Positions 1 to 58,953 of a stretch of DNA of 58,953 nt are shown here, in pieces. The DNA is taken from positions 1 through 58,953 of the forward strand of contig JAQTZZ010000025.1 of NCBI GenBank assembly GCA_028687545.1, given 5' to 3'. Each line of letters begins with the position of its first letter. The first letter of the stretch is position 1. Made by a program: the position numbers and the translations under genes. The notes beneath the pieces are model-generated. The model did no database searches. It was not told the origin of the DNA and worked only from the letters and a program-made list of their open reading frames with translations. This DNA comes from Candidatus Wallbacteria bacterium (GTDB lineage Bacteria > Muiribacteriota > JAQTZZ01).

Positions 1-1622
1 TCGAAGAAGCAGGTCTGGTCCTGGAAAAATACGCAGAACTCGACCTCAAGAGAGACGACCTTCTGAAATTTTCCGGGCTTGACCTCCTGACCGCTTACAT
101 CGAGGAAAACAAGCTTCAGGATCATTACTGTGTCTTGTGTGTCAGCGGCACCAGCATCATCATCCGCTACATCCTGCTCCCGAAGATTCCGGTCGAAGAG
201 CTGCCGACCGCGGTTCCATTCGAGTCCAAGAAGGAACTGCCATTCTCGCTGGAAGAAGCGGAACTGGACTATTTCATCGTCGGGGAAGTGGAAAAGGAAG
301 GCGTAAAAAAACTGAAGGCCTTCGTTGCCGCATATAAGAAAGAGGAGCTGCAGAAATATTACCAGCTGTTCGAGCGGCTGGGACTGAAACTGAGTTCGAT
401 CGTCGTGACCCCTCCGATCTCGGAAAACCTGATCAAAATGCAGGGTGGAAAAATTTCGGATGAAATCATCGCGCACATCGATATCGGCTATCAGACTACC
501 TCAGTGAACATTCTCAACTGTGGAGGCCTTGATTTCAGCCGCGTGATCCCAATGGGTTCCTTCCAGATCGACGAACTGATCGCTGAAAACCTGGCCGGGA
601 ATCCGCTTCAGGTTGAGGGTAATCTGGAAAAAGCTTCCAGGCTGAAAATTGAAAACGGGCTCACCGGCAGCGACGAGAAAGTCGTGGAATGGGTCAGGGA
701 CGGCATCAACAATCTGCTGCAGAGGGTCAGGCTTTCCATCGGATACTATAAGACCCAGACCGGAGCCAAGAAGATTGACAGGGTGCTGCTGACCGGGGGA
801 CTGGCCGGCCTCAAAGGAATTGCTCCATATCTGAAAGACAACCTGGAAGCGAATGTCGAACTTCTCAGACTGGAACCGAATCCGGAATTGAGCATCAGCC
901 CGGAATTCAGCGGTCTCAATACCAACCTTTTCGCCACTGTGATAGGCGGAGTAATCGAAAATAAGGGATCCATTTCCAGGATCAACCTGCTGGCCAAGTA
1001 TCTCAGGCCGAAGAAAGAAGTTTCACTCTCCTCATCCGAAGATATCCAGTACTTCTATAAAGAAATCATGATCCGTCTGGAAAAGATGATCCCGAATCCG
1101 AAGCTGCTTTTTACTGTCATCTATGCCGGACTTTTCATTCTGATGCTTGTGCCTTATCTGTTTCTGAATACATCCAAGATTTACTATTCAAGCAAGTCCG
1201 CAGATTACTCGACCAACCTCAACCAGCTATCCACAAAACTGGAGCAAGCAGTTGCTCTTAGAAATGAATTCAAGAACCTGGAAATAAAGGTGCGCGAAAA
1301 AGCCAGCATCTTCCAGGGAAAGCGCAACTGGTCCGAAATCATGGTTTCGCTTTCACATACTTTTACTGAAGAAGTGATAGTGGATTCGCTGAACTTCAAG
1401 ATGGAAAAGAACCGTAATTATTCTTTCACACTCTCAGGAAAGACCGGAGATACGAACATGGCGACTATGGCTGCGATCGACCTCGGCAAAAACAAGTATT
1501 TCAGCGACGAGGTCGCGCTTGAAGACACAATGTTTTCAGAAGGAAATGCAGCCCAGAATAAAAAAAGGAAACTGCTCTTTTCTTTGAAGGGCAGCCTGAA
1601 AAATATTAATTATGAAAAATGA
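1..1622 (+). CDS. pilM: PilM-PilN fusion protein, 5' end outside window
   Basis: The reading frame is open from nucleotide 3, so the N-terminus is missing; the first internal TTG at 135 is not the start. The first two thirds are a PilM-type actin-like domain: the phosphate-binding stretch HIDIGYQTTS is near nt 475-505 and the adenosine-site stretch LTGGLAGLKG near nt 785-815. A transmembrane segment follows (about nt 1105-1167), then a periplasmic coiled coil and a PilN/GspL-like ferredoxin fold to the end. PilM and PilN are normally separate, a cytoplasmic ring protein and an inner-membrane partner; here they are one chain, as in GspL. It overlaps pilO by 11 nt and heads a pilMN-O-P-Q-lipoprotein operon. 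Family assignment is firm; that the fusion is functional is inferred from the intact frame and motifs. Confidence 0.9.
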   Translation, partial: EEAGLVLEKYAELDLKRDDLLKFSGLDLLTAYIEENKLQDHYCVLCVSGTSIIIRYILLPKIPVEELPTAVPFESKKELPFSLEEAELDYFIVGEVEKEGVKKLKAFVAAYKKEELQKYYQLFERLGLKLSSIVVTPPISENLIKMQGGKISDEIIAHIDIGYQTTSVNILNCGGLDFSRVIPMGSFQIDELIAENLAGNPLQVEGNLEKASRLKIENGLTGSDEKVVEWVRDGINNLLQRVRLSIGYYKTQTGAKKIDRVLLTGGLAGLKGIAPYLKDNLEANVELLRLEPNPELSISPEFSGLNTNLFATVIGGVIENKGSISRINLLAKYLRPKKEVSLSSSEDIQYFYKEIMIRLEKMIPNPKLLFTVIYAGLFILMLVPYLFLNTSKIYYSSKSADYSTNLNQLSTKLEQAVALRNEFKNLEIKVREKASIFQGKRNWSEIMVSLSHTFTEEVIVDSLNFKMEKNRNYSFTLSGKTGDTNMATMAAIDLGKNKYFSDEVALEDTMFSEGNAAQNKKRKLLFSLKGSLKNINYEK

Positions 1623-2352
1623 CAAGCTGATCCTGGGCGGATTTTCCGGCATTTTCATCCTTATCTTCTGCTACTTGTCCTTTTTCCTGCTTCCACTGAA
1701 CTCTGATATCCGGAAAGTCAAAAGCAATTCGGACAATAACCGCCGCCAGTTTGAGACTACTCAGGAAGAGCTGAAACGATTCGATATCCCTGACTTGAAT
1801 TCCAAGATCGAAACGCTGAAAAAAAAGCTTAAGAGTTTTGAAGAATACAAGATAGAGCGCAAAGATATACCCGTCCTCCTGGACAAGATCACCCAGATCG
1901 CCTCCAAGCCGAGGATGAAAATCTATCTGAACAGCATCAAACAGGGCGGAATCCAGAAAAACGAAAAAATTTCCGAAGCTTCCGACAAGCCAAGCCCGCC
2001 GAAACCGGTTTCCTCTAGTTCAGAGCAATCCGCACCTCCGCCTCCACCTCCACCCGGTTCTGGAAGCACCCCTCCATCACCTTCTGGTGCATCATCCGTT
2101 CCCAATCAGCGCTTGACTGTACAACAACCCGGCACGCAGAAAACCCCGGATAAGATCACCTGGCTGGAACTGCCGATTTTCATCGAGATGTCCGGAGAGT
2201 TCATCGACATAGCCAAATTCTTTTTTTATCTGAACCAGATCGAAAACATAATCATAGTGGACAGTCTCAGCCTGGATACAGATTCCATGAATACCGGCGC
2301 CATCGAATGCAAACTTAAACTGGTAGTCGTAATGGGTGAGTCCAATGAATAA
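1612..2352 (+). CDS. pilO: PilO-like pilus alignment protein with proline-rich insert
   Basis: A 246-residue inner-membrane protein with a short cytoplasmic N-terminus, one membrane helix (about residues 8-28) and a coiled coil (about 35-80). The C-terminal part, about 175-245, fits the PilO ferredoxin-like fold. PilO pairs with PilN in the periplasm and links the inner-membrane platform to PilP and the secretin. An unusual Pro/Ser-rich linker at about residues 125-170, with a run of seven prolines, separates the coiled coil from the last domain; ordinary PilO lacks it. The start ATG overlaps the end of the PilM-PilN frame by 11 nt, which implies translational coupling. Sequence identity to known PilO is weak, so the call rests on topology and gene order. 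Confidence 0.8.
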   Translation: MKNDKLILGGFSGIFILIFCYLSFFLLPLNSDIRKVKSNSDNNRRQFETTQEELKRFDIPDLNSKIETLKKKLKSFEEYKIERKDIPVLLDKITQIASKPRMKIYLNSIKQGGIQKNEKISEASDKPSPPKPVSSSSEQSAPPPPPPPGSGSTPPSPSGASSVPNQRLTVQQPGTQKTPDKITWLELPIFIEMSGEFIDIAKFFFYLNQIENIIIVDSLSLDTDSMNTGAIECKLKLVVVMGESNE

Positions 2353-3190
2353 GATCAAACTGATCTTTTTCATTCTGGCCACGCTGACTGCGATGCTCGT
2401 GTGCGCCTTGCTTTTAATGAAGCCTGTGCAGCCCGGTGCTGCCATACCCGTCAACACTCCTCCAGTACCTCCGCCGCCTTCGAATGTTTCCGACACCAAG
2501 CCCCCAAAGCTTCCGCAAGTGGCCCAGGTCAAAACTTCGGAAACAGCTGTGCAGCCTGTGACCAAAAAAACTACCGTTGAAACGAATCTGGTCGTCGGCA
2601 AGACAGTCGAAGCATCAGCAGTCACACCTGTAGTTATTTCAAGCGAGTTGAAAGATATCTTCGCTTTCGAACAGAGTTTCGGTCGGAATATTTTCCAGGA
2701 ACGGATCGATCTCAATGCCCCGCTGCTCAAAATCACGGAATACGAGAACCCCGACCAGGACGGCAGGTTCGTGGTGAGCTGGGCACCTGTTCTGCAAGCA
2801 AAATCATATGATTTCGAGATCAACGGGGATCTGAAAACAGATCTGAAATCACCCTACATTTTCGACAATCTGATTGAGGGCGAACTGTTGATGAGAGCAA
2901 TAGCCAAGAATGACAATGGAACCAGCAAATGGTCTACCATGGAGCATTTAATCATAGAGAAAAAGAAGGAAGAGAAAAAGGTCGAGCGCGAAGTAATCAA
3001 GATCAATCTGCTTGGGATCATTAAAAAAAAGGAGAGCTTTCAGGCGCTGATTGACGATAAGTTATATAAGGTGGGCGATGAACTGTGCGGTGGCCTGATC
3101 AAGCTCATCGAGATCAAAAGGATCGTGCTGCTTAAAAACGGGCTGGAATATGAATTTCCGCTCGAAGGGAGTGCCGAAAATGAGATGTAG
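2345..3190 (+). CDS. pilP: PilP/GspC-like periplasmic linker protein
   Basis: About 281 residues: an N-terminal membrane anchor, a Pro-rich linker (about 30-50), a middle domain that looks immunoglobulin/FN3-like (about 125-210, with a W..W strand pattern), a Lys/Glu-rich helix, then a C-terminal small beta domain resembling the PilP/GspC homology region (about 220-275; it begins INLLGIIKKK and contains KVGDEL). PilP-type domains dock onto the N0 domain of the secretin. A frame extension to GTG at 2336 exists; ATG 2345 is preferred because GGGTGAG lies just upstream. It overlaps pilO by 8 nt and pilQ by 11 nt. The FN3-like insertion makes it about 100 residues longer than usual PilP. Not a lipoprotein by its N-terminus. 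Confidence 0.75.
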   Translation: MNKIKLIFFILATLTAMLVCALLLMKPVQPGAAIPVNTPPVPPPPSNVSDTKPPKLPQVAQVKTSETAVQPVTKKTTVETNLVVGKTVEASAVTPVVISSELKDIFAFEQSFGRNIFQERIDLNAPLLKITEYENPDQDGRFVVSWAPVLQAKSYDFEINGDLKTDLKSPYIFDNLIEGELLMRAIAKNDNGTSKWSTMEHLIIEKKKEEKKVEREVIKINLLGIIKKKESFQALIDDKLYKVGDELCGGLIKLIEIKRIVLLKNGLEYEFPLEGSAENEM

Positions 3191-5288
3191 TTTAATACTG
3201 CTCCTGATCTTGTTCACGATGGCGGCAGCTGGCATCAATGACCCTGTTCCGCAGTCGCATTACTCCTATAAAATCCTGGAAGGGTTGAAAACGGAAAATC
3301 TGCTTGGGGAAAAAGGCGACCTTTATCAGCCGGGCATCACACTGACCAGGCGCGAAGTTGCTTCACTGCTCGCAGTTTCACTGTCCAATCTGGAAAGCAT
3401 GACCCGCGAACAGGTCTCGACTGTTTCCACTGAACTTCTGGAAGGCCTTCAGAAGCTCACCCAGGAATTTTCAGAGGAACTCGAACTGCTTTATTCATTC
3501 GGGATCGATTCATTGACCCGCAAGATAACATTCCTGGAGCGTGCAATCACAGATTCAAAGCAGGGCACCAGTCTCGAAAAACCGTTGAAAGCCGCACCGA
3601 TGCCTCAGCTTCAATCTCCTTCCACCATCGAACTTATGACGGAACTGCCTAATGCAGTTCCCGAAAAACCGGCTCTGCTCATGAAATTCGATCCGAACGA
3701 TCCAGTGCTTAATCAGAAAGTCTCGCTCAACTTTGTCCGCACCGAATTGCCCCAGGTTCTGACCGCACTGTTTCAAGACACCACTTACAGCCTGGTCACA
3801 GGTGTGGACGTTAAAGGGAAAATCAACATCCAGGTCGAAGACAAGACCATCATCGAAATTCTAAAATCCCTGGCTGAAGCCAATAAATTCGACTTTCAGA
3901 TTGAACAGAAAATTGTGACTGTGATCCCGATTTCCCGCGAAGTCACTGAAATTATCAAGCTGAATTTCGCCGAAGCCAGTGAGGTCGTTCTGCTGCTCGA
4001 TGCATTCAAGGGCCGCACCGGCTCTGTCAAGATCGACAAACGAACCAAGTCGATCCTGGTTACAGACGCTATCGAAAACATCAGGAAGATGCAGAAGCTG
4101 ATCGCTGAGATCGACATTGAATCCGATAAAACCAGGAAAATCCTGCACGTTTTCTCTTTCAAGTATGTCGATCCCAAAGACATCGAGTCGATCCTCACCA
4201 CCCTTAAATCACAGGAAGGCATACTGCAGGTAAATTCCCAGAACAGCACCAGCATCGTGATCGATTATCAGGAAAACATCGATAAAATTGCCGAATACAT
4301 CAAGAAACTCGACCTTCCTGCTGAATCGAAGCAGCTGCAGACAGAAATCTACAATGTGCGCTATGCCAAGGCTGTAGACATCGTTTCCATACTTCAGAGC
4401 GACGTCTTCAAGAAGCACGATGAATACAGCAAATTGCAGATATCCAGCGATGCACGCACCAACAGCCTGATCATTTCCGGGAAACCGGCAGATATCCTGT
4501 CTCTGAAGAAATACATCAAACGCCTGGACGCCAGAAACCGCCAGGTTGTAATTACAGCCAAGATCATCGAGGTCACACTGGATGATAAGCACAGCGAAGG
4601 AGTCAACTGGACCAAGCTGGTGCCCAAGAACAACACCAATAAAGCGCTTGACCAGGAAAACACGATGAAAACCCTGCTCTTCCCGGAAGCCAGCAACAAT
4701 TTCACATTCTCCTTCAAGTTCGGCACACTCGACAATGAACAGTTCACATCTCTCCTGAACGCTCTGAAGACAATTTCCAATATCAAGGTGGTCAGCAACC
4801 CGACCATCACCACCCTCGACAATGTCGAATCCAAGATCCTGATCGGCGAAAAAATTCCATTCGAGGAAACCACTACTACAAGCACAGGCACCACCAGCAA
4901 GGTCACCTTCAAAGATGTGGGAATCACTCTTACAGTCACTCCCACCATCAGCTCAGATAATTACGTCACTCTCAAGGTTCACCCTGAAATATCCCAGCAG
5001 AACGGCGTGGTTCAGTCAACCGGCGAACCGATCATTGGAACTACGGAAGCCGACACTCAGGTGCTGGTCAGGAACGGCGATACAATGGTGATCGGCGGTC
5101 TGGTCAAGGAAACCAAATCCCATGTGGAAAACAAGCTGCCCCTTCTGGGTGATATCCCCGGTATCGGCAGGCTTTTCACCTTCAATTCGATGACGAAAAA
5201 CCGGGTGGAGACCATTATTTTCATCACTCCGACGATCATGGACTATGAGGAGGGTAATCCCTATGAAATCAGCGAATATTTTGAATAA
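3180..5288 (+). CDS. pilQ: PilQ-type secretin with SLH-like N-terminus
   Basis: A 702-residue outer-membrane secretin with a signal peptide (residues 1-17). Next comes a stretch (about 20-75) with the look of an S-layer homology domain, a GI/TLTRREVASLL pattern, then a coiled coil. The STN and N1-type repeats cover about 170-490, and the secretin barrel about 500-690. Diagnostic secretin residues include the VxGGL stretch near 635 and LPLLGDIPGIGRLF near 655. It forms the gated channel for the pilus or secreted substrate. ATG 3180 is chosen over the in-frame ATG at 3150 because AAGGGAG lies 8 nt upstream and a signal peptide begins there. It is co-transcribed with pilMN-O-P and overlaps the downstream lipoprotein gene. 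The SLH call is by motif only. Confidence 0.93.
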   Translation: MRCSLILLLILFTMAAAGINDPVPQSHYSYKILEGLKTENLLGEKGDLYQPGITLTRREVASLLAVSLSNLESMTREQVSTVSTELLEGLQKLTQEFSEELELLYSFGIDSLTRKITFLERAITDSKQGTSLEKPLKAAPMPQLQSPSTIELMTELPNAVPEKPALLMKFDPNDPVLNQKVSLNFVRTELPQVLTALFQDTTYSLVTGVDVKGKINIQVEDKTIIEILKSLAEANKFDFQIEQKIVTVIPISREVTEIIKLNFAEASEVVLLLDAFKGRTGSVKIDKRTKSILVTDAIENIRKMQKLIAEIDIESDKTRKILHVFSFKYVDPKDIESILTTLKSQEGILQVNSQNSTSIVIDYQENIDKIAEYIKKLDLPAESKQLQTEIYNVRYAKAVDIVSILQSDVFKKHDEYSKLQISSDARTNSLIISGKPADILSLKKYIKRLDARNRQVVITAKIIEVTLDDKHSEGVNWTKLVPKNNTNKALDQENTMKTLLFPEASNNFTFSFKFGTLDNEQFTSLLNALKTISNIKVVSNPTITTLDNVESKILIGEKIPFEETTTTSTGTTSKVTFKDVGITLTVTPTISSDNYVTLKVHPEISQQNGVVQSTGEPIIGTTEADTQVLVRNGDTMVIGGLVKETKSHVENKLPLLGDIPGIGRLFTFNSMTKNRVETIIFITPTIMDYEEGNPYEISEYFE

Positions 5289-5841
5289 ACCGTCGCTAAA
5301 ATATCTGTCATTCGGATTCCTGACCGCGATTCTGTTGATTCTGGGTTGCGGACATTCTCCGTTCAGTCCTGATGCGAAAATGATTGTAGTCAGTACAGGC
5401 TCAAGTGTCCTGGCCCCGGTCCCATCCCAGGACGGGCTGACTATCAATTCGGTTCTGCCTTCCACTTCAGTGACGCTGAAACTGCTTCAAGGCACCAATG
5501 TTTTCATCGACGGCTATTCAGTGGACTATCTGGATGAAGCCGGCGTACTCCTTTATACCAAAGTCGGCCTGGCTACCAACTCCCTGAAAGTGATGGGGAA
5601 ACTGTCGGCCTATCTCACGACGAGCACTGACCTCTCTCTCACCATCCCGGTGTATTCAAGGGACGTCTATTATAAAATCCATCCCTCAGACAAAGCTTAC
5701 AACAGCGGGGAAGTCGATCTGCTCTCCCCTGTTTCAGCAGTAGTCACCTTCTATGGCACTGATGCCAATCAAAACCGCGTCAGCTGCACTGGATACGTCT
5801 CATTGACAACAGTACCCAGCAGCATGACTTCCACTTCCTAG
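5263..5841 (+). CDS. small lipoprotein of the pilus operon
   Basis: A 192-residue protein with a signal peptide and lipobox LILG followed by Cys29, so it is expected to be lipidated. The mature part is Ser/Thr/Val-rich and beta-like, with no family I recognise. ATG 5263 is preferred to the upstream in-frame ATG 5245 because GAGGAGG precedes it. It overlaps the 3' end of the secretin gene by 26 nt and is the last gene of the operon. The facing operon also encodes a lipoprotein of similar size next to its secretin, so a pilotin- or secretin-accessory role is plausible but inferred from position only. The last base of its TAG stop is the first base of the adjoining inverted repeat. Confidence 0.75.
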   Translation: MKSANILNKPSLKYLSFGFLTAILLILGCGHSPFSPDAKMIVVSTGSSVLAPVPSQDGLTINSVLPSTSVTLKLLQGTNVFIDGYSVDYLDEAGVLLYTKVGLATNSLKVMGKLSAYLTTSTDLSLTIPVYSRDVYYKIHPSDKAYNSGEVDLLSPVSAVVTFYGTDANQNRVSCTGYVSLTTVPSSMTSTS

Positions 5842-6002
5842 GCAGCTGAAAAACTACCATCTGCTTCGTTGCACTCATCCTGCGCAGCTTACTGTACATT
5901 TCAAGTGCATCTTGACTAATGCTTGCATTGGTTTAGATGCACTAGATACAGCTCGCTTTGCGCGAAATCGTGCGCCTTGCATCTGGCAGTTTTTGAACTG
6001 CC
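5841..6002. repeat. intergenic hairpin repeat, copy A
   Basis: The ends form an imperfect inverted repeat of about 24 bp: the left arm begins GGCAGCTGAAAAACTACCA and the right arm ends GGCAGTTTTTGAACTGCC. The interior carries TGCTTCGTTGC and further short palindromes. Similar elements lie at 6098-6222 and 51054-51174. It starts on the stop codon of the lipoprotein gene and probably serves as a transcription end or RNA-stability element. No coding capacity seen. Confidence 0.75.
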
Positions 6003-6042
6003 TGGCTTAGTAGCCTTTTTCAAAAGTCTTGAGCTAAAAGGT

Positions 6043-6069
6043 GAGATAAGGGGACACCATACTTATCTC
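6043..6069. repeat. short perfect palindrome between convergent operons
   Basis: GAGATAAG and CTTATCTC pair perfectly around an 11-nt loop that contains GGGGACACCAT. Loop sequences of this type occur around REP-associated (Y1) transposase remnants in other genomes, from memory. No transposase frame is present here. The rest of the 5842-6218 gap holds repeat copies A and B and nothing else that I can support. Confidence 0.5.
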
Positions 6070-6097
6070 CCTATCTCCGGAAAAAGACGCTAACAAT

Positions 6098-6222
6098 TTA
6101 GGCTGTTCAAAAGCGGTCAGATGCTAGAAGCGCGAAATTCGACGAAGTGAGCCGTACTAATCGTACGGTGAACGAGGCGGATAGAGCGCGACAACGCAGA
6201 TGACCGCTTTTCAACAGCCTAA
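6098..6222. repeat. intergenic hairpin repeat, copy B
   Basis: A long inverted repeat: the left arm starts TTAGGCTGTTCAAAAGCGGTC and the right arm is its near-perfect complement, ending TCAACAGCCTAA. The arms have diverged from copy A (AAAAACT became AAAAGCGG), yet both arms changed together, so pairing is kept. It contains the TAG stop (6219-6221) of the minus-strand secretin. Likely acts as the shared terminator region of the two convergent operons. Confidence 0.8.
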
Positions 6223-7862
6223 TGCAAATCAGACTTGAGCTCGTCCACCAGTTTTTGTACTTCTTCCTTGCGGAGCGGGCTTTTATCCAGCGGTTCATCT
6301 TTCAGGCTGGATTCGATCTTTTTGCGTAATGCATCTTTGACTTTGATGTCTCTCTGATCAATTCCAGTATCCATGATCACAGGAGTAATGAATATAATCA
6401 ATTCGCTTTTTTCCAGAGATTGCGCAGTGGATCTGAACATTGATTTAATGAGGGGAAGATCGCCCAGTACAGGTACTTTACTTGTTTTATTCAGCACATC
6501 GTTCTTGATCAGACCGCCGATGGCGATGGTGTCCCCGTCCCTGACCCGCATCATGGTTGTGGTTCTTCTGGAAGTGATGCGCGGGGTGTTGGTCGCGACA
6601 TCCACAATTTCCACCACATTGTCCACCTGGATCTCAAGCTGCATGTTGATGAAGCCGTCTTCCCCGATCTTGGGCACTACATTCAGTTTGATCGGAACAT
6701 CCACAAAATCGTAGGTGACTGTATCGCGAGGGGCGTTACCCGCGCTGGTGGTGGTCTGCTGCTGCTGCTTCGGCCATCTGCTGTTGATCTCGATTTCAGC
6801 TGAGCAGTTATTCAGAGTAGCCACTTTGGGGGCTGATAAAAGTTTGGCATCAGATTTAGTAGAAAGCGCTTTCAGGGCCATGTTGAAATTTCTGGAATCC
6901 ATGGTCCCGAAACGGATTGTGCCGCCCGGATTTCTGGGATCAAGCACAGCGGCAGGGATCTTGACGGCAAGTGAAGCGAGGTCTTCGGGATTCCCGGCAG
7001 CATCATACACTCCGGTCATGATGTTATGCCAGAACCAGTCCATTCCCATGGTGTCTGACTTGCTGAGCGCGACTTCCATGATCTTGGCTTCAATCATCAC
7101 CTGCATGGGCTTCCTGTCAAGATAACTGATTACTGAGGCCGCAGAATCGATCGCCTGTTTTCTGTCAGTGATGAACAGAGTATTGGTTTTCTCGTCAGTC
7201 AGGATGACAGCGTCGAATGACAGCAAAGGTTTGATCATGAGTGCAATTTCGGCTGCATTGCCCAGTTTGATGGGGATGATCCGGAGTTCTTTACCCACAG
7301 ATACGGTATTCGGGATGCCGATAAAGGGAGTGATCGTTCCTTCTTTGGTGCCTGCGAAAGAAGGAATGACTTTTCCTTCCAGGCTGGAGATTGTTTCTCT
7401 GATGTTCCTGATCCGGTCGGGAGTGTCCACGATCAGAAGGCTTCGGGTGCTCGCATCAGCTGTGATCGTACCGCCTGGTCCGAGCAGGCTCGCCATCAGA
7501 TTCTTGGCTTGTTCCGCATCCAACTTCTGCAGGTTTACAATCTCATTCACCCGGTGTTCATTACCCTGCTTGAACACTCTGACGATATCTCCTTCTAACG
7601 AATAACCGAAACCGTTCACATCCAGAATCGCTTCCAACGCTCTCTTAAGAGTGACGTTGTTAAGGCTGACTGAAATTCTTCCCCTCACATCATCCCCTGC
7701 GACGATGTTGAGACCTTTCTCTTTCACGAATATCTGAAGTACGGTCTGGATATCGACATCCTTGAATTCCATGGTGACCGTCTGCTTGTCAAGATCGACG
7801 GCCATCGAGATTGCAGTAAATAAAAGTATGATCAGCACCGTCAGTTTTGAGTTATATTTCAT
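6219..7862 (-). CDS. pilQ: second PilQ-type secretin
   Basis: A 547-residue secretin with signal peptide (1-21), an STN domain (about 25-95), N-domains (about 100-270) and the secretin barrel (about 280-500). It includes the GGL stretch in the IAIGGLIKND region and VPVLGDLPLIKSMF, the usual secretin signature. A charged C-terminal tail of about 45 residues, rich in Lys/Asp/Glu, follows and could be a pilotin-binding tail. It lacks the SLH-like domain of the first secretin and is about 155 residues shorter. ATG 7862 is chosen because AAGGAGG lies 7 nt upstream; the longer frame to 7892 would overlap the previous stop. It is the last gene of the minus-strand pilMN-O-P-lipoprotein-secretin operon, and its stop lies inside repeat copy B. 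Confidence 0.93.
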   Translation of the reverse strand: MKYNSKLTVLIILLFTAISMAVDLDKQTVTMEFKDVDIQTVLQIFVKEKGLNIVAGDDVRGRISVSLNNVTLKRALEAILDVNGFGYSLEGDIVRVFKQGNEHRVNEIVNLQKLDAEQAKNLMASLLGPGGTITADASTRSLLIVDTPDRIRNIRETISSLEGKVIPSFAGTKEGTITPFIGIPNTVSVGKELRIIPIKLGNAAEIALMIKPLLSFDAVILTDEKTNTLFITDRKQAIDSAASVISYLDRKPMQVMIEAKIMEVALSKSDTMGMDWFWHNIMTGVYDAAGNPEDLASLAVKIPAAVLDPRNPGGTIRFGTMDSRNFNMALKALSTKSDAKLLSAPKVATLNNCSAEIEINSRWPKQQQQTTTSAGNAPRDTVTYDFVDVPIKLNVVPKIGEDGFINMQLEIQVDNVVEIVDVATNTPRITSRRTTTMMRVRDGDTIAIGGLIKNDVLNKTSKVPVLGDLPLIKSMFRSTAQSLEKSELIIFITPVIMDTGIDQRDIKVKDALRKKIESSLKDEPLDKSPLRKEEVQKLVDELKSDLH

Positions 7863-7891
7863 GGATGTCCTCCTTAGAACTGTTACCTTCA

Positions 7892-8422
7892 TTATTTAAC
7901 CGCTGTAGTCAAAAAGACATTGCATTCTGCAGGGGCTGCATATCTATCCAGATTGTCGGACATGCTGAAAACGAATACTACTTTGACAGGGTCGACATCG
8001 TCGGCGGTTGTTGTGGTCAAATTCACCATTTTCGCCAGAATCCCGGGTGTGAAACAGGAAATTGTAAGCGTTGACGGTGACTTATAAGAATTTCCAGGGA
8101 TGGTATAGTTCAGGTTTGAAGAAAGGCCGCCAGCAGGCAGTCCCAGCGCCAGGTTAATATTGGTGGCACCGGAAAAATAATTCCATTTGGCCTGGATCAG
8201 TTTACCCGGTAAAGAGGTCCTGGAGTAGAAAGTGAAAGAAGCATCCGGCAGTTTGGCAACGGTTGCTTCGATCGTGTCAGGGTGCAGAATTCCTGCAGCA
8301 GAGTTTGTCTCAACGGAAAAGTCCGCAGCCGGGTAAAGTGCTGTAGCGCTGTTTCCCCCGGTGCATCCGTAAATAACCAACACAGACAATGCCGTAAATG
8401 CCAGTGCCGCTTTCGTGAGCAT
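7892..8422 (-). CDS. small lipoprotein of second pilus operon
   Basis: 176 residues; signal peptide with lipobox VIYG and Cys20, then a short Ser/Thr-rich beta-type mature part with two further cysteines. The start ATG at 8422 has GGAGAG upstream; the frame extends further up but overlaps the previous gene. It sits between the PilP-like gene and the secretin, whereas in the facing operon the lipoprotein follows the secretin. No recognised family; similarity to the other lipoprotein is not obvious by eye. A pilotin or accessory role is an inference from context and from its being conserved in both operons. Confidence 0.7.
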   Translation of the reverse strand: MLTKAALAFTALSVLVIYGCTGGNSATALYPAADFSVETNSAAGILHPDTIEATVAKLPDASFTFYSRTSLPGKLIQAKWNYFSGATNINLALGLPAGGLSSNLNYTIPGNSYKSPSTLTISCFTPGILAKMVNLTTTTADDVDPVKVVFVFSMSDNLDRYAAPAECNVFLTTAVK

Positions 8423-8453
8423 ATTCTCTCCTTGTTTATTACAATCTCTACTC

Positions 8454-8873
8454 TTACTCCGCATTGATGGTATCTCCATTTTCCAGTTTCACACCCGTCT
8501 TTTCGATGCTCTGGATCTTCCTGCCATTGAGATCATCACCTTCCTGATAGATGCTGCCGTCGATCACAGCAAAATGCCTGGTCCCAAGAAAAATACCATT
8601 CAGGACAGGCTTGATTCCTGCGGATTCAGGTGCTTTATTCACTGCAGCAGGAACTGCAACCGCTATTTTTTCCCTGTATTGATCAGGAATTTGAAAAACA
8701 TCCCTGATCACCTGGGCTTCAAGTTTTGCCACCTGCAATGGAGCAGTATTTTCGCGGGCAGGAGTCTCTGCCATCAGCAAGGGCAGAACAACTTCATCTT
8801 TATTGCCTGATTTCCGGAGAAAGAATATCAGAGCCAGTACTATCAAAATCAGGATCAAAGCTTTTTTAGGCAT
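8454..8873 (-). CDS. pilP: PilP/GspC-like short linker protein
   Basis: 139 residues: N-terminal membrane anchor (about 4-20), flexible linker, then a small beta domain from about residue 85 (GIFLGTRHFAVIDG, then QEGDDLNGRKIQSIE) typical of PilP/GspC homology regions that contact secretin N0 domains. About half the length of the plus-strand PilP and without the FN3-like insert. ATG 8873 is preferred over GTG 8879 because AAGGAG is placed 5 nt upstream. The neighbours are PilO and the lipoprotein gene in one tight minus-strand operon. Confidence 0.7.
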   Translation of the reverse strand: MPKKALILILIVLALIFFLRKSGNKDEVVLPLLMAETPARENTAPLQVAKLEAQVIRDVFQIPDQYREKIAVAVPAAVNKAPESAGIKPVLNGIFLGTRHFAVIDGSIYQEGDDLNGRKIQSIEKTGVKLENGDTINAE

Positions 8874-8875
8874 TG

Positions 8876-9403
8876 TCACTCCTTGACCACTTTGACGACA
8901 ATCTTCAGCTGTCCGTTTTCCCTGTTTCCGCTGGAAACGAGGTTAAAATCAGTCACCTGGAGATTCACAGGCAGCAACAGCTCACAGAAACGTACGAAAT
9001 TGAAAAATTCCAGATAGCTGGCCGTGAAAGTGAGGGAATAATTGGAATCCCTGGAAATGTCGGTCTCAGAAACTCCGACAGGCGTCATTTCCTTGATCAT
9101 AAGATTCGTCTGTCCTGCGATTTCCCAGATTTTCTTGATCAGCTGGAACTCATTGCCTGCAAAGATGGATTTGTTGATTTCAGCCACATGGCTGTTGAGC
9201 AAATCCAGCTCATTCTGGAGTTCAGGCATGGAATTCACCTTGGTCCTGGCATTGGCGATCTGAGCATTAATTTCCATTATTTTTGACTTGAGTTCAACTG
9301 TATCTTTATAAAGAGGCCTGAAAAACAGCCGTTGTACGAACACCACTACGATCAAGGCAAAGATGATGTACAGAAGGATTTTGTCTCTCCTGTTCTTATT
9401 CAT
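8876..9403 (-). CDS. pilO: PilO-like protein of second operon
   Basis: 175 residues: cytoplasmic N-terminus, membrane helix (about 10-28), coiled coil (about 35-75) and C-terminal ferredoxin-like fold, i.e. the standard PilO size and layout. No Pro-rich insert, unlike the plus-strand PilO. The start overlaps the 3' end of the PilM-PilN-like gene by 8 nt, implying translational coupling. Expected to bridge the inner-membrane PilN domain and PilP. The call rests on topology and order; direct sequence motifs are few in this family. Confidence 0.8.
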   Translation of the reverse strand: MNKNRRDKILLYIIFALIVVVFVQRLFFRPLYKDTVELKSKIMEINAQIANARTKVNSMPELQNELDLLNSHVAEINKSIFAGNEFQLIKKIWEIAGQTNLMIKEMTPVGVSETDISRDSNYSLTFTASYLEFFNFVRFCELLLPVNLQVTDFNLVSSGNRENGQLKIVVKVVKE

Positions 9404-10847
9404 GCAATGCCTCCTGAATCCTGAGCGAAATGGAATAATCCCAGAGGCTGCCGGATTTGTTGCTCTGGCGGATACTGTCCAGATTCAATTCCCTGATATT
9501 CTTTAATGATTTCAGAGATTCCAGGAAATTCATCTGGCTGTCATAATCCCCTGCACTTCCTGTGAACTGGATTTTCAGGCCATTGCCCGCGCTGGTAACA
9601 TTCAGGCTGCTGATCCAGCTTGTAGCAGGAAGCCTGCTAGACAATTCGGTCAGTAAATCAACGACTCCACTCTTGGTGTTAGAGAGAGCCAGCAGCTGTT
9701 TTTCCTTGACTGCCAGCTTTTCTTTCTGTACCTGCACCTCATTGAGCTTCTGGATCAGGGGATAATAGCGCTGGCAGACCTGGGAAGAACGCACCATTTC
9801 CCTGGACAGCCAGACATTATAAAAATGCAGGGAGAGGTAAGAGGCGATAAGCAGGATCAAAGTTCCGAGCAGCACATAAATCTCTGCCACCCTAGGAAGT
9901 TCCAGGCGCATCCGATCCCGTTCCTTGGCCGGCATTTCCAGTTCAGCGGTAAGCCGGCTGACCGGGAAAAGCGGTTTCTCGCGCAAGGCGCAGGCTGCAA
10001 GGGGAAGCAGTCTGTATTCGCTGACTCCTGCTTCCGGAAGTCCGGAGATCAGTTTTACACCCTTGCCGAAGATCTGCTCCAGGGTACTCAAAATGTTTTC
10101 AGGCACGCGGCCGCAGAGATAGACCTTGTTGACGAAGAAACGGAAATTGGCCTGGAAAAAGGCCTGGGTATGGTCCCATTTTTCATGCAGCCGGTTCACA
10201 CTGTCATCGTCGCCCAGATTATAAGTGAGTTCACGGAAGAAGATCGGCACATTGTTCACCATGAAGCAGCAGAGAGCGCTGTCTGTAGAAAAATAAACGG
10301 CAGCTACCTGGCCCTGGCTTTCGCCTGTCTTGTCGAACAGGGTCTGGAAGCATGAGATTGGAGATTCCAGCCCTGACAGCGCAAATCCTGAACTTTTTAC
10401 GATCGCAGAGATGCGGTCCCATTCCTGCTTTTTCACAGCTCCGATCAGAACGCGGCTGTTGCCGTTGCGGAGGTCTTCGAGCACACTGAAGTCCCAGTAT
10501 ATTTCGGTAGTGTCGAAATTGAAATAAGTAGCCAGATCCCAGAAAATCAGGGAGCGCAGTTTGGCTTCACTGACGCTCGGCAGCTCTGCCACGCGCAGGT
10601 TGAAGCTGTTTTTCTCCACAACCAGAGAGACTGGCAAGGTTTCCTCGACCTTTGCTTCCTTCTTGAATTCCTCAAACATCAGGTGCACAAGATTGTCTTC
10701 CTGGAATTCATTGCCGCGGACATTTTCAGAGAAAACAATTGTCTTTTCCCGGGCGAATCTGCCGCCTTTGAAATAAAGGAGCTGAACTCCGTCAGGGCTG
10801 ATTTCCAGCGCAATCCTGTCATTGGACTTCTTGAAAAAACTTGGCAT
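9396..10847 (-). CDS. pilM: PilM-PilN-like fusion (GspL-like), degenerate nucleotide site
   Basis: 483 residues: an actin-like N-terminal two thirds, a membrane helix at about 325-345 (LLGTLILLIASYL), a coiled coil and a C-terminal PilN/GspL ferredoxin-like domain. This is the same fusion as in the facing operon. Unlike the first copy, it shows no DIG/TGG nucleotide-binding residues: the corresponding stretches read VYFSTDSALCC and VYLCGRVPEN. It may therefore not bind ATP and would act more like GspL. First gene of the minus-strand operon; AAGGTAA lies 6 nt upstream of ATG. About 390 nt of non-coding DNA precede it. Confidence 0.82.
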   Translation of the reverse strand: MPSFFKKSNDRIALEISPDGVQLLYFKGGRFAREKTIVFSENVRGNEFQEDNLVHLMFEEFKKEAKVEETLPVSLVVEKNSFNLRVAELPSVSEAKLRSLIFWDLATYFNFDTTEIYWDFSVLEDLRNGNSRVLIGAVKKQEWDRISAIVKSSGFALSGLESPISCFQTLFDKTGESQGQVAAVYFSTDSALCCFMVNNVPIFFRELTYNLGDDDSVNRLHEKWDHTQAFFQANFRFFVNKVYLCGRVPENILSTLEQIFGKGVKLISGLPEAGVSEYRLLPLAACALREKPLFPVSRLTAELEMPAKERDRMRLELPRVAEIYVLLGTLILLIASYLSLHFYNVWLSREMVRSSQVCQRYYPLIQKLNEVQVQKEKLAVKEKQLLALSNTKSGVVDLLTELSSRLPATSWISSLNVTSAGNGLKIQFTGSAGDYDSQMNFLESLKSLKNIRELNLDSIRQSNKSGSLWDYSISLRIQEALHE

Positions 10848-11241
10848 TGGCTTACCTTGTCGGTTTATTTAGTATGCTTATTTTGCCTATTATTCTAAGT
10901 ATACTCTCATACTATTAAATTAAACACGGGTTTTACAGTTCAATCCGTTCAACCCTGTCGCATTATAGCATTCCCATCGTCAAAGTCAAACGAATTTGTT
11001 TAAATTTTTTGACGGTGTCCGCCTGAGGATTCCTTTTAAACCAGTGATTTTCATACTTTCAAAGTGTAAGCCTGGCATCGTTATTACCCAAATAAAATAT
11101 AGTCATTTATTCTGGAGCGTCCTCTATTTCAGATCCGTAATTCACGCTAATTTTAAAGACCAGACCCTATTTCTCGCACTATTTCTCGCACAGCCTGCAC
11201 CAGTTGATCGCTGGATTTGCAGGGTAAGTTCAGCCTTTACG
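10848..11241. other. intergenic region upstream of second pilus operon
   Basis: This stretch must contain the promoter of the minus-strand pilus operon. Candidate boxes on the minus strand (a TTGAAC near 10942 and TATACT-like boxes near 10898-10904) are too poorly spaced to call. The left part holds direct repeat 1 (11107-11179). No open frame here looks like a gene. Confidence 0.4.
11107..11179. repeat. imperfect direct repeat 1 flanking ATPase gene
   Basis: Roughly three quarters identical over about 70 bp to 12661-12732, in the same orientation. The most conserved piece is the pattern GCGTC, CTATTTC, TCC.TAATT, ACGCTAATTTT. The two copies bracket the AAA/DUF4143 gene, suggesting an inserted or recombining unit. 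No recombinase is encoded between them. Confidence 0.6.
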
Positions 11242-12528
11242 CTACCGGTATTTTTCAGGGAAGATTAAGAACTTATAGGCTGGAATCACGATAATGTTGG
11301 ATTCAGGGGTTTTGATCACCTCTTCTTCGTTTTCAGTGATAATAAAACCAGCACCGCCAAATTTTTTCTGCGCGTTGATCAGGCCTTTGATCTCTCTATC
11401 CCTTGTAACAGGATCATTCATTACTGAACAAACCTGGTAACAAGCGATTATTCCATCGCGCTCAGAAACAATGAAATCGCATTCGCTGTGGTTTTTGGCA
11501 AAATACACATTTTTATGCCTTCTCTTCAGTTCAATGGCTACCAGATTTTCCAGAATTTTACCCGAATCCTTCGAAAATCTGAAACTGACGGCCTGTAAAA
11601 TGCCGTTATCAATGCAGTAGATCTTTTTCTCTGCCAGTTCGAGTCTGGTTATTTTCTCATCGTATCTTTTCAAAATGAGCATCAGATATATATTTTCCAG
11701 GTTTTCCAGAAACTCATACAACAGATTTTTTCCGATTTTTATGCCCTGTGATTTCAGCTCGTTAAATATTTTATTTATCGAAAATTCCCGGCCTGTCGAA
11801 GAAAAAAGTCTTTTTATGAAATATTTAAGCACATAAATCTGCTTGATTTCATATCTTTCTATGATATCCCTGAAAAGCATGGTGTTGAAATATTCCTGAA
11901 GAATTTTGTCCTTCAGGTTATCTTCGAATCTGATCAGTTCAGGAAATCCTCCGTAGCGCAGGTATTTCTGAAAATGCCGGATTATCAGGCTTCTGTTTTT
12001 CGAGGAATGAATTTCAATTCCGACCTTGTGGAATGAAAGATATTCCGGAAAGGAGAGGGGAAAAAGTTCGTAACAGATGGTCCTGCCGCGCAAAGCAGTA
12101 GATATTTCGCGGCTGAGTGATTTCGAATTTGATCCTGTGATGAAAATGTGACGACTGATCGAATCGTAAACCCTTCTGATGAATTTATCCCAGTGATCAA
12201 TGTTCTGGATTTCATCAAAGAAAAAAAACACCTTGCAGAGATCATTTTCCGGATACAATTCCCTGTAAGCCTGCAAGATCAAATCCAATTCTTCGGTTTT
12301 CAGGTCAAGGCGCTCGTCCTCGAAACTGATGTAAACTAGATTTTCTCTGGGTATCCGGAGTTTTTTCATCAGATAATAAAGAAAATAGCTCTTCCCGGCA
12401 CGACGCGGGCCGATGATTGTCACGATTTTTCCGCTGTCTGTGGGGACTGTTAAATTCCTGGTTTCAACATCAGGAAAAACCGACTGATGAAAATCCCGGA
12501 TGATTTCTTTTAGTAATTCTTTACTCAT
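11242..12528 (-). CDS. AAA ATPase with DUF4143 domain
   Basis: 428 residues. The N-terminal AAA_14-type ATPase has Walker A GPRRAGKS (about 40-47), Walker B FFFFDEIQN (about 100-108) and sensor stretch IFITGSNS (about 130). A winged-helix-like middle part is followed by a C-terminal DUF4143/nuclease-like fold with SECDFIV and a following YQV, resembling a PD-(D/E)xK core. Such proteins are widespread in accessory DNA; their function is unsettled. AT-richer than the pilus genes and bracketed by imperfect direct repeats, so probably acquired. No clear Shine-Dalgarno before ATG 12528; TATGAT lies 14 nt upstream. Monocistronic. Confidence 0.88.
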   Translation of the reverse strand: MSKELLKEIIRDFHQSVFPDVETRNLTVPTDSGKIVTIIGPRRAGKSYFLYYLMKKLRIPRENLVYISFEDERLDLKTEELDLILQAYRELYPENDLCKVFFFFDEIQNIDHWDKFIRRVYDSISRHIFITGSNSKSLSREISTALRGRTICYELFPLSFPEYLSFHKVGIEIHSSKNRSLIIRHFQKYLRYGGFPELIRFEDNLKDKILQEYFNTMLFRDIIERYEIKQIYVLKYFIKRLFSSTGREFSINKIFNELKSQGIKIGKNLLYEFLENLENIYLMLILKRYDEKITRLELAEKKIYCIDNGILQAVSFRFSKDSGKILENLVAIELKRRHKNVYFAKNHSECDFIVSERDGIIACYQVCSVMNDPVTRDREIKGLINAQKKFGGAGFIITENEEEVIKTPESNIIVIPAYKFLIFPEKYR

Positions 12529-12660
12529 AATAAAGAAACAATATCATATTTCTTCTTTAATTTAAAGAAAGATTTGTTTTGACAGTAACCACCTTATCCG
12601 AGTATTCTGGGGCTGGATAAACAAAACGGATTTAATCAGTTTTCAAAAATGACATGCCAA

Positions 12661-12732
12661 TTATTCAGGGCGTCAGCTATTTCCGTTCCTAATTGACGCT
12701 AATTTTCAAGTCCTGAACCCAGTTTCCGCGCT
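12661..12732. repeat. imperfect direct repeat 2 flanking ATPase gene
   Basis: Partner of the repeat at 11107-11179. It contains an internal palindrome, GCGTCA (12670-12675) and TGACGC (12694-12699), around an 18-nt spacer. The rest of the 12529-12777 gap is AT-rich and shows only the promoter boxes of the next gene. Confidence 0.6.
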
Positions 12733-12765
12733 TTAATTCTCTTCCTGCCGGATTCAAATATATGT

Positions 12766-12771
12766 TATACT
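12766..12771 (+). promoter_or_regulatory. -10 box of leaderless DUF4258 gene
   Basis: TATACT preceded by TG at the extended -10 position (TGTTATACT). It ends exactly 6 nt before ATG 12778, and no Shine-Dalgarno is present. Transcription would start at or next to the A of ATG. The -35 region is poor, as expected for an extended -10 promoter. Confidence 0.55.
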
Positions 12772-12777
12772 CATATT

Positions 12778-13038
12778 ATGAACTGTATCTTTTCCTCCCA
12801 TGCCATGCTGGAAATGCAGAATCGAGGGATATCTAAAAGCATGGTTGAAGCAGTACTTGCAACTCCTGATCAGATTGTCAATGAATATGGAGGATTAAAG
12901 GCATATCAGTCGAAAGCTATTTTTGAGAATCAAAAAATGTACCTTGTCAGGGTGATCGTTGATGACACACTAGATCCGATTAAAATTATAACTGTTTACA
13001 GGACCAGCAAATTTGAAAAATATTGGAGGACATCATGA
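12778..13038 (+). CDS. DUF4258 family protein, toxin-like
   Basis: 86 residues. The N-terminal pattern SSHAMLEMQNRGIS and a later VRVIVDD.....ITVYRTSK stretch fit DUF4258, a small fold related to RelE/BrnT-type toxins. The next gene overlaps by 4 nt (ATGA) and encodes a DUF2283 protein; this pairing is common and reads as a toxin-antitoxin-like module. Toxicity is not shown by sequence. No ribosome binding site before ATG; the -10 box is 6 nt upstream, so translation is probably leaderless. Confidence 0.8.
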   Translation: MNCIFSSHAMLEMQNRGISKSMVEAVLATPDQIVNEYGGLKAYQSKAIFENQKMYLVRVIVDDTLDPIKIITVYRTSKFEKYWRTS

Positions 13039-13232
13039 AAGTGATTTACGATCCGGATGTTGATGTATTGAAAATCTTACTAAGTAACGAATCTGTCGAA
13101 GAAAGCGATGAAGACAAACCGGGTGTGATTATTGATTATGATAAAAACGGTAACATCGTAGGGCTGGAAATTTTAAAAGCCTCCAAAAGAATGGAGAATC
13201 CCCGCTCCTTCGAATATGCAGTGGCTGGATAG
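13035..13232 (+). CDS. DUF2283 family protein, antitoxin-like
   Basis: 65 residues with the DUF2283 pattern: YDPDVDVLKILL, then ESDEDKPGVIIDYD and GNIVGLEIL. The family is small, acidic and usually encoded beside DUF4258. ATG 13035 is chosen over the in-frame ATG 13023 because GGAGG (13025-13029) is properly placed for it and because it overlaps the toxin-like stop by 4 nt. Likely neutralises or regulates the DUF4258 protein; this is inference from the pair. Confidence 0.8.
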   Translation: MKVIYDPDVDVLKILLSNESVEESDEDKPGVIIDYDKNGNIVGLEILKASKRMENPRSFEYAVAG

Positions 13233-13322
13233 ATTTTAAGCGAACTACATCTGTTCTAAAAAATGACAATGTCAATTGTCAACAGCCTGTCAAGACACGG
13301 TCCCTTTCTGTCCACCGTTACT

Positions 13323-13615
13323 TCAAGCCGGAGAAAAATTAGAGAACCTGATTTCCAGTTTTTTTCCGAAAATGTCGGCTATTTTTTGCAGCATAAAAAA
13401 GCTGACATTCTGTTTGCCGTTTTCCAGCCTGGCTATGACACTCTGGGTAGTGCCGTTTTTTTTGCAAGGTCTGCCTGGGTAAGATGAGCTTCTTTTCTCA
13501 GTTTAGCTAACTTATACGCCAAGCGCAGAAGTTCCATTTCTTTCAGATACATTTCCTTGAACTCCAGATCTTTGAGTTGTTCTTCCTTAAAAGCCGCATA
13601 ATCTTTCTTCTTCAT
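13323..13615 (-). pseudogene. frameshifted XRE/HigA-type antitoxin
   Basis: The intact frame runs from ATG 13615 through a Lys/Glu-rich N-terminus and the first HTH helix (LTQADLAKKT), then breaks at a run of eight A's (plus-strand T's at about 13455-13462) and stops at 13433. In the next frame the rest of the HTH and tail continues cleanly (QSVIARLENGKQNVSFF, then KIADIFGKKLEIRF) to TGA 13323-13325. One extra A would restore a protein of about 97 residues. It overlaps the HigB-like remnant by 4 nt, the usual HigBA layout. Either a true pseudogene or a sequencing/assembly indel in a homopolymer. Confidence 0.75.
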
Positions 13616-13824
13616 AAGTCTGCCTCCCTTGATATAAATTCTTCAAAATTTCTACTGGCTCTATTTATTTCTTTATCAGGTGTTTTGCCGGTCTTTTTCA
13701 GAAATGCGTGTAATAAGATGATCCTTTTACCAACTATCACTGAATACAACACCCGATTTTCAAGACATGACTCTAGATCCCACCTGACCCCAGATCTCAC
13801 CCAGATTCCACCCCTATTGAGCAA
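13612..13824 (-). pseudogene. HigB/Gp49-like toxin remnant
   Basis: The C-terminal half matches the HigB/phage Gp49-like toxin pattern: RVLYSVIVGKRIILLHAFLK, then KTGKTP and an acidic end. Roughly the first 50-60 residues of the usual 110 are missing; the upstream part of the open frame (13770-13824) is unrelated DNA containing CTGGGGTCAGG. With the frameshifted antitoxin downstream, the module looks dead. It lies directly against the 3' end of the broken fibre gene, so the join may mark an old deletion. Confidence 0.7.
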
Positions 13825-14379
13825 TTTCCATCACTGTTAATGTGCATCCGTAAAGATCCGGGTATGATGCTGAATACATGAGTGCTTGTGTTCCGGATTG
13901 TGAACACCATCGAATTTTTATTGTATGAGTGCCTGCGGCTACTGTGGCTAAAGAGTTTCCACCAATAGGGAGGGAACGTGACTTACCGGGGCCGCTGTCC
14001 CGATCCCTACATTGCCATTGCCTTTGATGATCATCTGAACAGGACTGCCATTGATACCTGTAAAATATATATCCGCAGCTTCAGTATTTGTTCCCCATGA
14101 TTGGCCGGACTGAATCCAGATCTTTTTATCCTCATCATGCGCCATGATCTTCAGTTTGATGTCTTTTCCGTCCAGCAGCAACTTACTGACGCTGGTTCCA
14201 TCGCCTAATTTCACACCCACTTCTCCTGACGAAGCTACCGAAAATATGGTTGCTCCAACCGAATCCTGCACATTAAAAGCGGATGTGCCGTCGTTTGTGT
14301 TCAATTTTGTGCAGATGTCGCCTGCGAAAGCAGAAACCAGGAACAGAGTTATCATTATGAGCAGTAAGATTTTTTTCAT
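13814..14379 (-). pseudogene. broken secreted fibre protein of S74/C1q cluster
   Basis: Starts at ATG 14379 with GGAGG upstream, a signal peptide and the module GDICTKLNTNDGTSAF shared with the next four proteins. The frame carries NVGIGT at about residue 130 and then stops at 13948. In another frame downstream a plausible C-terminal domain continues (RSLPIGGNSLATVAAGTHTI, then YPDLYGCTLTVMEIAQ) to TAG 13814-13816. A single frameshift near 13985 would explain this. Even joined, it is shorter than its paralogues. Confidence 0.65.
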
Positions 14380-14457
14380 TTTATCCTCCGGGATGTAACT
14401 ACATATTCCAAGTGTTTGCACCTGTCTCTTCTAGCTGAAGACTATAGATAAAATCGT

Positions 14458-15444
14458 TCAACCCTGCAGGTATCCCCAGAAACAATCGTAATTCGGGTCG
14501 TTATAAGTTGCGCCGGTTCCCGACACGTAAAAGATGCCGATGTATTCCCCGGCGTTCAGATAAACGGTTATCGTTCCCTGTAACGTCTGCCAGTAGGAGA
14601 AGCCTGTACCATAATAATAAGCCAGATAATAGTCATAATTCTTGTAGCCGATTATACAATTGTATAAGGCACTGTTTTTATAAAAGGCATATCTGTATTC
14701 CTGGGAACCGGCATATGGCAGCAGAAGATTGAATCCAAAGACATACATGCCTGCCACAGGCGCATAAAAATTTCCGTTGCTGCTGTTATAGCAATTGCCG
14801 ATATTGGTCTCCACTATGTTCCAGACCACCCAACTCCCGGGGTTGTTTGTGCCGCTGAATCTTGCCACAAAAGCTGGTTGATATGGTTTTGTAACCCTTC
14901 CAGCATTGTCAATCTTCAGATCCCTTCGCCAGGCAATGGGATTTACGCCTCCACTCGCAGTTTCTATATAAGCTTCCCCGTTGGATAACACTAGTCTGGC
15001 AGCCTGCCCGCCATACCCTGCGGTATTGACATAGTTATAGGTGCTGCCGGTCGTGACATACGCATTGTTGGCAAAATACTGCACCCAGCTGCTGTCAATA
15101 CCTATTCTTGTATACGCGCTGTTGACATCGCTCACTGAAGGTATGGCAATTTCACCGCTTCCCAGAGAAAGTTTGGCAGGCAATGTGGTGGTTGCAATGC
15201 CAACTTTGCCATCCACTATCAAATCCTCCGGAGTAGTGGCTTTGGCACCTGAAGAATCAAGCCTTAAGCCACCTTTCAGATTGGCGAATCCTTTGGAATC
15301 GACTGAAAATAATAATGCACTGTCCGAATCCAGTACCTTGAAAGCTCCTGATCCGTCATTCGTATTGAGCCTGGTGCAGATGTCCCCTGCGAAAATAGGT
15401 ATAATGAACATCATTACTAACAGCAACAGTGTGATTATCTTCAT
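14458..15444 (-). CDS. secreted fibre-like protein with C1q-like C-terminus
   Basis: 328 residues. Signal peptide (1-18), the shared module GDICTRLNTNDGSGAFKV (about 19-37) with LLFSVDSKG, a repeat-poor shaft, then a C-terminal C1q/TNF-like jelly roll (about 190-328): YQPAFVARFSG, FYAPVAGMYVFGFNLLL, a Tyr-rich strand region and LNAGEYIGIFYVSG. C1q-like ends usually trimerise and bind ligands. GGAGG lies 4 nt before ATG. One of a tandem family on the minus strand, next to pseudopilin genes; secretion route unknown. An adhesin or sheath role is inference. Confidence 0.75.
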   Translation of the reverse strand: MKIITLLLLVMMFIIPIFAGDICTRLNTNDGSGAFKVLDSDSALLFSVDSKGFANLKGGLRLDSSGAKATTPEDLIVDGKVGIATTTLPAKLSLGSGEIAIPSVSDVNSAYTRIGIDSSWVQYFANNAYVTTGSTYNYVNTAGYGGQAARLVLSNGEAYIETASGGVNPIAWRRDLKIDNAGRVTKPYQPAFVARFSGTNNPGSWVVWNIVETNIGNCYNSSNGNFYAPVAGMYVFGFNLLLPYAGSQEYRYAFYKNSALYNCIIGYKNYDYYLAYYYGTGFSYWQTLQGTITVYLNAGEYIGIFYVSGTGATYNDPNYDCFWGYLQG

Positions 15445-15559
15445 TTATCCTCCGGAATGTATTGCTGAATAGTAACTAAAATGTTTACTGCTGTAATAAT
15501 TCATTCGCATCCTAATGTTTTCCGCTCCCGATTTTCTTCTGGGATACGAAAAAAAATAC

Positions 15560-17098
15560 TCACTTCGATTTTACTTCAAGGGCATCAAGTCGTTTCTGAA
15601 GCGTGGCAAATAGTTCATGATCTTGCTTTTGTTCTTCAATACCTTTACGCAGCGCTTCATTATCCGCTTTCAGATCGCTGACCTCGCGATTGAGTTTCTT
15701 AACTCTTTCGATAAGTCCTTTGATTCCTGCAAGGGCAATGCCGGATAGATCTCCATCAGAGATCTTGGTTTCATTAGTACCATTCAGGCCAAAAGTCGCG
15801 TAGAAATCTTCAGCAAAAGGGCCTATGTGCTTGACAGAATCACTCCCAGATGTGAAATTCCATTTCGATACTTCTAAAGTTTCGAGTTTGTTTAGAATCT
15901 GCTGATAGTCAGTCTGCATAATATTTTCCTTCATAGTTCGACTTGAAACTCGTGTATAATAACCATTTACATCTATATATGATGAATAAAGTCCCCCTAT
16001 GGAGAATCCTATATAGGATCCATCTGTTTTGATGACTTGATAAATACTGGTCGGATAGCCAGGTAAATCGCCAACATCGGCAAACAAGCCCAAATATGTT
16101 CCACCCCAACCCGAAGCTCCGGTACAACGAGCGGCTATACGTCCATTCACATCCAACTTGTATGTCGGTGTTCTCCCGACACCCACATTTCCTCCATTAA
16201 TTGTTAAAGATGGAGAGGCTGTTGTTTGTGGATAAGCCCATAGATTTAGCGAGGCATTTGCACCTGCTGCAGGATAGCTGACGTGGAAATCTATGCCGGC
16301 TCCATTTGGAGTCGACCAGCCTGAATTGGTCTGTCCACCGAATAAAATTCTGTTTTCCATCACAGAGGAATCGCTCAACCTGTTTGAATACATTGTTAGC
16401 ATCGGGGTTGCAGCAGTTCTGTTTATTTCAAGAGCAGAACTCGGGCTGATAGACCCGATCCCGACATTGCCCAGATGGTCTATCACCATTCTGTCCTGCA
16501 TGCCGCTGGTATATATGTTGGTAGTGAGAAAATGGATCTTTGTTCCATACGCCCCGCTGCCCTGAAAGAGAATTCCGCCCTGAGTGCCGCTGTCTGTAGC
16601 GGAAGTGGTAATTCCGACGAAATCGTCGGCTGTGGTACTCTGCTTGAAATGCAGACCACCATATGCGGTTCTGCCAGTTAGAGTAGAATTTGGGGAATCA
16701 AAACTGATTTCAAGGCTGGTGTTGGGAGTGGGAACGCCGATCCCGACATTGCCGTTGTTCCTTATTGTTAACAGTTCGAGCCCGTTGGCATCCAGCAGAT
16801 CGTCTTCGGTAAATATTCTGAAGCGTGGAGCAGTACCATCCTGGACCTGATCGAGATTGAAATGCCTGGTGACTCCTGTACTCCTCCATTCCAGCTGCCC
16901 GCCGTCAGCGCTTGCGGCAGTTATCCGGACACTCGGGTTAATGCCTTTGGAATCTACCGAGAACAGCAGATTGCTGTCTTTATCCTGCACTTTGAAAGCA
17001 CCTGATCCGTCATTTGTATTGAGCTTGGTGCAGATGTCACCTGCGGAAGCAGGGATTAGAATCAACGTTATCATCATGAACAGTGTTATTTTTTCCAT
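15560..17098 (-). CDS. secreted fibre protein with peptidase S74 chaperone domain
   Basis: 512 residues. Signal peptide, shared module GDICTKLNTNDGSGAFKV, several NVGIG/NVGVG repeats typical of phage-tail-like shafts (three seen), then a C-terminal S74 intramolecular chaperone domain (about 405-490). In VSSRTMKENI a Ser and a Lys lie five residues apart, as in the endosialidase catalytic pair; a C-terminal coiled coil (about 470-510) follows. S74 domains trimerise the shaft and then cut themselves off. ATG 17098 is chosen for its signal peptide and GAGGGG upstream; the longer frame to 17167 has no signal at its start. Self-cleavage is expected from the family, not proven. Confidence 0.82.
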   Translation of the reverse strand: MEKITLFMMITLILIPASAGDICTKLNTNDGSGAFKVQDKDSNLLFSVDSKGINPSVRITAASADGGQLEWRSTGVTRHFNLDQVQDGTAPRFRIFTEDDLLDANGLELLTIRNNGNVGIGVPTPNTSLEISFDSPNSTLTGRTAYGGLHFKQSTTADDFVGITTSATDSGTQGGILFQGSGAYGTKIHFLTTNIYTSGMQDRMVIDHLGNVGIGSISPSSALEINRTAATPMLTMYSNRLSDSSVMENRILFGGQTNSGWSTPNGAGIDFHVSYPAAGANASLNLWAYPQTTASPSLTINGGNVGVGRTPTYKLDVNGRIAARCTGASGWGGTYLGLFADVGDLPGYPTSIYQVIKTDGSYIGFSIGGLYSSYIDVNGYYTRVSSRTMKENIMQTDYQQILNKLETLEVSKWNFTSGSDSVKHIGPFAEDFYATFGLNGTNETKISDGDLSGIALAGIKGLIERVKKLNREVSDLKADNEALRKGIEEQKQDHELFATLQKRLDALEVKSK

Positions 17099-17233
17099 TT
17101 TCCCCTCAACAACGATTGATCTAACATCTCTTGTTATGCCGTATTTGAAACAAGTCCTTTCTGTCACCCTTCACTGAATATGGCTGGTGTAAATTAAATC
17201 GCCATAGGTTCTTTTACAAGATTCCATCTTCTT

Positions 17234-18628
17234 CTACTTCGCTGCGAGCTGATCCTGGATCTCGTTCTGCCGCTTCAATTCAACTTTCAACGATTCTATC
17301 TTCTTTCGCTGCTCTTTAATCGCTTCAATCAATAAAGGTACAAGTTTTTCGTAATACAACCCTTTATATCCATCTTTATCTGTAGTCACTAATTCAGGAA
17401 TAATCTTTTCCACTTCTTGAGCGATCAACCCAACCCGAGTGCCTGTTTCAAACCCTTTAGTCTGATTTTCCTCTTTTTTCCATTCATAGGTGACTCCTTC
17501 CAGTTTACAAATCTTACCAAGAGAACCTGTCAAAGGAGTAATATTTTTCTTCCACCGGACATCAGAATGACCCCCATAGGGACTGTAAATGTAGCCAGCC
17601 ACCTGCAAAGTATACCCGGCATTATTCTGCATTCCGATACCTACAGGACCTGCAAAGATTGCACCACCCCACGAAGCTGGAGCTCCACCTGAATACCCTA
17701 CGGTTAATCCGGCATTGCATCCCAGCACTTGGTCAATCCAAACATATTTTGGATTATATGCTCTAATCCAAGTTGTATCTGACATATACCAGCCCCCGCC
17801 ATAGCTGTCATTATAAAATCCTGCACCTTCGCTCGTTCTTAGCCACCCACCATTTGCATAAACTTCCCCGTTAACAGTCAATTTATACCCTGTCGTTGCT
17901 CCGCCGACAGCGACATTGCCTCCATTGTAATGAATGTAAGTATTGGTCGGATTTAAATAATTAAGGTACAAACCGCATGCGGGCGCAGAATCCAGATGAA
18001 GATTACCATTTGTGGATAAAACCTGGGCAGTCGAAGCAACACCCTGATTTCCACCAGCTCCAACATATAGTTTACCGCCTGAGGTATTGGGTCCGTATAG
18101 TGCAAGTGATGAATCACCTGCAGAGATTTGAAGCTTCGCACCAGGGCTCACAATCCCGATTCCGAGATTGCCGGACGAAGTAAAACGTGCAGTTTCCATA
18201 ACTGCACCCGCGTTCCTGGTTTGAATGGCGAGATCTGCGGAAACCTGGGAAGTTGTATGACTTGAGAATATTGTGCAGATCCCTGCCCCGGCTGCCGTCA
18301 TACCGCTATTGTCATTGGTGTTGAATGATAATCTGCCGAAAGTGTTGTTAGTCAAACTAGTGTTTGTGAGAGCCAGAAGAGAGCTTCTCAAAGTGTTTGC
18401 AGCAAACACTTCAGCACTTGGATTTAAAACATGTAGAATCGATTGAGGGCTCCCAGTTCCTATTCCGATTTTGCCGCTTGAATCCACTGTGAATAGCAGC
18501 TTATTGTCAGAATCCAGAATTTTGAAAGCGCTGGTTCCGTTATTTGTGTTGAGCCTGGTGCAAATGTCTACAGCAAAAACAGGGATTAAATATAGAGATA
18601 CTAATAAAAGCAGTGTTATTTTTATCAT
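17234..18628 (-). CDS. secreted fibre protein with peptidase S74 domain
   Basis: 464 residues, closely similar to the next gene upstream (18625-20025). Signal peptide; shared module beginning DICTRLNTNNGTSAFKI; KIGIGTG and NLGIG repeats; a Tyr/Gly-rich middle (about 255-345). The S74 domain, about 355-445, carries HSDVRWKKNI (Ser and Lys five apart) and GLIAQEVEKIIPE, and a C-terminal coiled coil follows. Its ATG overlaps the TGA of the upstream paralogue (ATGA), so the two are coupled. The two probably arose by tandem duplication. Confidence 0.82.
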   Translation of the reverse strand: MIKITLLLLVSLYLIPVFAVDICTRLNTNNGTSAFKILDSDNKLLFTVDSSGKIGIGTGSPQSILHVLNPSAEVFAANTLRSSLLALTNTSLTNNTFGRLSFNTNDNSGMTAAGAGICTIFSSHTTSQVSADLAIQTRNAGAVMETARFTSSGNLGIGIVSPGAKLQISAGDSSLALYGPNTSGGKLYVGAGGNQGVASTAQVLSTNGNLHLDSAPACGLYLNYLNPTNTYIHYNGGNVAVGGATTGYKLTVNGEVYANGGWLRTSEGAGFYNDSYGGGWYMSDTTWIRAYNPKYVWIDQVLGCNAGLTVGYSGGAPASWGGAIFAGPVGIGMQNNAGYTLQVAGYIYSPYGGHSDVRWKKNITPLTGSLGKICKLEGVTYEWKKEENQTKGFETGTRVGLIAQEVEKIIPELVTTDKDGYKGLYYEKLVPLLIEAIKEQRKKIESLKVELKRQNEIQDQLAAK

Positions 18629-20025
18629 TTAATCGCTAGTTTCTCCAGAGCATCGTTTCTCCGCTTCAATTCAGTCTCCAAGGAATCGATAGCCTTCTGC
18701 TGTTCTTTGATTGCTTCAATTAAATAAGGCACTATTTTCTCGTAGTAGATCCCTTTAAATCCTTCATTGTCCGTAGTCACCACTTCTGGAATAATTTTTT
18801 CCACTTCCTGGGCGATCAGTCCAACTCGCTTGCCGCTTTCAAACATTTTGTTCGGTACTTTATCCTTTTTCCATTCAAAGTTAATTCCCTGCAGTTTGGA
18901 AATTTTCTCAAGAGAATCTGATAAGGGTGTGATGTTTTTCTTAAATCTAACATCAGAATAATATCCATAACTATAGACATACCCATTTACATATAATGCA
19001 TAACCGGTACTATTGTTACTGGTTCCAATGGCGACTGGACCTGCAAATATTGCACCACCCCACGAACCGGGAGCAGCACCACCATATCCAACTGTCAATC
19101 CGGTATTGCATCCCAATACCTGATCTACCCATACGTATTTACCATTGTAAGCTCTGATCCAGGTTGCATCGGTCATGTACCAACCCCCGGCATAGGTTTC
19201 GTTAAACCATCCAGTAGCACCGCTCGTTCTAAGCCATCCTCCATTAGCATAGATATCGCCCGCCACATGTAGTTTATAAACAGGGTTCACGGCTCCGATC
19301 GCAACATTTCCACCGTTGTAATTGAGGTAAGTATTTGTTGGTTGAAAATAATTCAGATACAAATTACATGATGGTGCTGAATCAAGATGAAGATTGCCGT
19401 TTGAGGATATAATCTGTGCAGTAGATGCTACTCGCCCCTGATCTGTAGCTGCTCCCACATAAAGTTTGCCACCCCATGTGGCATTTGGTCCAAATAATGC
19501 AAGTGATGAATCACCTGCAGAGATCTGAAGCTTTGCCCCTGGGTTAGATATCCCGATTCCGAGGCTGCCTGCTGCCGTAAAGCGTGCGATTTCTGCAACT
19601 GTACCAGCATTCTTGGTTTGAATCGCAAGGTCTGCCGAAACGGCATTGGTCGTATGGCTCGTGAATATGGCGCTGAGCCCGGCTCCAGTGGCCAATACAC
19701 CGCTATTATCAATTGTGTTGAACAACAGTCTGCTGAAATTGTTGGTAGTAGTATTGGTATTAGTGAGCGCAAGGAATGCACTGCTCAAATTGGTTGCTGA
19801 GAAAACTTCAGTACTTGGTCCTGATACCTGGAGGATCGATTGCGGGCTACCTGTCCCTATCCCAACCTTGCCGCTGGAATCGACTGAAAAAAGCAATTTG
19901 CTGTCTTTATCCTGGATTTTAAAAGCGCTTGAGCCGTCATTTGTATTGAGTTTGGTGCAGATGTCGCCTGCGAAAGCAGGGAGCAGGAACAACAGTATCA
20001 TAAAGAACAGTACGATTATTTTCAT
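18625..20025 (-). CDS. secreted fibre protein with peptidase S74 domain
   Basis: 466 residues; the first of the coupled S74 pair. Signal peptide, module GDICTKLNTNDGSSAFKI, KVGIGTG repeat, Gly/Tyr-rich shaft, then the S74 domain with YSDVRFKKNI (Ser and Lys five apart), GLIAQEVEKIIPE and a coiled-coil tail. ATG 20025 is chosen because GGAGAG lies just upstream; an extension to 20043 is possible. It is 24 nt downstream of the PilX-like gene at 20050-21624 and probably shares its transcript, which ties the fibre proteins to the pilus-type genes. Confidence 0.82.
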   Translation of the reverse strand: MKIIVLFFMILLFLLPAFAGDICTKLNTNDGSSAFKIQDKDSKLLFSVDSSGKVGIGTGSPQSILQVSGPSTEVFSATNLSSAFLALTNTNTTTNNFSRLLFNTIDNSGVLATGAGLSAIFTSHTTNAVSADLAIQTKNAGTVAEIARFTAAGSLGIGISNPGAKLQISAGDSSLALFGPNATWGGKLYVGAATDQGRVASTAQIISSNGNLHLDSAPSCNLYLNYFQPTNTYLNYNGGNVAIGAVNPVYKLHVAGDIYANGGWLRTSGATGWFNETYAGGWYMTDATWIRAYNGKYVWVDQVLGCNTGLTVGYGGAAPGSWGGAIFAGPVAIGTSNNSTGYALYVNGYVYSYGYYSDVRFKKNITPLSDSLEKISKLQGINFEWKKDKVPNKMFESGKRVGLIAQEVEKIIPEVVTTDNEGFKGIYYEKIVPYLIEAIKEQQKAIDSLETELKRRNDALEKLAIK

Positions 20026-20049
20026 ATTACTCTCCATCAACATTCAACA

Positions 20050-21624
20050 TTATTCATAATACTTATGATGAGCACTGGGTAATCGCTTGAAACTGCAAGG
20101 CACTGGCGGAAAAAAAGCCTGATAATGGAAAGCTGCGCTGATCTCGGAGCTGCCTATATTGTCCGGCACTCTTGAGAAAATCACTTTATTGCCGGGCGAA
20201 CTTCCTGTATTTGTGATCGTAAGATTGTCTGCGATTACTGCCCCCCGGAACAGGGCCGTGAGATTGAAAGTCTGAGTGTTGCCGAGACTGACATTGACAG
20301 CCCCTCCTGCATAGACCAGTCCGTTATGTTCGATCACCACGGATTCAGTTCCTTTTGAACCTGAGTAGATAAAGCTGATGTTGCCGGTTGCGATCAGATT
20401 CAGCCGCTGTGAGGCCGACATGCTCTCAGGGCCGTAAACCGTGATGTTCCCTGCGATCAGAGTAGTGTCACATCCATTCGTAATTGCAGCATCACCGATC
20501 TGAGTGAGATCTATTACCACCGGATTATTTCCATAATAAAGAATCACATTGGGATATTTTGTATAAAAATCGTCCAGAAGATCGGTCACATAGAAACTGA
20601 TTCCAGATTCAGTAACATAAGTGCCGATCTTACCGGCATAAGCCGTAAGGTGAGCGGGCAGATAGCATTCTGCGGTCAGATTCTGCTGCACATCCAGTAT
20701 GATCTCACCGCTTAATGTAATGTCACTGGCAATCACCTTGAGATTTCTGTCATGCGATGCGAGATTGTTGGATCCATAGAGAATGGTATTTGTTTCAATG
20801 GAAGTGCCGATCAGATAAATCACTTCTCTGGAATGACTGTAGATTTCAGCAGTAGTCTTGGTAAGATAACAGTTTTCGCAGGTCTCTAAAATCTCACCAG
20901 TCAGATGAGCCGGATATGTTGTTTCAAAGGTTCCAGCTGGCTGGGAATTGAAGCGTTTAACATAAAAATTCTTGATCCGGTCTGATTGGAATGCGTAAGA
21001 GTCATCAGGAAGAAATTTCAGCGGCAGATACTGGGGGTTTGTGTCAGCATCAACTGTATAAAAAGTGTTCTCTTTGGTAATGTCACCATCTTTTAAAACA
21101 ATATAGGGAGTGTAAGACAGGGAAAAATCGTTTTCCAGCACAAGCGGTTTGTTGTAAATAGAGGGCAGTACTGCGTTTTCACTGGTGAAAATCCGGGGTT
21201 CGAATTCCTCAGTGCCATAACTCCTCCACAATCCGTCTGCAAGCTGGTATTGATAATCTATTACTATATTCTGCTCCAGCGTGTCTTCCCTGCCTGTAAA
21301 GATCATTTCAGTGGTGCTGATTCCAGGAATGAAAAAATCGGTCTTCCCTCTCGCGCTGTTCCATGATATGCGGGATTCACTGGTGGAAAAAGTCATTGCA
21401 GCAGGTGAAAATTCGGTTTCCAAAGAACCAAGGAAATAGGAAGAATTACCTGCAGCTTTGAGTTCGTTGCGGTATTTCTCCTCGATCCTGATGCCGGCAA
21501 GAGAAGCATTCCTGGCGATATTCACGAATCCGACCAGGGCGATCACTGCCCCAAAAATCAGGATCAGGGCGATTACCAGGATGCCGCCACGATTCTGCCT
21601 TAAAAAACGACTGCACAATCTCAT
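20050..21624 (-). CDS. PilX-like pilus-associated protein, uncharacterised
   Basis: 524 residues. A basic N-terminus with NRGG is followed by a long hydrophobic helix (ILVIALILIFGAVIALVGF), the layout of a PilX/GspK-type class III pilin-like start, then a helix with NELKAAGNSS. The rest is beta-rich with many Thr/Ser/Ile repeats and VYAGGAVNVSLGN-like strands near the end. No catalytic motif seen. The frame reaches 21657, but those residues come from an intergenic palindrome; ATG 21624 is preferred. It lies between pseudopilins and S74 fibre genes. Function unknown; a minor pilin or pilus-tip component is likely. Confidence 0.65.
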   Translation of the reverse strand: MRLCSRFLRQNRGGILVIALILIFGAVIALVGFVNIARNASLAGIRIEEKYRNELKAAGNSSYFLGSLETEFSPAAMTFSTSESRISWNSARGKTDFFIPGISTTEMIFTGREDTLEQNIVIDYQYQLADGLWRSYGTEEFEPRIFTSENAVLPSIYNKPLVLENDFSLSYTPYIVLKDGDITKENTFYTVDADTNPQYLPLKFLPDDSYAFQSDRIKNFYVKRFNSQPAGTFETTYPAHLTGEILETCENCYLTKTTAEIYSHSREVIYLIGTSIETNTILYGSNNLASHDRNLKVIASDITLSGEIILDVQQNLTAECYLPAHLTAYAGKIGTYVTESGISFYVTDLLDDFYTKYPNVILYYGNNPVVIDLTQIGDAAITNGCDTTLIAGNITVYGPESMSASQRLNLIATGNISFIYSGSKGTESVVIEHNGLVYAGGAVNVSLGNTQTFNLTALFRGAVIADNLTITNTGSSPGNKVIFSRVPDNIGSSEISAAFHYQAFFPPVPCSFKRLPSAHHKYYE

Positions 21625-21645
21625 TAAAAATACCCCTGCAAATTC

Positions 21646-21672
21646 GGGCAGACACATGGGTCTGCCCCTACG
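21646..21672. repeat. GGGCAGAC...GTCTGCCC palindrome
   Basis: GGGCAGAC-ACATGG-GTCTGCCC followed by CTACG. The same unit recurs at 22307-22333, and related units with different arms occur at 54878-55059. Palindromes of this style are common in intergenic DNA of environmental bacteria, from memory. Confidence 0.75.
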
Positions 21673-21674
21673 AT

Positions 21675-21701
21675 TTCACCATTCACTATTCACCATTCAC
21701 C
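21675..21701. repeat. TTCACCATTCACTATTCAC intergenic repeat
   Basis: Iterated CACCATTCAC/CACTATTCAC words. Related stretches occur at 22425-22440, 23311-23340 (opposite orientation) and 23361-23392, always between genes of this pseudopilin cluster. Confidence 0.6.
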
Positions 21702-21770
21702 TGAATCTTCCTCACCCAGACGCGATAAATTGTAGAGTATCTTCAATTACTATTGTTAGATCCTCTTATC

Positions 21771-21791
21771 CATGAAGCCAAAGGCTTCATG
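21771..21791 (-). terminator. hairpin after pseudopilin gene
   Basis: CATGAAGCC-AAA-GGCTTCATG, a perfect 9-bp stem with a 3-nt loop, 10 nt past the TAG of the minus-strand pseudopilin at 21801. It is not followed by a T-run, so termination strength is uncertain; an RNA end or stability hairpin is likely. Confidence 0.5.
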
Positions 21792-21800
21792 GGCGCGTCT

Positions 21801-22289
21801 CTACCGCTGCGGCGCTACGCCTGTCCTGAAATCCACGTTCACGAAACCGTCTTCCACTGCTATCCGCACCAGGTAGAATTCGCTGGAAACCCTGGTCACT
21901 TCAAAGGCTGTCACCCTGTCGAGAAGAACTTCGAAAGCAGCATCGTTCACAGTCCTCCTGATTTCTCCGGAAAATAATCCATTGGAATCAGTGGCAGACA
22001 CAAATTCATAATCAATTTCCTTGGTGTCGATTGGCGACCTGTGCATCACGAAGTCCACTTCGTTAGTGCCTGTCACAATAATCTCATCCGTATCGCTGGT
22101 TTTCATCTCCCTGATGATCCGCTCCAGGGCCATCTGGGTTTCCATGCCTCTCTGGACCATGCCACAGGACTGAACATAGGCTGAAATGCCAGACTGCAGG
22201 ATCCGGGTGCCCAGCAGGCAGACAATGCCCACCAGCGCAATGGTCAGCAGCAGTTCGAAGAGGGTTAATCCCCTGGCATTCATTTTCAT
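21801..22289 (-). CDS. minor pseudopilin, PilW/GspJ-like
   Basis: 162 residues with a prepilin signal: NARG followed by LTLFELLLTIALVG, i.e. cleavage after Gly, Glu at mature position 5 and a hydrophobic helix. The remainder is a small beta-rich globular domain with few motifs. Alternative starts exist at 22316 and 22283; 22289 gives a short leader of normal length. It lies in a minus-strand row of three prepilin genes (FimT-like, PilV-like, then this one). Expected to be processed by PilD-type peptidase and to help prime pilus assembly. The subclass is inferred from order. Confidence 0.75.
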   Translation of the reverse strand: MKMNARGLTLFELLLTIALVGIVCLLGTRILQSGISAYVQSCGMVQRGMETQMALERIIREMKTSDTDEIIVTGTNEVDFVMHRSPIDTKEIDYEFVSATDSNGLFSGEIRRTVNDAAFEVLLDRVTAFEVTRVSSEFYLVRIAVEDGFVNVDFRTGVAPQR

Positions 22290-22306
22290 ATTCAATCCCA
22301 ATTCAT

Positions 22307-22333
22307 GGGCAGACACAGGGGTCTGCCCCTACG
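22307..22333. repeat. GGGCAGAC...GTCTGCCC palindrome, second copy
   Basis: GGGCAGAC-ACAGGG-GTCTGCCC followed by CTACG; same unit as 21646-21672, in the same orientation, just upstream of a pseudopilin start. The remaining intergenic bases to 22439 are AT-rich and include a TCACCATTCACC word. Confidence 0.75.
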
Positions 22334-22439
22334 TTTTATCATTTTCCAATCACCCTCCCACTTCGCTATGCTCCGTGGGTAAGAATCTGTAACCAAATTC
22401 TGCGAATTTGTAACAGCTTCTATATCACCATTCACCATT

Positions 22440-22844
22440 TCACATTCCCTTAACCCTGTATGTAAATTCATAAATATTCGCTCCCATGGTGCCGTCGCTT
22501 TTCATCAGGCCGTTACCGCTGGGATCCATTTCCCCGCTGCCGTTCGTGACCTCGACAGTGATGCTGAATCTGCTCGCATCTTCAGAGACTAATGTTCTTC
22601 TTAAATAGCTGTAATCCCGGTCGCGTACTTCGGTCGTTCCTGTGATGAAATTAGCGATCAACGAGGTCTCAGAAGTTGCCATCAGCTCTGCGATCCTGGC
22701 CCTGGCTGAATTCAGTCCCTGCACCCGTTCGCAGAACATGGAGCCTGCCCTTGTGCTGTTGCCAAGCACTACCAGAAATGACCCGGAGAACACTCCAACT
22801 ATGGCGATGGTGATCAAAACTTCCATCAGGCTGAGACCCCTCAT
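22440..22844 (-). CDS. minor pseudopilin, PilV/GspI-like
   Basis: 134 residues. It starts MRG then LSLMEVLITIAIVG: very short leader, Gly at -1, Glu at +5, hydrophobic helix. The helix continues amphipathically to about 60, followed by a small beta domain with TNGSGEMDPSG. Its start overlaps the end of the FimT-like gene by 4 nt. Minor pilins of this type form the tip complex with PilW/PilX partners. Family is clear from the prepilin signal; the exact member is uncertain. Confidence 0.78.
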   Translation of the reverse strand: MRGLSLMEVLITIAIVGVFSGSFLVVLGNSTRAGSMFCERVQGLNSARARIAELMATSETSLIANFITGTTEVRDRDYSYLRRTLVSEDASRFSITVEVTNGSGEMDPSGNGLMKSDGTMGANIYEFTYRVKGM

Positions 22845-23263
22845 TGCGTAACCCTCCCCAGTGTATTCACTGAGAATTGCACTGTGGTGCCGCCTCTCTG
22901 CAGGCTGAAACCGATGGAATCAGAAATTCCGCCGAATTTATCAAAAGTGATTGTATGAGGAATAGTTACTGCCACTTCACTGCTTGTCAGATCAGCGAAT
23001 GTCACCCCGTAAGGAAGAGTTACACTCCGCCCGTCAAAGAGATCATATGTTGAAGCATTGAGTGTGATGATCTCCGGAGTTTCCAGGGAATAAGCCTGAT
23101 AGCGGGTAGAGGTGAGATCTGCCTCCAGCTTCTGCCTGGCGTTCTGGAATTCCCAGTCGCCGAGGATGCCGGAAACTGACGGGCCAGCCACATAGGCCAG
23201 CAAGCCTACAAGGGCGATCACCAGCAGCAGTTCCATCATAGTAAAGGCATTGTGATCGTGCAT
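22841..23263 (-). CDS. pseudopilin, FimT/GspH-like
   Basis: 140 residues with the N-terminal pattern NAFTMMELLLVIALVGLLA, then the FimT/GspH-type layout (helix with QNARQKLEADLTSTRYQA, beta domain, and a Gly-rich QFSVNTLGRV end). The residue before the cleavage point is Ala, not the usual Gly, while Glu5 is kept. First of the three-gene minus-strand prepilin operon. No Shine-Dalgarno; TAAAAT lies exactly 6 nt before ATG, so the mRNA is probably leaderless. Confidence 0.82.
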   Translation of the reverse strand: MHDHNAFTMMELLLVIALVGLLAYVAGPSVSGILGDWEFQNARQKLEADLTSTRYQAYSLETPEIITLNASTYDLFDGRSVTLPYGVTFADLTSSEVAVTIPHTITFDKFGGISDSIGFSLQRGGTTVQFSVNTLGRVTQ

Positions 23264-23269
23264 GGGTAC

Positions 23270-23298
23270 ATTTTACAACATGGATAGGGTTTTGGCTA
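23270..23298 (-). promoter_or_regulatory. promoter of FimT-like operon (leaderless)
   Basis: On the minus strand: TAGCCA, 17-nt spacer, TAAAAT, then 6 nt to ATG 23263. Four of six -35 bases match consensus. No ribosome binding site can fit. Confidence 0.5.
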
Positions 23299-23310
23299 CA
23301 GTATTTTTAA

Positions 23311-23392
23311 GAATAGTGAATAGTGATCAGTGAATAGTGATTAGAAATTCCAGTGTCTTTCGCCATTCACCAAATCACCATTCACTATTCAC
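23311..23392. repeat. GTGAATAGTGA / TCACTATTCAC inverted repeat cluster
   Basis: GAATAGTGAATAGTGA words at 23311-23340 face ATTCACCAAATCACC and ATTCACTATTCAC at 23361-23392. The cluster lies between divergent operons, and its right part overlaps the likely -35 box of the next gene. Confidence 0.6.
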
Positions 23393-23409
23393 TTCCAAAA
23401 GCGTATCCT
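23381..23409 (+). promoter_or_regulatory. promoter of anchored CxxC protein gene (leaderless)
   Basis: TTCACT, 17-nt spacer, TATCCT (23404-23409), then 6 nt to ATG 23416; no Shine-Dalgarno. The -35 box lies inside the TTCACTATTCAC repeat. Confidence 0.45.
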
Positions 23410-23415
23410 TTTTAC

Positions 23416-24549
23416 ATGAAAAAAATCACAGTTGTTTTAATAATCTCAACCCTGGTCCTGGAAATATTCTATTTCCGCCTGAAAAGCACGCCTGCAGGGG
23501 AATCCAAAAAAATTGAAATCAGGCTGGCTGAAATTGAGGATTCGATCTTTCACGGCTATTCCGAAAAACCGCGCCTTCAGTATACAGAGCTGTTAAATGA
23601 ATTTCCGGAAAATCTGAGCATCCGCAGGTCGTTAATCCGGAGTATCCCCGCTGAGACTGATCCAAAATCCCCTTTATACTCAGTTTCCAGCAGCTTATTC
23701 CTGGCCAGGCATACTGGGGGAACACTTGACAAAACCGCTGGAGAAATCCTGACAGGAGCGCTTTTCGAACAGTCAACCAGCAAAGACCTTCTTACAGAGA
23801 TCATAGAAGTCCTGGCAGAACGCTGCCCTGAGGCAGTTCCTGTCTGCCGGAAATATATTGCAGATCGAAATTCCAAGTATCGGCTTCCATCATACAGGCT
23901 TCTTAAAAAAATGGGTGCGCTGTCGGAAACTGAAGAGGCCTCCTGCCATTATGCAGACCTGCTTACAATCCATTATGGTATTTCCAGCTGTGAAATTATC
24001 GATGCCATTGCTTACTTTGATCGGGAATCCGGAAGGCCGGACTGGGAAAAGTTCAAACAAACCTTTGCTTCATCGTCAATGGACACTGTCGAAAACATAG
24101 TCCCGTATGAATACCTGGATGGCCCGGCCTCTGAAGTCTCACGCGTGCTTGTGAGTTGCTTTTTTCCTGAAATCAGGAAAACTCTTTTATACTGCTTTGA
24201 CCAGCCGGAACCTAAATTGCGATACAATGCGCTAAAAGCTCTGAAACTGGCAAATTACCAGGATCTGGATTTTTTCAAATTTCACAGAGTCAATCTCACT
24301 TATTTCAACCCGGCCTGCAAATCATGTTCCTTTCAGGCTTACTTCAAACTCCATAAAATTTCAGTCGATTTTTTCATTTCCCAAAAAAACGGACCAGGAT
24401 CAAGTGAAGCACTGAAAAATCTGCTGGACGGAAATGTTTTTTTAACTGAAATCATCGCAGGTCTTGAGCTGGAATATCTGAAACCTGCCGAAGAGGCGCT
24501 TTCATACCTCAACGCGGGGATCAGGGAATTTCCGGCTCAGCACAAGTAA
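23416..24549 (+). CDS. membrane-anchored CxxC protein, paralogue 1
   Basis: 377 residues, no family recognised. N-terminal membrane anchor (about 3-20) ending LKSTPAG, then an all-helical, TPR-like body and a conserved C-terminal part with FNPACKSCSF, YFKLHKISVDFF and SQKNGPGSSEALKNLL. A clear paralogue of 26663-28015, but about 60 residues are missing just after LKSTPA, an internal deletion covering what looks like one helical repeat pair. It precedes a giant PilX-like gene, as its paralogue once did. ATG 23416 is chosen because the upstream part of the frame is repeat DNA and the anchor begins here. Possibly an assembly partner of the PilX-like protein (inference). Confidence 0.65.
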   Translation: MKKITVVLIISTLVLEIFYFRLKSTPAGESKKIEIRLAEIEDSIFHGYSEKPRLQYTELLNEFPENLSIRRSLIRSIPAETDPKSPLYSVSSSLFLARHTGGTLDKTAGEILTGALFEQSTSKDLLTEIIEVLAERCPEAVPVCRKYIADRNSKYRLPSYRLLKKMGALSETEEASCHYADLLTIHYGISSCEIIDAIAYFDRESGRPDWEKFKQTFASSSMDTVENIVPYEYLDGPASEVSRVLVSCFFPEIRKTLLYCFDQPEPKLRYNALKALKLANYQDLDFFKFHRVNLTYFNPACKSCSFQAYFKLHKISVDFFISQKNGPGSSEALKNLLDGNVFLTEIIAGLELEYLKPAEEALSYLNAGIREFPAQHK

Positions 24550-24557
24550 ACAATTTA

Positions 24558-24587
24558 GTAACAACATTCTCTTTTCCGCAGTATAAT
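24558..24587 (+). promoter_or_regulatory. promoter of PilX-like gene 1
   Basis: GTAACA, 18-nt spacer, TATAAT (24582-24587), about 40 nt before ATG 24628. The same arrangement recurs at 28024-28053 in front of the decayed copy; conservation between duplicates supports function. Confidence 0.6.
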
Positions 24588-24627
24588 TAATTTAAGGGAG
24601 AATCCTGATCCTGGGAGGGATTGAATT

Positions 24628-26646
24628 ATGAAAAAAACCGGCATAGTGCTGCCGCTGGTCCTTGTTTTACTTTTAGTTCTCTGCATGCTCGGCCTTTTCA
24701 TGAATAAATCAGCTCAGCACGAATACCGCTTCACATACAGAAGCACAGATCACCTCAGAGCTCTCTACATCGCCCAGGGCGCGATTCAGGCCACTCTCGC
24801 CAATCTCCTGCAGGAAATGAACAGAGCAGGCAATATCCGCAATAACTTTGTCAGCGACGGTGCCACTGCCAATTTTCTCAATTACAACCAGCTCGACGGC
24901 ACATACAAGGCAGCCATCGACAGCCTGGGCGGTGACCTCAACAAATCCGACGCCGGAGTGATCGATGAAACCAGGTACGACCCTCCGGACATCAATACCA
25001 CTCTTTCTGAAAGTACTGTAGTCAACGGACAGGGCACTTTCTGCGGCGACAGGATCAAGAGGCTAACCATCACTGCCACAGTCGTTTTTCACGGCTCAGG
25101 CGTCAAAAAACAGGCTCCACCGTTCACCAAGATAATCACCCAGTGTTTCGACTGCAAAATCGCGGACATCAGGCCTGTAGGCAATAAATACGTGCTGATG
25201 GTCAAGGAAAGCGGGAAAGCCGATTTTGACAAAGGAGATCATTTCTTTGTGAAATACCAGGATAACAATGGACAGAGTCTCGGCATCTCCATCGGCGGCA
25301 AGCCGGAAATCCATCTTTACAAGCAGTATTTCACCCACATGGGATGGGAAGCAGTCCGCAATAATGCGGATTCCGATTTATTTAAAGGTTCGCCCCAGGA
25401 TTCCAACTCCCCGAAATCCCTGATACCCGGATGGCAGGCAGACGCTGGATCAATCTCACCCGACCCGAGCAGCAACTATGTGGCAGACAATGAAGGCTGG
25501 GACGACCAGCTGCAGCAACCTGGAACATACCCTCTGAGCATGTGCCAGAACGCACAGCAAGCCTCTTCACCTCAAACCGGAGCCGGTGGTCCTCACATAG
25601 TAGGCGGCCAGCCGAACTGTGTTCTTGATACAGGTGCCGGTTACGGCGTCGAACCTGCTTTCTGCGGACCTGGAATCGAATGGAAAGATAACAAGCACAA
25701 GTTATCAGGCAACAAATTTTACTTCAACTTCGGTCTGGACGACGGACGCTCCCACCTGTTTTACCATAACTGTTCCGAACCGTGCACAATTCATGGAGAT
25801 GTCTGGAAAGTCTGGGAAGTGATGAGCTATGAAGCAAAAGACATCCTGGATACAGGAATTTGCCCTTGTGCAGTAGTGAACAAGCAGGGTCCCTGCAACT
25901 GTCCAAGCATGACAAATCCCAACTGCTGTCAATGTCATCATATTGAAGTCAAAGGCTGGTGGGACTGCATCGATATCATGATCATGAAAAATGAAGGTGA
26001 GGTCAAAGGAAAATACAGAACCGACAATGGCGGGTGGAATAACTGGACTGGAAAACCTGAAAAAATAGATGTGTTTAAGAACTTCAAATCCAAACCTGAT
26101 TTTCAAAATGGTGATTCATTTGTATTCAGTGATTTCCTGCGCGGAGCTACGCGCAGAGTTACCGATCTCACAGCAGACAAAACCCTGTACGACGGAAACC
26201 GCCTCTATCTCGAAGGCATCGTTCAGACTTCAAAACAGGAAAATCTGAATCTGATTGTCAACCATCCCGGCTGCCTTCTTTCAGGAACCAGCAACAGTGA
26301 AGTGGATGTGAACCTGCGCAGTTCCATTTATGCTCCCAAAAATAATCCGTTCTTTGCGCCGCCTACTGCTCTCAGCCTTGTCACAAACGGTACAGCCAAC
26401 CTTTCAGGAACTGAAATGGCTGCAGGCATCTGTGCCCAGAACAGCATCAACGGCGATATCAAGCTCCACGGCAACCTGGTCACTAAAACGATCAACAAGG
26501 GCAGCCTCAGCAACGAATTGCTATATGACAGCACACTTCTGAGAATGAGCGGCCAGTTCGGAAATCAGATCGATAGGGATGCCTGCTTTGTGGTCTCGAT
26601 CAGCCCGATCCCGCAGGAATTTTTCGATCAATATAATCTAAAATAA
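24628..26646 (+). CDS. giant PilX-like protein 1
   Basis: 672 residues. N-terminus MKKTG then IVLPLVLVLLLVLCMLGLF, NKSAQHEYRFTYRSTDHLRA: a pilin-like helix without Glu5, as in PilX/GspK. A conserved core follows (IADIRPVGNKYVLMVK at about 190, SPKSLIPGW, GRSHLFY). Then comes a Cys-rich segment (about 415-450: NCPSM...CCQCHH, then GWWDC), and a C-terminal domain ending DACFVVSISPIPQEFFD. The Cys-rich part looks like a disulfide knot or metal site. GGGAGGG precedes ATG. Two intact paralogues follow downstream (28283, 30422). Known PilX proteins are about 200 residues; this size and the Cys-rich module are unusual. Probably a pilus-tip or tip-adhesin component. Confidence 0.7.
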   Translation: MKKTGIVLPLVLVLLLVLCMLGLFMNKSAQHEYRFTYRSTDHLRALYIAQGAIQATLANLLQEMNRAGNIRNNFVSDGATANFLNYNQLDGTYKAAIDSLGGDLNKSDAGVIDETRYDPPDINTTLSESTVVNGQGTFCGDRIKRLTITATVVFHGSGVKKQAPPFTKIITQCFDCKIADIRPVGNKYVLMVKESGKADFDKGDHFFVKYQDNNGQSLGISIGGKPEIHLYKQYFTHMGWEAVRNNADSDLFKGSPQDSNSPKSLIPGWQADAGSISPDPSSNYVADNEGWDDQLQQPGTYPLSMCQNAQQASSPQTGAGGPHIVGGQPNCVLDTGAGYGVEPAFCGPGIEWKDNKHKLSGNKFYFNFGLDDGRSHLFYHNCSEPCTIHGDVWKVWEVMSYEAKDILDTGICPCAVVNKQGPCNCPSMTNPNCCQCHHIEVKGWWDCIDIMIMKNEGEVKGKYRTDNGGWNNWTGKPEKIDVFKNFKSKPDFQNGDSFVFSDFLRGATRRVTDLTADKTLYDGNRLYLEGIVQTSKQENLNLIVNHPGCLLSGTSNSEVDVNLRSSIYAPKNNPFFAPPTALSLVTNGTANLSGTEMAAGICAQNSINGDIKLHGNLVTKTINKGSLSNELLYDSTLLRMSGQFGNQIDRDACFVVSISPIPQEFFDQYNLK

Positions 26647-26650
26647 AGCG

Positions 26651-26656
26651 TATTAT
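26651..26656 (+). promoter_or_regulatory. -10 box of paralogue 2 (leaderless)
   Basis: TATTAT ends 6 nt before ATG 26663, with no Shine-Dalgarno. No good -35 is seen; the box overlaps the end of the upstream gene region. Part of the recurring 6-nt spacing. Confidence 0.4.
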
Positions 26657-26662
26657 CAAAGC

Positions 26663-28015
26663 ATGAAGAAATTCGCCGTTGTTTTCATATTCTCAGCCCT
26701 GCTCCTGGAAATCGTATATTTCAGCCTGAAAAGCACGCCTGCCAGTGAATTCGATAAAATCAGGGCTGCTGTGGAAAACCGCGATTTTCAACAGGCTTAT
26801 CTGCTGCAGAAGGAACTGGGAAGGCATTTCCCGGACAGTTCTATGGCAGGAGCAGCCCCGGAATTCATAATCTCCTTTGAAATAAGGGAACTTTCCCGGA
26901 AGTCATATCAACAGGCATTGGAGCTGCTGGCAAGAAGAAAATCAGAATTTCCCGGACTTTCGCCAAATCTGGAAATCGAAATCAGGCTGGCTCAGATTGA
27001 GGATGCGGTCCATCAAGGCAGTTTTGATGAACCGCGCCTGCAATATGCCGGACTTTTGAAGGAATTCCCTGAAAGCCTGGCAATCCACAGCTCCATACTT
27101 AAAACTCTCCCTGGAGAATGGGATCCTGCTTCTCCGCTGAATTCAATCAATAACGCCCTGTTTATAGCTGAACACACTTCCGGAATCTTAGATCCGGTCC
27201 CTGGCAACGTATTAAGTGATGCCCTGTACAAACCTTACCGCTTTAAAGAGCTTGCCGGACGGCTGGTCCCGATTCTGGCCTTCCGCTATCCCGGAGCCCT
27301 GGATAGATGCCGGGAAAATCTCAACTCGAGATCCACAGATTTAAGAATTCCTTCCTACCTGGTATTAAAAACGAGAAATGTTCTTTCAGAATCAGAAATC
27401 GCCGGATACCATTATCGGAATTTATTATCACTCGAATTCAGCAAAGGCAGCCTGGAGATCAGAACTGCAGTCGACTATTTCAAAAGCGCTGTCAAGAGAT
27501 CAGACTGGGAGGATTTTAAAAAGACTTTCGCTGCCTGCTCCACTGATACTGTCGAGAGCATTATCCCCTTCGATTCCACCGAAGACCCGGAAACAGAAGT
27601 CCCGCGTTTAATGGCAACCTGTTTCTTTCCGGAACAAAAGAAAACCCTGCTTCATTACTTCACCCAGCCGACAGAACCAAAATGGCGCCTGGACGCCTTG
27701 AAGGCTCTTCAGATCGCAGGCTGTCAGGATCTGGATCTTTTCCAGTTCCACAGGACAAATCTCACGTTTTTCGACCCTCTCTGCAAAAATTGTGCAATCC
27801 GGAATTACTTTAAACTGCACAAGTTATCAGTCGATTTCTTCGGATCGCAAAAAAACGGACCTGAATCCGCAGAAGCCTTGAAAAGCCTTATGTCAGGCAG
27901 GACATTTCTGATGAAATTGATGAATACGCTTGACTCTGAATATTCAGGATCTGCGGAAGCCGCATTATCTCACCTCAACAGTGCAATCAAGGATTTTAAA
28001 GACCGCAATAATTGA
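26663..28015 (+). CDS. membrane-anchored CxxC protein, paralogue 2
   Basis: 450 residues. N-terminal anchor (about 3-20) ending LKSTPAS, TPR-like helices (about 30-140), a helical body and a conserved C-terminal part with FFDPLCKNCAIRNYFKLHK, then SVDFFGSQKNGP. This is the full-length form; paralogue 1 (23416) lacks about 60 residues after LKSTPA. The following sequence repeats the promoter that follows paralogue 1, then a decayed PilX-like start, so the pair (anchored protein plus PilX-like protein) was duplicated as a unit. Function unknown. Leaderless start is likely. Confidence 0.65.
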   Translation: MKKFAVVFIFSALLLEIVYFSLKSTPASEFDKIRAAVENRDFQQAYLLQKELGRHFPDSSMAGAAPEFIISFEIRELSRKSYQQALELLARRKSEFPGLSPNLEIEIRLAQIEDAVHQGSFDEPRLQYAGLLKEFPESLAIHSSILKTLPGEWDPASPLNSINNALFIAEHTSGILDPVPGNVLSDALYKPYRFKELAGRLVPILAFRYPGALDRCRENLNSRSTDLRIPSYLVLKTRNVLSESEIAGYHYRNLLSLEFSKGSLEIRTAVDYFKSAVKRSDWEDFKKTFAACSTDTVESIIPFDSTEDPETEVPRLMATCFFPEQKKTLLHYFTQPTEPKWRLDALKALQIAGCQDLDLFQFHRTNLTFFDPLCKNCAIRNYFKLHKLSVDFFGSQKNGPESAEALKSLMSGRTFLMKLMNTLDSEYSGSAEAALSHLNSAIKDFKDRNN

Positions 28016-28023
28016 AATATTTA

Positions 28024-28053
28024 GTAACAAAATATCGGAGTCTATGGTATAAT
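28024..28053 (+). promoter_or_regulatory. duplicated promoter before decayed PilX-like gene
   Basis: GTAACA, 18-nt spacer, TATAAT (28048-28053), the same boxes and spacing as at 24558-24587. It now stands in front of a dead stub, so it may drive PilX-like gene 2 at 28283. Confidence 0.6.
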
Positions 28054-28088
28054 TAAGAAAATGGGATTGCTCCCTGGAGTTTCGAATT

Positions 28089-28212
28089 ATGAAAAAAAGG
28101 GTGTTGCGCTCCCGCTCGATCAGTCTCTGCTTTTCGTTCTCTGAATATGTTTTTTCATATAATAAACCAGCACAGCACGAATTTCCCTTCATTTACAGGG
28201 ACACAGGCCTAG
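28089..28212 (+). pseudogene. decayed 5' stub of a PilX-like gene
   Basis: The sequence aligns with the first 40-odd codons of the giant PilX-like genes (ATGAAAAAA, then a Leu-rich stretch, an AATAAACCAGCACAGCACGAA block equivalent to NKSAQHE, and TTTACAGGGACACAGG equivalent to TYRSTD), but with frameshifts and stops. Reading frame +1 gives KKGVALPL then LLFVL and a stop. Beyond 28212 the similarity ends, so the rest of the gene was deleted. The ribosome binding site has decayed too. Confidence 0.75.
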
Positions 28213-28282
28213 AAAAAAAGCAGGAGGCTTCATGAAGTTGAATTTTTCAAAGAAATCAGTAAAAGAGTATAAGGAGGGACGT

Positions 28283-30301
28283 ATGAAAAAAAGATCAGGC
28301 ATCGTACTTCCGGTAGTTCTGGTGCTGCTCTTGGTACTCTGCATGCTCGGTTTGTTCATGAACAAATCCGCGCAGCATGAGTACAGGTTCACTTACAGGA
28401 GCACAGATCATCTCAGGGCGATCTATATCGCACAGGCGGCCATCCAGGCCACTCTGGCCCATATCGAAGAAAAAATGAACGTTGACCAGACCATGAGGAA
28501 AGCTTTTGTCGAAGACGCTTCAGGCGTCATTGTCAACAGTCTGGCCGATCTTGAAACACTTTATCAGAAAGCGGTCACTGATCTGGATACTGACCTGAAT
28601 TCCATTGATGGTGCCAACAAGCTGGATGTAGGACATTACACGGTTTCCAAGCTTACTGCAACTCTCTCCAGCAGCACAATCGTCAATGGACAGAACACAA
28701 AATACGGAGACCGTATTAAAAGGCTCACCATCTATGCCATGGTCAACTATCGTGGAGCAGGCACCAACAAGCAGGCACCTGCATTCGACAAGGAAGTCAC
28801 CCAGTGCTTTGACTGCAAGATCGCGGATATCAGGCCTGTAGGAAACAAGTATGTCCTGATGGTCAAGCAGAGCGGAGCAGCAGATTACGATAAAGGCGAT
28901 CATTTCTGGGTTAAATACCAGGATGATAAAGGAAAAAGCGAGGGGATCTCCATTGGCGGAAAACCCGAAATTCACCTGTTTACACAATATTATATCCATT
29001 CAGAATGGGATACAGCGCGGAAAAATCAGGAATGCGATTTCTTTACAGGCAGCGCCTCAGACTCAAATTCGCCCAAATCCCTTATCCCTGGCTGGCAGGC
29101 AGGCGACACTCCAGTCGTTGACAAGGGAAAGTATGTAGCAGACAATGAACCCTGGACTGAACAGCTCAAGCAGCCTAACACTTATACATTAAGCGACTGT
29201 GACAAAGCCTGCCAGTCCTCATCTCCAAAAAAGCCTTCCAGCGGTCCGCATGAAGTTGGTTCAACCCTTACACTCTTGGATACAGGATCAGGTTATGGAG
29301 TAGAACAGGGGTCCGAATGCGGTCCTGGAATCAAGTATGAGCAGAACAAACATCCTTTATCTTCGAACAAGTACTATTTCAATCTGGGCTTGAAAGACGG
29401 CCGCACACATCTGTTTTACAAATTCTGCACTGATCCGTGTCCGATTCTCGGGGATGTCTATAAAGTCTGGGAAGTTGTAAGTTACGAAGCAAAAGATGAC
29501 AAGGATACAGGCACCTGCTCGTGCGGGAAGGTAGATTCGGCCTGCTGCTGCACCTGCAAGGATCCCAAGTGCTGCCAGGCCCATCATGTTGAAACATCAG
29601 GCTGGTGGGATTCCAGCGACTCAATGACCATGAAGAACGAAGGCCAGGTCAAGGGTAAATACCAGGTAGACAACGGCGGCTGGAATAAATGGACAGGCAA
29701 AGCCGAAACCATCGACTGCCCGAAGAATTTCAAGTCCCAGCCTGATTTCGGCAGTGGAAATGCCTTTGTGTTCAAAGAATTCCTGAAGGGCGCTACCCGC
29801 CGTGTCACTGACCTGACAGTTGACAAAACCCTTTATGACGGCAACAAGCTTTATCTGGAAGGCATTGTTCAGACCTGTAAAGTTGAAAAGCTCAAGCTGA
29901 CAGTCAATCATCCGGGATGCCTGCTCTCAGGCGATTCAGGCAATGCGGTGGACGTCAATCTGGACAGCTCTGTTTATCAACCTCCACAGAACAAGTTCTT
30001 TGCTCCGCCAACCGCTTTAAGCCTGGTCACTAACGGTACTGCTAACCTGTCGGCAACTGAAATGTATGCCGGCATCTGCGCCAAGAACAGCATCAACGGG
30101 AAAATCAAGCTGCACGGCAACCTGGTCACTGAAGTGATCAATAAAGACAGTCTGAGCAATGAACTGCTGTACGACAGCACTCTGCTCAGGATGAGCGCTG
30201 ACAAGAAATACGGCAACACCAACGCGGATGAAGCCTGCTTCGTGGTCTCGATCAGCCCGATTCCGCAGGAATTTTTCGATCACAATTCGCTGGTGCAATG
30301 A
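28283..30301 (+). CDS. giant PilX-like protein 2
   Basis: 672 residues, colinear with 24628-26646 and highly similar at both ends. Features: KRSG then IVLPVVLVLLLVLCMLGLF, NKSAQHEYRFTYRSTDHLRA, IADIRPVGNKYVLMVK, GRTHLFY. The Cys-rich segment (about 415-445: ACCCTCKDPKCCQAHH then GWWD) is followed by a conserved C-terminus ending EACFVVSISPIPQEFFD. ATG 28283 is chosen because AAGGAGG lies 5 nt upstream; the frame extends to 28232. The cysteine spacing differs from paralogue 1 while surrounding residues agree, so this segment evolves fast. Likely pilus-associated and exported through pilin-type machinery. Confidence 0.7.
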   Translation: MKKRSGIVLPVVLVLLLVLCMLGLFMNKSAQHEYRFTYRSTDHLRAIYIAQAAIQATLAHIEEKMNVDQTMRKAFVEDASGVIVNSLADLETLYQKAVTDLDTDLNSIDGANKLDVGHYTVSKLTATLSSSTIVNGQNTKYGDRIKRLTIYAMVNYRGAGTNKQAPAFDKEVTQCFDCKIADIRPVGNKYVLMVKQSGAADYDKGDHFWVKYQDDKGKSEGISIGGKPEIHLFTQYYIHSEWDTARKNQECDFFTGSASDSNSPKSLIPGWQAGDTPVVDKGKYVADNEPWTEQLKQPNTYTLSDCDKACQSSSPKKPSSGPHEVGSTLTLLDTGSGYGVEQGSECGPGIKYEQNKHPLSSNKYYFNLGLKDGRTHLFYKFCTDPCPILGDVYKVWEVVSYEAKDDKDTGTCSCGKVDSACCCTCKDPKCCQAHHVETSGWWDSSDSMTMKNEGQVKGKYQVDNGGWNKWTGKAETIDCPKNFKSQPDFGSGNAFVFKEFLKGATRRVTDLTVDKTLYDGNKLYLEGIVQTCKVEKLKLTVNHPGCLLSGDSGNAVDVNLDSSVYQPPQNKFFAPPTALSLVTNGTANLSATEMYAGICAKNSINGKIKLHGNLVTEVINKDSLSNELLYDSTLLRMSADKKYGNTNADEACFVVSISPIPQEFFDHNSLVQ

Positions 30302-30325
30302 TCGGCAAGGTAGTAAAATGATTAT

Positions 30326-30352
30326 CCAGGGCAGGTCAATATCCTGCCCTGG
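30326..30352 (+). terminator. strong hairpin between PilX-like genes 2 and 3
   Basis: CCAGGGCAGG-TCAATAT-CCTGCCCTGG, a perfect 10-bp stem 25 nt past the stop of PilX-like gene 2. No T-run follows, so it could be an attenuating or mRNA-stabilising hairpin rather than a full terminator. Confidence 0.5.
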
Positions 30353-30421
30353 CTCCTGAAAAAGAAAATCAACCGGCAGCTTTAAACAGATTGCCATGGG
30401 AAGGGAGTATAAGGAGGATAT

Positions 30422-32653
30422 ATGTGGTGGAAAAAAGGCATTGTCTTGCCTCTGATCCTGGTGCTGCTGCTGGTGCTCTGCATGCTCGGACTGTTCATGA
30501 ATAAATCAGCCCAGTATGAATACGGCTTCACTTTCAGAAGCACTGATCACCTGCGGGCGCTCTATCTGGCGGATGCGGCAATTCAGGCCACACTGGCTCA
30601 GATCAAAGAAGACATGAACAAGGCAGGTACAGTCCGCGATGCGATGGTTGGTATTGGTTCCGGTCCAGTGATTAAAGACACGGACCTGAGACCTCCATAT
30701 AGTATAGCACTGTCTGCTCTTGAAGGCACCATGAACGACAATGACGGCACAAATATGATTGATACGTGTAGAATTGTTAAAATTGAGACTGATGCTAAAG
30801 TTTCCGATAGTCTGCTTTTGCATCAGAATCTTTTTACAGACCCCAAAAAATTCTTTGGCGACCGCACCAGGCGGCTCATCATCACTGCCCAAATTACTTT
30901 TTCCGGTGCAGGAAACCAGAAGCAGGAGAAGAGATCCTTTAAAAAGATCGTCCACCAGAGTTTCGACGTGAAAGTGGCTGATGTGAGGCCTGTAGGCAAC
31001 AGATATGTGCTGATGGTAGCCAAGATCGATGATTCCAAGAAGGATTTCAATACAGGCAATCATTTCTGGGTCAAGAACAAATCAGACACAGGCGCGGAAA
31101 GCGTCGGCATCTCCATTGCAGACAAGGAAGCAGTGGTAGATCTGTTCCCTCTCTATTCAGGCCATGAAGACTGGGAAAAATACAAAAGCGATGTGAAATA
31201 CGACATTTTCAACAATGCCAATGACGCCAACAGCCCCAAGTCGCTGATACCTGGCTGGGACGATCCGATGGATGACGCCTTCAAACCTGAAGACAAGGAT
31301 GCTTTCGTGGCAGACAACGAGCCCTGGGAAGTGAACAACAAGCTTTCCATGGCTAAAAAATCAAACATCCTCAAGGAATTGAGCGGAGCCGCAGAATCAA
31401 AAGGAAAGCCTGCCGACCATAGCGCTGTAGCCAACCCTGTCCACCTGAAAAGCAAGGAAGGAGTTCTCCTGAATGCCAGCGAAACAGGGGGTGCGCCGAT
31501 CATCCCGATCCCGTTTCCAGTGCCGTTCCCGGTCCCGCTCATCTCTGACAAAGGCGGACACCTGCTGGAAGAGGAATCAGATCCAACAGGGATCTCATAT
31601 CTGTTGGGAGGTAACTGCGGATTCCAGATCGAGTTCGCAGCTCTCGTTCATCCCCTTAAGAAAGTTAACGATGGCCCTTTCTTCAATTCAGGGCTGGATA
31701 CAGGCAGAACCCATCTGTTTTACGAGAACTGTTCAGTCCCATGCCCGATTTTCGGGGATGTCAAGAAGAACTGGAAAGTCTATCTCTACAAATCAATTGC
31801 CGCAGGCGAAACCGGCAAAGATAAAGTCGAAGAAGGCCCAGTCTGCAGAAAAATTTTCACTGGCGGCGACTGGACGATCCGCTGCTACCACCACAACAGC
31901 TTCCAGCACAAAAATAACACAGCTTGGGACACCAATGACGAGGCTCAGATAGAGGTAGTCAAGATAGGCCAGACCCAGCCCCAGGCAACGGAACTGAAAG
32001 GTCAGTATCAGATCAAAGACAATAATGCCTGGAGCGCCTGGAATAAAGATCCGATCGAAATCAACCTCAACCTGAATCTCAAATCAGACAAAAACCTGAC
32101 AGGGATCACTGCAGCCACTCTGATCAAAAAACAGTTTTTGATCGGCGCTACCCGCAGGGTTCTGAAGCTCGGCGATGACGCCACCCTGCTTGCTGCCAGC
32201 AATAAGCTCTATCCTGAAGGAGTGGTCGATGTCACGGACTGCGGAGACATGAAACTGATAGTGAACAGTCCGGGCGCTCTGATCACTGACAAGGCGTTTA
32301 CTCTTTCTTCCTCCAGTTATAATGATCAGAACGGTTTTTTCAAGGCCAAGACCGCACTCAGCCTGGTCACACAGGACATTGCCACAATCGGCACTTCTCC
32401 GACCAGGGCAGGCATCTGCTGCAAATCCGCAGACACTTCAGGCGGCGGGATCAAGCTGCAGGGCAATCTGGTGGTGGAAAAAATCGTGATCAACGGAAAA
32501 AAAGAGATCCAGGGCCGCCTGTTTTACGACGGAGTGCTGAAGGATGATGCTTTTATCGTAGATAATGTCGGAGACAATGATGAAAAAGCCAGTCTGGTAG
32601 TTTCCATCAGTCCGATTCCACAGGAATATTTTGATGAATTCAATTTGAAATAG
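30422..32653 (+). CDS. giant PilX-like protein 3
   Basis: 743 residues, the most divergent of the three. The start WWKKG then IVLPLILVLLLVLCMLGLF and NKSAQYEYGFTFRSTDHLRA are conserved, as are VADVRPVGNRYVLMVA, SPKSLIPGW, GRTHLFY and the end SLVVSISPIPQEYFD. A Pro/Val-rich insertion (about 355-375, IPIPFPVPFPVPLI) replaces part of the middle. The CC-rich knot is reduced to a few cysteines (about 470-500). AAGGAGG lies 5 nt before ATG. It is followed within 30 nt by PilV- and PilW-like genes, so this gene and those two look like one minor-pilin operon. Confidence 0.7.
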   Translation: MWWKKGIVLPLILVLLLVLCMLGLFMNKSAQYEYGFTFRSTDHLRALYLADAAIQATLAQIKEDMNKAGTVRDAMVGIGSGPVIKDTDLRPPYSIALSALEGTMNDNDGTNMIDTCRIVKIETDAKVSDSLLLHQNLFTDPKKFFGDRTRRLIITAQITFSGAGNQKQEKRSFKKIVHQSFDVKVADVRPVGNRYVLMVAKIDDSKKDFNTGNHFWVKNKSDTGAESVGISIADKEAVVDLFPLYSGHEDWEKYKSDVKYDIFNNANDANSPKSLIPGWDDPMDDAFKPEDKDAFVADNEPWEVNNKLSMAKKSNILKELSGAAESKGKPADHSAVANPVHLKSKEGVLLNASETGGAPIIPIPFPVPFPVPLISDKGGHLLEEESDPTGISYLLGGNCGFQIEFAALVHPLKKVNDGPFFNSGLDTGRTHLFYENCSVPCPIFGDVKKNWKVYLYKSIAAGETGKDKVEEGPVCRKIFTGGDWTIRCYHHNSFQHKNNTAWDTNDEAQIEVVKIGQTQPQATELKGQYQIKDNNAWSAWNKDPIEINLNLNLKSDKNLTGITAATLIKKQFLIGATRRVLKLGDDATLLAASNKLYPEGVVDVTDCGDMKLIVNSPGALITDKAFTLSSSSYNDQNGFFKAKTALSLVTQDIATIGTSPTRAGICCKSADTSGGGIKLQGNLVVEKIVINGKKEIQGRLFYDGVLKDDAFIVDNVGDNDEKASLVVSISPIPQEYFDEFNLK

Positions 32654-32681
32654 TAATTATTCAATAAGAAAGGGGTATCAG

Positions 32682-33167
32682 ATGAAGAAAAAAGGAATTT
32701 CCCTGGTAGAGATGATGATCGCCATCATGATTCTCGGAGTGGGGATCGTCTTTGTCACCAAGATGTTCGGGCAGGGCGGCTATGTAGTTGCCAAATCCAA
32801 GTGGGAACTTTATGCGATGTGCCTGGCCAACGGAGAAATCGAACGGATCAACTTTTACAGCGGGGCTTTCTCCAACCTCAAAGCCAGCAACAAGGGTGCA
32901 GCCAACTGGCAGGACAAGTGGAGCCCGCTCGATCCGGGAACCGATTTTCTGGCCAATAAAAGCGTGATTCCTCAGGAATATCTCAATGCCGAGTATCAGA
33001 AGAAGATCTCGATCGAGATGGTGCCCAGCGGCACTAATAATTTCCTGGCCAAGGTCAATGTCTCGATCAAATGGCACGAGATGACATCCAGCGGCAACAA
33101 AGGGTTCCAGCTGAACGTGCCTACCCTGATCGCCACACCAAAGCCCTTCTTTGAATATAAACAATAA
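32682..33167 (+). CDS. minor pseudopilin, PilV-like
   Basis: 161 residues. Prepilin start MKKKG then ISLVEMMIAIMILGVG: short basic leader, Gly at -1, Glu at +5, hydrophobic helix. The globular part has Trp/Asn/Gly-rich turns and ends with FQLNVPTLI. AAGGGG lies 10 nt upstream. It sits between PilX-like gene 3 and the PilW-like gene with 28- and 11-nt gaps, i.e. one operon. Likely a tip-complex minor pilin. Confidence 0.8.
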   Translation: MKKKGISLVEMMIAIMILGVGIVFVTKMFGQGGYVVAKSKWELYAMCLANGEIERINFYSGAFSNLKASNKGAANWQDKWSPLDPGTDFLANKSVIPQEYLNAEYQKKISIEMVPSGTNNFLAKVNVSIKWHEMTSSGNKGFQLNVPTLIATPKPFFEYKQ

Positions 33168-33178
33168 GGAGTAACAAT

Positions 33179-33865
33179 ATGAAGAAAAAAGGATTCAGCT
33201 TACCGGAAATACTGGTCGTTGTGGCGCTGTTCGGAATCCTGATCCCTGTGCTGTACTGGGTTTACAAGGCCAACTGGCTGGTCTTCCACCGCACCACCCA
33301 GCAGCAGGCCCTGCAGGAGGACATCCGCGACTGCCTGAACAAGATGATCATAGACGTCAAATCAGCCTATAAGATCGAAGTGGCAAAAGCAGGCCCTGAT
33401 GGATGCATCAAAATCCAGCGCTTCAATGGCTATGCCAAGAAAGACTCCACTACAGCCCCGCCCAGCATCAGCTATAAGCCGCAGGAACTGGTGGAAATCG
33501 AATATTCCGTTGACAGCGCCAAGAAACTTCTCTCACATAAAGTCGGCGGCTCAACCAGAGACTCATACCCGAATATCGGAACAATGGAAGTGGTTCCTCT
33601 GACGCCTGATACGGCAAATTACACCTTCAAAGCAGCAGCTGCCGGAGACAAAGACAAGATCGCAGGCTTTTCAGTCTACATCATGGGCTCATATTTGGAT
33701 GATTCCATGAAAGGAAAAGCCCAGGTAGTCGAAGTGGAAACCAAGATGTTTTCCCACTTTCTGAGGAATTATCTGATTTTTGGATATGACGGCAAACCCT
33801 TTATGCCTGAAGGCGGCTATTTCACCAACCTGGAAGTGCCTGGCGCAGGTAATGATGAATTTTAG
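33179..33865 (+). CDS. minor pseudopilin, PilW/GspJ-like
   Basis: 228 residues. Prepilin start MKKKG then FSLPEILVVVALFGIL (Gly at -1, Glu at +5), a helix with QQALQEDIRDCLNKMIIDVK, then a beta-rich globular domain: LVEIEYSVDSAKKLLSHKV, VVEVETKMF. This layout fits PilW/GspJ. AAGGAG is upstream of ATG. Last gene of the plus-strand minor-pilin operon; two hairpins follow before the convergent fol genes. Confidence 0.8.
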   Translation: MKKKGFSLPEILVVVALFGILIPVLYWVYKANWLVFHRTTQQQALQEDIRDCLNKMIIDVKSAYKIEVAKAGPDGCIKIQRFNGYAKKDSTTAPPSISYKPQELVEIEYSVDSAKKLLSHKVGGSTRDSYPNIGTMEVVPLTPDTANYTFKAAAAGDKDKIAGFSVYIMGSYLDDSMKGKAQVVEVETKMFSHFLRNYLIFGYDGKPFMPEGGYFTNLEVPGAGNDEF

Positions 33866-33874
33866 ATAGCCGTT

Positions 33875-33899
33875 GAATTCTGAGCGAAGCGAAGAATTC
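33875..33899 (+). terminator. hairpin after pseudopilin operon
   Basis: GAATTCT-GAGCGAAGCGA-AGAATTC, a perfect 7-bp stem 9 nt beyond the PilW-like stop. No long T-run follows. A second, stronger hairpin lies at 33966-34003. Confidence 0.45.
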
Positions 33900-33965
33900 T
33901 TACGGATATCTATCCCCTACTGGGGATGAAAGCTGCAGCGTCCCGAAAATAGTAAATTTAGGATG

Positions 33966-34003
33966 AGAGATTCTAACGAAACAGTAATTTCGTAAGAATC
34001 TCT
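33966..34003. terminator. long hairpin at convergent gene ends
   Basis: AGAGATTCTAACGAAA (33966-33981) and TTTCGTAAGAATCTCT (33988-34003) pair with one mismatch around a 6-nt loop. The TAG stop of folK overlaps its right end. It may serve both converging transcripts. Confidence 0.6.
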
Positions 34004-34481
34004 ACAGCGCGTAATTCCTGACTATCAGTTCAGCAAGTAGATCAGAGATACTTCTGCCAAGTTTGGGATGCTCAAATTCCGGAGCTATTTCCAGCATGGG
34101 ATAGAGGAAAAAATCCCTGTTCTGCACATCATGGTGAGGAACCACCAGATCTTCTTCCTCAATGATCCAGCGGTCATAAAACAGAATATCAATATCTATG
34201 ATCCTGGGGCCGTGCTTCTCCCTTCTGATCCTCCCCATCTTTTCCTCTATTTTCAAAAGTTCTCTTAAAAGCTCCCTGGGACTGTAAAGGGTTTCCACCA
34301 TCACAACTTTGTTCAAAAAATCCGGCTGGTTCTTCAATGCATATGGCCTGGTTTCATAGATGCTCGACTCCTGCTCCAGAACCAGCTTGGGAAGCTTGGT
34401 CAGCATGATCAAAGCCTGGCTCAGGTTGTTGAATCTGTCGCCCAGGTTGGAGCCCATGCCAAGATAGATTCCACTGTTCAA
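34002..34481 (-). CDS. folK: 6-hydroxymethyl-dihydropterin pyrophosphokinase (HPPK)
   Basis: 159 residues, the usual HPPK length. It transfers pyrophosphate from ATP to 6-hydroxymethyl-dihydropterin in folate synthesis. Motifs: GMGSNLGDR near the start, YETRPY, QPDFLNKVV, and the signature RxxxxGPRIIDIDILFYD (about 95-110) with the two metal-binding aspartates; the H-rich VPHHDVQNRDFFLYPMLEI region also fits. Its ATG overlaps the folB stop by 4 nt (ATGA), so the pair is translationally coupled. folP lies about 3.8 kb away on the same strand, separated by three protease genes. Confidence 0.95.
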   Translation of the reverse strand: MNSGIYLGMGSNLGDRFNNLSQALIMLTKLPKLVLEQESSIYETRPYALKNQPDFLNKVVMVETLYSPRELLRELLKIEEKMGRIRREKHGPRIIDIDILFYDRWIIEEEDLVVPHHDVQNRDFFLYPMLEIAPEFEHPKLGRSISDLLAELIVRNYAL

Positions 34482-34837
34482 CGCTTCCTCCTGATCTCGA
34501 GCTCACAACTGCCGATGCCCGGATATGGAACGCTCTGCTTGCAGACAGTGACTATAACTTCCAGGACAGGCCGGAATTCCGTTAAAATGTACTTTGCGAT
34601 CTGCTCAGCCATATGTTCCAGTAAATAAAACCGTTCACTGCCTTCTATGATTGCCTTTACTCCGGCATATACTCTTGTGTAATCCACAGTGTCTTCGATT
34701 CTGTCGCTCTGGCAGGCTTTTTCGAGATCAGCAGTCATTTCCAGATGGACAGCCAGTTTCTGTCCAAGCTTCCTCTCTTCCTGAGAAACGCCATGGTATC
34801 CGTAAAATTCGAGATCCCTGAGCCTGATCTTTTCCAT
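34478..34837 (-). CDS. folB: dihydroneopterin aldolase
   Basis: 119 residues, standard DHNA length. It cleaves dihydroneopterin to 6-hydroxymethyl-dihydropterin, the substrate of folK. Motifs: FYGYHGVSQEERKLGQ with the substrate-binding Glu, DTVDYTRVY, LLEHMAEQIA, and the catalytic-region Lys in VCKQSVPYPG. No Shine-Dalgarno precedes ATG 34837; a promoter with its -10 6 nt upstream suggests a leaderless mRNA, so folB-folK form their own transcript behind the terminator of the neighbouring protease gene. Confidence 0.93.
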   Translation of the reverse strand: MEKIRLRDLEFYGYHGVSQEERKLGQKLAVHLEMTADLEKACQSDRIEDTVDYTRVYAGVKAIIEGSERFYLLEHMAEQIAKYILTEFRPVLEVIVTVCKQSVPYPGIGSCELEIRRKR

Positions 34838-34843
34838 GGCAGC

Positions 34844-34872
34844 ATTCTACAGAGAATCAAAGGGATTGTCGA
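34844..34872 (-). promoter_or_regulatory. promoter of folB-folK (leaderless)
   Basis: Minus strand: TCGACA (34867-34872), 17-nt spacer, TAGAAT (34844-34849), then 6 nt to the ATG of folB. Five of six -35 bases match consensus. Confidence 0.6.
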
Positions 34873-34880
34873 TAGTAAAA

Positions 34881-34906
34881 AAAAGAGCTCCATCCGGAGC
34901 TCTTTT
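34881..34906. terminator. bidirectional rho-independent terminator
   Basis: GAGCTCC-ATCC-GGAGCTC flanked by A8 on the left and T6 on the right, so both strands have a T-run after the stem. It ends the minus-strand protease transcript (stop at 34934) just before the folB promoter. Confidence 0.85.
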
Positions 34907-34933
34907 TTGTCTCTAATCAGAGGATCGTCATTA

Positions 34934-35827
34934 TTATTGGACCTGTCCCTTATAGTCGGTGACAGCATTCAGCTGCCCGATGCAGGCCTGGCCGTAAGCC
35001 ACTTTTCCGTAACCTTTATCGCCCCACTCCTCACCCCAGGAATTCTTGATGATCCAGTAACCAGCCGCATCATCCCAGCCTACTGCCAGGATGGCGTGGT
35101 TCGGAGTGCCGCCCTTGATGTTATAAACGCCTTTGGCATATGCCTTGAAGGCAGGGCTGTCAGCATCCACCACAGTCACGATTGAGCCATAATAAAAGAT
35201 GCAGGATTTCATCATTTCCGCGTCTTCCTCGAAAACAGCAGTATCGTTTATTTTATAGGTTCTGGAAAGCGCTTTGCAGGATTCCTTCACTGCTTTGTAT
35301 GGTTCCGCTGATTCTTCAGCACAACCCTGGTCCCTGAAATATTCGGAACAGTCCAGGTTTCCGCCGTCGCAGCCATAGCCCTGCTTGTTGCAGTTGAGCA
35401 GGTCCTGCTCGGCAAGGTCGACTTCCTTTTTATCTGCGCACATGATGTTGTGCTCGAAATTGGCTGTAGCTGCAAATGCCCAGCAGCTGCCGCAGTCTCC
35501 CTGGTTCTTCACAGGTGTAACCCCTTTGTTATCGCGCCAGTCCCATTTCTGCAGCGATGCCTTGAAACTCTTGTTATGCAGTTTTTTAACGATCCGCTTC
35601 AAGTCCTCAGGGGTGAACTGTTGCAGACCTGTGCAGTTTTTGTATTTAGGGATCGCTTCAATGGAAACCTCGAAAGCGTTTCCGTTTTCATCTGCGATCT
35701 GCTGTGCCTGCTTGACCAATGTATAGCGCTCGGACCTGGTGTAGGTCTGTTCGATAGGCACCGTGGTCTCTGCATAAAGCGTGACTGCAAAGACCATCAG
35801 CATCAGAATTACGATTCCCGATCTCAT
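34934..35827 (-). CDS. papain-family (C1A) cysteine protease, copy 1
   Basis: 297 residues. Signal peptide (1-19), a propeptide-like region (about 20-90) with ENGNAFEVSIEAIPKY, then the mature domain from WDWRD. All four catalytic elements are present: oxyanion Gln and active Cys in NQGDCGSCWAF, His in NHAILAVGWD, Asn in NSWGEEWG. Cysteines in LLNCNKQGYGCDGG suggest the usual disulfides. Exported protease, probably active after propeptide removal. First of three related copies on the minus strand, each with its own promoter. Role unknown; nutrition, predation or processing of the fibre proteins are possibilities, none shown. Confidence 0.92.
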   Translation of the reverse strand: MRSGIVILMLMVFAVTLYAETTVPIEQTYTRSERYTLVKQAQQIADENGNAFEVSIEAIPKYKNCTGLQQFTPEDLKRIVKKLHNKSFKASLQKWDWRDNKGVTPVKNQGDCGSCWAFAATANFEHNIMCADKKEVDLAEQDLLNCNKQGYGCDGGNLDCSEYFRDQGCAEESAEPYKAVKESCKALSRTYKINDTAVFEEDAEMMKSCIFYYGSIVTVVDADSPAFKAYAKGVYNIKGGTPNHAILAVGWDDAAGYWIIKNSWGEEWGDKGYGKVAYGQACIGQLNAVTDYKGQVQ

Positions 35828-35878
35828 ACTGCACCTCCCAAAATAATAAACATATAGGAAGAATTTCTCTCTACTTTA

Positions 35879-35907
35879 ATTATACTTTCCAGATAGAGTC
35901 TAGTCAA
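35879..35907 (-). promoter_or_regulatory. sigma-70 promoter of protease copy 1
   Basis: Minus strand: TTGACT, 17-nt spacer, TATAAT, about 50 nt before the start codon of copy 1. Near-perfect consensus. Its sequence AGACTC...GTATAATTAAA is similar in front of copy 2. Confidence 0.85.
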
Positions 35908-35949
35908 TTGAAATTCCCTTCTGAATTCCAGGTAAATCGAATCTGAATT

Positions 35950-36849
35950 TTAGTGAGCGAGCTGGCCCTTATAATCGATCACCACATTCTCCTGACCGAT
36001 ACAGGCGCAACCATATTTAACTTTGCCGTAGCCTTTGTCGCCCCATGCTTCACCCATCTGGGAATTCTTAATAATAAAGACTTCATCGCTGTCGTCCCAG
36101 CCCACTGCCAGGATGGCATGGTTGGGAGTGCCGCCCTTTACATTGTAGATTCCCTTGGAATAGGCTTTAAAGCCCGGATCATCGGCATCCACTACTGTCA
36201 CGATGGAACCGTAATAATAAATACAGGATTTCATCATTTCCACATCTTCAGTGAAAAAAGCCCAGTCCTTGATGTTATATGCCCTGGTCAGGCCGGTGCT
36301 GCAGGCTTCAGTGGTTGCCTTATATTTACAGTCAGCTTCAAGGGCTGCGCCGTTTAAAAAATATTCAGAACAGTCAAGCTGCCCGCCGGTGCAGTCATAA
36401 CCCTGCTTATTGCAGTTCAGCAGGTCCTGCTCGGAAAGATCCACTTCCAGGGAGTCAAAACACTTGATCGAGTGCTCCAGATTGGCTGTGGCCGCAAAAT
36501 CCCAGCAGCTGCCGCATGCTCCTTGATTCTTCGCAGGTGTTACTCCGTCGTGGTCCCGCCAGTCCCATTTGGCCAGGTTGGCCTTGGCATTGAAACGACT
36601 CATTTTTTTCGACAGCATTTTCACTTTTTCACTGTTGAAGGGGATCAATCCTGGGGTATTTCTATATTTCGGGATTGCCTCCATGGAAACCTCAAAAGCA
36701 TTGCCGTTTTCTGCAGCGATCTGCAGAGCTTTTTGATAAATATCGTAGCGCTCGGACCTGCTCAGAGTGTTGTCCAGACTAGCCGCAGTTTCGGCATAAA
36801 GCGTGAATGCAAAGAACAGCAGTATCAAAATTGCGATTCCAGATCTCAT
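35950..36849 (-). CDS. papain-family (C1A) cysteine protease, copy 2, altered active-site region
   Basis: 299 residues; signal peptide, propeptide with ENGNAFEVSMEAIPKY, mature part from WDWRD. Active Cys (NQGACGSCWDF) and His (NHAILAVGWD) are present. Near the catalytic Asn the usual NSWG reads NSQMGEAWG: the conserved Trp is replaced and one residue inserted. CWAF is also CWDF. The enzyme may have changed activity or be inactive. Adjacent to copies 1 and 3, with its own promoter. Confidence 0.9.
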   Translation of the reverse strand: MRSGIAILILLFFAFTLYAETAASLDNTLSRSERYDIYQKALQIAAENGNAFEVSMEAIPKYRNTPGLIPFNSEKVKMLSKKMSRFNAKANLAKWDWRDHDGVTPAKNQGACGSCWDFAATANLEHSIKCFDSLEVDLSEQDLLNCNKQGYDCTGGQLDCSEYFLNGAALEADCKYKATTEACSTGLTRAYNIKDWAFFTEDVEMMKSCIYYYGSIVTVVDADDPGFKAYSKGIYNVKGGTPNHAILAVGWDDSDEVFIIKNSQMGEAWGDKGYGKVKYGCACIGQENVVIDYKGQLAH

Positions 36850-36900
36850 ATGGCACCTCCCGGAACTATTAATCAGACAGGTATATTTTCCTCTATTTTA

Positions 36901-36929
36901 ATTATACTTCCAAACCAGAGCCCAGTCAA
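36901..36929 (-). promoter_or_regulatory. sigma-70 promoter of protease copy 2
   Basis: Minus strand: TTGACT (36924-36929), 17-nt spacer, TATAAT (36901-36906), about 50 nt before the ATG. The spacer and flanks resemble those of copy 1, so the promoter was duplicated with the gene. Confidence 0.85.
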
Positions 36930-36958
36930 TCCGAATTCCCGGCTGTAATGAGCTGTAA

Positions 36959-36989
36959 TAAAAGAATTCCCGGATAAATCCGGGAATTC
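36959..36989 (-). terminator. terminator of protease copy 3
   Basis: GAATTCCCGGAT-AA-ATCCGGGAATTC, a perfect 12-bp stem, 34 nt past the stop of copy 3; on the minus strand the stem is followed by TTTTATT. It separates copy 3 from the promoter of copy 2. Confidence 0.75.
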
Positions 36990-37022
36990 CGATAGTTATA
37001 CTCAGATTTTTGTTACAGCATC

Positions 37023-37937
37023 TTAATGGTCGAGCTGCTTGCCTTTATAATCTATGACTGTATTCTCCTGTCCCACGCAGGCAGAACCGTATTTAATCTT
37101 GCCGTAGCCTTTCTCGCCCCATTCCTCACCCCAGGAATTCTTGATGATCCAGTAGCCGGCAGGATCATCCCAGCCAATCGCCAGGATTGCATGGTTGGGG
37201 GTGCCACCCTTCACATTATAGACGCCCCTGGAATAAGCCCTGAAAGCAGAGCCTGCATCGCAGACTGTAACGATCGACCCGTAATAATAAATACAGGATT
37301 TCATCATTTCGGCATCTTCTTCGAAATTGGCATATTCCTTGATTTTGTATTGTCTGGAAAGTCCGCTGTTGCAGCTGCCTTTCTGAGCCTTGTATGGTTC
37401 ATCGCTTTCCATAGCTGCACCTGAATCCCGGAAATACTCAGAGCAGTCCAGGCAGCCTCCGTCGCAGCCGTATCCCTGTTTATTGCAGTTCATCAGGTCC
37501 TGTTCGGAAAGATCTGTTTCCTTGCTGTCAAATGTCTTGATCGAATGCTCAAAATTTCCTGTAGCTGCAAAGGCCCAGCAGCTTCCGCAATCGCCCTGGT
37601 TTTTAACCTTGGTGACTCCCTCGTGATCACGCCAGTCCCATTTAGGGAGCATCGCCTTGATGACTCCAGCGGAATTGATTTTGTTCAGAAGATCGCCTTT
37701 TCCTTCTGCACTCAGCAATTTCAAACCATTGGGGTATTTATACTTAGGTATGGCATCCTTCGAAACTTCGAATGAATTGCCGTTTTCTGCGGCAATTTCC
37801 TGGGCTTCCTGATAAATCGCAAAACGCTCCGCCCTGGTCAAAGTGATCGCGGAATCGTCGGTGTCTGTGGCCCAGATTGAAGTCTGAGAGAGAAAAATAC
37901 ATGTGACAATCAAAAACAGACAGGAAAAAGTCTTCAT
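37023..37937 (-). CDS. papain-family (C1A) cysteine protease, copy 3
   Basis: 304 residues. Signal peptide (1-23), propeptide with ENGNSFEVSKDAIPKY, mature domain from WDWRD. Intact catalytic set: NQGDCGSCWAF, NHAILAIGWD, NSWGEEWG. Extra Cys pairs match copy 1. It has its own promoter (38021-38048) and terminator, so the three copies are independent transcripts rather than an operon. A gene-family expansion by tandem duplication; they interrupt the fol gene neighbourhood. Confidence 0.92.
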   Translation of the reverse strand: MKTFSCLFLIVTCIFLSQTSIWATDTDDSAITLTRAERFAIYQEAQEIAAENGNSFEVSKDAIPKYKYPNGLKLLSAEGKGDLLNKINSAGVIKAMLPKWDWRDHEGVTKVKNQGDCGSCWAFAATGNFEHSIKTFDSKETDLSEQDLMNCNKQGYGCDGGCLDCSEYFRDSGAAMESDEPYKAQKGSCNSGLSRQYKIKEYANFEEDAEMMKSCIYYYGSIVTVCDAGSAFRAYSRGVYNVKGGTPNHAILAIGWDDPAGYWIIKNSWGEEWGEKGYGKIKYGSACVGQENTVIDYKGKQLDH

Positions 37938-38020
37938 ACTGCCCCCTTATACTCTAATTCTCTTACCGCTCTTTACGAGTCTGTAGACCCAGGCTTAGCC
38001 CGGGTTTTATCCACAATTTA

Positions 38021-38048
38021 ATTATAACGCGGAAAACAGCCCTGTCAA
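38021..38048 (-). promoter_or_regulatory. sigma-70 promoter of protease copy 3
   Basis: Minus strand: TTGACA (38043-38048), 16-nt spacer, TATAAT (38021-38026). The 5' leader is about 80 nt and contains a GC-rich hairpin (AGGCTTAGCCCGGG region). Confidence 0.8.
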
Positions 38049-38116
38049 TCGGTTTTTACTTGAATAATGCTTCATGAAATCGTTTGTTCACTGCTTGAAG
38101 TTTATAGGTTTAAATG

Positions 38117-38224
38117 TTGGTATGTTAGTAAGTTAGGGAAGGAATAATATTCTTATGGATTATAGATAACAGCTCAATACAGAACCTCCCAACATACTAA
38201 CTTACAAACCTACTAACATACCAA
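38117..38224. repeat. TTGGTATGTTAGTA inverted repeat
   Basis: TTGGTATGTTAGTA at 38117-38130 is exactly complementary to TACTAACATACCAA at 38211-38224; in between a further CATACTAACTTAC word repeats the theme. It fills the gap between folP and protease copy 3 (37938-38269), which otherwise holds only the copy 3 promoter. No gene is seen in it. Confidence 0.7.
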
Positions 38225-38269
38225 CCTCATTCAGTACGAAAACGATTTATGGAAACAGTTTACTATCTA

Positions 38270-39484
38270 TTACGGATAGTCATACCCTTCCTGCCAGGCA
38301 TTGAAAAGAAGGAGCGTTTCCTTAGCCTCTGCTACATCGTGCACCCGCAGGATATCAGCACCGCCAAGAACTCCCAGTGTATGGAGCACGGTCGATCCAT
38401 TGAGCCTCTGCTCAGGTGGTTTACCTCCAATGGTAGCGCCGATGAAGGATTTCCGGGAAAGCCCAAGCAGCAGAGGGCATCGCAGAGACCTGAACTCGGA
38501 AAGCCTGCGGATCAGGACGAAATTGTCGCTCACGCTCTTCCCGAAACCGATCCCTGGATCGAGCATGATCCGCTCGGGCTCGATCCCGGCTTGCAGAGCT
38601 CTCTCTTTTTTCCTGGAAAGTTCAGTGTACACTTCGCTGATCAGATCGTGGTAGAGAGGATTTTTCTGCATGTCCTTGGGAGTACCTTTGATATGCATCA
38701 GACAAACAGTCGCCCCGGATTCAGCAACAATTTCAGCCATTTTCGCATCAAAATCCAGGCCTGAGATATCGTTTACGATCTCAGCCCCTTCAGAGAGGCA
38801 GGCTGCAGCCACGGCTGATTTGTAAGTGTCTATGGAGAGAGGGGGAACTTTCCTTTTTTTAAGAGCGCGGACAAGGGGCAGCAGGCGGGACAGTTCATCT
38901 TCAGCGCTGACTGAGTCGGCGCCAGGCCTGGTCGATTCAGCGCCCAGGTCGAGGAAGTCAGCCCCATCCTCAGCCATCCTGTCGGCCCTGCCAAGCGCTT
39001 CATCGATGGATTTCAGCCTGCTGCCTGCATAAAAGGAATCAGGTGTGAGATTGAGAATTCCCATCAGATATCTGCGGCCAAGCTCATATTGTTTTTCACC
39101 GACTTTGAAAATGCGGATCCTTTGGTCAGGGAAAGATTCCAGTTCCGCGGCCAGCGCTGTTAAAAACCGGAAATTGTGGCGGCGAATCCTTGACACAAGC
39201 TCCAGATAAGTCTTGCCGGTTCCGAGCAGGATCAGGTCTGTGTAGACAGCCGAATGATCAACTGTTCCGCTGGAAACCGCCGCATCCGCACCCAGAGACA
39301 GCATTTCCTGTTTCAGAATATTGGCCTCTGTAACAGGAACCCGGAAGATTTTCAGCGGTAAAATGATCCCTTTCCCGGCCATGATTCTGACACCTTCCGG
39401 AGAAACACCGGAACGGCCGAGATCCGAGGCCAGTTCTTCCTCAGTGCGTGAGGACAGGCTAAGAATTTTTATCGAATGAATCAT
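38270..39484 (-). CDS. folP: dihydropteroate synthase with N-terminal extension
   Basis: 404 residues. The catalytic part begins at about residue 135: MGILNLTPDSFY, LGAESTRPGA, LSIDTYKSAVA, IVNDISGL, CLMHIKGTPKDMQ, MLDPGIGFGK and GLSRKSFIG are the classic DHPS loops. It joins 6-hydroxymethyl-dihydropterin pyrophosphate with p-aminobenzoate. About 130 extra N-terminal residues form a predicted alpha/beta domain absent from typical bacterial DHPS (about 280 residues). It overlaps the uracil-DNA glycosylase gene by 26 nt and lies at the end of the rho-nadC-udg-folP run. Confidence 0.95.
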   Translation of the reverse strand: MIHSIKILSLSSRTEEELASDLGRSGVSPEGVRIMAGKGIILPLKIFRVPVTEANILKQEMLSLGADAAVSSGTVDHSAVYTDLILLGTGKTYLELVSRIRRHNFRFLTALAAELESFPDQRIRIFKVGEKQYELGRRYLMGILNLTPDSFYAGSRLKSIDEALGRADRMAEDGADFLDLGAESTRPGADSVSAEDELSRLLPLVRALKKRKVPPLSIDTYKSAVAAACLSEGAEIVNDISGLDFDAKMAEIVAESGATVCLMHIKGTPKDMQKNPLYHDLISEVYTELSRKKERALQAGIEPERIMLDPGIGFGKSVSDNFVLIRRLSEFRSLRCPLLLGLSRKSFIGATIGGKPPEQRLNGSTVLHTLGVLGGADILRVHDVAEAKETLLLFNAWQEGYDYP

Positions 39485-40064
39485 AGATCTGTTTCAGGCG
39501 CTTCACGTCTTCCCACATCTGGTACTTGGGAGAATCTTTGTCGCGCGACGGATTTCTCAGGAGATATGAGGGATGGTACAAAGGCATCAGCACTGCATCA
39601 TGGGAAAAGGTAAAAACCTTTCCATGGTCCCTGGTGATGCTGAAGCTCTCGCTCGAGAGCAGGAATCCGGCGGCAATCCTGCCTAGAGCAGCAATCACCA
39701 GCGGATTTATCGATTCGATCTGCCTGAGAAGATACGGCCAGCAGGAGTTCAGTTCAGATTTCGAGGGATCGCGGTTATTGGGAGGACGGCATTTGACGAC
39801 ATTAGTGAGGTAGATATCTTTGCGTTCAAAACCTACGGACTGCAAAATCTTATCCAGCAGTTCACCGGCCTTGCCCACAAAAGGTCTGCCGCTGAGGTCT
39901 TCTTCCTCACCGGGACCTTCGCCGATAAACAGGAGACGGGACTTCCCGTTGCCCTCACCTGGTACAGCGTTGGATCTCCCGGCCGCCAGAGAGCATTCAA
40001 AGCAGTTCTTGATCCTGGAAGCTACGCCATTCAGATCAAGTTGTTCCAGTTCCCTGTAGTCCAT
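39459..40064 (-). CDS. family 4 uracil-DNA glycosylase
   Basis: 201 residues, typical of Fe-S family 4/5 UDGs. It removes uracil from DNA. Motifs: CFEC near the N-terminus with later CRPP and a downstream Cys for the 4Fe-4S cluster, GEGPGEEED (water-activating motif), LTNVVKCRPPNNRDP, and HPSYLLRN. The start is 1 nt after the nadC stop, with GGGAAG upstream inside the nadC end; the 3' end overlaps folP. Housekeeping repair gene in an operon with rho, nadC and folP. Confidence 0.93.
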   Translation of the reverse strand: MDYRELEQLDLNGVASRIKNCFECSLAAGRSNAVPGEGNGKSRLLFIGEGPGEEEDLSGRPFVGKAGELLDKILQSVGFERKDIYLTNVVKCRPPNNRDPSKSELNSCWPYLLRQIESINPLVIAALGRIAAGFLLSSESFSITRDHGKVFTFSHDAVLMPLYHPSYLLRNPSRDKDSPKYQMWEDVKRLKQIYDSFDKNS

Positions 40065-40065
40065 T

Positions 40066-40896
40066 TCAGCTTCCCAGCACCAGATGAATTCTTAAAACCT
40101 TTACTGAATGGGTAAGCGCTCCCATGGAAATCATGTCGATGCCGGCCTTGGCAAAGGTCTCGATGTTTTCCTCGTCGATTCCACCGGATGCTTCCAGGAG
40201 CGGGAAGCCGTCTGTCCGCATCCCTGCCGCGGTACTGACGTCCTCAGGTGAAAAGTTGTCCAGCATCACAATGTCGACCTGCGAATACAGGGCTTCCTCG
40301 AATTCTTTGAATGTGCTGACTTCGACTTCGATCTTCAGTCTGTGTCCGTATACTTTGCGGGCTTTTTCCACGGTTTTCTTGACAGAGCCGAAATATCGGA
40401 CCTGATTGGTCTTCAGCATCAGCAGATCTGTCAGCCCATATCTGTGATTGTAGCCTCCCCCGATCCTGACCGAGTATTTTTGAAGAGCCCGCAGTCCCGG
40501 AACTGTTTTCCTGGTGTCGAGGAGCTTTACTTGCTTGGGCAGCCTGTTCACTAAGTTCCTGGTGCGGGTGGCAATCCCGGAGCAGTGTTGAAGAAAATTC
40601 AGGGCAGTGCGTTCGCCGCTGAGTATTTCTCCGATCTTGCCGTGCAGGGAAACCACCTTATCTCCCTTTTGGATACAGTCGCCGTCTTTCTTCAAGAGCT
40701 CCACCCGGACATCCGGAGAAAGCTGACGGAACACCTCAACCACGGCCTCAAGTCCAGCCACAATCCCTTCCTCCTGAAACTCGATCATGGCTGACCCGGG
40801 AGTGTTCCCGAAAATATCGGCGTCCGGTCCGTTCTGAAAACCCAGATCTTCTATCAGAGCCAGTTCAACCAGTCTTTTTAAGTACAGACGGTTCAA
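40066..40896 (-). CDS. nadC: nicotinate-nucleotide pyrophosphorylase (quinolinate PRTase)
   Basis: 276 residues, the usual length. It makes nicotinate mononucleotide from quinolinate and PRPP in NAD synthesis. Motifs: NFLQHCSGIATRT, DTRKTVPGLR, GGGYNHRYGLTD, and LDNFSPEDV, LEASGGID near the C-terminus. Where most NadC read KDNH, this one has KTNQ after LML; the Lys is kept but the His is changed. It starts with TTG that overlaps the rho stop (TTGA), with AGGAGG 4 nt upstream. Part of the rho-nadC-udg-folP operon. Confidence 0.93.
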   Translation of the reverse strand: MNRLYLKRLVELALIEDLGFQNGPDADIFGNTPGSAMIEFQEEGIVAGLEAVVEVFRQLSPDVRVELLKKDGDCIQKGDKVVSLHGKIGEILSGERTALNFLQHCSGIATRTRNLVNRLPKQVKLLDTRKTVPGLRALQKYSVRIGGGYNHRYGLTDLLMLKTNQVRYFGSVKKTVEKARKVYGHRLKIEVEVSTFKEFEEALYSQVDIVMLDNFSPEDVSTAAGMRTDGFPLLEASGGIDEENIETFAKAGIDMISMGALTHSVKVLRIHLVLGS

Positions 40897-42146
40897 AGAT
40901 CCTCCTGCTGAGTCATTGATTTCAAAAATTCCTCGTTGGTCTTGGTGCCTGAAAGCTTCCGCAGCAGCAGTTCGACACTTTCGCTGGAAGAGAGCGGGTT
41001 TAGAACCCTGCGCAGAATCCAGACTTTATTCAGCACATCCTCGCCCAGAAGCAGTTCTTCCTTGCGTGTGCCGGACTTTTTGATGTCTACTGCCGGAAAA
41101 ATCCGCTTTTCAAACAGCTTGCGGTCCAGGATCAATTCCATATTACCGGTTCCCTTGAATTCCTCGAAAATTACCTCGTCCATCTTGCTGTTGGTATCGA
41201 CCAGGGCAGTGGCCAGAATGGTGAGGCTGCCGCCGAATTCAATGTTCCTGGCTGCCCCGAAGAATTTTTTCGGTTTATACAGGGCTGCGGGGTTGACTCC
41301 TCCGGTAAGAGTCTGCCCGGTATTCGGCATGGACAGATTATAAGCCCTGGCAAGCCTGGTAATGCTGTCCAGCAGTATCACCACGTCCTTACCGAGTTCC
41401 ACCAGCCGTTTCGCCTTGTTGATCACGATCTCCGAAACCTGTATATGCCGCTGAATCGGCTCATCGAAGGTGGAAGCCACCACTTCGCAATGAGTGGAGC
41501 GGATCATGTCCGTGACTTCCTCGGGCCGCTCGTCGATCAGCAGAATGATGATCTTGATCTCCGGATTGTTGCGGGTCATGCTGTTGGCTATTTTCTGAAG
41601 AAGTATGGTTTTCCCGGCTTTGGGCGGGGAAACTATCAGGCCGCGCTGTCCCATTCCGATCGGGGTGATCAGGTCAATGATACGGGTGGACATGTCAGTC
41701 GGATCGCATTCCAGAGTGAATTTCTTGTCCGGATGAAGTGGAACCAGATCGTCGAAATGAAGCCGGTTTATGTTTTCCTCAGGTATCAGCGTATTGATCA
41801 GGTCCGGCTTGATCAGGGCAGCGTATTTTTCGTTGTCTCTGGGTCCCTTGATCGGTCCTATGATGAGGTCGCCCATTCTCAGGTCGAACTTCTTGATCAG
41901 GATCGGTGAGACATAGACGTCCTTGTCGGAAAAAGAGTAATCCTTGACTCTGAGGAAACCATATCCCTCGTTGAGGACCTCCAGATGTCCTGATGATATT
42001 TCATGTCCCGCTTCCTGATTGAATTTTCCATAGACTTTCAGGAACAGGTCGTCCTTTCCTAACTTGGTGTAATTTTCAATCTCCATCTTTTTGGCCAGAG
42101 CCTGCAATTCCTTCTGACTCTTGCTGCGCAATTCCTGGACTTCCAT
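40893..42146 (-). CDS. rho: transcription termination factor Rho
   Basis: 417 residues, close to E. coli Rho. RNA-dependent ATPase hexamer that ends transcription. N-terminal Rho_N helices, RNA-binding cold-shock-like domain with NEGYGFLR, ATPase core with PPKAGKT (Walker A), LLIDERPEEVTDM, and the Q-loop ITRLARAYN with GGVNPAAL. C-terminal LLGEDVLNKVWILRR completes the fold. ATG 42146 has AAGGAG at 5 nt; an in-frame GTG 6 nt earlier is less likely. A weak promoter (TTATCA, 16 nt, TATCAT) lies in the preceding gap. Confidence 0.96.
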   Translation of the reverse strand: MEVQELRSKSQKELQALAKKMEIENYTKLGKDDLFLKVYGKFNQEAGHEISSGHLEVLNEGYGFLRVKDYSFSDKDVYVSPILIKKFDLRMGDLIIGPIKGPRDNEKYAALIKPDLINTLIPEENINRLHFDDLVPLHPDKKFTLECDPTDMSTRIIDLITPIGMGQRGLIVSPPKAGKTILLQKIANSMTRNNPEIKIIILLIDERPEEVTDMIRSTHCEVVASTFDEPIQRHIQVSEIVINKAKRLVELGKDVVILLDSITRLARAYNLSMPNTGQTLTGGVNPAALYKPKKFFGAARNIEFGGSLTILATALVDTNSKMDEVIFEEFKGTGNMELILDRKLFEKRIFPAVDIKKSGTRKEELLLGEDVLNKVWILRRVLNPLSSSESVELLLRKLSGTKTNEEFLKSMTQQEDL

Positions 42147-42152
42147 CTTCAC

Positions 42153-42540
42153 TCCTTTGCATGATATTTAGTAATTTGGCATTGATAACGTCACAGTTTT
42201 CATCGCTGAAACCATTGATTCAAATTCACCCGGAACCTGCCTGAAAGAATTTTGGTGTGTTAGAGAGTCTTGCCCGATTGCCACATGATTCTGGAAACGA
42301 CTCCAGTCACCACTAATTCTCCTAACAAAATACAAGGGGTTTTTGATACATAATCAAACTCATTCCATATTATGCATCATTCCTCAGGATGTCAATCGGC
42401 TGGATAATCTCATAAATACCAGTGACCTTTCCTTACCTCCAGCTCCATAATTCTGCCCGGTTGCCGATATTTAAAAGAGGCATGCTGCAGGGAGAAGACG
42501 TCCCTGTCACTGCCTTTTCCATAGGAAAGGAGCCGGCGGT
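42153..42540 (+). other. divergent intergenic region and probable long 5' leader
   Basis: This gap between rho and the barrel gene holds a weak plus-strand promoter (TTGATA 42343-42348, 19-nt spacer, TATTAT 42368-42373). A hairpin follows near the barrel gene: CAGGGA (42488-42493) pairs with TCCCTG (42501-42506), extended by GGCA/TGCC (42479-42514) and followed by TTTT. A strong AAGGAG is at 42527-42532. The leader would be about 165 nt. It matches no riboswitch I know. Confidence 0.4.
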
Positions 42541-45015
42541 ATCAGACTGCTTGTTTTTTTGATTTTTCTGGCATTCTCGGCACAGCTTCAGGCTGAAGAC
42601 GACCTGTCGATCAGCGGAAGTAAAGTGTTCAGAATCAGGAAGACCCTGGTAAATGGAAGTCTTTCGAAATTTCTCTCGGATTACCAGGACTGGACTCCTG
42701 GATTCAAGCTGCAGCAGTCATTGCAGCTCCAGATCGACGGCAGAATCGGAGAGAATGCTACTGTATCAGCGTATCTTGATGATTCGGATTTCGATCAGGA
42801 AGACAAGTTCCTGACCCTCAACCTGAAAGGACCAAATTATCGCCTGACACTCGGCGATTTTAAAGTGGATCTGCCGCAGACGCGCTATGCTGTGTTCAAC
42901 AAGAAAGTCCAGGGTATTGAAGCAACCGGGCTGCTGCCATGCAACCAGTCGGTCTATGGGCTGTATACAAGTTCCAAAGGCCAGACAGTCACCAAACTTT
43001 TCAGGGGCATGGGGAACAGCATGGAATACCGCCTCGATCCCGACAAGATCCCTGTGATTGAAAACAGTGAAACAGTCAAAGTCGGATCCCGGACACTGCG
43101 GCGGGGCGAGGACTATCTGATCGAAAATGACGAAGGCCGGATCCTGATCAAAACCCAGATCCTGCCCATTGAACCTGAAAACACAGTTACTGTCAGTTAC
43201 GAATATGAGGAAGGCAGCCAGGGCTACAAGAGAAATCTGATCGGCAGCCGGTATACCAAGAGCTTCGACCAGAACAACAATTTGATCCTGGAATTTTTCG
43301 GACTTGTGGACAACAAGGACAAGAAAGTCACAGGTTCACAGGACGATCCGGGAGCTCCAGCCCCGATTTCCCATCTGGTGGGAAGCCAGCACCTGCAGTT
43401 GTTCCGTAACGGCTGGCGCGCAATTCTGGACAGCGCCTTTAGCGAAAAAGACAATGATCTGCTCAACTCTGCCCTGCCAAGTCAGCAGCTCAAGGAAAGC
43501 AAATCCTGGCATCTGGAACTGGATAAGAAATTTCCAATCGGCAATTTCACTACTTCCAGAGAAGAGCGGGACCCTGATTTCGAAATCATCGGCAGGAAGG
43601 AAAGTTATCAGTACAATGATCTGAGGAGCTATGGACTCGCCCTCTGGCCTGATTCCAGTTTCAGGCCGTCTTTCGCGATGCTGCAGGGTACCAGGCTGAT
43701 CTTTCAGGACCTTGATCTGAACATCAATGCAGTGAACAGTCCGATCACAGCGTCGGATGAAGAAAAGGACGCTGCATTTTCCTATGATCTTCCCAAAAAA
43801 CTGCGTATCTCGGGTACCTCGGTGGCTCAGAATAAAAGGAATCTGGCTCAGAGCATCGATTCCAGCGACGATCAGAAATCAGTCACATTCAATAAAAACT
43901 GGAAGAAAATCGACCTGGTGAGCGGTGTGGAGGGTCACAATTTCAGACAGAATTTCAGGACAACCGATAATTACGACCTCAGCAGGTACTCAAATTCGGT
44001 CACGTACAGGTACAATCCCAGAAGCTCATTTTCCCTGAATCTGTCGGATCAAAATAAAGAAGGCAGCACCGGCTGGCTCTCTAAAACCGCAGATCTGGGC
44101 CTGCTCTGGGAAGCTTTTCTGGGCGACAAATACCAGGGCAACCTGACATACAATGACCGCAGTCTGAAGGACTTCCTGAGCAACAGCGAGAACTCCAAAT
44201 CGATCGAGGGCAAGCTCAGTTTCAGTCCCTGCGAAAAACTCGACGGTTACATCAAATACCTGCACCAGAACCTGATCAGGCTGACTTATGACATACCCAG
44301 TCAGACCTATCTGGAAAACCCGCTGCTTTCCAAGGACTTCAGCTTTTACTGCCGGATCAGCCCCAGAAACAACCTGGAAGACAGTCTGTCAGGTAATTAC
44401 AAACTGCAGGACCGTACTGATCTGGGTCTGCTGGAAGCAGGCATGCAGGTTCTCCACAATAAGCTGAACTTCCATTATGGAAAAAATACGATTTCTTACA
44501 ATACTTCCCTTATCAATACCAAACGTGAGATAACCCCGGCTAAAAACCAGGAGCTGGAAAACGGGCTGCAGTGGTATTTCGCTCCTACAGATAACAATTC
44601 ATATACTCTCAGTTTCACTAGAACCGGAAAAAAAGATTTCCTGTTATCAGCGAACAACGAAAAGATCAGTTCAGTCAAAATTGAGTCCGAACGGTTTTTT
44701 TCGGAAAAAATCAGCTTCAACCTGGCCACAGGATTTGATATAATTAAACGCGCCATGCCACCTTCGGAGCGCACGCAGCTCGCATCGGTGGGCATGCAGT
44801 ACAAACCGTGGGAGAAGCTCTCACTGGGCTGGGATTTGGAGAATGACATCTCCCACAAGGACACCAGGCGGATGAAAACCCTGAATCGCTTCCGTGTCAA
44901 CAGCAAGCCCAAAGAAGACATGGAAGTTTCTTCCTACCTGGACCTGGTCAGCAGCAATGACACTGAGGATTACAATTCCCGGATGTTCAACCTTGAGGTG
45001 ACTTTCCGCTTCTGA
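42541..45015 (+). CDS. probable outer-membrane beta-barrel protein, apparent AUC start
   Basis: About 824 residues. From the ATC at 42541 the frame reads IRLLVFLIFLAFSAQLQA, a signal peptide with a clean cleavage site, and AAGGAG sits 8 nt upstream of ATC; no ATG/GTG exists there. The nearest standard start, TTG 42559, cuts the signal peptide in half. The mature protein has alternating hydrophobic/polar strands, many YxLxL strand pairs, and ends in VTFRF, an aromatic C-terminal residue as in outer-membrane barrels. An early part (about 25-230) has an Ig-like region with FNKKVQGIEA. Family not recognised. It overlaps the next gene by 1 nt. Confidence 0.7.
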   Translation: MRLLVFLIFLAFSAQLQAEDDLSISGSKVFRIRKTLVNGSLSKFLSDYQDWTPGFKLQQSLQLQIDGRIGENATVSAYLDDSDFDQEDKFLTLNLKGPNYRLTLGDFKVDLPQTRYAVFNKKVQGIEATGLLPCNQSVYGLYTSSKGQTVTKLFRGMGNSMEYRLDPDKIPVIENSETVKVGSRTLRRGEDYLIENDEGRILIKTQILPIEPENTVTVSYEYEEGSQGYKRNLIGSRYTKSFDQNNNLILEFFGLVDNKDKKVTGSQDDPGAPAPISHLVGSQHLQLFRNGWRAILDSAFSEKDNDLLNSALPSQQLKESKSWHLELDKKFPIGNFTTSREERDPDFEIIGRKESYQYNDLRSYGLALWPDSSFRPSFAMLQGTRLIFQDLDLNINAVNSPITASDEEKDAAFSYDLPKKLRISGTSVAQNKRNLAQSIDSSDDQKSVTFNKNWKKIDLVSGVEGHNFRQNFRTTDNYDLSRYSNSVTYRYNPRSSFSLNLSDQNKEGSTGWLSKTADLGLLWEAFLGDKYQGNLTYNDRSLKDFLSNSENSKSIEGKLSFSPCEKLDGYIKYLHQNLIRLTYDIPSQTYLENPLLSKDFSFYCRISPRNNLEDSLSGNYKLQDRTDLGLLEAGMQVLHNKLNFHYGKNTISYNTSLINTKREITPAKNQELENGLQWYFAPTDNNSYTLSFTRTGKKDFLLSANNEKISSVKIESERFFSEKISFNLATGFDIIKRAMPPSERTQLASVGMQYKPWEKLSLGWDLENDISHKDTRRMKTLNRFRVNSKPKEDMEVSSYLDLVSSNDTEDYNSRMFNLEVTFRF

Positions 45016-47027
45016 TGAATAATCTTTTGACAGTACTTCTATTCCTGCTTCTTACCATAGAGCTTTGGGCTTTCGATGTTTCAGAATTCACTCCTGACAA
45101 GATCGAACTTCCCACCAATACTTTTAAAAAAGTGCTGGTTTACGATCATATTCCTTATCTGATTTCCGATGAAGGGCTTTTTTACCTGAAAGACAGTAAA
45201 TTTCTGGGCTGGACCACCAAAAATTCGGAGCTGCCTTCTGATTTTCTGACTGATTTTCAGATCATGGACAATCAGTTCTACATTACGTCCCTGAAGGGAT
45301 TCTGCACATTCAACGGCATCCTGACTTTTCTGAATCAGGATAAAGACAATTCCGGCCTGCCTGACAATTTTCTGCAGGCCCTGGCTGTAGATGAACACAA
45401 TGTCTATTTTGCATCCAGAAACAAGCTGATCAGCTTCCAGGACAGCCAGTGGCACACCTTCAAACCTGAGCACGACATCGACCTGATCAAGCAGATCTGC
45501 CTGTTTGGTGATTCGGTTTTCATACTAACCATCCAGAATCAGATCTTCCAGATGAAGAAAGACCAGATTGTCCTGTTCACCCCGCCCTGGCTTGCCAATC
45601 TGGAGGTCAATTTTCTCCTGTCAGCTGACGATAAGCTTTACTTCTGCACAAATCACGGCCTGATCACTGATACAGGCACTGAAACTCTACAGGATGTCTC
45701 TGATTTCAATGTCAGGACGGCCTGCGCTGCACCGGGCGGAGATATCTGGGCCGGCGGCCAGGGCTTTTTAATGTACCGGAAAGACGGAAAATGGGAAGAT
45801 CTCAGCATCAAATATCCGAACCTGAAGAGCGAAGAAGTGATAAGCCTGGCCTGCGATTTCTACGAAAGCACCAAGCAGCTCAAAGTCTATGCTGTCATCA
45901 AATCAAACGGACTTTTATGCTTCAACCTGTTTTCCACGGAAAGCCTCAACCTGATCGCTGATCTCAAAAAAAGCGCGGTGGAGAACTTTGAGAAGAAAGA
46001 ATACAATGCCGCCGAAAAAGTGGCGAAACAGGTGTTGCTTTATCAGGAACATGACCCTGAGATGCTCGAACTGCTCGGTAAAATCTATCTCTCGCGCAGT
46101 GATTACGAGTCGTTTCTGGGGTCTGCTTTCCCTCTGGCCTCAGACTATCCGGAAAAATCGGAATTCCTGATGCAGATCGCCAGCATCTATGAAGAACACG
46201 GCCAGCCGGTCCAGGCGCTGCAGTATTACAGGATGCTCCTCTACAAAGACGGCGACAAAAGCGTTCTCTATGAAAAAATCGGCAGCATTTACGAACAGCT
46301 CAGATTCAGCGACGATGCCATCCTGATTTACAAGAAATGGGCTCAGGAATACGAGCAGATCACCCCGTATCTGAGGATCGCCAGTCTGCATGAGAAAGCA
46401 GGGGATTTCAGGTCTGCGGAAGCTGACTATCTGTCTGCCATCAGCAATTTTCCGAATCTGGAAAACGTCTATCTGGCGCTGGCCAGGTCTTATCTCAGCT
46501 ACAGGCTGTCTACTCTGGAAGAAGTGCAGAAGCTGCTGGAAAAAGTGACTTCAATCAATCCCAACAACTCCGAATGTTACAACCTGCGTGGTTATTCCTT
46601 CCTGCTTTCCAGCCAGTTCACAGAGGCTGAGAGCGAACTGCTCAAATCCCTGCGCCTTGACCCTAACAACGGGGAAGCGCATCTCAACCTCGCTGAACTT
46701 TATTTTGTGATGAAGAAGAACGATGAGATGGAAAAGGAACTGCAGGAAGGCACCAGGCTGCTTCCGAATCATCCCCGGGGCTTCTATCTTAAGGCCCTTG
46801 TGGCAATCGACCGCGGTGATTACGCACCTGCGATCGAGAATCTGGAAGAAGTGGTGCGCCAGGATCCTTACAATGACATGGGGCATTATTACCTGGCCAA
46901 ATCCTATCAGAACGCCAATTATTTCAAATCCGCACTGCTGGAATACAAGAATGTGCTGGAGATCTCGCCTGACTTCAGGTACGGCTCCCAGGTCCGCGAC
47001 GCCATCCTGCTGCTGGAGCGGAAGTGA
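45015..47027 (+). CDS. exported propeller-TPR protein
   Basis: 670 residues. Signal peptide (1-19), an N-terminal half (about 20-310) with repeated short beta blades (LYFCTNHGLI, DIWAGGQGFL) like two-component-regulator propellers, then about ten TPR-type helical repeats (about 320-665; e.g. LAELYFVMKKNDEME, NPNNSECYNLRGYSFL). It starts in the stop of the barrel gene (TGATG), so the two are coupled. Such propeller-TPR proteins often act as assembly platforms at the cell envelope; a role with the barrel partner is inference. Confidence 0.75.
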   Translation: MNNLLTVLLFLLLTIELWAFDVSEFTPDKIELPTNTFKKVLVYDHIPYLISDEGLFYLKDSKFLGWTTKNSELPSDFLTDFQIMDNQFYITSLKGFCTFNGILTFLNQDKDNSGLPDNFLQALAVDEHNVYFASRNKLISFQDSQWHTFKPEHDIDLIKQICLFGDSVFILTIQNQIFQMKKDQIVLFTPPWLANLEVNFLLSADDKLYFCTNHGLITDTGTETLQDVSDFNVRTACAAPGGDIWAGGQGFLMYRKDGKWEDLSIKYPNLKSEEVISLACDFYESTKQLKVYAVIKSNGLLCFNLFSTESLNLIADLKKSAVENFEKKEYNAAEKVAKQVLLYQEHDPEMLELLGKIYLSRSDYESFLGSAFPLASDYPEKSEFLMQIASIYEEHGQPVQALQYYRMLLYKDGDKSVLYEKIGSIYEQLRFSDDAILIYKKWAQEYEQITPYLRIASLHEKAGDFRSAEADYLSAISNFPNLENVYLALARSYLSYRLSTLEEVQKLLEKVTSINPNNSECYNLRGYSFLLSSQFTEAESELLKSLRLDPNNGEAHLNLAELYFVMKKNDEMEKELQEGTRLLPNHPRGFYLKALVAIDRGDYAPAIENLEEVVRQDPYNDMGHYYLAKSYQNANYFKSALLEYKNVLEISPDFRYGSQVRDAILLLERK

Positions 47028-47087
47028 TGGTTAAAAGATTTTCAATGGTTTTTTCAACTGATTGATTCCGCATTTTCAGCATTGAAA

Positions 47088-47103
47088 GCCCCCTAGAAGG
47101 GGC
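47088..47103 (-). terminator. small GC hairpin overlapping protease stop
   Basis: GCCCC-CTAGAA-GGGGC; on the minus strand the TAG stop of the metalloprotease lies in the loop and a short TTTC follows. A weak terminator at best, but another stop codon placed in a hairpin. Confidence 0.4.
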
Positions 47104-48376
47104 AGGGCAACTGAGGCGGAAACAGTTCTTCGCTGCCTGAAAAAAACTGTAACCCCCGGAGGACTATATACCGGCTTTCTCCGGCACGGAGTTCCATCCG
47201 CCACACCCGGCCTTTCGTCTGCGTGAACATGACTGCATCATCCGCAGATTTCAGGTCCGCTTCGATGATCCGGCAGAACCAGCCTGCCTTGTTCCGCACA
47301 GCTAACCGCACAGCTTCGGCGATATGGTACTCGCCGCTGTGCTGAGAATGGATCACGATCCGGCTCAACTCCACATCGTATGGAAAGGTAAGCTGCACAG
47401 ATGCCCAGCCGTCTTTAGTTTTTGCGGAGTGCCACATTGTGGCTGCATCGTACGTCACTGTGCCGTCTTTCTTGTTGGGACCGATGAACCCTTGCAGGAG
47501 GTTGGAGATTTTGCTGCCATATTCTTCACCTGATTCCGTGGAGATCTTCAAGCCGTCAGGCTGGCCCGGTATCTTCATCGGCGGTATAGTCTCGATCCGC
47601 GCTGCAATTGAGTACCCTGGCGGCACATCCGTTCCCGGGTCGAATCGGAATTTTGAGAACACGCGTTTGTTGAGCGCCAGCGCACGGAGATCTTCTGCAA
47701 TGAGTATCCCCTGCGTCTGACTCGCAGTGAAATGATTCGTGTGATGTCTGAGGTTGTAAGACATGAGTGAGTCGTTTGAAGCCATGTCGTATCCGTAGGC
47801 ATCCACATGTGGCAGGCCGAAAGAATGCCCAAGCTCATGCTGCAGGGTGGACTGGAAGTTGGGAGGCCCATCCAGCGCGAATGAGGAGAGGATGACGATG
47901 CCGCCACCGGTGTTGAGCCCGCCGTTGAGCGGCCGGCCCCCGCCAACCGGGAAGTAGTCATTCGGATTCATCATCACGGCAAGCAGGATATATGGGCAGT
48001 TGTAGCGGGTGCATTTCAGTTCCGCGAGCAGCTCGCTGACGACTTGCGGAGCAGAGCCTTCCGGCTGCTCCCGGTAGAAAGCCAGCGGGCGCGCTGATTG
48101 ATAGATCCGCAAGCCGTCTTCCGCGATGGCAAAAGAGTCTTGATTCCGGAGCAGCTCACGATACCGAGTCTGGGACCAGACCAGATGCTTCATGAGGCGT
48201 TCGGCCTGGTCGTTTGTGGGAGCGGGTTCACCTTTCGGGATAAAGAAGACAGGGAGGACCTTCACTGAATGCGGGGGGACTGCTTCCTGCCCTTCTGCCC
48301 CGGCAGCCATGAAAACCGTCAGAATGGACCAGATAATCAGTGATCGGTTTAAAATTGTACTGACTGCATTTTTCAT
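47093..48376 (-). CDS. secreted metzincin-like zinc metalloprotease
   Basis: 427 residues. Signal peptide (1-29). The zinc motif HELGHSFGLPHVD at about 180 (HExxHxxGxxH/D) is followed by SLMSYN, a Met-turn, giving the metzincin layout. Before it, LLAVMMNPNDYFP and FALDGPPNFQS. The C-terminal third (about 285-427) resembles a discoidin/F5-8C beta domain. It is more GC-rich than the neighbouring genes, a hint of different origin. Divergent from lspA's side; own promoter TTGACA-17-TATCAT. Substrate unknown. Confidence 0.85.
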   Translation of the reverse strand: MKNAVSTILNRSLIIWSILTVFMAAGAEGQEAVPPHSVKVLPVFFIPKGEPAPTNDQAERLMKHLVWSQTRYRELLRNQDSFAIAEDGLRIYQSARPLAFYREQPEGSAPQVVSELLAELKCTRYNCPYILLAVMMNPNDYFPVGGGRPLNGGLNTGGGIVILSSFALDGPPNFQSTLQHELGHSFGLPHVDAYGYDMASNDSLMSYNLRHHTNHFTASQTQGILIAEDLRALALNKRVFSKFRFDPGTDVPPGYSIAARIETIPPMKIPGQPDGLKISTESGEEYGSKISNLLQGFIGPNKKDGTVTYDAATMWHSAKTKDGWASVQLTFPYDVELSRIVIHSQHSGEYHIAEAVRLAVRNKAGWFCRIIEADLKSADDAVMFTQTKGRVWRMELRAGESRYIVLRGLQFFSGSEELFPPQLPCPF

Positions 48377-48385
48377 TTTTCCGAT

Positions 48386-48414
48386 ATGATAAGTTCTTTC
48401 ATTTCGCGTGTCAA
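48386..48414 (-). promoter_or_regulatory. promoter of metalloprotease gene
   Basis: Minus strand: TTGACA (48409-48414), 17-nt spacer, TATCAT (48386-48391), then 9 nt to ATG 48376. The -35 is perfect. The leader would be only about 3 nt. Confidence 0.75.
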
Positions 48415-48479
48415 AGCCGCAGGTTAAAGGCTTCCAGGAAAGTGAATGATAAATTTTACCGATTAAGTGGTGAACTGGC

Positions 48480-48998
48480 TCAGGAATTCTCGCGTCTGAA
48501 GAACGGCCAGAAAGTTTCTTCGTTGGAGGTCATGATCCGGAAGAAAAGATAGAGTACGCCGGCATCGATGAAAATGTCGGCCAAATTGAAAATCGCGGGG
48601 AAAAATCTCAAGTCAAAATAATCGATCACATAACCCAGTGTGACCCTGTCATAGAGGTTGCCGATCGCCCCTCCCAGCAGGAAGCCTAGTGATATCTTGT
48701 AAAAGATCTCATTCACGCATACTCTCTGAGAGTAGGCCAGTAAAAGTGCAATCGAAATCACTGCCGAAACAACCAGAAAACCGTTCTCGCCCTTCATCAC
48801 GCCCAGGGCTGCCCCGTAATTTTTGACAAATGTCACATGAAAGACATTCTTCATCACAGGCAGGGTTTCATGCAGGAAAAATTTCTGCTGGATCAGGAAC
48901 TTGACGAACTGATCAAGCAGGAAAGTACCCAGCGCCACATTCAGCGTGAGTAAATTTATCTTATCCAGCAGGCTCCTGCGGCTGTTTTTTCTCATCAT
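48480..48998 (-). CDS. lspA: lipoprotein signal peptidase II
   Basis: 172 residues with four membrane helices, as in LspA. It cleaves signal peptides of prolipoproteins after lipidation. Motifs: LLDQFVKFL in helix 1, VKNYGAALG, GGAIGNLYDRV with the first catalytic Asp, and FNLADIFID with the second. Supports the lipoprotein calls at 5263 and 7892. No clear Shine-Dalgarno; the second Met (48995) is an alternative start. It is divergent from the HEAT-repeat gene at 49075, with 76 nt between. Confidence 0.95.
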   Translation of the reverse strand: MMRKNSRRSLLDKINLLTLNVALGTFLLDQFVKFLIQQKFFLHETLPVMKNVFHVTFVKNYGAALGVMKGENGFLVVSAVISIALLLAYSQRVCVNEIFYKISLGFLLGGAIGNLYDRVTLGYVIDYFDLRFFPAIFNLADIFIDAGVLYLFFRIMTSNEETFWPFFRRENS

Positions 48999-49039
48999 GC
49001 ATGTCTATCGACGATTAATAAAAAGTTCTTTAAGACCTT

Positions 49040-49068
49040 TTTACAAATAAGGATTTCTCAGCTATAAT
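49040..49068 (+). promoter_or_regulatory. promoter of HEAT-repeat gene (leaderless)
   Basis: TTTACA (49040-49045), 17-nt spacer, perfect TATAAT (49063-49068), then 6 nt to ATG 49075. No Shine-Dalgarno. The best example of the leaderless layout in the window. Confidence 0.75.
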
Positions 49069-49074
49069 TCATTC

Positions 49075-50682
49075 ATGCTGCAGAAATTAAAGGATTATAT
49101 TCAGAGTTTCAGCGACTCGAAATGGACAAACCGTCGTGACTACGCCAGGCTGGCTGCAGAGCTGCTGCAGGACCACCTGCAGAAAAACCGGGATGCCGAA
49201 AAAATTCTATGGGACGGCATCTGCTCCGAAAACAACGACGTTTCATACTGGAGCAAACGGGTTCTGGAAAAAAGCGCTTCCCTGGATTTTCTGATCGAAT
49301 CTCTGGACAACGAAGAGCTGATGAAAGATCCAGCCAGGAGCAGGCATCTTTTCGAATTGTTCGGATTCCGTTTTTCAGAAATCTACCCCTATCTGCTTGC
49401 CAATTTCAGTTTCTTCAGTAAAGAGAATCAGCTGCACCTGATCCGTCTGCTGTCTAAAAACGGGGACCGCAACCTGATCGAATTCTTTTCTTCCCTCTCT
49501 TTTTCAGAAGACCATGACCTCAAGGCTGAGGCAATCAATTTCCTGTCCGGCTTCCACGACAAGGAAGCTCTGCTCGGCCTGTTCTCATACCTCAACGACG
49601 ATCTGCTGAAAATCAAGACCAGGGCTGCTTTCAAACTGGCCAAGGGACTGGAATTTTTCGAACTGGAAGGCGGCAAGGAGTATCTGGGCTGGTTTCTGCC
49701 CCTGATGCCCGAAAAACTGAAAGACCGTTTCATTGCAATCTACAGTTCCTCTGAACCCGGGAAGCTCGCCAGCCTGATCGAAGAGATCAGCACTTCCCAG
49801 AGATTCATTTTAATGCGCCTGCTGCCTGTAAACGACGATTTCATCAAAGTCATGCTCAACCAGCCTCTGATAGAATTCCAGTACCTGGCTCTTCTCTCCT
49901 ATAAAGACCGGATTTCCCAGACTTTCAGATCAAAGATATTTTCCTACCTGGAAAGCGACTATCCGGAACTGAGGGAACTTTCACTGCGCACTGCAAGGGA
50001 ATCCAACATCGAGGTGGAACCCAGGATTCTGGAGTTACTCCTGAAAACCAATGACCCGGAGACAAAAAAGATAGTGCTGGACCTGATTTCCATCAACCCG
50101 GCTGAACAGCTCTTTGATTCTGTGATCAATCTTGTGAATACCGGATCCACTGAAGAACGTTTCTTCTCTTTGTATCCGCTGGTGCAGTTTTACCGCTTCC
50201 CTGACAAACGCCATCTGGTGATCGAAAAGCTGGTTCAGTGCTTCAAGGATTCATACTGGCCGGTTCGCAATCAGGCCAGCCTCTGCTTCAAGTATCTGGA
50301 CCACGAGGTGATCGACCTGCTGCTCGTGATGCTTGGGACTGAACAGAACCGGGATATACTGTACTGGACGATTTCCAGTCTCGGCCAGTTCAGCGATGAA
50401 CGCATCCCTGTAGCGCTTCTGAATTTTTATGAAAAGACTGCTGAATTCGATCTCAAGCGCATCATGCTGGAAGTGCTGGGAAACTTTCCGGGCGACAAGG
50501 TCTGCGAGCTTTTCAAGCGGCAGATCAAAATTCAGGATTATAAATTCATCGTGCTGAAAAGCCTGCATCATATGAACCCGGACAAGATCGAGGAGATCAT
50601 CGAGAAGAGCAGCTTTACCCAAGAGGAACTGCCGCCCTGGCTCAAGCTTAGAGAGACCAAGGAAGAAGCGAACCGTGAATAA
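49075..50682 (+). CDS. HEAT-repeat protein, uncharacterised
   Basis: 535 residues, all-helical, with many HEAT-like repeats (about 30-40 residues each; e.g. HDLKAEAINFLSGFHDKEAL, YPELRELSLRTARESN, YWPVRNQASLCFKYLD). No signal peptide or membrane helix, so cytoplasmic. HEAT proteins act as protein-binding scaffolds. The FlgM-like gene follows by 54 nt and probably shares the transcript, hinting at a regulatory link. No enzymatic motif. Confidence 0.7.
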   Translation: MLQKLKDYIQSFSDSKWTNRRDYARLAAELLQDHLQKNRDAEKILWDGICSENNDVSYWSKRVLEKSASLDFLIESLDNEELMKDPARSRHLFELFGFRFSEIYPYLLANFSFFSKENQLHLIRLLSKNGDRNLIEFFSSLSFSEDHDLKAEAINFLSGFHDKEALLGLFSYLNDDLLKIKTRAAFKLAKGLEFFELEGGKEYLGWFLPLMPEKLKDRFIAIYSSSEPGKLASLIEEISTSQRFILMRLLPVNDDFIKVMLNQPLIEFQYLALLSYKDRISQTFRSKIFSYLESDYPELRELSLRTARESNIEVEPRILELLLKTNDPETKKIVLDLISINPAEQLFDSVINLVNTGSTEERFFSLYPLVQFYRFPDKRHLVIEKLVQCFKDSYWPVRNQASLCFKYLDHEVIDLLLVMLGTEQNRDILYWTISSLGQFSDERIPVALLNFYEKTAEFDLKRIMLEVLGNFPGDKVCELFKRQIKIQDYKFIVLKSLHHMNPDKIEEIIEKSSFTQEELPPWLKLRETKEEANRE

Positions 50683-50735
50683 AATTAAAACATCCGTAAC
50701 AGTCAGCCGATAGGTGATGAAAGGAAGGAGCGTAT

Positions 50736-51053
50736 ATGGCAAAAATATCCGGCATTTCCGGTGGAGTCATTGACAGCACCCCCAAAAAAATCAAGCAGAC
50801 CAAAAGCGATGAATTCAAGAAAATAATTGATCAGAAACTCGCGGAATCGGGAAAAAAGACTGCAAAGAGCGAAGCAGACAAGACCACTAAAAAAATCGAA
50901 CTGCCGGCTGACGCTAAAAAAGCCTTGACCGAAACCCCTGACGTGCGCGAGGAAAAGATCCAGAAAATCAAGGAACAGATCGCAAATGGCACTTACAAGG
51001 TGGATGCCAGGGATGTAGCAGGCGCGATGCTGAAAAAGGGCTTTAAGCCCTGA
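50736..51053 (+). CDS. flgM: FlgM-like anti-sigma-28 factor
   Basis: 105 residues, Lys-rich. The C-terminal part DVREEKIQKIKEQIANGTYK then VDARDVAGAMLK is the FlgM signature that binds sigma-28 (FliA); the N-terminus is longer and disordered. AAGGAG lies 5 nt before ATG. No flagellar or sigma-28 gene is in the window; the neighbours are HEAT and an intergenic repeat. It may control a sigma-28-type regulon for motility or surface appendages (inference). Confidence 0.8.
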   Translation: MAKISGISGGVIDSTPKKIKQTKSDEFKKIIDQKLAESGKKTAKSEADKTTKKIELPADAKKALTETPDVREEKIQKIKEQIANGTYKVDARDVAGAMLKKGFKP

Positions 51054-51174
51054 CGGATGTTGAAAAACAACCATCTGCTTCGTTGCATTCGTCCTTGATC
51101 AGTCATCGTACGTTTATGTACGACTCCTTCTCGCGGACTCATACGCCTCGTATCTGGCTGTTTTTGAACATCCG
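51054..51174. repeat. intergenic hairpin repeat, copy C
   Basis: Left arm CGGATGTTGAAAAACAACCA, then TCTGCTTCGTTGC; right arm GTATCTGGCTGTTTTTGAA then CATCCG. Same family as 5841-6002 and 6098-6222; the outer 6 bp are copy-specific but complementary. It begins right after the stop of the FlgM-like gene. Confidence 0.75.
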
Positions 51175-51197
51175 GTGAGCATGTCCATTTAGTCAGG

Positions 51198-51746
51198 TTA
51201 TTTCTTTGACTGTATCATGATGATTCGAGCGCTGGCTTCCAGAGAAGACGCGAATTTATAGGCTTCCTCAAGATTTTTCCCGCTGCTGAAAACACCATGT
51301 GAACGCACCACCACCAGTGGTGAATTCTGAAATAGAAGCGGGATCTTTTCAGCCACTTCAGCAGACGCAATCGCGTTTTCCACCGAAAGCACCGGGATTT
51401 CCCTGAAATAGAACTTCCCCTCAGCGTCCACAGGAACTATCCGGTCGGTATTAAAAGATAACGCTACCGTGTGAGGGGAATGGCAGTGCACTATGGCAGC
51501 GGCTTTAGTCGCCAGATAGATCGACCTGTGTACCACATATTCCATCGAAGCAAGTCCCTGGAAGCTTGAATTCAGATTCACGCCGACAATATCGGCATAG
51601 GTCAGGAATCCGCACTGGGAACCGGTTCTGGTGATAAAAACAGTATCCCCCTGTCTGATGGAAAGATTCCCGCTGTGGGAATGATTCAATCCTTCCAGAA
51701 ACAGCCTGTGCCCGATTTCCGCCAGCTCCTTCCTGATGTCAGCCAT
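51198..51746 (-). CDS. class II aldolase/adducin family protein
   Basis: 182 residues. Zinc-ligand motifs: HCHSPH at about 90-95 and RSHGVF at about 150. SGNLS near 28, SQCGF, and the MEYVVHRSIY Glu (about 70) fit fuculose-phosphate/ribulose-phosphate aldolases or methylthioribulose dehydratases. Substrate cannot be told. ATG 51746 is chosen for AAGGAG 9 nt upstream; the frame extends to 51755. Single gene, with no sugar-pathway neighbours. Confidence 0.88.
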   Translation of the reverse strand: MADIRKELAEIGHRLFLEGLNHSHSGNLSIRQGDTVFITRTGSQCGFLTYADIVGVNLNSSFQGLASMEYVVHRSIYLATKAAAIVHCHSPHTVALSFNTDRIVPVDAEGKFYFREIPVLSVENAIASAEVAEKIPLLFQNSPLVVVRSHGVFSSGKNLEEAYKFASSLEASARIIMIQSKK

Positions 51747-51800
51747 GACTCTCAACTCCTTGGGTCAGATAGAAGCAAATTCTAACAAATTCCGCCTTCT

Positions 51801-51830
51801 TTGCCAAGAAAATCGGAATTATGATATGAT
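51801..51830 (+). promoter_or_regulatory. promoter of PAS sensor gene (near-leaderless)
   Basis: TTGCCA (51801-51806), 18-nt spacer, TATGAT (51825-51830), then 8 nt to ATG 51839; no Shine-Dalgarno. Confidence 0.55.
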
Positions 51831-51838
51831 TAGATAAA

Positions 51839-53614
51839 ATGAGCGAAGAATCCAAAAACATCAGAATCGAGCGATTGCTGTCAGCTAAAACTGTCCTGAT
51901 TTCCTCCACAGTCCTGATCTTTTTCGTGCTCCTCTCCCATCTGGGCATCCAGAGCATGCGCCTGAAAAATCAGGAATTCGAACATCAGCTCGCCTCCCAG
52001 AATCTGTCGGCGAATATGCTGAACGTGGTCTTCAAGAGAATGGGCAAAGTGGCAGATGCTGTGGCAGACAGCCAACAGGTCAAAGACTTTCTCTCAGGCG
52101 GGAGTGCAGAGATCCAGACTACTCTTGACACAACCATGAAGATCCTGAGCGCAGACATAGTGTACCTGATGGACAGCAACGGAAATGTGATCGCCTGCAC
52201 ATTTTACGGCAGTAATGAAACCCTCACAGGCAACAATTATGCTTTCAGACCATATTTTTCCGAGGCCATCACCGGAACCCCCCAGATCTTCCCTGCACTG
52301 GGTGTGACTACCAGAAAGCGCGGAGTTTACTTCAGCGCGCCGGTTTACATTCTCAACAGCTTTACCCCGGCCGGAGTGGTTGTGATCAAAATGGGTTCAG
52401 ACATGATCGACGAGCTTCTGCTCCAATACCAGTATAAATGTGCCGTCACTTCTCCTTCGAGCGTGGTCTTCTCCACAAATTTCGACGAATGGCTGTTCAA
52501 ATTTGTGCCGCCTGTTGACGAGAAAAAAATTCAGGAAATAGACGAAACCAAGCAGTTCGCCGGCAAACAGATCTCCCTGGCTCCCTTCCATATGCTGAAA
52601 AAAGAAACAGTGATCGACGGGAAACTCTTTTTCGTCGCACATGCACCCATCGGCAGCTCCAAATGGACCATTATTTCCCTCACACCCAAGAATTTTTCCT
52701 ACCCGCTGAGCAGCCAGCAGAAATCCTTTCTTGCCTGGTCAGGACTGATGATCCTGCTTTTATTCCTGATCATCACGATCCTGATCGCGCACCTGCTCTG
52801 GCGGAAAAAAACCATGCTGGAACTTAAGGAATCCGAAGAAAAATACCGTCTGCTCTTCGCCTCAGAAAGTAATACGATCATTTTGCTCGATGCTGAAACC
52901 AGGCATGTCGCTGACGTCAACGACAAAGCCTGTGCACTGTATGGATATACCAGGGAGGAATTCCTGCACCTGAAATCCACGGATTTTGCCGGAGAAATGG
53001 AAACCACTTTCGCTGGCAGCGATAAAATGACTTCCATCAGTTCGGAAATCATCCCTTACCGATATCACCGCAGGAAAGATGGAACGCTGTTTTCAGTGGA
53101 AATCTCCTACGGTTCTTTCTCCTGGCGGAGTCGCAAGATGCTCTGTGTACTCGTGAGAGACGTCACTGAACAGAAAAAAATGGTTGAGAGCCTGCAGGAT
53201 TCAGAACGTAAATTCAGGACATTGTATGAATCCTCAAGCGACGCCATCATGCTGCTGAACGAGGAAGGATTCTTCGACTGCAACCTCGCAACTCTTAAAA
53301 TATTCGGATGCAATAGATCCGAAGAGTTCCTCCACAGGCAGCCCCATCAATTTTCACCGCTCAGGCAGCCGGATGGGAGTGATTCCACTGAAGCAGCCAG
53401 GCGTCACATCAAAAAAGCTTTTGCCGAAGGCAGCGATAAGTTCGAGTGGCTGCACTGCCGCAAGGACGGAAGCACGTTCCCTGCCGAAGTCTGGCTGACA
53501 GCTATGGAAGTAGGTGGAAAGAAAGTCGTTCAGGCGGTGGTCCGCGATATTTCCGAACATCTGAAATCACTGGAATCACTGTCCGGCACAGCTCAAGATG
53601 AAACCCTCTCCTGA
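51839..53614 (+). CDS. membrane sensor with dCache-like and two PAS domains, no output domain
   Basis: 591 residues. Membrane helix 1 (about 17-36), extracytoplasmic dCache-like region (about 40-295; VYLMDSNGNVIA and a TRKRGVYFSAPVY strand), membrane helix 2 (about 300-322), short coiled coil, PAS 1 (about 330-445: YRLLFASESNTIILLD, RRKDGTLFSVEIS, VRDVTEQKKM) and PAS 2 (about 455-575: FRTLYESSSDAIMLLN, HCRKDGSTFPAEVW, VRDISEHL). It ends without histidine kinase, GGDEF, EAL or methyl-accepting domain. Its last 17 nt overlap the radical SAM gene. How it passes on a signal is unknown. Confidence 0.85.
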   Translation: MSEESKNIRIERLLSAKTVLISSTVLIFFVLLSHLGIQSMRLKNQEFEHQLASQNLSANMLNVVFKRMGKVADAVADSQQVKDFLSGGSAEIQTTLDTTMKILSADIVYLMDSNGNVIACTFYGSNETLTGNNYAFRPYFSEAITGTPQIFPALGVTTRKRGVYFSAPVYILNSFTPAGVVVIKMGSDMIDELLLQYQYKCAVTSPSSVVFSTNFDEWLFKFVPPVDEKKIQEIDETKQFAGKQISLAPFHMLKKETVIDGKLFFVAHAPIGSSKWTIISLTPKNFSYPLSSQQKSFLAWSGLMILLLFLIITILIAHLLWRKKTMLELKESEEKYRLLFASESNTIILLDAETRHVADVNDKACALYGYTREEFLHLKSTDFAGEMETTFAGSDKMTSISSEIIPYRYHRRKDGTLFSVEISYGSFSWRSRKMLCVLVRDVTEQKKMVESLQDSERKFRTLYESSSDAIMLLNEEGFFDCNLATLKIFGCNRSEEFLHRQPHQFSPLRQPDGSDSTEAARRHIKKAFAEGSDKFEWLHCRKDGSTFPAEVWLTAMEVGGKKVVQAVVRDISEHLKSLESLSGTAQDETLS

Positions 53615-54674
53615 CCTCCAGCTCTGTTTCACTGATTACTGCAACTTTCACTGTGTGATGTGTCTTCAGAGTTCCCATGCAGGGATGTATGGTTCCTCTT
53701 CAATCAGAACCCCGCCGCTCCATGCAGGCAGAAAGGGTTTTATCAGTGAAGAACTCATTCTCAGGCTGATCTCAGATCCCATACTCAGCGGAATCAATTT
53801 CCGGCTTTTGAAGGCCCAGTGGCTTGGCGAAGCATTGCTTCATCCGGATTTTTTCCGCCTGCTTTCATTACTCACTCCATTTTTCCCTGAAATTCTGATC
53901 AGTACCAATCTCTCTTTACTGAACTCAAAGAAACTCGGAGAGTTTTTCGCTCTTCTCGAAAAAAGCTCACATTTCACTCTGCTGATCTCTCTCGATTCTT
54001 TCAACCGGGAGACTTACAAAAAAATCAAGGGCATCGACCAGCTGGAACTCGTACTTTCCAACCTGAAGGAATTGAAGAAGATCCGCGACCTGAAAAAGAA
54101 CTGTAATCTCAATCTGGTTCTGCAGATGATCGTGATGGAGGAAAATCAGGCTGAAATCAGGGATTTTCTCGTCAGGGCTTCAGATTTTCTCCACAAACCC
54201 TCAATCATCTATGATCAGGAGGCAGTCACTCAGACCTGGAAAGACAAAATTTTTTATAAAAGACTGGGGGCTGCGGACCAGGCTAAATATGAGCTGATGC
54301 ACAGAAATGCCCTGATCGATTCAGGACTTCTTCCGGCAGAAATCACAGCCTGGGACAGGATCATCACTACCAGCGCAGCCCCGGAGAGCGGCGGAAAACG
54401 CCGGCCCTGCCCAGCCCCGTTTCTCACTCCCACGATCAACTGGGACGGGCAGGTCACAGTCTGCTGCATGGATCCGGAACTGGAACTGAAGATCGGAAAT
54501 CTGGAAAATCAGTCTTTATCGGAGATCTGGGGAGGAACTGCAGTCAATCAGCTGCGTTCAGCGCATCTGTCAGGAAGCCTGTCTTTATATCCCCGCTGTC
54601 TGCGCTGCCAGAATCTCGATCTGCTCCCGCTCCCGGAACAAACTATCTTTTACTGGAAAAAAAGGCTCGGTTAA
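53598..54674 (+). CDS. radical SAM/SPASM domain protein
   Basis: 358 residues. The radical SAM cluster motif CNFHCVMC (CxxxCxxC, residues 14-21) lies near the start, followed by the partial barrel (LISTNLSLL, LISLDSFNRETYKKIKGID). The C-terminal SPASM-type auxiliary cluster region has RPCPAPF, GQVTVCCMD, and CLRCQN, preceded by the typical IGNLENQSLSEIWGG. Such proteins often modify peptides or serve as anaerobic maturases; no substrate peptide is seen nearby. It starts inside the sensor gene. No Shine-Dalgarno is needed for coupled translation. Confidence 0.88.
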   Translation: MKPSPDLQLCFTDYCNFHCVMCLQSSHAGMYGSSSIRTPPLHAGRKGFISEELILRLISDPILSGINFRLLKAQWLGEALLHPDFFRLLSLLTPFFPEILISTNLSLLNSKKLGEFFALLEKSSHFTLLISLDSFNRETYKKIKGIDQLELVLSNLKELKKIRDLKKNCNLNLVLQMIVMEENQAEIRDFLVRASDFLHKPSIIYDQEAVTQTWKDKIFYKRLGAADQAKYELMHRNALIDSGLLPAEITAWDRIITTSAAPESGGKRRPCPAPFLTPTINWDGQVTVCCMDPELELKIGNLENQSLSEIWGGTAVNQLRSAHLSGSLSLYPRCLRCQNLDLLPLPEQTIFYWKKRLG

Positions 54675-54739
54675 CGATTTGTTACAGTGCCTGACAAATT
54701 GTAACAAATTGTAACTGGATTAAGGGTATGATTCCGGCT

Positions 54740-54861
54740 ATTATCGTAATTGTAGAGCAGAGAACATCATACGAGGTACCCCCCTCAGTTCGAAACCTCT
54801 ACGACCTGTAGTCCACTTATACTCTAGTCCTCTGACCGCTTGCAAAAGTGGTCTTTTTTTT
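54740..54861 (+). ncRNA. candidate small RNA or attenuator
   Basis: The 54675-55070 gap has no coding frame I trust. From about 54740 the sequence is structured: a stem CGAGGT (54772-54777) with AACCTCTACG (54793-54803), then CCACTT (54813-54818), which can pair with AAGTGG and compete with the terminator stem. The unit ends at the T8 terminator at 54834-54861. Similar words (TTATACTCTA..., TCTTACCGCT) occur at 37946-37975. No known RNA family matched. Confidence 0.3.
54834..54861 (+). terminator. rho-independent terminator
   Basis: GACCGCTT-GCAA-AAGTGGTC followed by eight T's; one G-T wobble in the stem. Located 160 nt after the radical SAM stop, so it may end that transcript or a separate small RNA. 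Confidence 0.8.
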
Positions 54862-54877
54862 ATCCACGGATGTTTCA

Positions 54878-55059
54878 GGGTTGACACACGGGTCAACCCC
54901 TACGGGATGGGTTTTGTCAGAATATTATCACGTAGGGGCAACGCTTACCGTTGCCCATTTTCCAGGGATTGCACACAACCCATTCTACATTGATTGTGAA
55001 ATCAACAACATGTCCATTGTGAATTCCAAAGCAGTTCGGGCACCCGTAAAGGGTGCCCC
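54878..55059. repeat. cluster of three CGTAGGGG-type palindromes
   Basis: GGGTTGAC-ACACGG-GTCAACCC-CTACG (54878-54903), CGTAGGGGCAACG-CTTA-CCGTTGCCC (54931-54956) and GGGCACCC-GTAAA-GGGTGCCCC (55038-55059). Arms differ in sequence but stay complementary; the flanking CTACG/CGTAG is shared with the 21646 and 22307 units. AT-rich, non-coding DNA lies between them. Confidence 0.7.
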
Positions 55060-55070
55060 ACGGTCTACGG

Positions 55071-56297
55071 TCACTTCTTATTCAGTATCTTCGCCACCTT
55101 CGGCGCACGCAGCCTGTGCGGCTGCGGGAAACCGGACCCGAGCAACGGCCGGCAGTAAATATAGAACTTTTCAGTCACATCTTTTTTTAATGGGTCGTAG
55201 AAATCCTCGGGCATGTGCTTGGTCTTGGCTGCGATTTCATCAAGCTTCACCAGTTTGTAATCAACAGAGTAATTTCCGGTGCGCTGAATTGTAATCGAGC
55301 CGTCAACATTGTGCCAGAGCGCGAACTGGGCAGCCTTTTCGCCAACTTCGCGGGCCTCAAACTGGTCCACGTCTGAAACGCAGCCTACAAACGAGCGCTG
55401 CAGGTAGCCGAAAGTATCAGAGCGTACCCGTTTGATCTTCAGTTTCGCGCGGATCTCATCTGACAGGAGATCTCCGAGTGCGCCGGTACCTGAAAGCTGG
55501 ACATTTCCGTGGGCATCCTTTTCTGAAGTTTTCATCAGGGTTGTCATGATCGGCTGATGCTCTTTATCCGAAACGCCTTCGCTGATCGCAACAATGCAGC
55601 GTCCGAATTTCTCATAAGTGCTCTTTACATCAGACAGGAATCCGTTGATGTCAAAGGGATTTTCCGGGATATAGATGAGATGCGGCCCGTCATCGGGGTA
55701 TTTCCTGGCCAGAGCGCTCGCAGCCGTGAGGAATCCCGCATTCCTCCCCATTACTATGGCAATATAAACTCCAGGCAGTGATCTGTTGTCAAGGTTGGCT
55801 CCCATGAAAGCCTGAGCCACGAATCTGGCGGCTGACGGAAATCCCGGAGTATGATCATTGATCACCAGGTCATTGTCGATAGTCTTCGGGATATGGATCA
55901 CCCGCAGGTCATACTCGGCTTTTTCAGCTTCATCATTGACGATTCTGGCTGTATCAGAGGAATCATTGCCTCCGATGTAGAAAAAATACCTGATTTCGTG
56001 CGCACGCAGCACTTCGAAAATTTCCTTGCAGTATTTTTCATCCGGCTTGTCCCGGGTCGAGAGCAGAGCAGAAGAAGGCGTGGATGCGACTTTTTCAAGG
56101 TTATTGGTGGTTTCCTGGGTCAGGTCCACCAGCTCTTCATTGATGATGCCTTTGACGCCGTTCAATGCGCCGTAAACTTTAGTGACCTGGGAAAACTTCC
56201 TGGATTCCAGAACAGCTCCCACCAGACTCTGATTGATTACAGCTGTCGGTCCACCACTCTGAGCGATCAGAACTTTACCTGTCAGTATCGAACTCAT
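55071..56297 (-). CDS. pfp: 6-phosphofructokinase, PPi-dependent type
   Basis: 408 residues. It phosphorylates fructose 6-phosphate in glycolysis. Motifs: IAQSGGPTAVINQSL, GGNDSSDTA and PKTIDNDL. ATP-dependent PFKs read GGDGS and PGTIDND at these places; the Asp in GGNDS and the Lys in PKTIDND mark the pyrophosphate-using type, although GGDDS is more usual than GGNDS. MGRNAGFLTA binds substrate. GGAGGG precedes ATG. The start overlaps the STAS gene stop by 4 nt, so the two are coupled. A PPi enzyme makes glycolysis reversible at this step. Confidence 0.9.
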   Translation of the reverse strand: MSSILTGKVLIAQSGGPTAVINQSLVGAVLESRKFSQVTKVYGALNGVKGIINEELVDLTQETTNNLEKVASTPSSALLSTRDKPDEKYCKEIFEVLRAHEIRYFFYIGGNDSSDTARIVNDEAEKAEYDLRVIHIPKTIDNDLVINDHTPGFPSAARFVAQAFMGANLDNRSLPGVYIAIVMGRNAGFLTAASALARKYPDDGPHLIYIPENPFDINGFLSDVKSTYEKFGRCIVAISEGVSDKEHQPIMTTLMKTSEKDAHGNVQLSGTGALGDLLSDEIRAKLKIKRVRSDTFGYLQRSFVGCVSDVDQFEAREVGEKAAQFALWHNVDGSITIQRTGNYSVDYKLVKLDEIAAKTKHMPEDFYDPLKKDVTEKFYIYCRPLLGSGFPQPHRLRAPKVAKILNKK

Positions 56298-56695
56298 TTT
56301 CCCTCCTTGGTATTTTCAACCTTGTTCAGTGGTCCATTTATCTCCTGATCCGGGAGTGCACTTTTCCCGGTCTTCAGAAAATCGCAGGCAGTTTCGAGGT
56401 CCCTCACTATGCCGATGACTCGATTGATTCTGGTCAGATCCAGGGTTTTCAGAAGTTCGGTTGAAACTCCGGTGAAGAGCAGCTCTCCGTTTCGCTCCCT
56501 GAGATTTTTCCAGAGGGAGAGCAGTATGCCGTGTGCCTCTTCTGCGACAAAACCCTGTTCGAAATCCACCACTACGCGCAGTGCTCCATCCCGTTTAAGT
56601 TTGTCAGCGATTTTCCTGAATTCCCCAAGATTGTCCCTGAAAATCCCGGAACCTGCACTTACTACCTGAATTCCATCCCTGACAGACAATTCCAT
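56294..56695 (-). CDS. STAS domain protein with altered phosphosite
   Basis: 133 residues: VQVVSAGSG-type first strand, LRVVVDFEQ then FVAEEAHGILLSLW, ELLFTGVSTELLKTLDL. This is the SpoIIAA/RsbV-type STAS fold. At the phosphorylation loop the usual DSSG reads AEEAHG: the Ser is replaced by Glu. It may imitate the phosphorylated, inactive state. It is followed directly by, and overlaps, the phosphofructokinase gene; no partner kinase is in the window. GGAGAAAAA lies before ATG. Confidence 0.8.
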   Translation of the reverse strand: MELSVRDGIQVVSAGSGIFRDNLGEFRKIADKLKRDGALRVVVDFEQGFVAEEAHGILLSLWKNLRERNGELLFTGVSTELLKTLDLTRINRVIGIVRDLETACDFLKTGKSALPDQEINGPLNKVENTKEGK

Positions 56696-56744
56696 TTTTT
56701 CTCCAGTCTGGTCAGACTTGTCTTACCTGTCTTTCGATTAATTA

Positions 56745-58265
56745 CTAAAGCGTACCCAGTATATTCACTACCATATTATAAACTTTCCCGTCCTGTGGAA
56801 CAAGATTCAGCATTTTCTGATAAGCTGCGCGTGCTGATTCCTTGTCCCCGGTTTTCAGATAAACTTTGCCGAGATTGTAATAAACTCCGGCAGAATCAGG
56901 CTTGATGATTTTAGCGATCTCGAAATTCTTGATTGCCGGTGAATATTCTTCCTTCAGAAGATAAGCCAGGCCGAGGTTATAGTGCAGGTCATAGTCGCTG
57001 TCTCTGAGCGCCACTCCCTGCCGCAGCACCGCGATGGCGTCGTCGACTCTGGCGAGAGCCAGGAACACCAGGCCCAGATTGTTATAGACCAGCGGCTCAT
57101 CCACAGCAAGGCCCCTGGCCTTTTGTGCATACTCCAGAGCCTTCTCAAATTTTCCCAACCCATAATAGGATTGAGCCATCAGGTCATAGCTGCGGTAATC
57201 CCCTGCATCAAAGGATACGGCCTGCTCCGCCTCAGCCAGCGCTCTGTAAAATCTGGATTCTTTGAGAAACAGGCGGCTGCTTTCGATATGAGCCAGACTG
57301 CGATGTGTTTCAGTAAGTGTGACTGGCTTAATATCCATCTTTTTTGCCACTACAAGCTGCTGGTAGGGCTGTTTGAGCAGATTGTCATGATAGCTGCAGC
57401 GGACTCCGCCATTCTCCAGTGAGAACTGACCGTTTCGCGAACAGACAGGAAGCTGTTCTATATATTCCTTTTCCCTGAGCAGTGTCAGATCAAGTTTTTC
57501 CATTCCTGGAAACTCCGGTCTTTCCCTGTCATAATCAAGAAATTTGTAACGGAAATTCGTGACAACATCCCTGCGCAGCGCCTGATCGCGGTTATATTCA
57601 AGCACAGCCTTGAACACCAGATGCCTGACCCGGTAACAGTTCACCAGATCCAGAAAATCCTGGTATTCAGAAGTCTTTGAATATTTCGGCAGGATCTTCA
57701 CCGCGTTCTGAAGAGCTTCCTGAAGCAGCAGTTCCTTCTGCTGCCTCTCTGCGATCAGAAAAATGTACATCCAGGCAGAGATGTTTTCCGGAAAAATAGT
57801 CAAATTCTTCCTAAGGGACGCTACAGCCGGATCCAGTCTAAGTTCCTCGATCTGCTTCAGGGCGAGCTGGAAATCAAAATCCTCAGTACCTGGGATGGCG
57901 GGTTTGACCACTGTTTCCACGGTAACTGCAGCAGCTTCGACTGTGGCTTCGGCAGTCTGCTCGACAGGCGCAGGCTGACTGTTTTTTTCGATGAATTCGA
58001 TGATCTCGCCCATCTTATCCTTGAGTTCCAGGGCTTTTTTGTGCTCCGGATCGCTCTGGAGCGCCTGTTTCAGGCAGTCATAGGCTTTGGCATAATCATA
58101 ACGGTCCATGTAATAATACCTGGCCTGCAGGTACCACATGTCAGCGTCGGATTGCTGAGGCGACTCGGCAAACAGGGAAACACCAAAAAAGAGCATCAGA
58201 TAAAATCCGGCAACAAATAATGTTGAATTTTGAATTTTGATTTTTGAATTAAAGGCATAGCTCAT
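56745..58265 (-). CDS. exported TPR-repeat protein with central CxxxxG...CxxH motif
   Basis: 506 residues. Signal peptide-like N-terminus (about 14-33), TPR repeats at about 40-85 (YAKAYDCLKQALQSDPEH), an Ala/Val/Thr-rich linker (100-125), a middle helical region, and C-terminal TPRs (about 330-500; SYDLMAQSYYGLGKFEKAL, LVYNNLGLVFLALAR, LHYNLGLAYLLKEEY, VYYNLGKVYLKTGD). In the centre (about 275-295) CSRNGQFSLENGGVRCSYH resembles the CPxGGxY...VxCSxH end of pseudopilins. The N-terminal residues NSKIKIQNST lie in AT-rich repeat-like DNA. AGGAAAGGT precedes ATG. Confidence 0.78.
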   Translation of the reverse strand: MSYAFNSKIKIQNSTLFVAGFYLMLFFGVSLFAESPQQSDADMWYLQARYYYMDRYDYAKAYDCLKQALQSDPEHKKALELKDKMGEIIEFIEKNSQPAPVEQTAEATVEAAAVTVETVVKPAIPGTEDFDFQLALKQIEELRLDPAVASLRKNLTIFPENISAWMYIFLIAERQQKELLLQEALQNAVKILPKYSKTSEYQDFLDLVNCYRVRHLVFKAVLEYNRDQALRRDVVTNFRYKFLDYDRERPEFPGMEKLDLTLLREKEYIEQLPVCSRNGQFSLENGGVRCSYHDNLLKQPYQQLVVAKKMDIKPVTLTETHRSLAHIESSRLFLKESRFYRALAEAEQAVSFDAGDYRSYDLMAQSYYGLGKFEKALEYAQKARGLAVDEPLVYNNLGLVFLALARVDDAIAVLRQGVALRDSDYDLHYNLGLAYLLKEEYSPAIKNFEIAKIIKPDSAGVYYNLGKVYLKTGDKESARAAYQKMLNLVPQDGKVYNMVVNILGTL

Positions 58266-58360
58266 TTTAATACCTTTCCTCTATCTCATCATTCAACATC
58301 AAGCATTTAAAATTCAAGATTGAATTTCCATACTAGTCTAATGATGATAATCTTCTACCT

Positions 58361-58953
58361 TTAATACTCCCGGCTGATCACCCGAACCTCGGTAGTCAGT
58401 GTCATATCATTCTCAATGTATGTGCCAGTAAGTTCAGCAGTGTCAGCTGCAGCAGGCGCTGTGTAGACATTCCCGTTCAATGTACCTCCGCCTGAGAACA
58501 GAGACCAGGTGATGCCGTGCGCTTCATTTGTGCCTCCATTGTACAGGACCTCGACAGTACAGGGCAACTGCAATTCACTTTCCAAAGCCACCTGGATTTC
58601 AGTTGTACTCAGGAAGATGTTCACTGGAAATGCTGGGGATTCAAGCTCAGAATACCAGACGTCATTTCTAGGTATGCCATCGTTCCCGGCAATGATCCAC
58701 ATTTTATTGTTGAAATAAATCAGCTGGTGGGAGCACCTAGCAGACATGCCTGAAAATTCCGATGCTTTGATCCAGTTCAGGCCATTGTCCGATTGCCAGA
58801 TGTCGCTCAACATAGTATGATCAGGTCTGATGCCGCCTACAATCCAGAGCTTCCTGTCAAAGCTTGCCAGAGAATAAGCGCTTCTTGCTCCAATACTGGC
58901 TGAATTTGTAATCTCCTGCCAGTTGATGCCGTCAATTGAACACCAGACATCAT
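58361..58953 (-). CDS. kelch-like protein, 5' end outside window
   Basis: The frame is open to the window's right edge; the ATG at 58813 is internal. Visible part: two and a half kelch-like blades (DVWCSIDGINWQEIT, LASFDRKLWIVGGIRPD, LSDIWQSDNGLNWIKAS, LIYFNNKMWIIAGNDG, NDVWYSELES), then a beta-sandwich domain (about the last 85 residues) with VEVLYNGGTNEAHGITWSLF and a Bacterial Ig-like (Big2-type) look. Secreted or surface role is likely. 95 nt of AT-rich DNA separate it from the TPR gene. Confidence 0.7.
   Translation of the reverse strand, partial: DVWCSIDGINWQEITNSASIGARSAYSLASFDRKLWIVGGIRPDHTMLSDIWQSDNGLNWIKASEFSGMSARCSHQLIYFNNKMWIIAGNDGIPRNDVWYSELESPAFPVNIFLSTTEIQVALESELQLPCTVEVLYNGGTNEAHGITWSLFSGGGTLNGNVYTAPAAADTAELTGTYIENDMTLTTEVRVISREY

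Follow-up and report, generated by a model that had tools for sequence, protein, structure and literature searches.

The minor-pilin locus analysed here, which lies in a 58,953-nucleotide stretch of DNA from Candidatus Wallbacteria (the window), is best explained, in a reading toward which we lean modestly, as a type IV pilus tip operon that contains a duplicated block, giant pilins, two of them with a putative redox head, and a CxxC solenoid derived from a cyclase receptor. Modular minor pilins are known; most of the modules added to them are adhesive or have no assigned function. If the reading is true, the presence of selenocysteine (Sec) in the Cys-rich module in a sister species would suggest that pili perform redox chemistry. 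The anchored protein, for its part, illustrates how a receptor sensing domain can be freed from its cyclase and sited beside pilins, and offers a concrete handle on what such domains recognise.

Organization and Duplication of the Locus

The operon has the order PilX-PilV-PilW, with N_methyl matches in the PilV and PilW positions (Table 1), and the window also encodes PilM, PilN, PilO, and two secretins. An Rfam scan of the window and a tblastn search against plasmids gave no match. As originally predicted, two copies of an anchored protein each precede a GTAACA-N18-TATAAT promoter and a PilX-like giant; the promoters are exact, and all of the ORFs in question (two anchored proteins and three giants) are intact.

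Table 1. Features of the minor-pilin locus (positions in the window).
Feature	Position	Strand	Remarks
Anchored protein copy 1, 377 aa	23416..24549	+	N-terminal membrane helix and extracytoplasmic helical solenoid, ~71 aa shorter
CxxC (CKSC) of anchored copy 1	24316..24327	+	Within insertion missing from cyclase relatives
Promoter GTAACA-N18-TATAAT of giant 1	24558..24587	+	Exact match
Giant PilX-like modular minor pilin 1, 672 aa, 20 Cys	24628..26646	+	
Cys knot of giant 1 (CPC...CNC...CCQCH)	25861..25938	+	
Anchored protein copy 2, 450 aa	26663..28015	+	Membrane helix 2-23, then solenoid of ~20 helices; pLDDT 86.5 in the model
CxxC (CKNC) of anchored copy 2	27782..27793	+	
Promoter GTAACA-N18-TATAAT, second copy	28024..28053	+	Exact match
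Decayed, frame-shifted remnant of giant pilin N-terminus	about 28089..28210	+	Downstream of promoter 2, ahead of giant 2
Giant PilX-like modular minor pilin 2, 672 aa, 22 Cys	28283..30301	+	
Cys knot of giant 2 (CSC...CCCTC...CC)	29516..29575	+	
Giant PilX-like pilin 3, 743 aa, 10 Cys, without knot	30422..32653	+	Sister of C83 and C72 giants
PilV/GspI-position minor pilin	32682..33167	+	N_methyl, E 4.8e-6
PilW/GspJ-position minor pilin	33179..33865	+	N_methyl, E 2.6e-5

Judged from sequence, the block of anchored gene, promoter, and giant pilin gene is a local tandem duplication that enlarged the operon. Giants 1 and 2 are 66% identical (42% for giants 1 and 3) and are sisters in the tree with support of 100/99; the two anchored copies are 51% identical. 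The duplicated unit proposed earlier is thus supported by the tree, but it is less regular than was proposed: unit 2 does not replicate unit 1 cleanly, because a frame-shifted remnant of a giant start sits between promoter 2 and giant 2, and giant 3 falls outside the pattern, with neither an anchored gene nor the GTAACA-N18-TATAAT promoter alongside. A search of the 4.54-Mb genome matched this promoter motif four times and a reversed control not once, and the same promoter precedes giant G1b of the sister genome STB_16 (G001), where it is not accompanied by any anchored gene. The promoter therefore tracks the giant gene and not the anchored-giant pair. Since the giants carry their own promoters, co-transcription with the anchored gene is not required.

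The Giant Pilins

The giants are very likely modular tip pilins, and they probably cap a cell-surface pilus. Behind a long hydrophobic N-terminal helix, all three giants of the locus have a very large C-terminal part. In class they appear to be lineage-typical modular minor pilins of the PilX/GspK type, ordinary for this operon slot in the phylum. All copies share the prepilin-type N-terminus KKxG-IVLPLVLVLLLVL, which comprises a short basic leader, a glycine, and a hydrophobic helix, and the predicted structure consists of a helix (residues 7-63) plus strands; its mean pLDDT is 53.8, residues 1-180 and 500-620 being fair and residues 183-498, the knot included, unreliable. No pilin family (PilX_N, N_methyl) was matched in Pfam at E ≤ 0.1, only ComGG was obtained from NCBIfam (E 0.012, below cut-off), and nothing convincing was found among PDB sequences. 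A fold search gave no match at E ≤ 0.001, and only a weak ice-binding-like beta-domain at E 0.023. The length of the giants, first noted as 3-4 times the normal one, is ordinary for this lineage, long PilX-like proteins being common in the phylum; the order PilX-PilV-PilW with a PilX of 594-836 aa was also found in genomes G002, G006, G024, and G025.

Two further observations concern the giants. The giant of G002 has an in-frame TAA where its relatives carry Ser; recoding was rejected for this codon, which is taken as error or decay. A papain-like peptidase adjoins the giants at C25 and C83, with 27 matches genome-wide.

Origin of the Anchored Protein

The anchored protein, originally regarded as unrecognised, proved to have relatives: it is almost certainly a sensor domain detached from a family of receptor-type class III cyclases. 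In HHalign, the anchored pair matched the C-terminal halves of these cyclases with a probability of 99.9% and E 2.6e-33 over 400 columns, and matches of the single sequence reached E values as low as 3e-26. The relatives carry a Guanylate_cyc domain and have their membrane helix at the matching position; the anchored proteins begin at this helix and gave no Guanylate_cyc match. The protein is predicted to be an all-helical solenoid (pLDDT 86.5), and a fold search returned generic alpha-solenoids only, none of them at E ≤ 0.001. Its identity as a thioredoxin-fold disulfide oxidoreductase was considered and rejected, the CxxC being surrounded by an all-helical solenoid and not by a thioredoxin fold.

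The original prediction viewed the two proteins as a dedicated assembly partner and its client. In the form weighed here, the anchored CxxC protein would act as a thiol-disulfide chaperone in the folding of the neighbouring giant's Cys knot, the two evolving as a unit. This is improbable, even though both genes were co-duplicated and the CxxC lies in a three-residue insertion that is exclusive to the orphan solenoids and missing from the cyclase relatives. CxxC solenoids and Cys-rich giants are also limited to the same two of 40 genomes, a restriction that is compatible with partnership but represents a single phylogenetic event. Co-occurrence speaks largely against the pair: adjacency of anchored protein and giant is known at the window locus only, and giants lack an adjacent anchored gene at a further four loci of the same genome (C72, C83, C101, and C71) and in genomes G001 and G002. 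Three of these giants (C72, C83, and G1a) have 16-18 Cys, yet no anchored gene adjoins them, and the CxxC homologue in G001 (L039) is a predicted lipoprotein whose gene adjoins that of a solute-binding protein and not a giant. The alpha-solenoid fold likewise differs from that of thioredoxin-type oxidoreductases. A dedicated chaperone-client system is thus not established, given the local tandem duplication, the giants without an anchored neighbour, and the promoter that follows the giant.

A coincidental passenger, that is, an anchored gene that was inserted beside a giant gene, copied along in the tandem duplication, and has an unrelated periplasmic role, is a serious contender, although we put it below an even chance. 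It would fit the independence of the giant promoter from the anchored gene, the finding that, among the loci encoding cyclase-type relatives, a single one has pilin genes no more than a few kb away, and the loss of ~71 solenoid residues from copy 1. It is opposed by the state of the two copies, both of which are intact and have conserved the CxxC despite their overall divergence, which points to selection after duplication.

The Cysteine Knot and a Candidate Selenocysteine Pilin

Among the giants of the window, the Cys knot is present only in giants 1 and 2. The CC/CxxC knot was described as fast-evolving; the knot itself stands, but it is not uniquely fast, since giants 1 and 2 are identical at 20 of 40 residues in the knot block and at 11 of 41 for residues 81-120. 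A c-type heme suggested by CCQCH of giant 1 was rejected because giant 2 and G1b are without CxxCH. Whether the knot of giants 1 and 2 is redox-active is evenly balanced in our judgement, a metal-binding centre being less likely. The redox-active reading is drawn from the closest relative in the sister genome, which seems to place selenocysteine there.

This relative, G1b of STB_16, may be a selenocysteine pilin. Its reading frame contains one in-frame stop in 692 codons, a TGA inside the Cys knot. Based on the published bacterial SECIS (bSECIS) model (PMC13188914), in which an in-frame TGA is followed by a hairpin 16-37 nt downstream, the hairpin 3' of this TGA fits, with the loop GGUCC at nt 22-26 and a stem of 10 pairs; an equally good hairpin follows 0.4% of the codons in the same genes. 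G001 also has a TGA-containing formate dehydrogenase (FdhA), whose TGA is followed by a matching loop (GGUCU), as well as selA (504 bits) and tRNA-Sec. The TGA of G1b falls in the Cys cluster and can plausibly be aligned, though with gaps, to C414 of giants 1 and 2. In the genome of the window, neither selA nor a clear tRNA-Sec was found.

It is rather doubtful, against this evidence, that the TGA is a sequencing error or a nonsense mutation and that the knot cysteines form structural disulfides only. Such an origin would agree with the single contig on which G1b rests (title coverage 2.9), with the failure to find selB in G001, where the selA contig ends just past selA, and with the lack of a second TGA-bearing homologue among the giants from 40 genomes, homologues being very few. 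When the downstream protein was held fixed, 2.2% of synonymous recodings reached an equal strict hairpin and 14% an equal stem length. A similarly strong hairpin of the same type follows the serA stop of G001, which was dismissed as an ordinary stop with a terminator. A remnant SECIS in giant 1 was also considered: GGTCC occurs at the same distance after Cys414 (2.7% of synonymous recodings reach likewise), and this suggestive feature, noticed post hoc, was set aside. The literature searched contained no pilin selenoprotein.

Proposed Function of the Locus

Selenocysteine in G1b would imply a redox-active knot. The wider proposal, whose chance we place just short of even, is that the giant tip pilins in this family of Wallbacteria have a redox-active Cys/Sec centre, with ACGPC-Sec-SCNFC in G001 and cysteines in the genome of the window, and that this Sec site at the pilus tip is served by a periplasmic CxxC solenoid derived from a cyclase receptor. 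In the proposed mechanism, the giants would polymerise through their N-terminal helix, together with PilV and PilW, into a tip complex, and would expose their large module on the outside as a head for adhesion or substrate contact. The Cys cluster in the heads of giants 1 and 2 would form a redox-active or, less likely, a metal-binding centre. The anchored CxxC may hold the knot cysteines reduced or properly paired; that the anchored protein acts on the giant pilins at all is, taken alone, unlikely.

Comparison With Known Systems

Modular type IV pilins include PilB and PilC of Streptococcus sanguinis and CofB (PMC8179133). Like these, the giants would join a small pilin module at the N-terminus to a bulky grafted one, with a probable location at the tip; unlike them, they have a grafted module without a recognised domain, a Cys-rich insert, and several paralogues per genome. 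The operon order and the N-terminal helix correspond to the tip-priming complex of PilX/GspK with PilV/GspI and PilW/GspJ (PMC7541494), although the giants measure 594-836 aa against ~200-300 and have no Pfam PilX_N match. G1b differs from known bSECIS selenoproteins in being a single sequence without selB seen, and is a feature of G001 and not of the window; it resembles bacterial bSECIS selenoproteins such as FdhA in its in-frame TGA, the hairpin at standard distance, and, plausibly, homologues with Cys at the corresponding place. The pilin inventory sensors FimS/PilS of Pseudomonas (PMC5979040) may offer an analogy, in which a membrane protein would monitor unassembled (minor) pilins, but the anchored protein has no homology to them as far as tested and lacks a kinase or other output domain. 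From the receptor-type class III adenylate/guanylate cyclases of Wallbacteria, the anchored proteins are set apart by the missing cyclase domain, the CxxC insertion, and one relative that is a predicted lipoprotein; with these cyclases they share a membrane helix and an extracytoplasmic solenoid, colinear throughout the aligned columns.

Organization and duplication of the locus

The contig (C25) that makes up the whole window belongs to a 4.5 Mb genome related at family level to the Candidatus Wallbacteria MAG STB_16 (G001). Two minor-pilin sets occur together with PilM, PilN, PilO and two secretins, and the region is therefore a type IV pilus locus. The pilus/secretion assembly genes form two sets on opposite strands (3-5288 and 6219-10847), one containing PilM, PilO and a secretin, the other a PilN-containing protein, PilO and a secretin. 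Five related secreted proteins lie in tandem at 13948-20043; a Peptidase_S74 (endosialidase chaperone) domain lies close to the C-terminus of the one at 15560-17167. Three papain-like C1 peptidases lie in tandem at 34934-37937, and one of the genome's 27 Peptidase_C1 matches directly adjoins the giant pilin on contig C83. An inverted repeat composed of gtgaatagtga/tcactattcac units lies at 23310-23400, upstream of anchored copy 1.

Features of the window and of the sister genome STB_16
Feature	Location	Strand	Evidence or length
Anchored-protein and pilin gene array	23416-33865	+	ORFs and domain matches
Anchored protein 1	first in array	+	377 aa
Giant 1	3' of first promoter	+	672 aa
Anchored protein 2	after giant 1	+	450 aa
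Frame-shifted remnant of giant N-terminus	about 28089-28210	+	alignment of upstream stretches
Giant 2	after second promoter and remnant	+	672 aa
Giant 3	after giant 2	+	743 aa
Two short pilins, PilV and PilW positions	end of array	+	N_methyl matches
Second, separate minor-pilin set	20050-23263	- (opposite)	
PilM, PilN, PilO and two secretins	1-10.8 kb		
Probable selenocysteine codon TGA in Cys knot of G1b	L037 (G001:C357), ~1177-1179	minus	bSECIS-like hairpin
Formate dehydrogenase with in-frame TGA, tRNA-Sec and selA	L108 (G001:C313), 51-5494		one contig, STB_16

The plus-strand order is anchored protein 1, promoter, giant 1, anchored protein 2, promoter, remnant, giant 2, giant 3 and two pilins, which confirms the two anchored copies noted at first, each followed by the same promoter and a PilX-like gene. 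Identity is 51% between the anchored copies and 66% between giants 1 and 2; the two giants are sisters in the tree (support 100/99), and giant 3 clusters with those found on contigs C72 and C83. Alignment of the stretches preceding giants 1 and 2 revealed a frame-shifted giant N-terminus 3' of promoter 2 at the matching distance, and the true giant 2 starts about 190 bases beyond the remnant start with its own ribosome-binding site. The sister giants and the placement of the remnant thus indicate that an anchored-promoter-giant block was duplicated and that unit 2 was rearranged afterwards.

Origin of the anchored protein

The anchored protein, originally thought unrecognised, does have relatives. 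Single-protein searches matched it (E 3e-26 to 1e-5) within proteins of 590-690 aa from several Wallbacteria. In these relatives an N-terminal Guanylate_cyc domain (E 1e-11 to 1e-22) precedes a membrane helix, after which comes the part that matches. When the two anchored proteins were compared by HHalign with the C-terminal halves of seven cyclases, the probability was 99.9% (E 2.6e-33) over 400 columns starting at the membrane helix. Structure prediction (pLDDT 86.5) shows an all-helical solenoid behind a membrane helix, generic among TPR/HEAT-like solenoids. Its CxxC sits in a three-residue insertion that the cyclases lack and that recurs in one STB_16 protein, L039 (CIGC), a predicted lipoprotein; the three group at 96/97 in a long-branched tree. 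The most fitting description of the anchored protein is that of a cyclase sensor domain detached from its enzyme.

Giant pilins, promoter and co-occurrence

The N-terminus of the giants is of prepilin type (KKxG-IVLPLVLVLLLVL), and Pfam and NCBIfam searches gave them no identity. The AlphaFold2 model, built on a shallow 12-row alignment, has a mean pLDDT of 53.8; confidence is fair for helix 7-63, for the strands that reach about residue 180 and for a beta domain spanning roughly 500-620, but not for the middle, Cys knot included. Seven giant loci or fragments occur in the window's genome (three on C25, the others on C72, C101, C83 and C71), with three tandem copies in STB_16 and one in G002. 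In the sole G002 giant (L041, G002:C11), an in-frame TAA occurs at about 8402-8404, where relatives have Ser. G002, G006, G024 and G025 also encode PilX-like proteins of 594-836 aa with PilV and PilW next in order, and N-terminal matches lie in ORFs of 446-984 aa in further genomes. Great length is thus the norm for this phylum; the Cys knot is a property of giants 1 and 2 and the STB_16 giant G1b.

GTAACA-N17-19-TATAAT matches the window's genome four times: twice at this locus and as a divergent pair on contig C6 (L095, 36323-36414; spacing 18), flanked by a gene for a solute-binding protein and a radical-SAM-like gene. In STB_16 (GTWACA allowed, both strands counted), the sole match lies directly upstream of G1b, a gene that is itself preceded by another giant; no such promoter precedes giant 3 or those of C72 and C83. 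The promoter thus goes with the giant pilin genes and not with the pair, and two genera have it in common without the anchored gene.

Of 40 genomes surveyed in the phylum, the window's genome and STB_16 alone have CxxC solenoids and Cys-rich giants. Adjacency is confined to this window; other giant loci have different neighbours, and the STB_16 CxxC protein is encoded on a short contig beside the gene of a solute-binding protein. The assembly partner/client reading is partly supported.

A candidate selenocysteine in a giant pilin

The strongest new lead is a possible selenocysteine in a giant pilin of the sister species. G1b is open across 692 codons save one TGA, in ACGPC-TGA-SCNFC. STB_16 also encodes a formate dehydrogenase whose catalytic codon is TGA (IDHCARL-TGA-HSSTVAGL), a tRNA-Sec (59.7 bits; anticodon tca by ARAGORN) and selA (504 bits, cut-off 268). 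selB is often located just after selA; it was not found in STB_16, whose C313 contig stops just past selA. In the window's genome selA is absent and no tRNA-Sec reaches the cut-off.

The hairpin 3' of the pilin TGA carries GGUCC in its loop at nt 22-26 (numbered from the U of UGA), where the FdhA hairpin has GGUCU, and it meets the published bSECIS model constraints (PMC13188914). By that model, 0.4% of codons of the same genes give a hairpin of equal quality; a loop GGTC at 22-25 on a stem of six or more Watson-Crick pairs, a criterion chosen after the case was seen, occurs at 5e-6 of all positions. Protein-preserving synonymous recodings equalled the hairpin in 2.2% of cases, against 1.8% for FdhA as positive control. 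Plain folding energy is unexceptional (20% of recodings; shuffle z-score -1.7), and contig coverage is 2.9. Taken together, the TGA probably encodes selenocysteine; the literature searched held no selenoprotein pilin.

Proposed mechanism and comparison with known systems

The giants would join PilV and PilW in the tip complex by way of their N-terminal helix, as in Myxococcus (PMC7541494), and, like modular pilins (PMC8179133), would display a large head. Giants 1 and 2 would have a redox-active knot if the selenocysteine of G1b is real. The anchored solenoid would face the periplasm, where unassembled pilins reside, and may retain or sense them; it is equally economical to see the anchored gene as a passenger. 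For the sensing role, Pseudomonas FimS, which touches minor pilins within the membrane (PMC5979040), offers an analogy and not a homology.
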